A stretch of DNA of 35,335 nt from a virus. Both the position numbers and the translations under genes were made by a program. Of the stretch, positions 1 to 35,335 are shown piece by piece (position 1 is the stretch's first letter; each line of letters opens with the position of its first letter). Where the stretch lies: the IMG/VR virus record IMGVR_UViG_3300020185_003165, positions 1 through 35,335 of that record; one strand, 5' to 3'. The notes beneath the pieces were generated by a model. It made no database searches. It had not been told where the DNA came from and saw only the letters and a program-made list of their open reading frames with translations.

Positions 1-135
1 TTCTGTTTCAACCCATATATCATTTTCATTTGGGGGAACTTCGGGATAAGTATTATTAGTATAATATCTAGTACCAATAGTGCCTACAAATTCATTTGTA
101 TTTCTTATTTCTTTTACGTTAGAATACCTATTCAT
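1..135 (-). CDS. Baseplate protein, gp53/LysM-adaptor type, 5' fragment
   Basis: Only the first 45 codons are in the window and the frame stays open to the left edge. The peptide starts MNRYSNVKEIRNT and contains GTRYYTNNTYPEVPP followed by NDIWVETE. A short N-terminal segment of the type 'RYY..T.YPE.P...DIWV', which normally leads into a LysM-like fold, is typical of T4 gp53-type baseplate wedge or LysM baseplate proteins of myoviruses; this is recalled family knowledge, not a search. The start codon overlaps the stop of the upstream 707-aa gene by one base (TAATG), implying translational coupling. The position directly after the tape measure and tube-initiator-like genes fits a baseplate gene. 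Confidence 0.55.
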   Translation of the reverse strand, partial: MNRYSNVKEIRNTNEFVGTIGTRYYTNNTYPEVPPNENDIWVETE

Positions 136-2258
136 TATGTTTGGCTTTGGTTATCTCCTCCACTACCTGCAGTTGGTTGATATGTTTCATATACATCATT
201 GTAATTATTATTAACCCCATTACTTAATGCAATAAATTTACTATTTGGATTATTTGCATTATTTGGTTTTTCTGGTAGGAATGTATGAATTGGAGTGAAT
301 GAAAACCCGCTTACTTTAATAACATGGGGGAGTTCTTTAACACTACCATCTGATCCTCCTTCAGCATCAATAGCTATTTCCCAAGTTGAAGTATCAGGTA
401 TATCATATGTTAATGATGTAATAAAACCAGGCTGTTCATATAAATATCCCCCTACTGTTAGTCTAACTAAATTTCCTCTCATAAACCCTGCTGCTGTGTA
501 ATCAGGAGCTAAAGTTGATGCTAAATAATTTAATTTTTTATACATGGGGATAAGTTCAGCTTTTGATTGTGCTGCAACTGTAAAACCTAATGATATAGTT
601 CTACCAAACCCTTCATAATTGTATAATGGTTCTCCCCTTCCAACATACTTAATACTATTCCAATTAGCTTCATAATTATCTGACATATTATCTAAAAATG
701 CTCTAAAATGCATATAAACAGCTTCACCATCTGTGCCATCATTATTTATAGCTGCTATTCTAAACTTAACTAAATCATTAATTGGTTGGTTTGCGTCAGG
801 CCCTGTACCATCATACATAGGCATAGCTGTAATTTTATCTAATGCTTGTAATTCAGTTGCTGGGATTCCATAATTCCATACATTTTTATTTCCAGTGTAA
901 TCTGCTCTGTATTCACCACCTTCTTTTCCAGGCATACCCATATTAAGCCTTTCATCTATATTTTTAACTCTATAGTTAGGGGATAAACCTATTACAGATG
1001 ATACTTTTGTATCTTCTAAATTAACTCCATCTACATCATATAGTTCTTTTCTAAAATCTGTAGGGTATAAACCCGCAGCTCCTCCTTCAATTACATTTTC
1101 TTTACCTATTAATTGTGGTTGTGAATATGTTCTTGAGTTATTTTTGTATAATACATTATTATTTACTATAAATTTTTGAGTATTATATGTTGTTACTTCT
1201 CCAGTTTCATCATCTGTAAATGAATTTATCTCATTTACTAACCCATCTACCTTATAATTAAAAGTTTGGTAAGGACCATTTATTCCTTTTAATATTGCGG
1301 GACCATTAACATCATCAAATAAAAATTCTCTATTTCTCTGGAATTTAAATTTTTCATTTGATGTTAAATATAATTGGCCGTATTTAGCTGTGGCACTATT
1401 TTGGATGGAAAGTTGGTATTGGAATTTTGATAAATCATCAGTTTGATATGATCTTCTAGTAACTCCACCTAAATAAAACTGTCCAGGGTTTGATACAGAT
1501 TGAGGATTTGCTACTCCTGTTCGTTGATCTGCAAATCTAATATTTGTTTTACCTATTCCTAAAATAGCACCCGGTCCTCCACTATAAGCAAAAATATTTT
1601 GGTCTGGGCTGTTGCCTACTTCTTCAGCCCTAGTTAAGAATGTTACTAATCTATTATTTTCAGCTGTTTCATTTAATTGTTTAGTAGCTGCTTCATAGGT
1701 ATTTAAACCTAATAAACTCATCCCTGGAGGTAAATCACCCTGAAATAAACCCCCTTCTACTACACCACTCATTGGGGAAAAAGGGTCTAAACCTAATAAA
1801 TTTGCATGAAATCCTAACCCATTTCCTAAAGCTGTTGCTATAGTACCTATAGGAGTATAAACTCCTTGATTTATATTACCACCACCTTCAGCTATTAGTC
1901 CATTTTCATTTACACCCCAAACATAAGGTGTAAAACCGGCATATCCTAAACCAAATGAAGCTGGGGTTTTAACTGATGTTCTAGATAATATATTTTGTTT
2001 AGCTATAAATCCTAAACCTGCTGATGGATTTTTAGTATCCACAAACATTTGGGCTAATCTACCTACATCATCTAACGCATTTGAAACTGCCTTTAATCCT
2101 CCCCTAACGATAAAATCCGGTCCTGATCTTACAGGAAGGTTATCATCACCTTGAGGAATATCTTTAGTAATATAAGGTTGACGACTGTCGTCACTATTAC
2201 GTCTGTCTCTCCCCCAAGGCAGATTTGTAAAATCTGTTTGGAAATTAATTAGAGGCAT
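135..2258 (-). CDS. Putative baseplate/tail-tube-initiator-like structural protein (707 aa)
   Basis: Large soluble protein with no signal peptide or membrane segment. The first half, about residues 1-350, is rich in Gly, Asn and Pro and not recognised. The last ~200 residues contain an ordered beta-rich pattern: FRAFLDNMSDNYEANWNS, then YVGRGEPLYNYEGFGRT, SKAELIPMYKKLNYLAS and GGYLYEQPGFITSLTYD, ending with a predicted tube-like strand (HVIKVSGFSF). Such an arrangement is seen in baseplate proteins that cap or nucleate the tail tube in contractile systems (gp48/gp54-like, tube fold). The place between the tape measure protein and a gp53-like gene supports this. The assignment to gp48/gp54 specifically is inference; it could be another baseplate hub protein. 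No Shine-Dalgarno precedes the ATG. Confidence 0.5.
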   Translation of the reverse strand: MPLINFQTDFTNLPWGRDRRNSDDSRQPYITKDIPQGDDNLPVRSGPDFIVRGGLKAVSNALDDVGRLAQMFVDTKNPSAGLGFIAKQNILSRTSVKTPASFGLGYAGFTPYVWGVNENGLIAEGGGNINQGVYTPIGTIATALGNGLGFHANLLGLDPFSPMSGVVEGGLFQGDLPPGMSLLGLNTYEAATKQLNETAENNRLVTFLTRAEEVGNSPDQNIFAYSGGPGAILGIGKTNIRFADQRTGVANPQSVSNPGQFYLGGVTRRSYQTDDLSKFQYQLSIQNSATAKYGQLYLTSNEKFKFQRNREFLFDDVNGPAILKGINGPYQTFNYKVDGLVNEINSFTDDETGEVTTYNTQKFIVNNNVLYKNNSRTYSQPQLIGKENVIEGGAAGLYPTDFRKELYDVDGVNLEDTKVSSVIGLSPNYRVKNIDERLNMGMPGKEGGEYRADYTGNKNVWNYGIPATELQALDKITAMPMYDGTGPDANQPINDLVKFRIAAINNDGTDGEAVYMHFRAFLDNMSDNYEANWNSIKYVGRGEPLYNYEGFGRTISLGFTVAAQSKAELIPMYKKLNYLASTLAPDYTAAGFMRGNLVRLTVGGYLYEQPGFITSLTYDIPDTSTWEIAIDAEGGSDGSVKELPHVIKVSGFSFTPIHTFLPEKPNNANNPNSKFIALSNGVNNNYNDVYETYQPTAGSGGDNQSQT

Positions 2259-2267
2259 ATTTTAAAT

Positions 2268-2567
2268 TTAGATTCCTGCTGCTCCTTCAGGTAAGTTATT
2301 TGCATATCTGTTTACTGGTTCTTGGTATGCTTGTGTTTGTTCACCTAATTGAGAAGTACTTGGATTAGTATATCCCATAGCTCCTGCACCAAAATTATCA
2401 TATGCTGGATTTGTTAATGTTGGGTCTCCAATATTTGAGTATTGATTGTGGAGTAATGAATTACCTACAATGCTAACTGCGTCTGGAGCTTGTGGGCTTG
2501 CTGGTGATACAGGAACACCTAAAGGTGATCCATCAGTATCAAACATTTTTTGAATTGAATTTGCCAT
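2268..2567 (-). CDS. Small hypothetical protein, tail region (99 aa)
   Basis: I do not recognise this family. The protein is low-complexity and likely flexible, rich in Pro, Asn, Gly, Ser and Ala (GVPVSPASPQAPDAVS near the N terminus), with few charged residues, no Cys and no membrane segment. It lies between the tape measure gene and the 707-aa baseplate-like gene, nine bases before the latter, so it probably belongs to the same late tail operon. A TTATAAATATT element (plus-strand reading) lies in the gap before it, suggesting its own start of transcription. Possible roles are a minor tail or baseplate component. Coding status is supported by tight packing and a clean ATG-to-stop frame with no competing frame. 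Confidence 0.6.
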   Translation of the reverse strand: MANSIQKMFDTDGSPLGVPVSPASPQAPDAVSIVGNSLLHNQYSNIGDPTLTNPAYDNFGAGAMGYTNPSTSQLGEQTQAYQEPVNRYANNLPEGAAGI

Positions 2568-2595
2568 AATTGTATGTGTTTAATTTGTTGTTTTG

Positions 2596-2606
2596 TTATA
2601 AATATT
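2596..2606 (-). promoter_or_regulatory. Candidate late promoter element before the 99-aa gene
   Basis: On the coding strand this reads AATATTTATAACAAAA, about 28 bases upstream of the ATG. The same element recurs in most intergenic gaps of the window. It resembles a -10 box; the reverse complement is an exact TATAAATA. Function is inferred from recurrence and position only. Confidence 0.35.
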
Positions 2607-2607
2607 A

Positions 2608-5571
2608 TTAAATATTGGAAGTCGCCATAACCATTGCTTTACCTGCTTTAGCTCCATCAATATAAACATCACCGCCACTTTTTACTGCTGATATTAATTC
2701 TTTTAATAGAGTTACTACTTGAGAATTATCACCCCCACCTGTAAGATTAGTTCCCCCCATTATAATATCATCAGCTCTAAACTTTTGAATAGGTTGTCCT
2801 GGTCTTGAAATAAAATCTTCTGCTATACCCGCAGCTTCTGATTCTTTGTCATAGAATGTATTTCTAACAATACCCCCTACAGTTTCTTGTCCTGGCATTA
2901 ACCCTCCTAATCTTCTTCCTAACCAATCTCCTGCTATACCTGCAACTGGGGTTAAAGCTATTCCTAAACCTGGTGCTATGTTTAAAGCTTGAATAGCTGC
3001 CATTCCACCAGCGGACCCAATAACTGCTCCTATACCTTCATTTACTCTTTTTCCTATTGCTACGTCTATCTCTTTTTTAGTTTTACCGTCAGCAATCATT
3101 CCTTTAATGTCTGAGTTTGCAAATACTCCTTCAATAAAACTTCCTATTATAGGAATTCTTTTTGTTAATGATTTTAAAGTTTGACCTAAAGCAGCTTTAC
3201 CAATTACAGGTTTAATAGCATCTTTTAAAGCATTTATAGGATTTATTTTACTAAAAAGTCCTCCAATTTTAGACATCATACCTCCACCAGCTGCACCACC
3301 TGCTGTTGCTACTTTTGATGCTGCTGCTTTAGTAGATGCTCCTGCAACCCCCTCAGCAACATTAGCTGATGTGGATGCTGCTGATGACGCAGCTGTTGAA
3401 CCAAACCCTAATGTACTTGCTAAAGATGATGCAGCTCCTCCTATTTTAGTTAAAAAACCAAACATATTTTTTAATACTCCTAAACCTGCTTTCATTCTTG
3501 CAAATATCCTAATCCCAGATATAATTCCCATATATTTACCTATACTTGTAAATAAACCTCCTACACTTTGGGCAGCTTCAACCATATCCATTAATCCATC
3601 TAATATCTTAGATATGGATTCCATAATAGGAGTTAATTGATCTTTTAATTTTACCATAGCATCTGCAAATCTTTTACTAGCAGCCTCAGCATGTAGTTGA
3701 TCTGTTAATTGATCAGATCCAATTTGTCTTTGTTCATCAGCTGTTATAACTCCATCCTCCATTGCTTTATTATAAGCATCAGAAGCAGCTGTCATAGATT
3801 TAGCTTCACCTGTTAAAAGCTCTTGGGTTTCTAAAGTTTCTGCTAATTCTTCCCTTGACATTCCAAAGGCTTTGGCTAATGATTGTTGTTGTAAAACATT
3901 CATTTTACTAAAATCTTTAGCTGTTCCTATTTCTCTAGATATTGCTTTGGCTAATCCTTCTTGATCACCCATTAAAGCAGCTCTTCTGGCATCTTCTAAA
4001 TTTAACTGTTTACCAGTCATTAATTCAGCTTCCATCTCTGCTGCTATAGAACTTTCAAAGTCTAATAGTGATGATGATGTTTTTTCAAGTTGTGATTGAC
4101 TCATTCCTAATTTAGCAGCTTGGAATGCTGCATTAGCTAATGATTTACCTTGACCTTCCATTGATAATCTATTAGCAGCACTAATATTACCAATGGCAGC
4201 AAATGTTTGTTGTTGGTTTACTGCTACTCCTTCTTGTTCTGCTAAAATTGCTACTTGTCCTCTTAAGGTTGCAGTAAGATCTTCAGCACTTTCACCTCTT
4301 AATTTTGCTGATTTTACAAATTGAGCTGCTTGTTCATTGGTTAACCCAAATTCATTAGATAATAATGAAAATGTTTTTAATTCATCTTGGGTTAGTTTAA
4401 CAGCACCTCCTATTTCTTGGTTGAATTCTTGTATACCTTTAACAGCATCTGCAATATTAAAATGAAGTTCTCCACTAGAATTAGCAGCTACATTTAATGA
4501 AGATTTTAAATTATTAGCATCATCTCTCCCTAGGGCAAATGTTTTAGCTAAATCTTCTCTTTCTTCCCCAAACTTTTTAATTCCATCTTTTAAACCCTTA
4601 AGTATAGCTACATCTAAAGCAGCTAACATTTCCTTCTTAAACTTTGTAGCTCCCTTTACAAGTGTATCTCCTAAAACTTTTGCCTCAATGTCGGCATCCT
4701 CTAAACCTAGTTTACTTAAATCTTTAAGCTCTTCACCTGTTCTTTCACCGTTTGCCTGGGCTTTTTTTAATTCCGTATTAAAATCATTAGCTGCTTGTTG
4801 TTGGTCGTAAAGTTCTTCAGTTAATTCATTAGCTTCTTTACTTATGTCCTTAAACATATCAGCATATTTACCAAATCCTAAACTTTTCATTAACCCACCA
4901 GCTGAGTCTAATGCTTTATTGGTTAATTCATTGTACTCAGCAACCTTTGCTTCTTTTGCTTGCCTGTCTGCTAATTTTTGGTTTATGTCAGTTAAAACTG
5001 AAGACTCAGCCTGCATCTCCATTATCATATCAGCATGACCCTCAGTAATCTTTTCTTGTACTAATAATGATGCTAAACGTTTTTTTAGATTAGCTTCATT
5101 TAATTTTTCACCATCTTTTCCTAAAAGTATTTCTTTATTAGCTATTTGAAAGTTAGAAAGTTGGGATTTGTATTTTTGTTGGAGTTGGGCAAGTTCTTTA
5201 GCGTTTAGTCTGTTAATACCCTCTTGATCATCTTTTAACTTTTCAGCAATTCCCTGGATTTGGCTGGTTGCTCTTTTAGTAATGTTAAGACTTTCATTTT
5301 GCTTTTTTAGGGCACCATTTAAACCTATTAAAGTTTCAAAGTAACCCTTTGCATTTTTCCCAACATTATCTAATTGCTTATCTAATTCATCTACACCATC
5401 AACTAGTTTAATAATAGCATCATCAGCATCCTCCATAGCGTCAATAAACTCACGTGCTGTTTGACCCGTAAAAGGATTTGCTTTACCTAAAGATTCATAG
5501 CCTCTTCTTATCTGTTTAAGAAGTTCAACTACCTGTTGGTATTTTTTAGGGTCTAAACTATTATCAGCCAT
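2608..5571 (-). CDS. Tail tape measure protein (987 aa)
   Basis: The length, the place after the sheath, tube and gp26-like genes, and the composition fit a tape measure protein, which sets tail length and is carried inside the tube. The first ~650 residues are largely charged, helical and coiled-coil-like (Lys, Glu, Gln, Ala, Leu). They are followed by Ala/Gly/Ser-rich hydrophobic stretches at about 690-780 and 860-910 (for example GAVIGSAGGMAAI and ALTPVAGIAGDWLG), which may be the membrane-interacting part. The C terminus ends GGDVYIDGAKAGKAMV, a motif seen at the ends of tape measure-like proteins of myoviruses. With the usual ~0.15 nm of tail per residue, the tail would be roughly 150 nm; this is inference. 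The gene is preceded by a promoter-like element within an inverted repeat. Confidence 0.85.
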   Translation of the reverse strand: MADNSLDPKKYQQVVELLKQIRRGYESLGKANPFTGQTAREFIDAMEDADDAIIKLVDGVDELDKQLDNVGKNAKGYFETLIGLNGALKKQNESLNITKRATSQIQGIAEKLKDDQEGINRLNAKELAQLQQKYKSQLSNFQIANKEILLGKDGEKLNEANLKKRLASLLVQEKITEGHADMIMEMQAESSVLTDINQKLADRQAKEAKVAEYNELTNKALDSAGGLMKSLGFGKYADMFKDISKEANELTEELYDQQQAANDFNTELKKAQANGERTGEELKDLSKLGLEDADIEAKVLGDTLVKGATKFKKEMLAALDVAILKGLKDGIKKFGEEREDLAKTFALGRDDANNLKSSLNVAANSSGELHFNIADAVKGIQEFNQEIGGAVKLTQDELKTFSLLSNEFGLTNEQAAQFVKSAKLRGESAEDLTATLRGQVAILAEQEGVAVNQQQTFAAIGNISAANRLSMEGQGKSLANAAFQAAKLGMSQSQLEKTSSSLLDFESSIAAEMEAELMTGKQLNLEDARRAALMGDQEGLAKAISREIGTAKDFSKMNVLQQQSLAKAFGMSREELAETLETQELLTGEAKSMTAASDAYNKAMEDGVITADEQRQIGSDQLTDQLHAEAASKRFADAMVKLKDQLTPIMESISKILDGLMDMVEAAQSVGGLFTSIGKYMGIISGIRIFARMKAGLGVLKNMFGFLTKIGGAASSLASTLGFGSTAASSAASTSANVAEGVAGASTKAAASKVATAGGAAGGGMMSKIGGLFSKINPINALKDAIKPVIGKAALGQTLKSLTKRIPIIGSFIEGVFANSDIKGMIADGKTKKEIDVAIGKRVNEGIGAVIGSAGGMAAIQALNIAPGLGIALTPVAGIAGDWLGRRLGGLMPGQETVGGIVRNTFYDKESEAAGIAEDFISRPGQPIQKFRADDIIMGGTNLTGGGDNSQVVTLLKELISAVKSGGDVYIDGAKAGKAMVMATSNI

Positions 5572-5572
5572 T

Positions 5573-5609
5573 ATAGGTTTGTTTTATTATAAATATTAGA
5601 AAAACCTAT
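5573..5609. repeat. Inverted repeat (ATAGGTTT/AAACCTAT) around the pre-tape-measure promoter element
   Basis: ATAGGTTT at 5573-5580 and its complement AAACCTAT at 5602-5609 flank a 21-base spacer that contains the promoter-like TTATAAATATT. One arm touches the stop codon of the 109-aa gene and the other lies directly before the tape measure ATG. It could form an RNA hairpin that hides or exposes the start. A chance origin in AT-rich sequence is possible. Confidence 0.35.
5587..5597 (-). promoter_or_regulatory. Candidate late promoter element before the tape measure gene
   Basis: The coding strand reads AATATTTATAATAAAAC, 15 bases upstream of the ATG. It matches the element found before several other late genes here. 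It sits within the loop of a short inverted repeat. Confidence 0.35.
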
Positions 5610-5935
5610 TTTTGCGTTCTTTTTGAAACGTAAGAGGGGGGTGATATACTTTTTGGTGGTTGGGATTTAGTTGGGTTATTTAAATCTATTTGTGTGCCTT
5701 TTCCCTTATTAGCTTTTTTTCTATTCTCTTCAACTTCATCATAATGACTTTTTAGTTTATTAAAAGTAAACTTACGTAGCCATATAGGCATGTTATACAC
5801 AGTGTTCCAATCATATCCACCCTTACCATTGAATACAATTTCGTGTATTGTATTAAATACGTTTACTCTAACTCCGGGCGCATTATCGAGCGTCAGGCCA
5901 AAAAAAGTTAAGTCCAATGGGGAGGATTGCGTCAT
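5606..5935 (-). CDS. Tail assembly chaperone-like / gp51-like small protein, possibly expressed by frameshift (109 aa)
   Basis: The protein has a compact N-terminal part containing IHEIVFNGKGGYDWNTVYN and MPIWLRKFTFNKLK, followed by a charged, Lys- and Pro-rich tail. The position between a gp26-like protein and the tape measure protein is the one held by tail assembly chaperones in many phages. The frame overlaps the end of the gp26-like gene by 53 bases. It can be read from its own ATG, which has GGAAGGA five bases upstream, one of very few Shine-Dalgarno-like sequences in the window. Alternatively it may be fused to the upstream protein by a +1 (or -2) shift on the seven-T run at 5900-5906. 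Which route is used cannot be told from sequence alone. In T4 terms the place is that of gp51/gp26; direct homology to gp51 is not established here. Confidence 0.65.
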   Translation of the reverse strand: MTQSSPLDLTFFGLTLDNAPGVRVNVFNTIHEIVFNGKGGYDWNTVYNMPIWLRKFTFNKLKSHYDEVEENRKKANKGKGTQIDLNNPTKSQPPKSISPPSYVSKRTQK

Positions 5936-6617
5936 CAGTCCTTCCGTCGGGAAAAAAAGTTAGATCAACATCTGGTTGAACTAATTTTATATAGTTTCTT
6001 AATGCCCTGGAATCCTGGGCTAGCAGATAATTATCTACAAACTCCCTAATTGATTTTCTATCAGGATTTCCCTCAATTGCTGTTATAATATATTTTAAAC
6101 GAGTAGACATTTCAGGATTAGCATCCTTATTAATCTTTTTAAGTCCTTGAAGTTCTCTTTCAATAGCTCTTTCATCTTTTCCATCTAATATTTTAAAAGA
6201 TATTTTAGCTTTAATTTTTGGGAGTTCATAATCAAACTCATTTACTCCTTTTGTAATTAAATCTTCATTGAACTGAACATTTTCTAATGTAGATAAATCA
6301 ACTGATTGTTTTTCGCCATTATAATCAAAGTCATAGGTTGCACCATATCCTAAGATACGGGCTGCAATAAGTAGTGCATTTTTATCTCCTACGATAATAT
6401 CATCATATTTAATAGATTTATTAACTATAAGTGATTGTAGTAGTTTATCTAGTACAATTCCTTTTTTAATGTATGATTGGTTAGTTAAAATATCTTCTTC
6501 TTTAGCAGTCATATATTTTATTTCAACCATACCAGAAGATAGTGGGTTGTCTTCAGGGTATAATAATCCCTTTGAAGGTAATTCTACGTTTTCAGTAGGT
6601 AGTTTAAATTCTTCCAT
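5883..6617 (-). CDS. T4 gp26-like baseplate/tail assembly protein (244 aa)
   Basis: The N terminus has VELPSKGLLYPEDNPLSSG followed by VEIKYMTAKEEDIL, the hallmark opening of the T4 gp26 type (Pfam T4_baseplate family) as I recall it. The rest is a mixed alpha/beta domain with a helical second half around residues 150-220, and there is no membrane segment. In T4, gp26 is needed for baseplate hub assembly; the placement just upstream of the tape measure gene also matches the tail assembly chaperone slot. Its 3' end contains two copies of a short DNA motif ending in seven T (5952-5958 and 5900-5906), and the second lies in the overlap with the next frame. The 102-base leader holds the terminator of the tube gene and a TATAACAAAT element before the ATG. 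Confidence 0.75.
   Translation of the reverse strand: MEEFKLPTENVELPSKGLLYPEDNPLSSGMVEIKYMTAKEEDILTNQSYIKKGIVLDKLLQSLIVNKSIKYDDIIVGDKNALLIAARILGYGATYDFDYNGEKQSVDLSTLENVQFNEDLITKGVNEFDYELPKIKAKISFKILDGKDERAIERELQGLKKINKDANPEMSTRLKYIITAIEGNPDRKSIREFVDNYLLAQDSRALRNYIKLVQPDVDLTFFPDGRTDDAILPIGLNFFWPDAR
5900..5958 (-). other. Candidate slippery site region for +1/-2 frameshift between gp26-like and 109-aa frames
   Basis: The coding strand has two TAACTTTTTTT motifs, ending in T7 runs at 5952-5958 and 5900-5906. In the gp26-like frame the second is AAC TTT TTT TGG; in the downstream frame it is ACT TTT TTT GGC, so a +1 slip keeps Phe-tRNA pairing on TTT. The gp26-like stop follows at 5885-5883. Both frames are open over the whole overlap. 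This is an inference from frame geometry. Confidence 0.35.
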
Positions 6618-6666
6618 ATAAATTTTATTTGTTATAACTTAATATTCGCGTATACATATATAATAT

Positions 6667-6693
6667 AAAAAAAAGCTTGACCGAAGCCAAGCT
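6667..6693 (-). terminator. Rho-independent terminator after tail tube gene
   Basis: The coding strand reads AGCTTGGC-TTCG-GTCAAGCT followed by a run of T. The eight-base-pair stem, with one G-U pair, is closed by a C(UUCG)G tetraloop. It lies 27 bases after the tube gene stop and before the gp26-like gene, so it would keep abundant tube and sheath mRNA from running into the low-copy tail assembly genes. Confidence 0.9.
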
Positions 6694-6719
6694 ATTTTTC
6701 AAAAATATATAATTTCTTA

Positions 6720-7208
6720 TTAGAAATTCAACACGCAGTAATCCATTCCAATTGTTAAATCAATGTTTTGAGCTTCACCATCAGTGTCCCAATTCATATC
6801 AGCAAACGATCCGTCTTTGATAAATGCTCCTTTTATGATCCATTCAGAAACAACATCACCTACAGGACCTAACACATCAATTGTTAAATCTTTTTTATAG
6901 AAATCAGAGTAACCATCTCTACCAGTTACTGATTCATGGTGTAATCTAACCCACTCCATTACAGCTTGTGCTCCTGAAGGTGTTATAGGGTCAAATAATT
7001 GCATCGTAATGTCATTCCATCTTAACTTACCTTTAACTTTTCTATAAGTGTTGATATGATTTAATGTAATTTCATCTTGTGCGAACCCTAATCCACTAAT
7101 ACCTTTAATAATGTATGATGGAAATCCATCTACGTACATGATAAATCTATTAGCTACCTTTGGCTCAAATGCTGTGAAAAATATTTCGTTTGGATCTAAT
7201 ACTGCCAT
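6720..7208 (-). CDS. gp19: Tail tube protein (gp19-like, 162 aa)
   Basis: Length and composition are those of T4-type tail tube subunits, which form hexameric rings stacked inside the sheath. Features include an N-terminal segment with FTAFEPKVANRFIMYVDGFP, a central RKVKGKLRWNDITMQLFDP strand pair and a WIIKGAFIKDGSFADMNWD strand region near the C terminus. The order sheath then tube is the conserved contractile-tail order. The gene is followed by a strong UUCG terminator and preceded by a TTATAAATATT element (plus-strand reading), so it can be transcribed as a short, abundant unit. No Shine-Dalgarno is seen before its ATG. Confidence 0.93.
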   Translation of the reverse strand: MAVLDPNEIFFTAFEPKVANRFIMYVDGFPSYIIKGISGLGFAQDEITLNHINTYRKVKGKLRWNDITMQLFDPITPSGAQAVMEWVRLHHESVTGRDGYSDFYKKDLTIDVLGPVGDVVSEWIIKGAFIKDGSFADMNWDTDGEAQNIDLTIGMDYCVLNF

Positions 7209-7236
7209 TTTATGTTTTTTTAATTTTTTTATTCAA

Positions 7237-7247
7237 TTATAAATATT
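7237..7247 (-). promoter_or_regulatory. Candidate late promoter element before tail tube gene
   Basis: The coding strand reads TAATATTTATAATTGAA, about 28 bases upstream of the ATG, in the only gap between sheath and tube genes. It belongs to the recurring element family of this window. Confidence 0.35.
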
Positions 7248-7261
7248 ATACTTTTTAACTT

Positions 7262-9856
7262 TTATGCTGGAAATTCTGCTCCAGTTGGTAAAATGTTGAA
7301 ATCTAAGTAAATGAATTCAGCCGTTTTAGTAGGTTGTATGTATATAGCACCTCTTAATTCGTTTCTATCAATTACATCGGGTCCATTATTTGAATCATTC
7401 ATAACAACTTTAAACGCGTATAAACCCTGTCTTTGCTGTACTGACTCTAAATATGGATTAACTTGGCTTAAGAATGTATTTCTTGTAGCCGCTGTATTTT
7501 GTTCAAATACTAAATTATCAGATAATTGAGAAATATAATTTTTAAGTGCAATTAACAATCTTCTAACATTTACTCTATCTAAAGCTGATGCTTGATTTTG
7601 TAGTGTTTTCTGACCAAATACTACTACTCCTCTTCCTGGGAAGGTTGCAATAGGATTTACTTTATTAATATATAATTCATCTCTATTAGCTTGAGTTAAT
7701 TTTCTTTCAGCTTGAATTACTTGACCTAATCCACCTCTATTAATACCTGCTGGGGCAAACCATGCTTCTGCTGTTCTATCATTATTAGCATAAACTCCTG
7801 GAATTAATGTTCCTGCTGGTACCCAAACTCTTTGTCCTGAATCTGGATCTGTTACCATACACCAAGGCCAATATGAAGCTGCATATGATGAGTCTTTACT
7901 TGCTGCCGTTGTAGTAACATTTGTAATAGACTTAGCATATAGTTCAAGATCTAATATTACAATATTATCTCCTCTATTTTCTGTGTTAGAAATTAATTTA
8001 TTGGTTGTTGATGTATAATCTGCTTGAGTTAAACCTGGTGTTGAGATAATGTTGTATTTGTAATCATCTTTATTTGCTAATAAATTAATTGCAGTTGTAT
8101 AATTATCTCCAACTAATCCTTGAGTATCATCTGCTGTAATTTTATCATAATATTTTCCAGTTCCGGTTAAAATACTACCTACTGCATCTCCAAATGTTCC
8201 TGAAGCTTGTACTGGTATAGAAGCTGTATATTCTGGTTTTGCTTGTCCACTATTATCTAAATAATCTGGTGTTTTGAAATTAACTTCTTTTACTCTTACG
8301 TATCTTGAAGCATTGGCATAAGATCCAGTTGTTTGTAGGTAAACATCTGTTGTTCCAACTCCTTTTACTGTTTGTGTTTGATCACCAATTACTCTTGAAA
8401 TATAATTTGATGATTTTGGGTCTAATGATACATTAGTAAAGCTTTCAAGTACTGATTTAGCTCTTGTATTATCATTACCTTGTCTAATTACTACACTAAA
8501 CGTACCTGAAGAGGTATTTGGTGATGTAATTTCCCATCTTAAATTATTTGATGATCCATTTGTTAAAGCACCTTGAGAATTTTCAGCTCCTGTACTATTC
8601 ATGATTTGGCCTTGACCAATTGATTCTAATATAAATGCATTTCCATCTACTATATCAGCATCTACTAATGTAATTATACATTCTGATGAATTTGCACCCA
8701 TAGCACCTGCTACAATTGTTAATTGATCATTAACTTCATATCCTGTACCTTCTGTAGCAGCATTTAAAGTTGTTAGTGAGTAAAATAAATCTGCAGCTTG
8801 TAATGTTAAGGCTCCTGCTGTTGATAATTCAACATTTGCAGGGGTTAATGTAATTGTTAAATCTGCTGCTGCAGTTGCGAATCCAGCTGTAACTAAATCT
8901 GCTTGTGTAATTGTTAATACATTACCTGTAACATATCCTGTTCCTAATGCATTTACTGTTAGTACTGAAACATTTGTTCCATCTGATGTTATATCGACTG
9001 TTGCTCCTGTTCCTGTTTGTACTGTACCCCCAGTAACTGTTGTAATAGCTACTCCAGTTGCTGGACCACCTGCTCCTATTGCTAAAGCGCCACCATTAGA
9101 TATAGATAATATATCTTGAGCTGTTTTTAACTGACCATCTGATAAAGCACCTGCTGGGAAAGTTAAAGCATCTAAAGCTGTGTAACCTGAACCTGATGTT
9201 GCTAGGGGAGTTGTAATAGAAGTAACTGTTTGGCCTGATACTGTAATTGAAGCTGTTAAATTTGTTCCTGTTCCTCCAACTAATGGAACTGTGTAAGATC
9301 CATCTACTGCATCTGTTGGATTTGTACCTGCATTTAAATTATCTAATAAAGTATCTACTGCTACTTTAACACCCCCATTTGTTGTTACTGCTGCGTTAAG
9401 TGTTAATCCTGTTCCTGTTCCTCCTGTAAAAGCAGGTGTTCCAGAGAATGTAGCATCTCCACCTCCACCACCTACGGCAGATCCTAATAAATTAGTTGTA
9501 GCTAAAATTTGTCCTGTTTCTTGATCATTAGCAATCTTAGAAGAAGTTGCTGGTGAAAAAGAACCTGAGGCTACTCTAGTAACAATTAGCGAAGTACCTC
9601 CATTTGAGAAGTAATTATAAGCTGAGATTGAAGTTAAGAAAGTATATTCACTTTTTTGGTTTGCCGACCCACTTTCGAAGGTAGTACCAAAATTAGCTTG
9701 ATACTCACTATAAGTGGTAATAAGCCTTGGAATGTTTACTTGACCTTTTACTGTTGGTCCTATTATTGCTGCACCGGCTTGTATTGGTTGAGATGTAATC
9801 TGGGATTGATCGTTTTCTCTTGCTAATACTCCTGGGGAAATTAATGTTTCTGCCAT
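7262..9856 (-). CDS. gp18: Contractile tail sheath protein with large inserted domain array (gp18-like, 864 aa)
   Basis: The C-terminal ~380 residues carry the conserved sheath core: YWPWCMVTDPDSGQRVWVPA, then APAGINRGGLGQV, FPGRGVVVFGQKT and NVRRLLIALKNYISQ, ending in a strand with EFIYLDFNILPTG. The N terminus (SPGVLARENDQSQ, then GAAIIGPTVKG) is also typical. Sheath subunits assemble around the tube and contract on infection. Between residues ~125 and ~405 there is an insertion of Gly/Thr-rich beta modules not part of the core fold, with three Gly-Tyr turns (GSGYTALDALTF, GTGYVTGNVLTI, GTGYEVNDQLTI). The 864 aa exceed T4 gp18 (659 aa), mainly through this insertion. A TTGACA hexamer lies at 9899-9904 on the coding strand upstream of the start. 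Confidence 0.93.
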   Translation of the reverse strand: MAETLISPGVLARENDQSQITSQPIQAGAAIIGPTVKGQVNIPRLITTYSEYQANFGTTFESGSANQKSEYTFLTSISAYNYFSNGGTSLIVTRVASGSFSPATSSKIANDQETGQILATTNLLGSAVGGGGGDATFSGTPAFTGGTGTGLTLNAAVTTNGGVKVAVDTLLDNLNAGTNPTDAVDGSYTVPLVGGTGTNLTASITVSGQTVTSITTPLATSGSGYTALDALTFPAGALSDGQLKTAQDILSISNGGALAIGAGGPATGVAITTVTGGTVQTGTGATVDITSDGTNVSVLTVNALGTGYVTGNVLTITQADLVTAGFATAAADLTITLTPANVELSTAGALTLQAADLFYSLTTLNAATEGTGYEVNDQLTIVAGAMGANSSECIITLVDADIVDGNAFILESIGQGQIMNSTGAENSQGALTNGSSNNLRWEITSPNTSSGTFSVVIRQGNDNTRAKSVLESFTNVSLDPKSSNYISRVIGDQTQTVKGVGTTDVYLQTTGSYANASRYVRVKEVNFKTPDYLDNSGQAKPEYTASIPVQASGTFGDAVGSILTGTGKYYDKITADDTQGLVGDNYTTAINLLANKDDYKYNIISTPGLTQADYTSTTNKLISNTENRGDNIVILDLELYAKSITNVTTTAASKDSSYAASYWPWCMVTDPDSGQRVWVPAGTLIPGVYANNDRTAEAWFAPAGINRGGLGQVIQAERKLTQANRDELYINKVNPIATFPGRGVVVFGQKTLQNQASALDRVNVRRLLIALKNYISQLSDNLVFEQNTAATRNTFLSQVNPYLESVQQRQGLYAFKVVMNDSNNGPDVIDRNELRGAIYIQPTKTAEFIYLDFNILPTGAEFPA
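8642..9484 (-). repeat. Three-module beta-rich array inserted in the sheath
   Basis: Residues ~125-405 of the sheath contain three related Gly/Thr/Ala-rich modules, each with a turn of the form G-x-G-Y followed by an LT-I/F strand. Corresponding modules occur in the same order in the 437-aa protein at 32374-33018. They probably form surface-exposed decoration on the tail. Confidence 0.65.
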
Positions 9857-9881
9857 GTTATGTAATTGTTATATTTTGATA

Positions 9882-9904
9882 ATAAATATATGGTTTTCTG
9901 TCAA
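9882..9904 (-). promoter_or_regulatory. Candidate promoter before the sheath gene (ATATTTAT element plus TTGACA)
   Basis: The coding strand has TTGACA (9899-9904), then the ATATTTAT element (9882-9889), then TATCAA and TATAAC boxes before the ATG at 9856. TTGACA is separated by 17 bases from TATCAA. It is the only gap of the set where a -35-like hexamer is seen on the coding strand, and the TTGACA lies beside the stop of the 81-aa gene. Confidence 0.4.
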
Positions 9905-9908
9905 AAGT

Positions 9909-10154
9909 CTATTTAGTTGGAGAAAATTCACCAGTTTCTAAAGAAATAGTTCCGCTACCATATTTTTCCTCTAACTCTTTTGCTAAATCTATTTCTTCTT
10001 TTTGAATTTCGACTGCTTCCATTTTAAGTTGTTCCTTTTTTAAATTGATGTTTAAAAGTTGAAGTTCAATACTACCTAGGGCTTGTACTGTTTCATTAAA
10101 CTTATTTTTTAAATCATTAACCTTTTTGATTTCTTCACTTTGTAATTTTGTCAT
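9909..10154 (-). CDS. Small coiled-coil protein (81 aa)
   Basis: An almost entirely helical, charged protein rich in Glu, Lys, Leu and Gln with heptad-like spacing (KKVNDLKNKFNETVQAL, then ELQLLNINLKKEQL and EIDLAKELEEKYG), ending in a short beta-like tail. Small coiled-coil proteins of this kind are recurrent hypothetical proteins in T4-like phages of marine bacteria; I know no proven function. It lies between a fibre-like gene and the sheath gene, and could be a structural or assembly factor. Its 52-base leader is AT-only and has no clear Shine-Dalgarno. Confidence 0.7.
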   Translation of the reverse strand: MTKLQSEEIKKVNDLKNKFNETVQALGSIELQLLNINLKKEQLKMEAVEIQKEEIDLAKELEEKYGSGTISLETGEFSPTK

Positions 10155-10206
10155 CTTTTATACGTATTAAAACTTGTTATTAAAATTATATTATTATTAA
10201 AAACTA

Positions 10207-12159
10207 TTAAATAGAATTAGGGAAAAATGTTACTTCTGCAAAGCCTTGTAAGTTCATATTTTCTCCTACATTACCATTAGCGCGGAATTGAAAACCGGTT
10301 GAAATGGGGAGTATTTGGATGGTTGTGTTTCCACTACCGAATGATCCCTCAGCTACTGTTGTAGGGCCTGGTGCTGTTCCAGTAATCAAAGCTTGTGGTT
10401 GATTTCCAAATGAATCTACATAAAAGGTTTGTATTTCTTCTATTATAGCTCCAACGTCAGTTGGGGATTGATTATTAGATTTACCTACAGTTAATTTTAC
10501 TAAATAAGTACCAGATTGAACGGCAGATACTTGACCTAAGGAGACAGAATTACCTGCACCAGATGTAAGTATCCCATTAAGCATGTAAGTTCTTCTATAG
10601 GGCTCTATATTACCTGAAGGACCCATACCAAAATAATCTAAATTAGCATCAGATTCAGGGCTAGAATCTAACCTTGCCATAATGTGATTATTATCTGTAG
10701 GAAAATCTATTACTGGGAATGGAACAGATTGACTACTTCTATATAATGCTGTTTTCTGACTAGCAAATGCAGTAGGTATTTGGGAAGTTCCACCCCCACC
10801 ATGATATAAAATACCTCCACCATATGCTTCATTTCCTCCTAAATAAATAATACCGTCACTTCCATTTGCACCTTTTACAGCTAATACTGATGAAGAATCT
10901 TGGTGGTTATTCTGCATTTGGACATATGAATGTATTTCTCCAGCTGTATATCCTAATGGGTAACTAAAAGCAGGTGATGATGAACCAATTGAGGTTTCAT
11001 TGTTACTATTTATTATTATTGCTGAAGATGTTGTTCCTCCAACGCCACCTACCCCAATATTTAATGTAGCACTAGCTCCTACATTTTTATTTTGGATGTA
11101 GCTTCTTCCATTATAATCGTAAGATATATTATTAGATCCTATAACAATACTGGATACAGCACTTGAAGCTGTATAATTGCTTCCAGAAAAATTTATTGAG
11201 TGGACTGCAGATGATGATACTAAGGATGTATTGGTTACACCCCCTCTATAAAGTACAAATTCTGCTGTCGATCCACTTACAATAGTACCGTAAGAAGATG
11301 AGATATAAGTACCCCCATCATACCAAAGAGGATTTGCTGATTCAGCTGTTAAGGCATAAGATGCTGTTTCACTATAAGAAGCAGAAATTGACTCTGTTGC
11401 CCATGATGCAGTTGTTTCTAATATTTTTGTTATATTATTAAAGTTAAGATATAATGGATCGGCCATAACATCTTTATAACCTCCATCAACTGTTCCGGGC
11501 ATAACTAAAACTGGATTGGTTTGATTTGCAATCATATTACTTACTTTAGCCTTATCCGTTACAGAAGCTGTTCCTATTAAATCACCATAAAAACCTACTG
11601 ATGATGTTACAGAGCCACTAACTAAAAGTGTATGATTTGGTGATCCAAAACCCATCTCACCATAAGGCCAATTAATACCAACTTTTTGAAATAAATCTGA
11701 CCCATTATCATTTCTAAGTACTATTGATGCATCAGAAGAAGAGTAATCTATTAAAATAGGAAACTTATTAGTTGTTTGATTTTGTAGAACAAAAGAATCA
11801 GAACTTCCTCCAGCTAACCCTAAATTCCACCTTACATCAGGATTTTTCCACCCTATAGTAGCTGAATCTGCTGCTCCAAATGCTTCTAATAAGATTGTTG
11901 GATCATTTGAAGAGTCATTTGCTTTTAAAGTTAATTTAACTCCAGCTGTTGGAGATGGTGCAGTACCAATCCCCATATGAGTATTATCTGGTAGATAAAC
12001 TGAACCTGATAGTATAGAAGAACCTGTTTGGCTAAATGAGCCTGATTGTTGAATATCATAGGCTATAGTACCTGTAAAAGCATCTATAGATTGAGAAACT
12101 TCAGCGGATTTAACTACTGCTCCTGGTGTTATGCCTGTATTTGAAAGTTTAATTGCCAT
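10207..12159 (-). CDS. Tail fibre-like / virion adhesin protein (650 aa)
   Basis: Ser-, Gly-, Ala- and Thr-rich beta protein with the repetitive ASYSETASYALTAESA motif near residue 260, a motif type often found in fibre-like proteins of marine phages. It also has a DNTHMGIGTAPSPTAG segment near residue 58, resembling the knob/shaft region of trimeric fibres. No signal peptide or membrane segment is present. It begins MAIKLSNTGITPGAV. The setting downstream of three glycosyltransferases and upstream of the sheath operon indicates a late structural protein, probably a peripheral fibre or decoration. The receptor and attachment site cannot be inferred. It is rich in Ser/Thr and so could also be a substrate of the neighbouring transferases. 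Confidence 0.65.
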   Translation of the reverse strand: MAIKLSNTGITPGAVVKSAEVSQSIDAFTGTIAYDIQQSGSFSQTGSSILSGSVYLPDNTHMGIGTAPSPTAGVKLTLKANDSSNDPTILLEAFGAADSATIGWKNPDVRWNLGLAGGSSDSFVLQNQTTNKFPILIDYSSSDASIVLRNDNGSDLFQKVGINWPYGEMGFGSPNHTLLVSGSVTSSVGFYGDLIGTASVTDKAKVSNMIANQTNPVLVMPGTVDGGYKDVMADPLYLNFNNITKILETTASWATESISASYSETASYALTAESANPLWYDGGTYISSSYGTIVSGSTAEFVLYRGGVTNTSLVSSSAVHSINFSGSNYTASSAVSSIVIGSNNISYDYNGRSYIQNKNVGASATLNIGVGGVGGTTSSAIIINSNNETSIGSSSPAFSYPLGYTAGEIHSYVQMQNNHQDSSSVLAVKGANGSDGIIYLGGNEAYGGGILYHGGGGTSQIPTAFASQKTALYRSSQSVPFPVIDFPTDNNHIMARLDSSPESDANLDYFGMGPSGNIEPYRRTYMLNGILTSGAGNSVSLGQVSAVQSGTYLVKLTVGKSNNQSPTDVGAIIEEIQTFYVDSFGNQPQALITGTAPGPTTVAEGSFGSGNTTIQILPISTGFQFRANGNVGENMNLQGFAEVTFFPNSI

Positions 12160-12171
12160 TCTATAATTTTG

Positions 12172-12181
12172 TTATAAATAT
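12172..12181 (-). promoter_or_regulatory. Candidate late promoter element before the 650-aa fibre gene
   Basis: The coding strand reads GATATTTATAACAAAATT, 12 bases upstream of the ATG and touching the stop of the heptosyltransferase gene. It belongs to the recurring element family. Confidence 0.35.
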
Positions 12182-13383
12182 CAAAGAGATTTTTCTAATT
12201 GATGGTTTATAGCAGCAATTACTGTATCTGGTGTTATTGATTTAGTACATTCAAACATTCTATCTGTATCCTTATGATCAGGACACCATTCCCAATCTCC
12301 TGCATCTAATCTTACTCTATTAAAACATCCAGAACATTTATTTTTAGGTGATGATATTCTTTCACAATCTTCAAATTCACTATAAGCTTCACTAAATCCT
12401 GATATCATTACTACAGGGGTTTTTAAAGCCCAAGCTAACCAACTTAACCCACTTCCAATACCAATAAAAGCTTTAGCATTTAACATATCATTAGCTCTTT
12501 CACTTAAAGGGTAATCTCCAGTTTTATCAATAACCCCCGTTAAAGTTCCTCCTAATTTAGAATCATGCCATTTGTCTCCTAATAATTCTTGTGTTATCAT
12601 TACTACTTTATAACCTTTATTATTTAAATAATCTATTATTGTTTGCCACCCTCCTTTATAATTCCAATACTTAGCATGTGCCGACCCATGGGGTGCTATA
12701 ACGACATATTTTCCTTCTATTGTAGATCCTGTATTTTTGAATGTTAGTTTTGGTTTAATTTCTGATTGGTTAACTCCTAAAATTTCACCACTACATTTTT
12801 GTAAACCATGTTTTCTAAAATCTGATATATTTTTATTATAATCTATTTTTTCATCTTCATTATAATGCCACCCAACTTCATACATAGCATATAAGTCAAA
12901 TTGTTCTTCTCCAGGAGTTATAAATTTAATGTTTGGATAGTTTTCCTTAAACATACTGTTATGGAAAGTAGAAACAATTAATTCACATTGGTGCTTTTTT
13001 CTAAACTCTTCAGCAAATGGAAACCATGCTATAGTATCCCCTAAGGCTTTTGAGGCAAAATGAATATAAACTCTTTTGTTTTTTGCATTAAATTTATGTT
13101 CAAAAACAACTGTATTATTTTCTAAATCTATTACTTTAATATTATAATTTATATAATATGTTTTGTTAAATTTAGTCCACATATTATTTGTAATTTCACT
13201 TTCAAAAAGTAATTCTAATGTATTTTGGTCGTAAAATTGGATGTTATATTTTTTATCTATTTTACCTGTAATTTCTAATTTAGCCCCATTAATAAAGTTA
13301 ATGTGGTAAAAGTTAGATTGAGGTTTTGGTTTAATAAGTAATTTAGATAAATTATTATATTCTTGGATTAAAATTTCTTTCAT
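12181..13383 (-). CDS. TibC/Aah-type (BAHT) protein O-heptosyltransferase-like glycosyltransferase (400 aa)
   Basis: A GT-B, GT9-related enzyme matching the autotransporter heptosyltransferase family. An N-terminal beta domain (~1-100) precedes the Rossmann part with ALGDTIAWFPFAEEF (113-127), STFHNSMF and FDLYAMYEVGWHY. The C-terminal half has VVIAPHGSAHAKYWN (227-241) and FIGIGSGLSWLAWA (306-319), then VVMISGFSEAYSEF. Four cysteines, C350, C353, C367 and C379 (CSGC, WCP, FECT), match the iron-finger of TibC. Known members transfer heptose from ADP-heptose to Ser/Thr of bacterial adhesins. It is the last of three linked transferases and abuts the preceding gene with one base between. Its acceptor here is unknown; the Ser/Thr-rich phage fibres nearby are the obvious candidates. 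The donor sugar need not be heptose. Confidence 0.88.
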   Translation of the reverse strand: MKEILIQEYNNLSKLLIKPKPQSNFYHINFINGAKLEITGKIDKKYNIQFYDQNTLELLFESEITNNMWTKFNKTYYINYNIKVIDLENNTVVFEHKFNAKNKRVYIHFASKALGDTIAWFPFAEEFRKKHQCELIVSTFHNSMFKENYPNIKFITPGEEQFDLYAMYEVGWHYNEDEKIDYNKNISDFRKHGLQKCSGEILGVNQSEIKPKLTFKNTGSTIEGKYVVIAPHGSAHAKYWNYKGGWQTIIDYLNNKGYKVVMITQELLGDKWHDSKLGGTLTGVIDKTGDYPLSERANDMLNAKAFIGIGSGLSWLAWALKTPVVMISGFSEAYSEFEDCERISSPKNKCSGCFNRVRLDAGDWEWCPDHKDTDRMFECTKSITPDTVIAAINHQLEKSL

Positions 13384-13384
13384 A

Positions 13385-14341
13385 TTATATAAAATTTTTA
13401 TAAATTTCTAATAAATCTTTTGTTCTGTTTTTCCAGCTTAATTCTTTTCCAGTAGCTACTGCTCTAACTTTATAATAGTCATAGTTATTTATTATATCTT
13501 TTAACCCTACTTCCATGTGAAATATATCACGTGGTGATCTCCAAGCACCATGAAAATCTGTTTCATATTCCCAATTTGCTATTATAGGTAAACCAGCAGC
13601 TGCGGCTTCAATCATAGTTAAATTTGGGTGGCCTGCTTCTAGCATTGTAGGGTGAATAAAAATATCATGTTTGTGATATAATTCTAATAATTTATTGTTG
13701 GGTGTATCAAAGACTAAGTTTAATTTTGGATAATTAAACATTTCTAAATGTTGATTAAAAAATTCTTTATTAAAGTTTGGACCTGCTATGGTTATATCTA
13801 AATTATGTTTTGCTGCTAAAGCTAATCCATATTTAAATCCTTTTCTATCATAACCCTTATCACCAGCTAAACCATTAGCTGCAACCATCAACAGTTTGGG
13901 GTTTGTTATTTTTATAGGATTTGGGTTAGGTGAAGGATAAAATTCATTAACATTAACCCCATGAGAAAAATATTGTGCTTTGGGGTGGTTAAAATAATCA
14001 ACTAAAAATTTACCTGGTAGTAAGGTTAAAAGTGATCCTTCTATAGCTTTTAAATTTTCTTTAAATATATGTGAGTCTTTACCATAATGAAATGCATGGT
14101 GGTCATGAAGTTGGAATATATAGGGTATATTTCTTTCTTGTAAACCAATTGCTAAATTAGCTACATGACAATGTACAATATCAAATTCTCCAAGATTAAT
14201 ATGAGAAGATAATTTGTAGGTAGATTCATGGCCTAGTAATTTTTGATTATTTATAAATTCCCAAATAATTTTTTCAATTGCTCCCCAATTTTTTGGTGGG
14301 ATATCTAACCCACAAGCTGGGTCTACATGGCATATTTTCAT
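13385..14341 (-). CDS. GT4-family glycosyltransferase (318 aa)
   Basis: GT-B-fold retaining glycosyltransferase, compact (318 aa). The N-terminal domain begins MKICHVDPACGLDIPPKNWG followed by AIEKIIWEF, and includes FDIVHCHVANLAIG and YIFQLHDHHAFHYG. The C-terminal, donor-binding domain has LMVAANGLAGDKGYDRKGF, LDITIAGPNF and HDIFIHPTMLEAGHPNLTMI followed by EAAAAGLPIIAN. The usual E-x7-E motif appears in a variant form, with the first Glu two residues early (EAGHPNLTMIE). It overlaps the preceding 903-aa gene by four bases (ATGA) and is followed directly by the TibC-like gene, so all three should be translated together. The acceptor is unknown; building or extending a glycan on a virion protein is the contextual suggestion. 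Confidence 0.88.
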   Translation of the reverse strand: MKICHVDPACGLDIPPKNWGAIEKIIWEFINNQKLLGHESTYKLSSHINLGEFDIVHCHVANLAIGLQERNIPYIFQLHDHHAFHYGKDSHIFKENLKAIEGSLLTLLPGKFLVDYFNHPKAQYFSHGVNVNEFYPSPNPNPIKITNPKLLMVAANGLAGDKGYDRKGFKYGLALAAKHNLDITIAGPNFNKEFFNQHLEMFNYPKLNLVFDTPNNKLLELYHKHDIFIHPTMLEAGHPNLTMIEAAAAGLPIIANWEYETDFHGAWRSPRDIFHMEVGLKDIINNYDYYKVRAVATGKELSWKNRTKDLLEIYKNFI

Positions 14342-17049
14342 TCTCCAGCGTATATTAAAGGACTATTTTCGTCTGTTGTTTTTATTTCTTGCTCAATTAT
14401 ACTAAATCCTGGTAAATGTTTAGTATAAATTTTTTCTGCTGTTCCTACTTTTAATTTAGCTACATTACATACCCACATATCAAAAGCATCCCATTTTGTA
14501 TTTTTAATTTTATCTTGAATAAGTTGTAATTTATTTTTATTTATTAAATAAGATTGTGCAGGTATAAATGGAGATATATTAGTGTATATGTCTTCAATTT
14601 TAGGCCCATTTAAATTACGATTTTGGTAAGGGTTGCCAAATCCTATAATGTCCTGATTATTAGATTTAGATAGATTACTAAAACGATTTAAAGCTTGTTT
14701 TAATTCATCAAATGGGGAATCAACAATAACATCCCCTTCAAAGATTAAAATATAATCATAATCTTTATTATTTTCAGACATAATAGCATTTGTGTGTGCT
14801 TTATAACACCCATAATGTCCTGGTGCTAGTTTATAATATCCTGGTTTGTCTTGAACATCTTCAGGTCTATTACAAGTATCAATTGGGGGTAAGTCAGTCC
14901 ATATTTTATTTATTCTTTGTTCGTATTCTATACCTGTTGATTCACAAAATTCTTTAATATTTTTTACTGATCTTATTTCTTTTTCATTTACATCTGGTTC
15001 TGTAACTAAATGCATTAGTTTAATTTTTGGGTTGTATCTACTTCTATCTCCTTTCCAATTAAACATACCATTATTAGGCATTGTATTTAAAAAATAATCT
15101 TTATTTAAATTAAATTTATGATATTTTACACTTTCTCCAGTATTAGTATCTTTTACATCAAATGTAACTATGATGTTATCATCTAAATCATATTTTACTA
15201 AATCCCAAAATGAAAATTTTCCCCTAACTTCTAGCAATCTATCAATGATAACTTCACCATTTTTTTCTACTGTATAGTAGATATTCTTACTTTCTTTAGC
15301 ATTAGAAATAGTTATCCAAGGACAAAAATGATTATCTACATCTGTAGGAAGTATAGTATAATATTCAATCATTGAATAATCCTCAAATTCAAAATACTTT
15401 TCAGCATCAGATTCAAATTTTTCTTTTGGTTCAATATAGTTATTTATATTATTTTTAAATATATGATAATATAAATTTTCAATACCATTAGATTCAGCCT
15501 CATACTTATCCATAAGACTATTATATTGATTTTCAGTTTCTATAAAATCACAATGTCTTAAAATTGCATCTGGTTTGACTGCAAAGAAATATGTATAATA
15601 ACATTTACCTTCTTGTGCTTCATATTCACCAAAGAAAGTATCATGAGTATTTAATTTTTTAGATATATAATCTATATAACTACTATCTTTAAGAATATAA
15701 TCAAAGTTAATATAGTATAATTTTTCAATCCCTAATTCTTTAGCAAATGTTGCTGGGTTATAGAAGGATGTATAACATGCTGGGCCGTGATATCTATCAT
15801 TATCTTCACCTTTTAAATTTACATGGGTATCATATTGATCATGATACATCCAATAACCTGAGTAGAATGTATGTTTTGTTAATAAATTATTTTTTTCATA
15901 AAAAACATAATCAACCATACCCTGTAATTCCTTTGGAACAGGACAATGTGCGGATATAATTATTTTTCTATTACTGTTTTTTCTTAATGATTTAATACAT
16001 TCTATTGTGGTATCTACTACTGCTTGTGTATTTGGGTAAGTACAAATCACATATGCTTCTTTTTCTTCAACATCTGGGGGTATTATAGAAGGGGTATTTA
16101 GTTGATTTTTAATTAATTTAACGTTCTTATTAAAATCTGCAAAATCTAAATAATTAATTGTATTATAGTCTTCAAAATAATTTTGATAAACTTCTAAATT
16201 ATATAATAGTTGTGGTATTTGATAAGATAAAGCTTCACGTATTACTAGAGGCATTGTTTCTTTATCATTTTTACTTCCTCTAGATGTAAATAAAAATAAA
16301 TCCATTGATTGATAGAAATTATTTACATCAGTTCGTTCACCCCACCAAGTTAAATTAGTTGGTTTATTTTCCATTAAAGGTTCCCAATACCATTTAAAAT
16401 TATCTGCCTGGTTTCCTACACTATGAAATTCATATTCAGGTAATGCTTCAGCATATTCAAAAAATTCTTTTTGGTTTTTTCTAGAAGTAAATAAACCTAT
16501 ATGTAATATATGTTTTTTTGATGGGTCGAGATTTAAGCGTTTTAACGCATTTTCTCTATTAGGTCTGGGGATATATTCAATTGGGTATTCTACCAGTATT
16601 TTAGGTATATCTATGTTTTTATACTGTTCTATTTGCCAGTTTGACACAAACATAAACTTATCTGGTGAGAATATTTTAGTGTCTGTATCCATAGAAGAAT
16701 CATGTGATGTTTCTACTAAAAAATAACTTCTATTTACATCATATAACTTTCGAGCTATATCATCATCCATAAAATACTCAGGAATTTCTTCTAAATGAAT
16801 AATGTCTGGTGTAATCCTATCTATAATATTAAATAATTCACTTTTATCTTCTTCAAGTGTAAAAAATTTATTATTATCTACTAATTCTAATATTTTATTT
16901 TTGGTTACAACTAATTTCCCCCCAGTACAATCTACCCATTCTACTACATATACTTCAAACTCATCTTTAATAAGTTCAATTTTTTTAGTTAAATATTGTG
17001 GGAGTCCTCCTGTTGAAAGATGAGGCGCTATAAATAAGATTTTCTTCAT
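14338..17049 (-). CDS. Multi-domain glycosyltransferase: GT4-like + central domain + GT25-like (903 aa)
   Basis: Three parts can be seen. Residues 1-320 form a GT-B, GT4-like unit: KKILFIAPHLSTGGLPQYL at the N terminus, KKHILHIGLFTSRKNQ (178-193) and an E-x7-E motif, ETMPLVIRE (264-272). Residues ~331-650 form a mixed domain starting EAYVICTYPNTQAVVD and containing KLYYINFDYILKDS (443-456), reminiscent of a GT-A fold, but unassigned. Residues ~672-890 resemble GT25 enzymes: KIKLMHLVTEP, GHYGCYKAHTNAI (744-756) and DYILIFEGDVIVDSPFDE (765-782), with EGD (771-773) in the place of the acidic metal motif. GT25 members include bacterial LPS transferases and animal collagen galactosyltransferases. 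It is first in a coupled three-gene set, preceded by a promoter-like element. Confidence 0.85.
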   Translation of the reverse strand: MKKILFIAPHLSTGGLPQYLTKKIELIKDEFEVYVVEWVDCTGGKLVVTKNKILELVDNNKFFTLEEDKSELFNIIDRITPDIIHLEEIPEYFMDDDIARKLYDVNRSYFLVETSHDSSMDTDTKIFSPDKFMFVSNWQIEQYKNIDIPKILVEYPIEYIPRPNRENALKRLNLDPSKKHILHIGLFTSRKNQKEFFEYAEALPEYEFHSVGNQADNFKWYWEPLMENKPTNLTWWGERTDVNNFYQSMDLFLFTSRGSKNDKETMPLVIREALSYQIPQLLYNLEVYQNYFEDYNTINYLDFADFNKNVKLIKNQLNTPSIIPPDVEEKEAYVICTYPNTQAVVDTTIECIKSLRKNSNRKIIISAHCPVPKELQGMVDYVFYEKNNLLTKHTFYSGYWMYHDQYDTHVNLKGEDNDRYHGPACYTSFYNPATFAKELGIEKLYYINFDYILKDSSYIDYISKKLNTHDTFFGEYEAQEGKCYYTYFFAVKPDAILRHCDFIETENQYNSLMDKYEAESNGIENLYYHIFKNNINNYIEPKEKFESDAEKYFEFEDYSMIEYYTILPTDVDNHFCPWITISNAKESKNIYYTVEKNGEVIIDRLLEVRGKFSFWDLVKYDLDDNIIVTFDVKDTNTGESVKYHKFNLNKDYFLNTMPNNGMFNWKGDRSRYNPKIKLMHLVTEPDVNEKEIRSVKNIKEFCESTGIEYEQRINKIWTDLPPIDTCNRPEDVQDKPGYYKLAPGHYGCYKAHTNAIMSENNKDYDYILIFEGDVIVDSPFDELKQALNRFSNLSKSNNQDIIGFGNPYQNRNLNGPKIEDIYTNISPFIPAQSYLINKNKLQLIQDKIKNTKWDAFDMWVCNVAKLKVGTAEKIYTKHLPGFSIIEQEIKTTDENSPLIYAGE

Positions 17050-17081
17050 ATAACTATTTTTTAAAACTACTTGACAATATA

Positions 17082-17090
17082 ATAAATATT
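17082..17090 (-). promoter_or_regulatory. Candidate late promoter element before the glycosyltransferase set
   Basis: The coding strand reads TTAATATTTATTATATTG about 32 bases upstream of the ATG of the 903-aa gene. It is a slightly divergent member of the recurring element family. The 62-base gap has no terminator-like hairpin. Confidence 0.3.
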
Positions 17091-17111
17091 AATTACATAT
17101 CCAAACTATTG

Positions 17112-17840
17112 TTAAATACCATTAATTTCACTTATGTCTGCTATAGCTACACCATTAACTTCCCCCATGTCACTACTTGCCACTCCATTCATGTCTCCGG
17201 CTGACCATCCTGCTATGTAATTTAAAGTTAATGTCCATCTTGATCTTTGTGTTGCATTTGACATATCACCTAAATAAAAACCATCAAATCCAATACCTGA
17301 GGGTTGAACATTTTGAAAATCATAATTATGGTCTATAATACCAACTCCAAAATTATTTCCATTTTGTATTGCTACTATTGCTGAACTATTTAGGGTTATT
17401 TGTTGGAAACCTGTGGTTTGTGCCCAATTTGTAGAATTACTATAAGCTACAAAAGAAGTAGAAAGAAATTGACTTAAACTTAATGTTGTGTTTGAATTAT
17501 TACTAAAAGCAGTACTACTATCTACTGCTATTACTGGAAGTGCTAAAGCAGTTACCCCTGCCGTTGTAGGACAAGTTAATTCTGCTGAAGTTATTAAAAC
17601 GCTTTGGTAGGCTGTTACATCATACCATATATAATTTCTATATAAGCTATATGATCCTCTACTACCTCCAGTCCAAGCAACACCAATACTTTTAGTAGAA
17701 TTACCTGTTTGAGACACATTTCCTGAAACTGGTGTGCCTGTTCTAATAGAAGTCCAGGAACCTACACCCGTTCTTCTAATATTACCTAAAGCATAGTTAG
17801 AGCTGTTTGTAGTATATGGGGCTAAATTTACTTGAGGCAT
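17112..17840 (-). CDS. Fibre-associated structural protein with C-terminal NGV repeats (242 aa)
   Basis: A beta-rich, Ser/Thr/Asn-rich protein without signal peptide. The body (~1-210) looks like a beta-sandwich: SLYRNYIWYDVTAYQSVLIT, then ISAELTCPTT-like strands and FGVGIIDHNYDFQNV, ending SRWTLTLNYIAG. The last ~30 residues carry three copies of an 11-residue repeat built on hydrophobic-Asn-Gly-Val/Ile (MNGVASSDMGE, VNGVAIADISE, INGI). Such NGV repeats are seen at the ends of phage fibre proteins, where they may form a trimeric tip. It begins four bases after the giant collagen-like gene and is therefore coupled to it, suggesting a partner or tip of that fibre. The carbohydrate-binding possibility is unproven. 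Confidence 0.65.
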   Translation of the reverse strand: MPQVNLAPYTTNSSNYALGNIRRTGVGSWTSIRTGTPVSGNVSQTGNSTKSIGVAWTGGSRGSYSLYRNYIWYDVTAYQSVLITSAELTCPTTAGVTALALPVIAVDSSTAFSNNSNTTLSLSQFLSTSFVAYSNSTNWAQTTGFQQITLNSSAIVAIQNGNNFGVGIIDHNYDFQNVQPSGIGFDGFYLGDMSNATQRSRWTLTLNYIAGWSAGDMNGVASSDMGEVNGVAIADISEINGI

Positions 17841-17844
17841 ATTT

Positions 17845-20800
17845 TTATGAAATTAAGATCCATGTTGGTTCTGGGTTGAAATATAAAACATTAGTTTCTA
17901 TGGAATGTCCTACTAATCTTACATAATCACCAGTAACAAATCCTGTTAATGATTGTGTGAAACCCCCAGGTGTTCTTGAAACATAAACTGGTGCTCCAAC
18001 AGTAAAACTAAAAGTCTTAGATTTAATCATACCTCTTAATATAACATCAACCAATACTCCGGTTGCCTTATATGCAACACCCAATAAATTCTTTGTTGAT
18101 GATAAATCAGCATCTGCTTCATCCCAATTACCAGCACTGTTTAAAGCTACTAATTCAAATTGAGTTACTCCACCTGCATTCCCCCCACCAGTATAAAATT
18201 CCCCAGTAAAACCATCTGCACCTGGGATTAGATATTCAATAAATCCTGTACCATTAATTGCACTTGTATTAGTTAAGTCTGGTTGGTTTTTACCTATTTG
18301 GAATGGGTTTGTAATACCTAATGAAAAATCTGTATTTAATGTAAATGGTGATGCTTGTGTATAATTTGCTCCATTTATCTTAATATTTGCAGCATAATCT
18401 AATGATGTATTATCATCAACCCAAACCTCTAAAGGTGTTCCACTCGCTCCTGAGGCACCGTTTATACCTGATGTACCACTTGTACCATTTTTACCTGAAG
18501 TACCTGAAGTACCTGATGTACCTGATGTACCTGATGATCCTGAAGTACCATCTTTTCCTGATGTACCAGATGTACCTGATCCACCTGAAACACCACCAGC
18601 ACCACCTACACCACTTGAACCAGTTGTACCTGATGATCCTGAAGTACCTGACGTACCTGCTGTTCCGTTTTTACCGCTTGTACCTGAAGTACCTCCTGAT
18701 CCTGAAGTTGCACTTTTACCTGAGGTTCCTGCTGTTCCATCTGCTCCTGATTTACCTGAAGTACCTGCTGATCCTGAAGTATTAGATTTACCTGATGTTC
18801 CTGCTGTTCCATCTGCTCCTGATTTACCGCTTGTACCTGCCGTACCCGTTGAACCTGAAGTATTTGATTTACCTGAAGTTCCTGCTGTTCCATCTGCTCC
18901 TGATTTACCTGAAGTACCTGAAGTACCTGTAGAACCTGAAGTGTTTGATTTACCTGAGGTTCCTGCTGTTCCATCTGCTCCTGATTTACCTGAAGTACCT
19001 GCTGATCCCGAAGTATTTGATACACCTGAAGTACCTGCTGTTCCATCTGCTCCTGATTTACCTGAAGTACCTGCTGATCCTGAAGTATTTGATACACCTG
19101 AAGTACCTGCTGTTCCATCTGCTCCTGACTTACCTGAAGTACCTGTAGAACCTGAAGTATTAGATTTACCTGATGTTCCTGCTGTTCCATCTGCTCCTGA
19201 TTTACCTGAAGTACCTGCTGTACCCGTTGAACCTGAAGAACCTGATGTACCTGAGGTACCTGAGGTATTTGATTGACCTGATAGGCCTCTTGTACCGTTA
19301 GTACCTGAGGAACCTGAAGTACCGGATGTTCCTGAAGTGTTTGATTTACCACTTGTTCCTGCTGTTCCATTTTTACCTGAAGTACCTGATGTACCTCCTG
19401 ATCCTGAAGTTGCACTTTTACCTGAAGTACCTGCTGTTCCATCTGCTCCTGACTTACCTGAAGTACCTGAAGTACCTCCTGATCCTGAAGTTGCACTTTT
19501 ACCTGATGTTCCGGCTGTTCCATCTTTTCCTGATTTACCGCTTGTACCTGCCGTACCTGTTGAACCTGAAGAACCTGATGTACCTGAGGTACCTGAGGTA
19601 TTTGATTGACCTGATAGGCCTCTTGTACCATTAGTACCCGAGGAACCCGAAGTACCTGATGTACCTGAAGTGTTTGATTTACCACTTGTTCCTGCTGTTC
19701 CATTTTTACCTGAAGTACCATTTGTACCTGAACTTCCTGAAGTATTTGATACACCTGAAGTTCCAGCAGTACCATTTTTACCTGAAGTACCTGAAGTACC
19801 TGATGATCCACTTGTAGCGCTTTCGCCACTTTCACCACTACCCCCATCTATACCTGATGATCCTGATGTACCTGATGATCCTGATGTATTTGATTTACCT
19901 GAGGTTCCTGCTGTTCCATCTGCTCCTGATTTACCTGAAGTACCTGCTGATCCTGAAGTTGAACTTTTACCTGATGTTCCTGCTGTTCCATCTGCTCCTG
20001 ATTTACCTGAAGTACCTGTAGAACCTGAAGTATTTGATACACCTGAAGTACCCGCAGTACCATCTTTTCCTGATTTACCGCTTGTACCTGCTGTACCTGT
20101 TGAACCCGAAGAACCTGATGTACCTGAGGTATTTGATTGACCTGATAGGCCTCTTGTACCATTAGTACCTGATGATCCTGAAGTACCTGATGTACCTGAA
20201 GTATTTGATTTACCGCTTGTACCTGCTGTTCCACTTTTACCGGAAGTACCACTTGTACCTGTAGAACCTGAAGTATTTGATTTACCTGAAGTTCCTGCTG
20301 TTCCATCTGCTCCTGATTTACCTGAAGTACCTGAAGTACCTCCTGATCCTGAAGTATTAGATTTACCTGAGGTTCCTGCGGTTCCATCTGCTCCTGACTT
20401 ACCTGAAGTACCTGTAGAACCTGAAGTATTTGATACACCTGAAGTTCCTGCTGTTCCATCTGCTCCTGATTTACCGCTTGTACCTGCCGTACCCGTTGAA
20501 CCTGAAGAACCTGATGTACCTGAGGTATTTGATTGACCTGATAGGCCTCTTGTACCGTTAGTACCTGATGATCCCGAAGTACCTGATGTTCCTGAAGTAT
20601 TTGATTTACCTGAGGTTCCTGCTGTTCCATTTTTACCTGAAGTACCATTTGTACCTGAACTTCCTGAAGTATTAGATTTACCTGAGGTTCCTGCTGTTCC
20701 GTTTTTACCGCTTGTACCTGATGTACCTCCTGATCCTGAAGTTGCACTTTTACCTGAAGTACCTGCTGTTCCATCTGCTCCTGATTTACCTGAAGTACCT

Positions 20801-23800
20801 GATGTACCTGCTGAACCACTTGTTGCACTTACACCACTTGTACCTGATGTACCATCAACTCCACTCGTTCCTGAAGTACCTGAAGTTGCGCTTAAACCAC
20901 TTTCACCTGCTACTCCGTTTGAGCCACTTGTACCCGAAGTACCTGTTGTTCCTGAAGTTGAACTTTTACCACTTGTACCTGCTACTCCACTTTTACCGGA
21001 AGTACCTGCTGTACCTGTTGAACCCGAAGAACCTGATGTACCTGAGGTATTTGATTGACCTGATAAACCTCTTGTACCATTAGTACCTGATGATCCTGAA
21101 GTACCTGATGTACCTGATGTATTTGATTTACCGCTTGTACCTGCTGTTCCACTTTTACCGGAAGTACCTGCTGTACCTGCTGATCCTGAAGTTGAACTTA
21201 AACCTGAGGTTCCTGCTGTTCCATTTTTACCGGAAGTACCTGAAGTACCCCTTGATCCTGATGTACCTGATGTACCTGATGTACCTGATGTACCACTTAA
21301 ATTACTTTCACCTGAGGTTCCTGCTGTTCCATCTGCTCCTGAAGTACCTGAAGTTCCTGAACTTCCTGAAGTTGAACTTAAACCTGAGGTACCTGAAGTT
21401 GAACTTTTACCTGAAGTACCATTTGTACCTGCTGATCCTGAAGTACCTGATTTGCCTGATGTACCTGAAGTGCCATCTTTTCCTGATTTACCTGAAGTAC
21501 CTGCTGTACCACTTGAACCTGCAGTACCACTTAAACCTGATGTGCCTGAAGTTCCATCTACACCTGAAGTTCCTGAGGTTCCTGAAGTTGCACTTAGGCC
21601 ACTTTCTCCTGCCACTCCGTTTGAACCACTTGTACCTGAAGTACCTGTTGTTCCTGATGTATTTGATTTACCACTTGTTCCTGCTGTTCCATTTTTACCA
21701 CTTGTACCTGAAGTACCACTTGATCCTGAAGTTGAACTTAAACCTGAGGTTCCTGAAGTTCCACTTTCACCTGATGTACCTGATGTACCTGAAGTACCTG
21801 AACTTCCTGAAGTATTTGATTTACCTGATGTACCAGCAGTACCATCTTTTCCTGATTTACCACTTGTACCTGAAGTACCTGAACTTCCTGAAGTTGAACT
21901 TAAACCTGAGGTTCCTGAAGTTCCACTTTCACCTGATGTACCTGATGTACCTGATGAACCTGATGTTGCACTATTTCCACTTGAACCTTTTGTTCCATTT
22001 GTTCCGTCTGTTCCTGAAGTACCGCTAGTACCGGATGAACCACTTCCTCCACTTTCACCACTTGTACCTGAAGTACCATCTACACCTGAAGTTCCTGAGG
22101 TTCCTGAAGTTGCACTTAGGCCACTTTCTCCTGCTACCCCATTTGAACCTGATGTACCATTTGTTCCTGTTGAACCTGAAGTTCCTGATTTACCACTTGT
22201 TCCTGCTGTTCCATTTTTACCTGAAGTACCATTTGTACCTGCTGATCCTGAAGTTGAACTTTTACCACTTGTTCCTGCTGTGCCGTTTTTACCTGATTTA
22301 CCTGATGTACCTGAAGTACCTGCTGAACCTGAAGTACCACTTTTACCACTTAAACCTGACGTACCATTTGTTCCGGTTTCACCTGAAGTACCTGATGTAC
22401 CTGCTGAACCACTTGTTGCACTTACACCACTTGTACCTGATGTACCATTTTCGCCTGAAGTACCTGAAGTACCTCTTGAACCTGATGTACCTGATGTACC
22501 AGATGTACCTGATGTACCACTTAAATTACTTTCACCTGATGTTCCTGCTGTACCATCAGCACCACTTGTACCTGAAGTACCTGATGAACCGCTTGTTGCA
22601 CTTACACCTGAAGTTCCTGAGGTGCCATCTACACCTGAAGTTCCTGAAGTTCCTGAAGTTGCACTTAAGCCACTTTCACCTGCTACTCCATTTGAACCTG
22701 ATGTACCTGAAGTACCTGTCGAACCTGAAGTTGCACTTTCTCCGCTTGTTCCTGCTGTGCCTGATTCACCTGATGTACCTGAAGTACCTGTCGAACCTGA
22801 AGTACCTGATGTACCTGAAGTATTTGATTTACCTGATAAACCTCTTGTACCATTAGTACCTGAGGAACCTGAAGTACCTGATGTACCTGAAGTATTTGAT
22901 TTACCTGAAGTTCCGTTTGTTCCTGTTTTACCTGAAGTACCTGATGTACCTGATGATCCTGAAGTTGCACTTTTTCCTGAAGTTCCGTTTGTTCCATCTG
23001 CTCCTGAAGTACCTGAAGTACCTCCTGATCCTGAAGTTGCACTTAAACCTGAAGTTCCGTTTGTTCCATCTGCTCCTGATGTACCTGATGTACCTGATGA
23101 GCCACTTGTACCACTAATGCCACTTGTACCTGAAGTTCCATCTACTCCTGAAGTTCCTGAAGTACCTGAAGTTGCACTTAAGCCACTTTCACCTGCTACT
23201 CCGTTTGAACCTGAAGTACCATTAGTACCCGTTGATCCTGATGTTGCACTTTTACCTGATGTACCATTTGTTCCAGTTTCACCTGAAGTACCTGAAGTAC
23301 CTGATGAACCACTTGTTTTACTTTCTCCTGATGTTCCTGCAGTACCTGATTCACCTGAAGTACCACTAGTACCTGAAGAACCACTTGTACTACTTTCACC
23401 TGATGTTCCTGCTGTTCCATCTGCTCCTGAAGTACCTGAAGTTCCTGATGAACCTCCAGTTCCGCTTACACCACTTGTACCTGATGTACCATCTACACCT
23501 GAAGTTCCTGAAGTACCTGAAGTTGCGCTTAAACCGCTTTCCCCTGCTACTCCATTTGAGCCACTTGTACCATTTGTTCCTGTTGAACCGCTTGTTGCAC
23601 TTAAACCTGATGTACCATTTGTTCCTGTTTCACCTGAAGTACCTGAAGTACCTGCTGAACCACTAGTTCCGCTTTTTCCGCTTTTTCCTGAAGTTCCTTT
23701 TGTTCCCTCTGCTCCTGAAGTACCTGATGTACCTGATGAACCTGAAGTTGCACTTAGACCACTTGTTCCTGATGTTCCATCTGCTCCTGAAGTACCACTA

Positions 23801-26800
23801 GTACCTGATGAGCCACTTTCGCCACTTTCGCCACTTGTACCTGAAGTTCCATCTGCTCCTGAAGTTCCTGAAGTTCCTGAAGTTGCACTTAAGCCACTTT
23901 CACCTGCTACCCCATTTGAACCTGATGTACCTGAAGTACCTGTTGAACCTGAAGTTGCACTTAAACCTGATGTACCTGATGTTCCATCTGCTCCTGAGGT
24001 ACCGCTTGTTCCTGAAGATCCTGAAGTTTCGCTTTCTCCTGATGTTCCTGCAGTACCTGATTCACCTGAAGTACCGCTTGTTCCTGTTGAACCTGAAGTT
24101 GAACTTAAACCACTTGTACCATTTGTTCCATCTGCTCCTGAAGTACCTGATGTACCTGATGAACCTCCTGTACCACTTACACCTGAAGTTCCTGAGGTGC
24201 CATCTACACCTGAAGTTCCTGAGGTTCCTGAAGTTGCACTTAGGCCACTTTCTCCTGCTACCCCATTTGAACCTGATGTACCATTTGTTCCTGTTGAACC
24301 TGAGGTTGCACTTTCTCCTGATGTGCCATTTGTTCCACTTTCACCTGAAGTACCTGATGTACCTGCTGAACCACTTGTAGCACTTTCACCTGATGTTCCT
24401 GCAGTACCAGATTCTCCTGAAGTACCTGAAGTACCTGAAGTACCTGATGATCCTGAAGTTGCACTTAAACCTGAAGTTCCGTTTGTTCCATCTGCTCCTG
24501 AAGTACCACTTGTTCCTGATGAACCACTTGTTCCGCTTTTTCCGTTTGTTCCAGATGTACCATCAACTCCACTTGTTCCTGAAGTACCTGAAGTTGCACT
24601 TAAGCCACTTTCACCTGCTACTCCGTTTGAGCCACTTGTACCATTTGTTCCTGTTGAACCACTTGTTGCACTTAAACCTGATGTACCTGATGTTCCATCT
24701 GCTCCTGAAGTACCGCTTGTTCCTGAAGATCCTGAAGTTTCACTTTCTCCTGATGTTCCTGCTGTGCCTGATTCACCTGAAGTACCACTAGTACCTGATG
24801 AGCCGGATGTTGCACTTTCTCCTGAAGTACCTCTTGTTCCATCTGCTCCTGAAGTACCTGAAGTTCCTGATGAACCTGCTGTACCACTTACACCTGAAGT
24901 TCCTGAGGTGCCATCTGCACCACTGGTTCCTGATGTACCACTTGTAGCACTTAAGCCACTTTCTCCGGCAACACCATTTGAACCTGAAGTTCCATTTGTT
25001 CCTGTAGAACCACTTGTTGCACTTTTACCTGATGTACCTGATGTTCCATCTGCTCCTGAGGTACCACTAGTACCTGAAGAACCACTTGTACTACTTTCAC
25101 CTGATGTTCCCGCAGTACCAGATTCTCCTGAAGTACCTGAAGTACCACTTGAGCCTGATGTTGCACTTTCTCCTGATGTACCTCTTGTTCCATCTGCTCC
25201 TGAAGTACCACTTGTTCCTGAAGAACCACTTGTTGCACTTAAACCTGAAGTACCTGATGTACCATCTGCACCACTGGTTCCTGATGTACCACTTGTAGCA
25301 CTTAAGCCACTTTCTCCTGCTACTCCGTTTGAACCTGATGTACCTGAAGTACCTGTTGATCCTGAAGTAGCGCTTTCTCCTGAAGTTCCGCGTGTTCCAT
25401 CTGCTCCTGAAGTACCTGAAGTACCACTTGAGCCTGATGTTGCACTTTCTCCGCTTGTTCCTGCTGTGCCTGATTCACCTGAAGTACCACTAGTACCTGA
25501 TGAGCCGGATGTTGCACTTTCTCCTGACGTACCTCTTGTCCCATCTGCTCCTGAAGTACCTGATGTACCTGAAGTACCACTTGTACCACTTGAACCTGAA
25601 GTACCTCTTGTTCCATCTGCTCCTGAAGTACCTGATGTACCACTTGAGCCTGATGTTGCACTTTCTCCTGATGTACCTACTGTGCCGCTTTCACCTGAAG
25701 TACCTGAAGTACCACTTGAGCCTGATGTTGCACTTTCTCCGCTTGTTCCTGCTGTGCCTGATTCACCTGAAGTACCACTTGTTCCTGAAGAACCACTTGT
25801 TGCACTTAAACCTGAAGTACCGTTTGTTCCGTTTTCACCTGATGTACCTGAAGTACCTGATGTACCTGATGTACCTGAAGTAGCACTTTCACCTGATGTT
25901 CCTGAAGTACCAGATTCTCCTGAAGTACCATTTGTTCCTGTTGAACCTGATGAACCACTTGTACCTGAAGTACCAGATTGGCCTGCTGTACCACTTGAAC
26001 CTGAAAATCCACTAGTACCACTAGTTGCATTTACATATCCTATAAGACCTGTTGAAGGGTTATATGTTAATAATTCAGGTCTATCTTGTATTGGAGCTGA
26101 TATTATAGAAAAATCATCTCCGGTACCACTTACATCAAATGTACTACTACCGGTTACTGCGAATCCACCTGGAACACCCCCAACTGATCCTGTTATTTGT
26201 GCTGATCCTGAAAATGGAAAAGCATTACCTCCACCAACACCACCATCTGCTAATGTAGGACCTACATATTGGTATGCTGATAAAACGACAGTATCTCCGG
26301 TTGATGGTGAGACTGAATTATCTACGAATTGTATTACACCTGTTTTATAATCAAATTGATAAAAAGCTGAATCTTGTTCAGTACCATTTACTCTAACAGT
26401 AACATTATATCCAGGTGTACCGTTTCCTGCGGGTACATTATCCTCAGTATTTTTAAATGTTAAGGAAGCATCTGAATATTTTGGTGATAAAAAGTTTGTT
26501 TGTTGTCCATCCTGTATAATTTGAGGAGTAACAGCTATTGTAGGATCATGTGCTGATTTTGATATAAAGAAAAATACTTCTGTTTTACTACCATTAACAA
26601 CCGATGATGGTGTTAATTGATGTTGGAAGTGAAACTTTACAATATCAACAGCTGTTAAAGCTGAACCTGATTCTATTGTATCTTGGTTCTGTCCACTACC
26701 AGAATATGGTAAATTATTTAAGGGAACAAAATTTTCTCTTATATAAACATCACCAGCATTAATGTCGAGAGTTCTTGTGAATGCCTCCTGAGCATCAGTA

Positions 26801-26868
26801 CTCTGCTCCATTGTATATCTCTTACTCTGGAGTAATCTATTCGACTTTTTTATTTTATCTAATGCCAT
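17845..26868 (-). CDS. Giant collagen-like (Gly-X-Y) tail fibre protein (3007 aa)
   Basis: Three parts. Residues 1-283 form a globular N-terminal domain (KIKKSNRLLQSKRYTMEQS, then AFYQFDYKTGVIQFVDNS), probably the anchor to the virion. Residues 284-2812 are 843 consecutive triplets with Gly, or a regular substitute, in the first position; X and Y are mostly Thr, Ser, Ala, Glu, Lys, Asn and Asp, and proline is absent except in the final triplet. Residues 2813-3007 form a C-terminal domain (LEVWVDDNTSLDYAANIKIN, GVAYKATGVLVDVILRGMI, DYVRLVGHS) similar to tip domains of phage fibres. If triple-helical, at 0.286 nm per residue, the rod would be ~0.72 micrometres, several times a normal myovirus particle. 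The reading frame is unbroken despite 7.6 kb of repeats. Thr/Ser richness and adjacent glycosyltransferases suggest O-glycosylation. Confidence 0.88.
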   Translation of the reverse strand: MALDKIKKSNRLLQSKRYTMEQSTDAQEAFTRTLDINAGDVYIRENFVPLNNLPYSGSGQNQDTIESGSALTAVDIVKFHFQHQLTPSSVVNGSKTEVFFFISKSAHDPTIAVTPQIIQDGQQTNFLSPKYSDASLTFKNTEDNVPAGNGTPGYNVTVRVNGTEQDSAFYQFDYKTGVIQFVDNSVSPSTGDTVVLSAYQYVGPTLADGGVGGGNAFPFSGSAQITGSVGGVPGGFAVTGSSTFDVSGTGDDFSIISAPIQDRPELLTYNPSTGLIGYVNATSGTSGFSGSSGTAGQSGTSGTSGSSGSTGTNGTSGESGTSGTSGESATSGTSGTSGTSGTSGENGTNGTSGLSATSGSSGTSGTSGESGTAGTSGESATSGSSGTSGTSGESGTVGTSGESATSGSSGTSGTSGADGTRGTSGSSGTSGTSGTSGTSGADGTRGTSGESATSGSSGTSGTSGESGTAGTSGESATSGSSGTSGTSGADGTRGTSGESATSGSTGTSGTSGSNGVAGESGLSATSGTSGTSGADGTSGTSGLSATSGSSGTSGTSGADGTRGTSGESATSGSSGTSGTSGESGTAGTSGESSTSGSSGTSGTSGADGTSGTSGKSATSGSTGTNGTSGSNGVAGESGLSATSGTSGTSGADGTSGTSGVSGTAGSSGTSGTSGADGTRGTSGESATSGSSGTSGTSGESGTAGTSGESETSGSSGTSGTSGADGTSGTSGLSATSGSTGTNGTSGSNGVAGESGLSATSGTSGTSGVDGTSGTNGKSGTSGSSGTSGTSGADGTNGTSGLSATSGSSGTSGTSGTSGESGTAGTSGESATSGSAGTSGTSGESGTNGTSGESATSGSTGTNGTSGSNGVAGESGLSATSGTSGTSGVDGTSGTSGVSGTGGSSGTSGTSGADGTNGTSGLSSTSGSTGTSGTSGESGTAGTSGESETSGSSGTSGTSGADGTSGTSGLSATSGSTGTSGTSGSNGVAGESGLSATSGTSGTSGADGTSGTSGESGESGSSGTSGTSGADGTSGTSGLSATSGSSGTSGTSGAEGTKGTSGKSGKSGTSGSAGTSGTSGETGTNGTSGLSATSGSTGTNGTSGSNGVAGESGLSATSGTSGTSGVDGTSGTSGVSGTGGSSGTSGTSGADGTAGTSGESSTSGSSGTSGTSGESGTAGTSGESKTSGSSGTSGTSGETGTNGTSGKSATSGSTGTNGTSGSNGVAGESGLSATSGTSGTSGVDGTSGTSGISGTSGSSGTSGTSGADGTNGTSGLSATSGSGGTSGTSGADGTNGTSGKSATSGSSGTSGTSGKTGTNGTSGKSNTSGTSGTSGSSGTNGTRGLSGKSNTSGTSGTSGSTGTSGTSGESGTAGTSGESATSGSTGTSGTSGSNGVAGESGLSATSGTSGTSGVDGTSGTSGVSATSGSSGTSGTSGADGTAGTSGESNLSGTSGTSGTSGTSGSRGTSGTSGENGTSGTSGVSATSGSAGTSGTSGETGTNGTSGLSGKSGTSGSAGTSGTSGKSGKNGTAGTSGKSSTSGSAGTNGTSGKNGTAGTSGKSGTSGSTGTNGTSGSNGVAGESGLSATSGTSGTSGVDGTSGTSGESGGSGSSGTSGTSGTDGTNGTKGSSGNSATSGSSGTSGTSGESGTSGTSGLSSTSGSSGTSGTSGKSGKDGTAGTSGKSNTSGSSGTSGTSGTSGESGTSGTSGLSSTSGSSGTSGTSGKNGTAGTSGKSNTSGTTGTSGTSGSNGVAGESGLSATSGTSGTSGVDGTSGTSGLSGTAGSSGTAGTSGKSGKDGTSGTSGKSGTSGSAGTNGTSGKSSTSGTSGLSSTSGSSGTSGTSGADGTAGTSGESNLSGTSGTSGTSGTSGSRGTSGTSGKNGTAGTSGLSSTSGSAGTAGTSGKSGTAGTSGKSNTSGTSGTSGSSGTNGTRGLSGQSNTSGTSGSSGSTGTAGTSGKSGVAGTSGKSSTSGTTGTSGTSGSNGVAGESGLSATSGTSGTSGVDGTSGTSGVSATSGSAGTSGTSGKSGADGTAGTSGKSATSGSGGTSGTSGKNGTAGTSGKSNTSGSSGTNGTSGKNGTAGTSGKSNTSGTSGTSGSSGTNGTRGLSGQSNTSGTSGSSGSTGTAGTSGKSGADGTAGTSGVSNTSGSTGTSGKSGADGTAGTSGKSNTSGSGGTSGTSGKSGADGTAGTSGKSNTSGSTGTSGTSGKSGTAGTSGKSNTSGTSGTSGSSGTNGTRGLSGQSNTSGTSGSSGSTGTAGTSGKSGKDGTAGTSGVSNTSGSTGTSGKSGADGTAGTSGKSSTSGSAGTSGKSGADGTAGTSGKSNTSGSSGTSGSSGIDGGSGESGESATSGSSGTSGTSGKNGTAGTSGVSNTSGSSGTNGTSGKNGTAGTSGKSNTSGTSGTSGSSGTNGTRGLSGQSNTSGTSGTSGSSGSTGTAGTSGKSGKDGTAGTSGKSATSGSGGTSGTSGKSGADGTAGTSGKSATSGSGGTSGTSGKNGTAGTSGKSNTSGTSGTSGSSGTNGTRGLSGQSNTSGTSGTSGSSGSTGTAGTSGKSGADGTAGTSGKSNTSGSTGTSGKSGADGTAGTSGVSNTSGSAGTSGKSGADGTAGTSGVSNTSGSAGTSGKSGADGTAGTSGKSNTSGSTGTSGTSGKSGADGTAGTSGKSNTSGSTGTAGTSGKSGADGTAGTSGKSNTSGSAGTSGKSGADGTAGTSGKSATSGSGGTSGTSGKNGTAGTSGTSGSSGTTGSSGVGGAGGVSGGSGTSGTSGKDGTSGSSGTSGTSGTSGTSGKNGTSGTSGINGASGASGTPLEVWVDDNTSLDYAANIKINGANYTQASPFTLNTDFSLGITNPFQIGKNQPDLTNTSAINGTGFIEYLIPGADGFTGEFYTGGGNAGGVTQFELVALNSAGNWDEADADLSSTKNLLGVAYKATGVLVDVILRGMIKSKTFSFTVGAPVYVSRTPGGFTQSLTGFVTGDYVRLVGHSIETNVLYFNPEPTWILIS
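18433..26019 (-). repeat. 7.6-kb tandem repeat region encoding 843 Gly-X-Y triplets
   Basis: The nine-base unit is GGT followed by two codons, most often Thr and Ser. A 24-residue (72-base) unit is common (GESATSGSSGTSG followed by further triplets). An SNGVAGESGLSATSGTSG cassette occurs eleven times and a GTRGLSG[KQ]SNTSG cassette six times. Ser is coded by both TCA and AGT/AGC at equivalent positions, so DNA copies are more diverged than the protein. Both strands stay free of stop codons over long stretches, giving long meaningless antisense frames. Confidence 0.95.
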
Positions 26869-26885
26869 TCTATATCTTTATTCTT

Positions 26886-29426
26886 TTACGTAATCGTTAT
26901 GTCTATATCTTCTACTGGAACTGGGTCTCCTTTATATCTTATTATAACTATAAAGTCCTGTGTTAACTGATCTAAAGTCATACCATTTCCATTTAAAAGA
27001 GGAAATTCATAACTTGTACCAGCTCCACTTCCTCTTACTGTACCTGTTTTACAAGCATATAAATCAATTGGATCACTAAATGGATTTGTAAAATTATTAT
27101 TTGTTATACCTATTTGTAAAGCATCTCCTACGGTTGTTGCAGGATCAAATATTCTTGGATTTGTATAAGCTTGTGCACCCGAACCTGAAAACAAAAATGC
27201 TACTGATACCCCATTAGCTGTGCTATCCCACGTATTTAAAGCTGCACCAAAACTAGCTGTTACATCACTTGCTCCTGTTGTTAAATCTCTTTGAAATGCT
27301 CTTGAATAATATTGATAAGTATTTGCACCAGCGTTTGCAGGAGTCCAATAACCATATGTTCCTCCTGGGGTTACTAAATATCCTGGTTTTATTTGTAATT
27401 CTAAGGGTTGTTGAACATACTCTGCATACACACCCGTTGCCAATTTTGTTCCACTAGCATAGGATCCTGTTAATAAATCATCATCAATAACTATTCTATA
27501 ATCTTCTCCTGAAAATTGTTCTGTAAATATTGTATTACTTGAAGCCCCAGTTAAGGTGCCACCATCATATCCTTGAGCTCTACCGTAGTAACCCATAGAA
27601 CCTGACAGTACATTTTGTCCATATGCCCCTGGGTCAAAATAAGCATAAGTATTAGTAAATACGGTATTTAACGATCCTCCAAATTCTCTACCTTTTGTTG
27701 TTGTTATAAATGTTGTTGTGCCAAATCCGGTTTGGTTGATATTATCAGCCCCTCCTGATCCTGCATTAAATGCTAAACTTGCTGTCAAATAAACAACATC
27801 TCCTTGACTTGGTATAGTTCCTACAGTTCTAACAACACCCCCACTAGAATATATAAAATTAGAAGTTTGAACAGTACCCCCATTTGTACTTCCATTTCTA
27901 GTTCCACCTGTTGGGTTAGAGGGGGTTACTAAAGAATCTGTTTCTGTAATTGAAGCAAATGTAGGTTGTGCTGAAAATAAAGGATTGAAATATCCTGTAA
28001 GATGAGATCCTTCTTTAAAATTTGATGTTAATAATAAAGGAGCTCCTGAAAGTGATCTTGAGGTTGCTGATAAAGATGAACTTTGTCTAGTATTAAAACC
28101 TACTGTTTGAGAAAAATCACTAGTTTGTACTTCCGACCAAAATATTTCAGTATCTTGATCATAAAAAGTAGTATAATTAGAAGAACCTGATTGTACTCCT
28201 ATTGATGAAGATAATCTATACCAACCTGTAGCCTCTTTTGTTGTGAAAGAAATACCCCCATTATATAAATTATTTTGGAAAATCGTAGCAAATTTACCAT
28301 CTTGATATTTTATATCTAATCCTCCTACTGTAGGTATTGCCCCAATAGTTTGACCTGATGTTGTATTAAAAGGTGGTGGGGTTTTTACTAAAGTATATTG
28401 TTGTTCATCTACTACTGTTTGGGTTTTTGCAGAGTTATCAGCAAAAATTCTTCTTAAAGAACCTGATGTTGTAAATGAAGAACTTACTAATCCTAAATTG
28501 AATAATTGGAAAGAAGGATCATAAGATGATGAGGGGCATGTAGTCGAACCAGCTGCAACTGATGTATATTTTATATTATAGCCTGAATTATTATAAATTG
28601 GGGTAATTCCTTGAAATACACTTTGTCCTGCTATAGCCCATCCTTTTCCTTGCAAATATAATAAAATGGGGTCGGTTGTAGAATTGGGTACATAACCCGT
28701 AACCCCACCAGTTCCATTTGAAGCAATTGTTTCAGAAGTACCAGAATAATAACGAGCATTTGGGGAAGTATCTGGGGATGATGCACTTAATTGTGTTGCA
28801 ATAAACCTTAAAATTTCTGCTGTATCTGTATTTTGGTCATAGTTATTAAATACCGATCCTTCTAAATCTGTCTGCCATGCTTTTGATGTTGGGTAACCTA
28901 CATTATCCGTATAATGCCATACTGATTGGCTAAACATCATTCCATACTTAGCTACATTACCTCCAGTGCCATCATTGTTTGGGTTTTGTGTAACGCCTAT
29001 AGTAGTATACTCAGATTCTTGGTAAGTACTGGCTGTAACTTGTAATGAAGAGGTTGCAAAATATATATCTGTAGCTCCTAATAATTGGAATATTCCTGTT
29101 CCAGAACCACCACCACCACCACCTCCTTGGATATTAATATCAACTTGGTTTGTTGTTGGGGAGTTTGTTATACTAGCTATACCATCTCCTAAAAAATTTA
29201 GAGTTTGAACACCATTACTTATTAAAGTACTTCCACTTTCAATTGTAACTCCTGTAAATCCCGGAACATTTTGTAAATCTATACTATGTGTTACACTACT
29301 ACTTGCAAAAAAGAATTGAAGGTCAGTACCAGACAGAGAACTAGAGTAGTAGAGTGACTGAAAATTGCCATCTACTTCTGCGAATGTTAACTCGGAACCT
29401 TTGTTCTGTCTTAATATTATACCCAT
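26886..29426 (-). CDS. Tail fibre-like structural protein (846 aa)
   Basis: It starts MGIILRQNKGSELTFAEVDG, an N-terminal motif (GS-LT-AEVD-NF) common at the head of phage fibre proteins. After it come Ser/Thr-rich beta segments, a flexible poly-Gly hinge at 101-110 (GGGGGGSGTG) and then a long Ser/Gly/Thr/Tyr-rich body with no recognised enzymatic domain. The C terminus ends QDFIVIIRYKGDPVPVED. There is no signal peptide. It is first in the fibre cassette, 17 bases upstream of the giant collagen-like gene, so the two are presumably co-transcribed and may form parts of one adhesion apparatus. Whether it is receptor-binding or a structural spacer cannot be told. Confidence 0.7.
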   Translation of the reverse strand: MGIILRQNKGSELTFAEVDGNFQSLYYSSSLSGTDLQFFFASSSVTHSIDLQNVPGFTGVTIESGSTLISNGVQTLNFLGDGIASITNSPTTNQVDINIQGGGGGGGSGTGIFQLLGATDIYFATSSLQVTASTYQESEYTTIGVTQNPNNDGTGGNVAKYGMMFSQSVWHYTDNVGYPTSKAWQTDLEGSVFNNYDQNTDTAEILRFIATQLSASSPDTSPNARYYSGTSETIASNGTGGVTGYVPNSTTDPILLYLQGKGWAIAGQSVFQGITPIYNNSGYNIKYTSVAAGSTTCPSSSYDPSFQLFNLGLVSSSFTTSGSLRRIFADNSAKTQTVVDEQQYTLVKTPPPFNTTSGQTIGAIPTVGGLDIKYQDGKFATIFQNNLYNGGISFTTKEATGWYRLSSSIGVQSGSSNYTTFYDQDTEIFWSEVQTSDFSQTVGFNTRQSSSLSATSRSLSGAPLLLTSNFKEGSHLTGYFNPLFSAQPTFASITETDSLVTPSNPTGGTRNGSTNGGTVQTSNFIYSSGGVVRTVGTIPSQGDVVYLTASLAFNAGSGGADNINQTGFGTTTFITTTKGREFGGSLNTVFTNTYAYFDPGAYGQNVLSGSMGYYGRAQGYDGGTLTGASSNTIFTEQFSGEDYRIVIDDDLLTGSYASGTKLATGVYAEYVQQPLELQIKPGYLVTPGGTYGYWTPANAGANTYQYYSRAFQRDLTTGASDVTASFGAALNTWDSTANGVSVAFLFSGSGAQAYTNPRIFDPATTVGDALQIGITNNNFTNPFSDPIDLYACKTGTVRGSGAGTSYEFPLLNGNGMTLDQLTQDFIVIIRYKGDPVPVEDIDITIT

Positions 29427-29436
29427 CTAATTTTAT

Positions 29437-29447
29437 TTATAAATATT
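29437..29447 (-). promoter_or_regulatory. Candidate late promoter element before the fibre cassette
   Basis: The coding strand reads AATATTTATAAATAAAATT, which contains an exact TATAAATA (T4 late promoter consensus) in the sense direction, ten bases before the ATG. The best T4-like match among the recurring elements. Confidence 0.45.
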
Positions 29448-29460
29448 ATAAAAAACAGTA

Positions 29461-30420
29461 TTATTTCCCAGATTTTGGAAATTCTGTAAAATTATTATCC
29501 GTTTGAATACTAAGACGGGAATTATCTAATTTTTTTCTTTGGTTTAACTCTTCTATACTTTGTACTGTTTCCATATTAAATATAATTTGTGTTGGGGTAT
29601 TGAATTTTTTTATTGCGTTTAATTGTTTTTGGACTGTGTCAGGAACTAAATAACCATATAATTTTAGGCTAAATGTTGCTTTAACTGATCTTTCTCCTTT
29701 TTGTTCTACTTGTACAGGTGTAGCAAAATTATCTATTCTAGCTCTAAATTGATATCTTTCAGGATTGCCCCAATAAGAATCTGAAGCATAGTTAATAGCT
29801 TCGACTATTTTATTTAATTGTTCTATATAGTAAGTAGCAACAATAAAATCATAAGTAATATTTACATAGTCAGGTACTACTACTGCATAATTAACCTTAT
29901 CAGGTCTTTTATTATTTAGTATATCAAAATTATCATAAGCATTACTAACACTATATTGTTTTTGAAAAATATTTACATTATGTGGGTTATTTGCATCTAA
30001 TTTATTAGCTATATTTCTAACTTTTTCAATATTGTTACGTTTAAAAGTAATTAAAGGTAACATAATTTTACCTTTTTTATCTCTATAATACCCATCTTTT
30101 TGTACCTGCTTCCACCTTTCAGGAGAACCATAAATAAATGGTACTTGTTGTACTGCCCCATTTTGTATTACGGTAGGTTGAATTACTTCTTCCATATAAT
30201 AAGCAATAGCTTCATCTATATCTTTAATTCCTAAACTAAAAGGTTTAGTAGTATCATCTCTAAATGATACTTGGTTACCTCTATTAGGAGTATCAGCATT
30301 ATTAGGATTACCTGTATCTGAAAAACCAGGAGAACCAGCTGGTGGGCTGTATGGATCAATTTGAGAATTTAATATTTCTCTTTGAGTTTTAGGTGTTGGT
30401 ATTTTTCCTCTTTTAGCCAT
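29461..30420 (-). CDS. gp15: Tail completion/sheath terminator protein, gp15-like (319 aa)
   Basis: A 319-aa soluble protein with a Pro/Asn-rich N-terminal ~70 residues and a core in which PDYVNITYDFIVATYYIEQL followed by NKIVEAINYASDSYWG and RYQFRARIDNFATPVQVEQK, then TFSLKLYGYLVPD, matches the tail terminator pattern of T4-type myoviruses. T4 gp15 (272 aa) caps the tail tube and sheath and binds the neck. The position after gp13-like and gp14-like genes reproduces the T4 order 13-14-15. The gene starts inside the end of the gp14-like gene (overlap of eight bases), supporting coupled translation. Confidence 0.7.
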   Translation of the reverse strand: MAKRGKIPTPKTQREILNSQIDPYSPPAGSPGFSDTGNPNNADTPNRGNQVSFRDDTTKPFSLGIKDIDEAIAYYMEEVIQPTVIQNGAVQQVPFIYGSPERWKQVQKDGYYRDKKGKIMLPLITFKRNNIEKVRNIANKLDANNPHNVNIFQKQYSVSNAYDNFDILNNKRPDKVNYAVVVPDYVNITYDFIVATYYIEQLNKIVEAINYASDSYWGNPERYQFRARIDNFATPVQVEQKGERSVKATFSLKLYGYLVPDTVQKQLNAIKKFNTPTQIIFNMETVQSIEELNQRKKLDNSRLSIQTDNNFTEFPKSGK

Positions 30421-31009
30421 TTAGTGATGGGTTTGAATTATTTCCAGTATACAATCTTTCTTGTGTAATACCAACCTTATCAGCAGGTACATAATGTGTT
30501 TCAACTATAATTGAAACTGAAGTTCCAAAATTTTCTAAGCCTGGGTTTTGTAATTGAGGTGAATTAGGATAATCTGGATTTTTACCCATAAAATATTGGT
30601 TAGCATTTACATTATCTACTTCATAATATCCTTCATTATATAAAATTATATCTCCAACTTCAGGAACTAAATCAGCTCCATATTGATAGTTTGTAGGTGC
30701 AAAATCTAAATTAAATTCTTTCATTTTTCCTAATAAATCATCTCTTAAAAATTTAAAGGTAGCACCCCAAGTAAAGTCAGTACCTAAATCTGTTTCAGGA
30801 AATTCTTCATTTGATCTTTCAATTAGACAATTTAGTAAAACAGGACCCATGTAGAATTTTTCCTCTGCTGCTTCTCCATATATGTTTACTTTAGTTTCTT
30901 CTAACTTAAACTTATAAAAAGAACATTGCTGAGTAATGATGTCTGCCATTAACTCTCTATTTAGATGTCTAAATAAACTTATGTCTCTTGCTCCTCCAAA
31001 TAATGCCAT
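30413..31009 (-). CDS. gp14: Neck/head-tail connector protein, gp14-like (198 aa)
   Basis: The N terminus FRHLNRELMADIITQQCSFY leads into a beta-rich body with TKVNIYGEAAEEKFYMGPVL, FLRDDLLGKMKEF and VPEVGDIILYNEGYYEVDNV, and a terminal YVPADKVGITQERL. The layout resembles T4-type neck proteins that join head portal and tail, and it sits between gp13- and gp15-like genes as expected. The similarity to T4 gp14 is only partial, so the name rests heavily on gene order. An AGGA lies five bases before the ATG, one of the few Shine-Dalgarno-like sites, and only one base separates it from the gp13-like gene. Confidence 0.58.
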   Translation of the reverse strand: MALFGGARDISLFRHLNRELMADIITQQCSFYKFKLEETKVNIYGEAAEEKFYMGPVLLNCLIERSNEEFPETDLGTDFTWGATFKFLRDDLLGKMKEFNLDFAPTNYQYGADLVPEVGDIILYNEGYYEVDNVNANQYFMGKNPDYPNSPQLQNPGLENFGTSVSIIVETHYVPADKVGITQERLYTGNNSNPSLNG

Positions 31010-31010
31010 A

Positions 31011-32174
31011 TTATCCTATATAAATTGGAAATGGAACCTTGCCTAATTCTTTTTCAATGAAATCGCTTTCGGCTGTTCTTCTTTCTAGTAATTTTTCTCT
31101 TGATGTTTCTCCTAAATAAGCCCTTAACCTATCAATTAATCTTTCTTTTTCTCCAGTAGCTGCTGTAATTAAATCATTTGCATTTAGTGTAACATTATCC
31201 CCAGGGACTGGTACTACTTGATATTTACCTCTAACATACCCTAACATTTCTTTACATAAAGCTAAAGCATATTCAAATATCCAACTTCTACCTACTGAGT
31301 TAATATCATCGTAATTTGGGTTTTTATAAGGTACATCATATATATTAGTAATAGTACTACTTCCACCTACTACAAAGGAAGCTGAAGATCTTTCTGAGTT
31401 AAGAATATATTCAAAGTATAATTTTGGGACTGATCCATCGGGTATTGGGAAAATTCTTAAATTATTGTTATGCATTTCAAAAGAATAATTTGCTCTTCTG
31501 ATCATATCATTAAATTCTATTTGTTGGATAACTTGTAAATCATAATTAATAGGCATTAACATGAAATTTACACCAGCAGGAGAAAATCCATCCCAACCAA
31601 AAGTATCCATCATATCCATAGTACCCATTCCTGCTCCTACATAAGGATCAAAAAATCTTAACATTGCAGGTGGAGCTTCATAAAAAACTCTCATAATTTC
31701 TATATCATGATCCTTATAATGTGGTATAGTATCCTTTGCCCATTCTTCTAAATTATAATCTTGTACTGATTTTGTTAAATTAACATGACCTGTATGCCAG
31801 TCAACATTACCACCAGTACCAGCTTCAACCCCATATTGTTCTGACATTTGGATTATTCTTCCTAGATTTGGAACAACAACTGAATTTTCAATATCCATAG
31901 TAGAAGCATCTGCTCCTTCTAAGGTTAAATAATTATCTCTAATTTTAAACCCGTATAATTCATTAGCATATATTGTTACTGCTTCTTCAAAAGCAGCATA
32001 AAAGTTTAAATCTTGAAGTTCAACATCCACAATAGGATATCCTAATCTTCTTGCTGCAAAAGTTGAAAATTTATCTGCGTCTATTTGGAATTCAGGATCA
32101 TTATCATAAAACCCAAAAGGTGTATCTCCTGGGTGGAATGAACTAGATCCGGGCCATATTGGTATATTTGCCAT
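31011..32174 (-). CDS. gp13: Neck protein, gp13-like head completion protein (387 aa)
   Basis: Myovirus neck proteins of this type share a C-terminal segment similar to that seen here: WIFEYALALCKEMLGYVRGK, VPVPGDNVTLNANDLITAA and LRAYLGETSREKLLERRTAE. The N-terminal region has WPGSSSFHPGDTPFGFYDND and FAARRLGYPIVDVELQD. T4 gp13 (309 aa) completes the packaged head and contacts gp14. The longer size comes from a Met/Gly-rich middle (GAGMGTMDMMDTFGWDGF, around 200-220). It heads the neck block. Its leader overlaps the end of the 437-aa gene and contains CATAAATA on the coding strand, close to the T4 late consensus. Confidence 0.75.
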   Translation of the reverse strand: MANIPIWPGSSSFHPGDTPFGFYDNDPEFQIDADKFSTFAARRLGYPIVDVELQDLNFYAAFEEAVTIYANELYGFKIRDNYLTLEGADASTMDIENSVVVPNLGRIIQMSEQYGVEAGTGGNVDWHTGHVNLTKSVQDYNLEEWAKDTIPHYKDHDIEIMRVFYEAPPAMLRFFDPYVGAGMGTMDMMDTFGWDGFSPAGVNFMLMPINYDLQVIQQIEFNDMIRRANYSFEMHNNNLRIFPIPDGSVPKLYFEYILNSERSSASFVVGGSSTITNIYDVPYKNPNYDDINSVGRSWIFEYALALCKEMLGYVRGKYQVVPVPGDNVTLNANDLITAATGEKERLIDRLRAYLGETSREKLLERRTAESDFIEKELGKVPFPIYIG

Positions 32175-32184
32175 AGTTTTTTAT

Positions 32185-33498
32185 TTATGCGTTATCTGAG
32201 TTAACAACTACGTATTCAACATCCATCCTTTCTGTTTCAGCATACACAGAAACAAATTCTATATCTTGCTCAAAGAAGCCGTTAAATGTACTTCCTGTAA
32301 CTTGAGGACTTGAAAACATTAAAGATGATGTAGGTAATACATCCATCGTCCAGTAACTTCTTGCTCCATTTTCTGTAAAATCATTTAAGGTTAAAGTAAA
32401 TACGGCATCTGTTGAATTACCTATTTCAGCACCATTTACTGTAATTGTTTCTCCTACTTCATACCCACTTCCACCTGCTGCTATTTTTGCTTGAAATACG
32501 TTTGTATTTATATTACTACTAGTTAAGGCTAACATAGATGCTGCAGATGAATCAGCAACATCATCTGCTATTAATGTATTAGTATAATCTGAACTTACTA
32601 CTCCAAACCCTACATTAGTTAGTTGATCTTGAGATATTGTAATTGTTTGATTTTCCAAATATCCTGTTCCTATATTTACTGGTTTTACTACTGTAATTAC
32701 ACCACCATCTGACTTTACACTAACTGTACCACCTTGACCTGTAGCTGTATAAACTGCTATTTCTCTTGTTATATTATTTGTTACATTAGGAATTAAACCG
32801 TTATTAGTAAAAGGTTGATTTGTTACTAATTGTCCCGTTCCTAAATCTCCGCTTGCAATTGTTAATAAATCTCCTACTACATATCCTCTTCCAGGATTTA
32901 ATACCATTACAGTTGATAATGTTGGTGTAGATGGATTTGCTCCTGTAACTACTGCTTGAGCTGTTGCTCCAGTACCGCTACCTCCTATTAAATTAACATT
33001 ATAAGTTCCAGTAGCACAATCATCGGGTGCAATATTTAATCCTAAACTTTGACTCATTATTAAAGATGAAGAAATAACAACATCTAATGTCATCCCACTA
33101 CCACTAACACTTGCTGTAGTTGGTACACCTGCGTATAACCCAATTACACCCCCAACACCACCGCTTGTATAAGATGAAGTTAAATCCGTACCTATAACGC
33201 CTATCCCATCAGGTGACTTTGATGATGTAAAAGAAACTGCTAATGAAGATGTTGTGTCTAAATTAGTAATCCTAGCATATTTCATACTACTTGATGGAAA
33301 AGTTCCTGCTGAAGGTCTTACCCCATTGACATTAAATAAATCAATTGGAGTTTGAGCTGGTATTGTAACTATTCTTCTATCTACATTAGTAATATTCCCT
33401 AATGTAAAAAATGTTTCATTTGTAGTTTTAATACCCTTAACTACGTGTTCCTCCTTTATTTTAATCTGAAATGCTGATGGAGTAAGTATTGATGCCAT
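32185..33498 (-). CDS. Virion structural protein with three-module beta array (437 aa)
   Basis: I do not recognise a named family. The first ~150 residues are a beta-rich head (FQIKIKEEHVVKGIKTTNET, then FTLGNITNVDRRIVTIPAQT). Residues ~161-375 contain three Gly-Tyr-turn modules (GRGYVVGDLLTI, GTGYLENQTITI, GSGYEVGETITV) that match the tail sheath insertion module by module. The last ~60 residues (YWTMDVLPTSSLMFSS, then FVSVYAETERMDVEYVVVN) form another beta part. It lies upstream of gp13 and downstream of a terminator, in the structural block, so it is probably a head or neck decoration protein. Expression is separated from phoH by the terminator and restarts at the element at 33510. Confidence 0.6.
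   Translation of the reverse strand: MASILTPSAFQIKIKEEHVVKGIKTTNETFFTLGNITNVDRRIVTIPAQTPIDLFNVNGVRPSAGTFPSSSMKYARITNLDTTSSLAVSFTSSKSPDGIGVIGTDLTSSYTSGGVGGVIGLYAGVPTTASVSGSGMTLDVVISSSLIMSQSLGLNIAPDDCATGTYNVNLIGGSGTGATAQAVVTGANPSTPTLSTVMVLNPGRGYVVGDLLTIASGDLGTGQLVTNQPFTNNGLIPNVTNNITREIAVYTATGQGGTVSVKSDGGVITVVKPVNIGTGYLENQTITISQDQLTNVGFGVVSSDYTNTLIADDVADSSAASMLALTSSNINTNVFQAKIAAGGSGYEVGETITVNGAEIGNSTDAVFTLTLNDFTENGARSYWTMDVLPTSSLMFSSPQVTGSTFNGFFEQDIEFVSVYAETERMDVEYVVVNSDNA
32374..33018 (-). repeat. Three-module beta-rich array shared with the sheath
   Basis: Residues ~161-375 of the 437-aa protein. Modules correspond in order to those of the sheath insert; for example SDGGVITVVKPVNIGTGY here versus SDGTNVSVLTVNALGTGY in the sheath. 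Confidence 0.65.
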
Positions 33499-33509
33499 AA
33501 TTATTTTTG

Positions 33510-33521
33510 TTATAAATATAT
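33510..33521 (-). promoter_or_regulatory. Candidate late promoter element directly after the phoH terminator
   Basis: The coding strand reads ATATATTTATAACAAAAATA, 11 bases before the ATG and immediately downstream of the terminator's T run. This back-to-back stop and restart is the clearest argument that the element is a promoter. Confidence 0.45.
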
Positions 33522-33549
33522 AAAAAAAGAGGCTTAATTGCTAAGCCCC
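33522..33549 (-). terminator. Rho-independent terminator after phoH
   Basis: The coding strand has GGGGCTTA-GCAAT-TAAGCCTC followed by seven T: an eight-base-pair stem with one G-U pair. It separates the phoH block from the structural block. Confidence 0.9.
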
Positions 33550-33565
33550 TTTTAAATTTTTAGGA

Positions 33566-34300
33566 CTATCGCCTAGCTTTTCCGCTAGTGCCGGAGGATC
33601 CTTTAATAATCCCCCTACTTTCAGCTTCTTCATAAATTTCAATCAAGTTATCCACAATTGGGTCTCTATGATTTTGCATTAAAGTAATAGAACACATATT
33701 TTTTACTTTACGAGCTGCTGAGTATAAAAATCTAAAACCAGATTCTCGTTTTGATTTCAAATCAACTTGGTGGTCATCACCACAAATAATCATTTTTGAT
33801 CTTAATCCTATTCGGGTTGAAATCATTTCCATTTGTTCATGAGTAACATTCTGAGCTTCATCTACAATAATACAAGAGTCTAAAAAGGTTCTTCCTCTCA
33901 TAAATGCTAAAGGAACTATTTCTACTTTGCCATCCTCAATTAATTTTTCTACTTTTACCTTATCATATAAGGCATACATATTTTGGTAAATAGGTTGAAT
34001 CCAAGGATCCATTTTTTCTCTTAAATCCCCAGGTAAAAATCCTATTTCTTCTTTTGAAACTGTAGGTCTAGTAATGATTATTTTTGAATAGTGTCTTCGT
34101 ATAAGACCATCTAAAGCAACTTGACATGCTAGGAGTGTTTTTCCAGATCCTGCTCTTCCGGCTAATAGGGTTAATGTGTTATCTAATATTTTTTGTTTGG
34201 CTTCTTTTTGTTCCTCGTTTAAACTTATTTTGAATTTTATTGGGTTCTTCACAGTTCTTTGTTTTCTGTGTACTTCGTCTGTGTGGGGTTTTGAAGGCAT
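33566..34300 (-). CDS. phoH: PhoH-like P-loop ATPase (244 aa)
   Basis: The complete PhoH ATPase domain is present: Walker A GRAGSGKT (48-55), the TRPTVSKEEIGFLPGDLREK segment (78-97), Walker B IIVDEAQN (144-151), sensor-like ICGDDHQVD (172-180) and the QNHRDPIV end (209-216). PhoH proteins are ATPases of uncertain role (RNA metabolism, phosphate stress) and are frequent in marine phages. The C terminus carries a short GSSGTSGKARR tail. The chosen ATG overlaps the upstream decarboxylase-like gene by 52 bases; a start further in is possible, as the conserved domain begins near residue 25. It is the last gene of its transcription unit and is followed by a strong terminator. Confidence 0.93.
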   Translation of the reverse strand: MPSKPHTDEVHRKQRTVKNPIKFKISLNEEQKEAKQKILDNTLTLLAGRAGSGKTLLACQVALDGLIRRHYSKIIITRPTVSKEEIGFLPGDLREKMDPWIQPIYQNMYALYDKVKVEKLIEDGKVEIVPLAFMRGRTFLDSCIIVDEAQNVTHEQMEMISTRIGLRSKMIICGDDHQVDLKSKRESGFRFLYSAARKVKNMCSITLMQNHRDPIVDNLIEIYEEAESRGIIKGSSGTSGKARR

Positions 34301-35016
34301 TTTTGAGTGTGGTTTATTTTAATTAATTTATCAAGACCAGCATTTACATGCATTGTATTATCTAATACAGTCTCAAACTCATATCTAGAATCTAGAGGTA
34401 GAACTAAATCTACTTGGGAACCCCATCTAATTAAACTGAATCTTTCGTTTTGGACACAAAGATCATTTTGTTGTTTAAAAGGGGCTATTACATTTACATC
34501 TTCATCGGCAATTTGTATTAAATGGTATGTATAATCCAAAGAGGGAACATACACTTGGTTAGACATTCTTTCATTGTATTTTAAATACGCCATGTTGTTA
34601 GGATTAATTACTTTATTTAATATATCCTTCTCTACAGCTAACATAGGTTGATTAGTAGATTCAATAGGCTCCAAACGTTTATATTTAAGTACACCCCCGT
34701 ATGGAATTCTATTAATATGTACATCATAAAATGACATAAATATTCCAATAACTAAAGAAGGGTGATTATAATCACGATCTCCCATTACATCTTGAAGTGT
34801 GTAATCAACACCTTTTATTTCTAAAACTTGATCACCAGGTTGTACTACTTTTTGATATAAAATAGTTCCATCTGCTGGGCTATAAAAATGCTTATAATCT
34901 ATATGTGTTGGCCTTAATGGATCTCTAAAGAAAAAATTATTACTTAACTCTCCTACAGACTTTTTAGATAATTCTGCAACTTCTCCATTTAACCAGTCTT
35001 CTAGTTTTTCAGCCAT
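34249..35016 (-). CDS. psd: Phosphatidylserine decarboxylase-like pyruvoyl enzyme (255 aa)
   Basis: PSD family features in order: FYSPADG (44-50) with D49; IFMSFYDVHINRIPYGG (92-108) with H100; and SLIRWGSQVDLVLP (194-207), where the Gly-Ser pair (G199-S200) is the autocleavage site that makes the pyruvoyl group. Cellular PSD makes phosphatidylethanolamine from phosphatidylserine at the membrane. There is no clear transmembrane segment, and 255 aa is near the size of short PSD forms. All three residues expected for self-processing are present, so it is probably active. The start overlaps the stop of the preceding gene by one base (TAATG). A related hydrolase or other acceptor is possible; the phage role is unknown. 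Confidence 0.85.
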   Translation of the reverse strand: MAEKLEDWLNGEVAELSKKSVGELSNNFFFRDPLRPTHIDYKHFYSPADGTILYQKVVQPGDQVLEIKGVDYTLQDVMGDRDYNHPSLVIGIFMSFYDVHINRIPYGGVLKYKRLEPIESTNQPMLAVEKDILNKVINPNNMAYLKYNERMSNQVYVPSLDYTYHLIQIADEDVNVIAPFKQQNDLCVQNERFSLIRWGSQVDLVLPLDSRYEFETVLDNTMHVNAGLDKLIKINHTQKCLQNPTQTKYTENKEL

Positions 35017-35335
35017 TAAAGAAGTGATTTAAAGTGATCAACTCTATTTAAATGCATTACCATACAACTTAACATAGCTCCAGATTTCATATATTCAGAT
35101 AAATTAAATATAACAGGTTCCATCCCCTCGTCAGAACATATTTTTTCTAATGATTCAATTTTGTGTTTTTCACCCTCATAAAATTCATCTGATTTTTTTA
35201 ATTCTGAAATGTTTGAGGCACATAATATCATGTTTCCTAATCTAACAGAATTGGCCATTCCATAAGTAGAATCATCAGCATTTATATCTATTATATTTGT
35301 ATATTTGCTTATTTGCGCTAACTCTGTTTTATCAT
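35016..35335 (-). CDS. Amidinotransferase/DDAH-like (arginine deiminase superfamily) protein, 3' fragment
   Basis: The frame is open to the right edge, so the 5' end is outside the window; a start at the internal Met at 35258 would be wrong. The visible ~105 residues end with NADDSTYGMANSVRLGNMIL, then EPVIFNLSEYMKSGAMLSCM and VMHLNRV. The 'DLSE-hydrophobic-K-SG-xxx-SCM' end is characteristic of the guanidino-group-modifying superfamily (dimethylarginine dimethylaminohydrolase, CtlX and amidinotransferases), the Cys being the catalytic nucleophile near the C terminus. The exact substrate cannot be told without the missing part. Gene coupling to the PSD-like gene is tight. Confidence 0.7.
   Translation of the reverse strand, partial: DKTELAQISKYTNIIDINADDSTYGMANSVRLGNMILCASNISELKKSDEFYEGEKHKIESLEKICSDEGMEPVIFNLSEYMKSGAMLSCMVMHLNRVDHFKSLL

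Follow-up and report, generated by a model that had tools for sequence, protein, structure and literature searches.

The window analysed here, a viral DNA stretch of 35,335 nucleotides taken at its full length, encodes a giant collagen-like fibre and three glycosyltransferases (GTs). The fibre gene, the gene for a 242-aa protein, the GT genes and the flanking structural genes are all found on the minus strand:

26886..29426, minus strand: 846-aa protein encoded upstream of the fibre gene, on visual inspection rich in Ser/Thr and a possible alternative glycosylation target
17845..26868, minus strand: giant collagen-like fibre gene (3007 aa) with a Gly-Thr-Ser-type repeat between non-repetitive N- and C-terminal ends
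17112..17840, minus strand: 242-aa protein, called the tip in the initial annotation; some relatives have a homologue in this position
14338..17049, minus strand: 903-aa multi-domain GT with GT4/GT-B, middle and C-terminal GT25-like domains
13385..14341, minus strand: 318-aa GT4-type GT, overlapping the preceding 903-aa GT gene by 4 bases
12181..13383, minus strand: 400-aa TibC/AAH-type O-glycosyltransferase (BAHT), 1 base after the 318-aa GT gene
10207..12159, minus strand: 650-aa protein whose gene comes next after the GT cassette, on visual inspection rich in Ser and a possible alternative target
7262..9856, minus strand: tail sheath, used as a survey anchor blind to fibre and GT

Beyond the cassette the order is the 650-aa protein, an 81-aa protein and then tail sheath and tube, which places the cassette inside the structural genes. 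The initial annotation had described three coupled GTs within a structural region, after the fibre and 242-aa genes, and the 4-base overlap, the 1-base gap and the sheath and tube beyond bear this out. Neither the 846-aa protein, which is probably structural, nor the 242-aa and 650-aa proteins matched a family in Pfam or PHROG. Of 151 IMG/VR loci retrieved with these enzymes, many of them truncated by contig ends, 131 keep the order large GT, GT4 and BAHT; the gene order is therefore not a matter of chance.

The repeat region of the fibre spans residues 284-2812, or 843 triplets. Ser or Thr occupies position X or Y in 767 of them and both positions in 471, so that the two residues make up 1249 of the 2529 residues of the region, which holds a single Pro. 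The earlier claim that Ser and Thr fill almost every triplet while Pro is missing is thus confirmed, but for this one Pro. Among Gly-initial triplets, Thr is found 410 times at X and 30 times at Y, and Ser 107 times at X and 523 times at Y, as in Gly-Thr-Ser. The stabilizing glycosylated Thr of the Riftia cuticle collagen, put forward as a precedent, stands in Gly-X-Thr; Thr of the fibre is mainly in X and not in Y, and the analogy fails in this detail. In one respect the fibre departs from a canonical collagen triple helix with its uninterrupted Gly at every third position: 85 of its 843 triplets lack Gly (ATS 42, NTS 27, STS 11). These breaks, absent from the initial description, are regularly placed: 51 of the 84 gaps between them measure exactly 8 triplets, that is 24 residues, and the longest clean Gly run comprises 30 triplets. 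The Pfam Collagen family (PF01391) has 59 matches in G001, the record holding the fibre, the best at 35.3 bits against a cut-off of 27.2; a fibre fragment alone scores 26.9 bits.

From family, active-site and model evidence the 400-aa protein is a genuine TibC/AAH-type BAHT, as first proposed. It matches the protein-O-glycosyltransferase model TIGR04414 at 336 bits (cut-off 200), as did 17/17 scanned members at E<=1e-5, and TibC itself in phmmer at 2.3e-63, and the AF2 model (pLDDT 88) superimposes on TibC (4rap) with TM-scores of 0.80/0.84. LPS heptosyltransferase models reach at best 40.7 bits against a cut-off of 467. We mapped the catalytic Asp-110 and the sugar-binding Thr-226, Lys-230, Arg-286 and Trp-305 of TibC by alignment to the phage protein: D116, K238 and W315 are present in 80/80 homologues and R296 in 79/80, and the iron-finger Cys 350, 353, 367 and 379 again in 80/80. 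The phage enzymes hence share family model, fold, catalytic Asp, Lys, Arg, Trp and the four iron-finger Cys with TibC of ETEC and AAH as described in PMC4358343, but carry Ser for Thr-226 (80/80 homologues) and Gly for Pro-300. They further differ in being phage-encoded and in having a collagen-like fibre, not an autotransporter, as neighbour. The gene for TibC, too, neighbours that of a long, repetitive protein of the cell surface.

The 903-aa GT consists of a GT4/GT-B domain (~1-322), a middle domain and a C-terminal GT25-like domain (~675-903). The initial annotation had linked the latter to animal collagen galactosyltransferases, a link that finds no detailed support. In Foldseek the best PDB match of the model by E-value (6.4e-12) is human COLGALT1 (GLT25D1), yet with TM-scores of 0.18/0.29 and an rmsd of 21 A, and PDB sequence searches with the protein or its profile gave nothing useful and no match to COLGALT1. 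The matches listed by VIA-align cover the first domain, residues 1-322, and speak neither for nor against COLGALT1. PF01755 (GT25) scores 21.6 bits on the C-terminal stretch, below its cut-off of 24, and is matched at E<=0.01 by 15/22 aligned members, the 903-aa GT included (best E 2.2e-4). A GT25 assignment is remote at best. Judged by protein length, the domain is missing in 10/36 dereplicated relatives. As a side observation, its presence (26 with, 10 without by length) varies with the Lys content of the fibre (p 0.007), a hint only, the comparison being small and ignoring relatedness.

Collagen-like fibre and BAHT go together in a sample anchored on the sheath. The sample was taken from the best 80 relatives, of which 34 loci with at least 9 kb upstream were dereplicated to 31 (at least 7 kb: 43 to 38). 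Among these 31 loci, 8 hold collagen and BAHT, 2 collagen only, 1 BAHT only and 20 neither. In one of the collagen-only cases, L219, the BAHT lies just beyond the locus, and the BAHT-only L309 holds a Pro-type collagen fragment; our detection of collagen looks for windows with Gly in phase, and broken repeats of the Pro type, as in L309 and L315, escape it. In loci anchored on the GTs, collagen precedes the large GT in 98/103, not dereplicated and among the matches listed. PF01391 found no match in eight BAHT-less sheath relatives selected by size (57-191 kb). At L157/L158 and L180 a collagen is present and the BAHT missing on the locus; no oxygenase was found in the L157 and L180 records. A 406-aa protein adjoins these collagens, and a Pfam scan of the L180 copy gave no match. 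The viral scans covered the best 80 loci each and two scans the first 600 stretches, and the counts refer to these samples, not to whole collections.

The link between fibre and BAHT recurs in other architectures in the cultured Microcystis phage Mel-JY01 and in the 735-kb phage LR756501. The Mel-JY01 collagen, of the Ser/Thr type with a Gly-Thr/Ser-Ser repeat, adjoins a GT-BAHT fusion; it is an unannotated open frame at the start of the record, partly overlaid by GenBank genes on the opposite strand. LR756501 also has a Ser/Thr collagen, and a second collagen that includes Gly-Pro triplets; its cassette and collagens are ~165 kb apart. Both phages encode a 2OG-Fe(II) oxygenase far from the fibre, matching PF13640 and our A3 profile in LR756501 and PF13640 but not A3 in Mel-JY01. 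In a further phage, LR756504, a BAHT is present, and its 636 kb give no collagen match to PF01391. A phage-made supply of ADP-heptose, the donor expected of a BAHT, was considered and dropped: the IMG/VR records showed no convincing ADP-heptose kinase, and TIGR02198, which matches below its cut-off in 6/13 records (strongest 306 vs 345 bits, LR756501), also matches in 14/14 controls and is uninformative on this point.

The same GT cassette also adjoins collagens that are Pro-rich and Ser/Thr-poor, and there an additional 2OG-Fe(II) oxygenase is almost always present, an observation that is new here. In 63 dereplicated loci, the oxygenase adjoins 0/38 Ser/Thr-rich and 23/25 Ser/Thr-poor collagens; these derive from 166 collagen loci that extend to the sheath or for 6 kb beyond the collagen, reduced by shared 5-mers and excluding L068. 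In independent pairs oxygenase and composition agree in 4/4 (p 0.125), or in 4.7/5 on average (p 0.0625), with none against. No 2OG oxygenase was found in 10 Ser/Thr-type IMG/VR records, of which two are near-identical and four are shorter than 60 kb. Searches with PF13640 and the A3 profile likewise gave no match in G001 and G002, which carry the cassette of the window at 100% identity (the animal lysyl-hydroxylase family lies outside this search). Apart from L068, the re-checked records of the type with the cassette and a Ser/Thr-poor collagen, L042, L065, L066, L076, L093, L141 and L269, all seven contain the oxygenase; in L076 and L141 no collagen appears before the contig ends.

Consistent occurrence of the transferase set in phages without Ser/Thr-rich fibres had been named as evidence against glycosylation of the fibre, and such occurrence was found in part. 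The full three-GT set stands beside Ser/Thr-poor, Pro-rich collagens with oxygenase in L042, L065/L131, L093 and L269, while in L315-L347 the BAHT is a fusion without the two other GTs, with oxygenase present (BAHT in 33/33, collagen shown in 23/33). In L068 the collagen beside the three-GT set is poor in Ser/Thr, and the 29-kb fragment, which may be cut, shows no oxygenase of this kind. The cassette is therefore not specific to Ser/Thr richness. It is as if a hydroxylase were needed only where the fibre comes without ready hydroxyl acceptors, L068 being the exception. Two stricter rules were discarded: that the oxygenase always accompanies a Ser/Thr-poor collagen beside the cassette, on account of L068, and that it occurs only with Pro-rich collagens, as it is also found with Lys-rich, Pro-poor ones and with L349, L362 and L382, which are neither. 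A cyanophage and a pelagiphage likewise have 2OG oxygenases, and the 24-25 kb covered show no clear collagen; in that comparison 26/80 loci were kept and collagen was counted anywhere on the plus strand of the locus.

Taken from sequence, these results make it probable that the GT cassette O-glycosylates the phage's own collagen-like fibre. The proposal that the phage sugar-coats its fibre thus keeps its core, with the BAHT family, the gene coupling, the co-distribution, the distant recurrence and the tracking of fibre composition on its side, and loses the Riftia and GT25 details. We infer the fibre as acceptor, and with it the time of expression, the identity of the sugar and the order of transfer. 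The three GTs would be expressed with the structural genes and would O-glycosylate the fibre while it is still in the host cytoplasm, before the tail is assembled or as it forms. The first sugar would be attached by the TibC-type enzyme to Ser and Thr residues of the Gly-Thr-Ser repeat, this long repeat perhaps being threaded through a dodecameric BAHT ring in the manner suggested for TibC and TibA. The two other GTs may extend or vary the glycan, to a presumed benefit of the virion that might lie in stability, adhesion or shielding. Ser/Thr-rich fibres would already carry acceptor hydroxyls; in the Pro- or Lys-rich fibres of sister phages the added oxygenase would make them.

Phage GTs have been read as host-surface or DNA-protecting genes (PMC7029224, PMC10202952; both concerning glycosyltransferases only). 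Following the first of these functions, published for GTs in a host-recognition cluster of pelagimyophages (PMC7029224), the cassette could alter host surface glycans (LPS/O-antigen) against superinfection, its proximity to the fibre reflecting shared exchange of host-range genes. This is the most serious alternative, if an unlikely one: the GT9 and GT4 families do include LPS enzymes, but the BAHT passes the protein-O-glycosyltransferase model and falls far below the LPS heptosyltransferase ones, the examined BAHT-less relatives mostly have no collagen, and it is not evident why a superinfection device should track collagen or swap with an oxygenase by fibre composition. Somewhat less probable still is that the GTs act on another virion protein (846-aa, 650-aa, 242-aa, sheath or tube), the fibre being merely linked. 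The first three genes flank the cassette, several look Ser/Thr-rich, and glycosylation of mycobacteriophage capsid and tail tube has been reported (cited in PMC12619734); yet many cassette loci that show collagen have no detected homologue of the 242-aa or 650-aa protein, and relatives without the cassette have sheath and tube as well. Few loci extend as far as the 846-aa gene, so that this protein could be assessed only rarely. Neutral linkage, in which the cassette hitchhikes with a fast-exchanging tail-fibre island and does something unrelated, for example DNA modification, draws on strong lineage effects and on independent-pair tests that miss 0.05, and is the least plausible of the three in view of the oxygenase distribution and of the differently built loci in which the link reappears in Mel-JY01 and LR756501.

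Modification of the phage's own fibre has parallels in several known systems. Mimivirus L230 is described as lysyl hydroxylase and glucosyltransferase of a viral collagen (PMC9614988). There, too, a collagen-like protein and its modifying enzymes come from one viral genome, with hydroxylation and glycosylation combined as the gene sets of the sister phages suggest; L230, however, is one bifunctional enzyme acting on Lys in a giant virus, whereas the phage of the window has no such oxygenase and other GT families. In Clostridioides difficile, SgtA O-glycosylates Thr in the Gly-X-Y repeats of BclA3, and also Ser in test peptides (PMC7157674). Its gene adjoins the collagen-like gene as in our phage, but BclA3 is a spore protein with Gly-Pro-Thr repeats that receives GlcNAc from UDP-GlcNAc (PMC7157674). 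Virion glycosylation in mycobacteriophages (Freeman et al. 2023, as cited in PMC12619734 and PMC11256854) implies phage GTs that act on virion proteins, the targets reported there being capsid and tail-tube subunits and not collagen-like fibres. No title or abstract among the literature matches listed, a coverage outside which most subscription journals fall, shows phage-encoded glycosylation of a phage collagen.

The change of enzyme set with fibre make-up suggests a likeness to animal collagen modification. More broadly, and with confidence just short of even, aquatic tailed phages may have arrived, independently of animals, at complete pathways of collagen modification that suit their fibres: a TibC-type ring enzyme would glycosylate fibres of the Ser/Thr type directly, those of the Pro or Lys type would be hydroxylated by a phage 2OG-Fe(II) oxygenase before glycosylation, and composition and enzyme set would switch together. 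The cultured Mel-JY01 makes the idea directly testable. If true, it would offer natural pairs of collagens and modifying enzymes for studying how Pro-free collagen is stabilized, and would give phage GTs and oxygenases a concrete substrate in the phage's own fibre. It would also mean a phage protein-glycosylation system aimed at collagen, and a TibC family that reaches beyond autotransporters.

The window spans an IMG/VR record of 35 kb; its glycosyltransferase (GT) cassette also occurs, at 100% identity, in 164 kb records. The genes relevant here are, in order on the minus strand:

PhoH, head-tail adaptor, 846-aa protein, collagen-like fibre (17845-26868, 3007 aa), 242-aa protein, three GTs
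after the GTs: 650-aa protein, 81-aa protein, sheath, tube, hub, 987-aa protein (taken for a putative tape measure from its size and place)
34249-35016, minus strand: phosphatidylserine decarboxylase-like protein (PF02666 match, 84 bits), adjoining phoH

Among the tail-sheath matches listed, the first cultured phages are the Flavobacterium phages immuto, and the cassette is found on two MAG contigs, L401 and L402, binned as Flavobacteriales and Winogradskyella; a flavobacterial host is therefore likely for the window phage. Since L402 also carries sheath and tube, it is probably a phage contig.

The initial annotation had noticed three GTs following a Ser/Thr-filled, Pro-free fibre, and closer analysis confirmed this: Ser or Thr occurs in 767 of the 843 triplets of the repeat (residues 284-2812), with a single Pro. 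The Riftia precedent that it cited, with glycosylated Thr in the Y position, does not carry over in detail, as X is mainly Thr and Y mainly Ser. By every test open to sequence and prediction, the 400-aa protein (12181-13383, minus strand) is the TibC/AAH-type O-glycosyltransferase (BAHT) it had been called. As for the sugar donor, a search of the IMG/VR records gave no convincing heptose kinase, and Pro-300, a selectivity residue of TibC, is replaced by Gly. The 318-aa protein is GT4-type. Three parts make up the 903-aa protein: a GT4-type domain whose structural matches are clear, a middle domain, and a C-terminal end that resembles GT25 but scores under Pfam's cut-off. For the model of this protein, COLGALT1 is the best Foldseek PDB match by E-value (6.4e-12, TM 0.18/0.29), which we treat as a hint because the pTM of the model is 0.46. 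TibC forms a dodecameric ring, for which PMC4358343 proposes a screw-like, processive passage of its long substrate. By analogy, the phage BAHT could load sugars along the fibre repeat, and the remaining GTs of the cassette would extend them.

Comparison of loci tells how closely cassette and fibre are associated. In GT-anchored scans (best 80 loci each, not dereplicated), 103 loci extend 1.5 kb or more ahead of the large GT, and 98 of them have collagen upstream of it. Among the others, L009 and L125 derive from a single contig and start 1.5 kb ahead of the GT; L076 and L141, with further enzyme genes in the interval, start 2.7-3.0 kb ahead of it; and L068 has its collagen on the opposite strand, past BAHT. 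Sheath-anchored scans are blind to fibre and GT; among the matches listed, 31 dereplicated loci reaching 9 kb or more upstream comprised 8 with both, 2 with collagen only, 1 with BAHT only and 20 with neither (p 4.7e-5), and relaxing the limit to 7 kb gave 10, 2, 1 and 25 of 38 listed. On re-inspection, BAHT is present upstream of the collagen-only L219, beyond the fetched stretch, and the BAHT-only L309 has a Pro-type collagen overlooked by the detector, while L157 remains collagen-only. A search of 28 whole records for BAHT (16 both, BAHT only in LR756504, 2 collagen only, 9 neither; collagen state of G015 and G016 taken from their loci) is a description, not a test, because most of the 16 were picked for the cassette and eight of the 9 as BAHT-less on the locus. 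BAHT occurs in 4 of 50,697 GenBank phage records, 3 of them distinct (two match in length and coordinates). In the cultured Microcystis phage Mel-JY01 it adjoins an unannotated collagen frame of 1016 aa, open at the record's first base and partly overlapped by opposite-strand GenBank genes; no continuation was found in the record's last 6 kb. LR756501 carries Ser/Thr-rich collagens ~165 kb from BAHT, and LR756504 has no collagen match.

Four sister loci (L042, L065/L131, L093, L269) keep the cassette beside a Pro-rich collagen together with a 2OG-Fe(II) oxygenase and a GT2-type protein; DUF6445 is present in the first three and absent from L269. An oxygenase-anchored scan (best 80 loci) left, after dereplication, 26 loci that reach 2.5 kb or more upstream, 22 of them with collagen. 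Outside these 22, there is a broken Pro-type collagen in L315 and a short collagen-like stretch in L355, and L317 starts 0.4 kb ahead of its first GT-like gene; in L394 no collagen was seen. Pooling the scans gave 63 dereplicated collagen loci, split at a Ser+Thr fraction (S+T) of 0.30. The oxygenase lies beside 0 of 38 collagens at or above this value versus 23 of 25 below, which are not population rates, since the oxygenase-anchored best-80 scan supplied many of the 23, and the GT-anchored best-80 scans most of the 38. BAHT lies beside 37/38 versus 11/25, all 11 with the oxygenase. Ser/Thr-rich collagens are absent from all oxygenase-anchored loci, and the oxygenase from all GT-anchored loci of Ser/Thr-rich type, a mutual absence beyond what anchoring explains. 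Fisher's test of oxygenase against composition gives p 3e-15, ignoring relatedness. The oxygenase changes state 4 times on the BAHT tree, where independent pairs agree 4/4 (p 0.125), and 8 times on the sheath tree, where of 5 supported pairs a mean of 4.7 agree and 0 stand against (p 0.0625). No such oxygenase was found in 10 Ser/Thr-type IMG/VR records.

Several cases run counter to this pattern. Mel-JY01 and LR756501 possess an oxygenase, far from the fibre, and none was found in L157 and L180 (S+T 0.23-0.24). Only in L068 was the cassette found next to a Ser/Thr-poor collagen (207 residues at the contig end, S+T 0.16) while its 29-kb fragment holds no oxygenase. Related oxygenases also occur in one cyanophage and one pelagiphage, where the stretch read shows no clear collagen; the presence of an oxygenase is therefore not by itself a sign of collagen. 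In animal collagen, hydroxylated Pro occupies the Y position; where collagens of the oxygenase group are Pro-rich, Pro is mostly in X.

Further genes were noticed on these loci. L068 has a carbamoyltransferase gene (8383-10020) between GT4 and BAHT. A 406-aa protein lies directly past Gly-Ala-Thr-like collagens in L157 (6299-7519) and L180 (3356-4576), both loci without BAHT; Pfam gives no match for the copy in L180. The oxygenase-anchored L315-L347 encode a GT4-BAHT fusion (BAHT 33/33; collagen, Pro-rich, seen in 23/33), and the ones inspected at gene level (L309/L315, L317, L318) each carry 2-4 paralogous ~250-aa proteins, of which the one scanned has no Pfam match. In L391, near a Lys-rich collagen, a GT4-type transferase and an OGFOD2-like oxygenase domain are fused in a single protein (6811-8619).

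The fibres also differ in the regularity of their Gly positions. Gly is replaced in 85 triplets of the window fibre, and 51 of the 84 gaps measure exactly 8 triplets (24 residues). Across 23 Ser/Thr-type fibres examined, this one included, breaks affect 2-17% of triplets, and the 8-triplet gap is commonest in 18 and second in 2, but not so in L087, L021 and L020. Eight listed oxygenase-bearing loci without BAHT show 0-3% breaks, except L382 with 10%; seven Pro-type loci with the BAHT fusion show 0-13%, at other gap lengths, and the Mel-JY01 frame shows 0 in 149 triplets. The regular breaks might be hinges or reflect a non-canonical helix; as a plain triple helix, going by the rise per residue, the fibre would be about 0.7 um long.

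The suggestion that the phage sugar-coats its fibre, a putative glycosylation by the cassette, is well supported by the comparison of loci; several details of the original argument fail. More striking still is the link between oxygenase and fibre composition, which extends the idea past Ser/Thr fibres.
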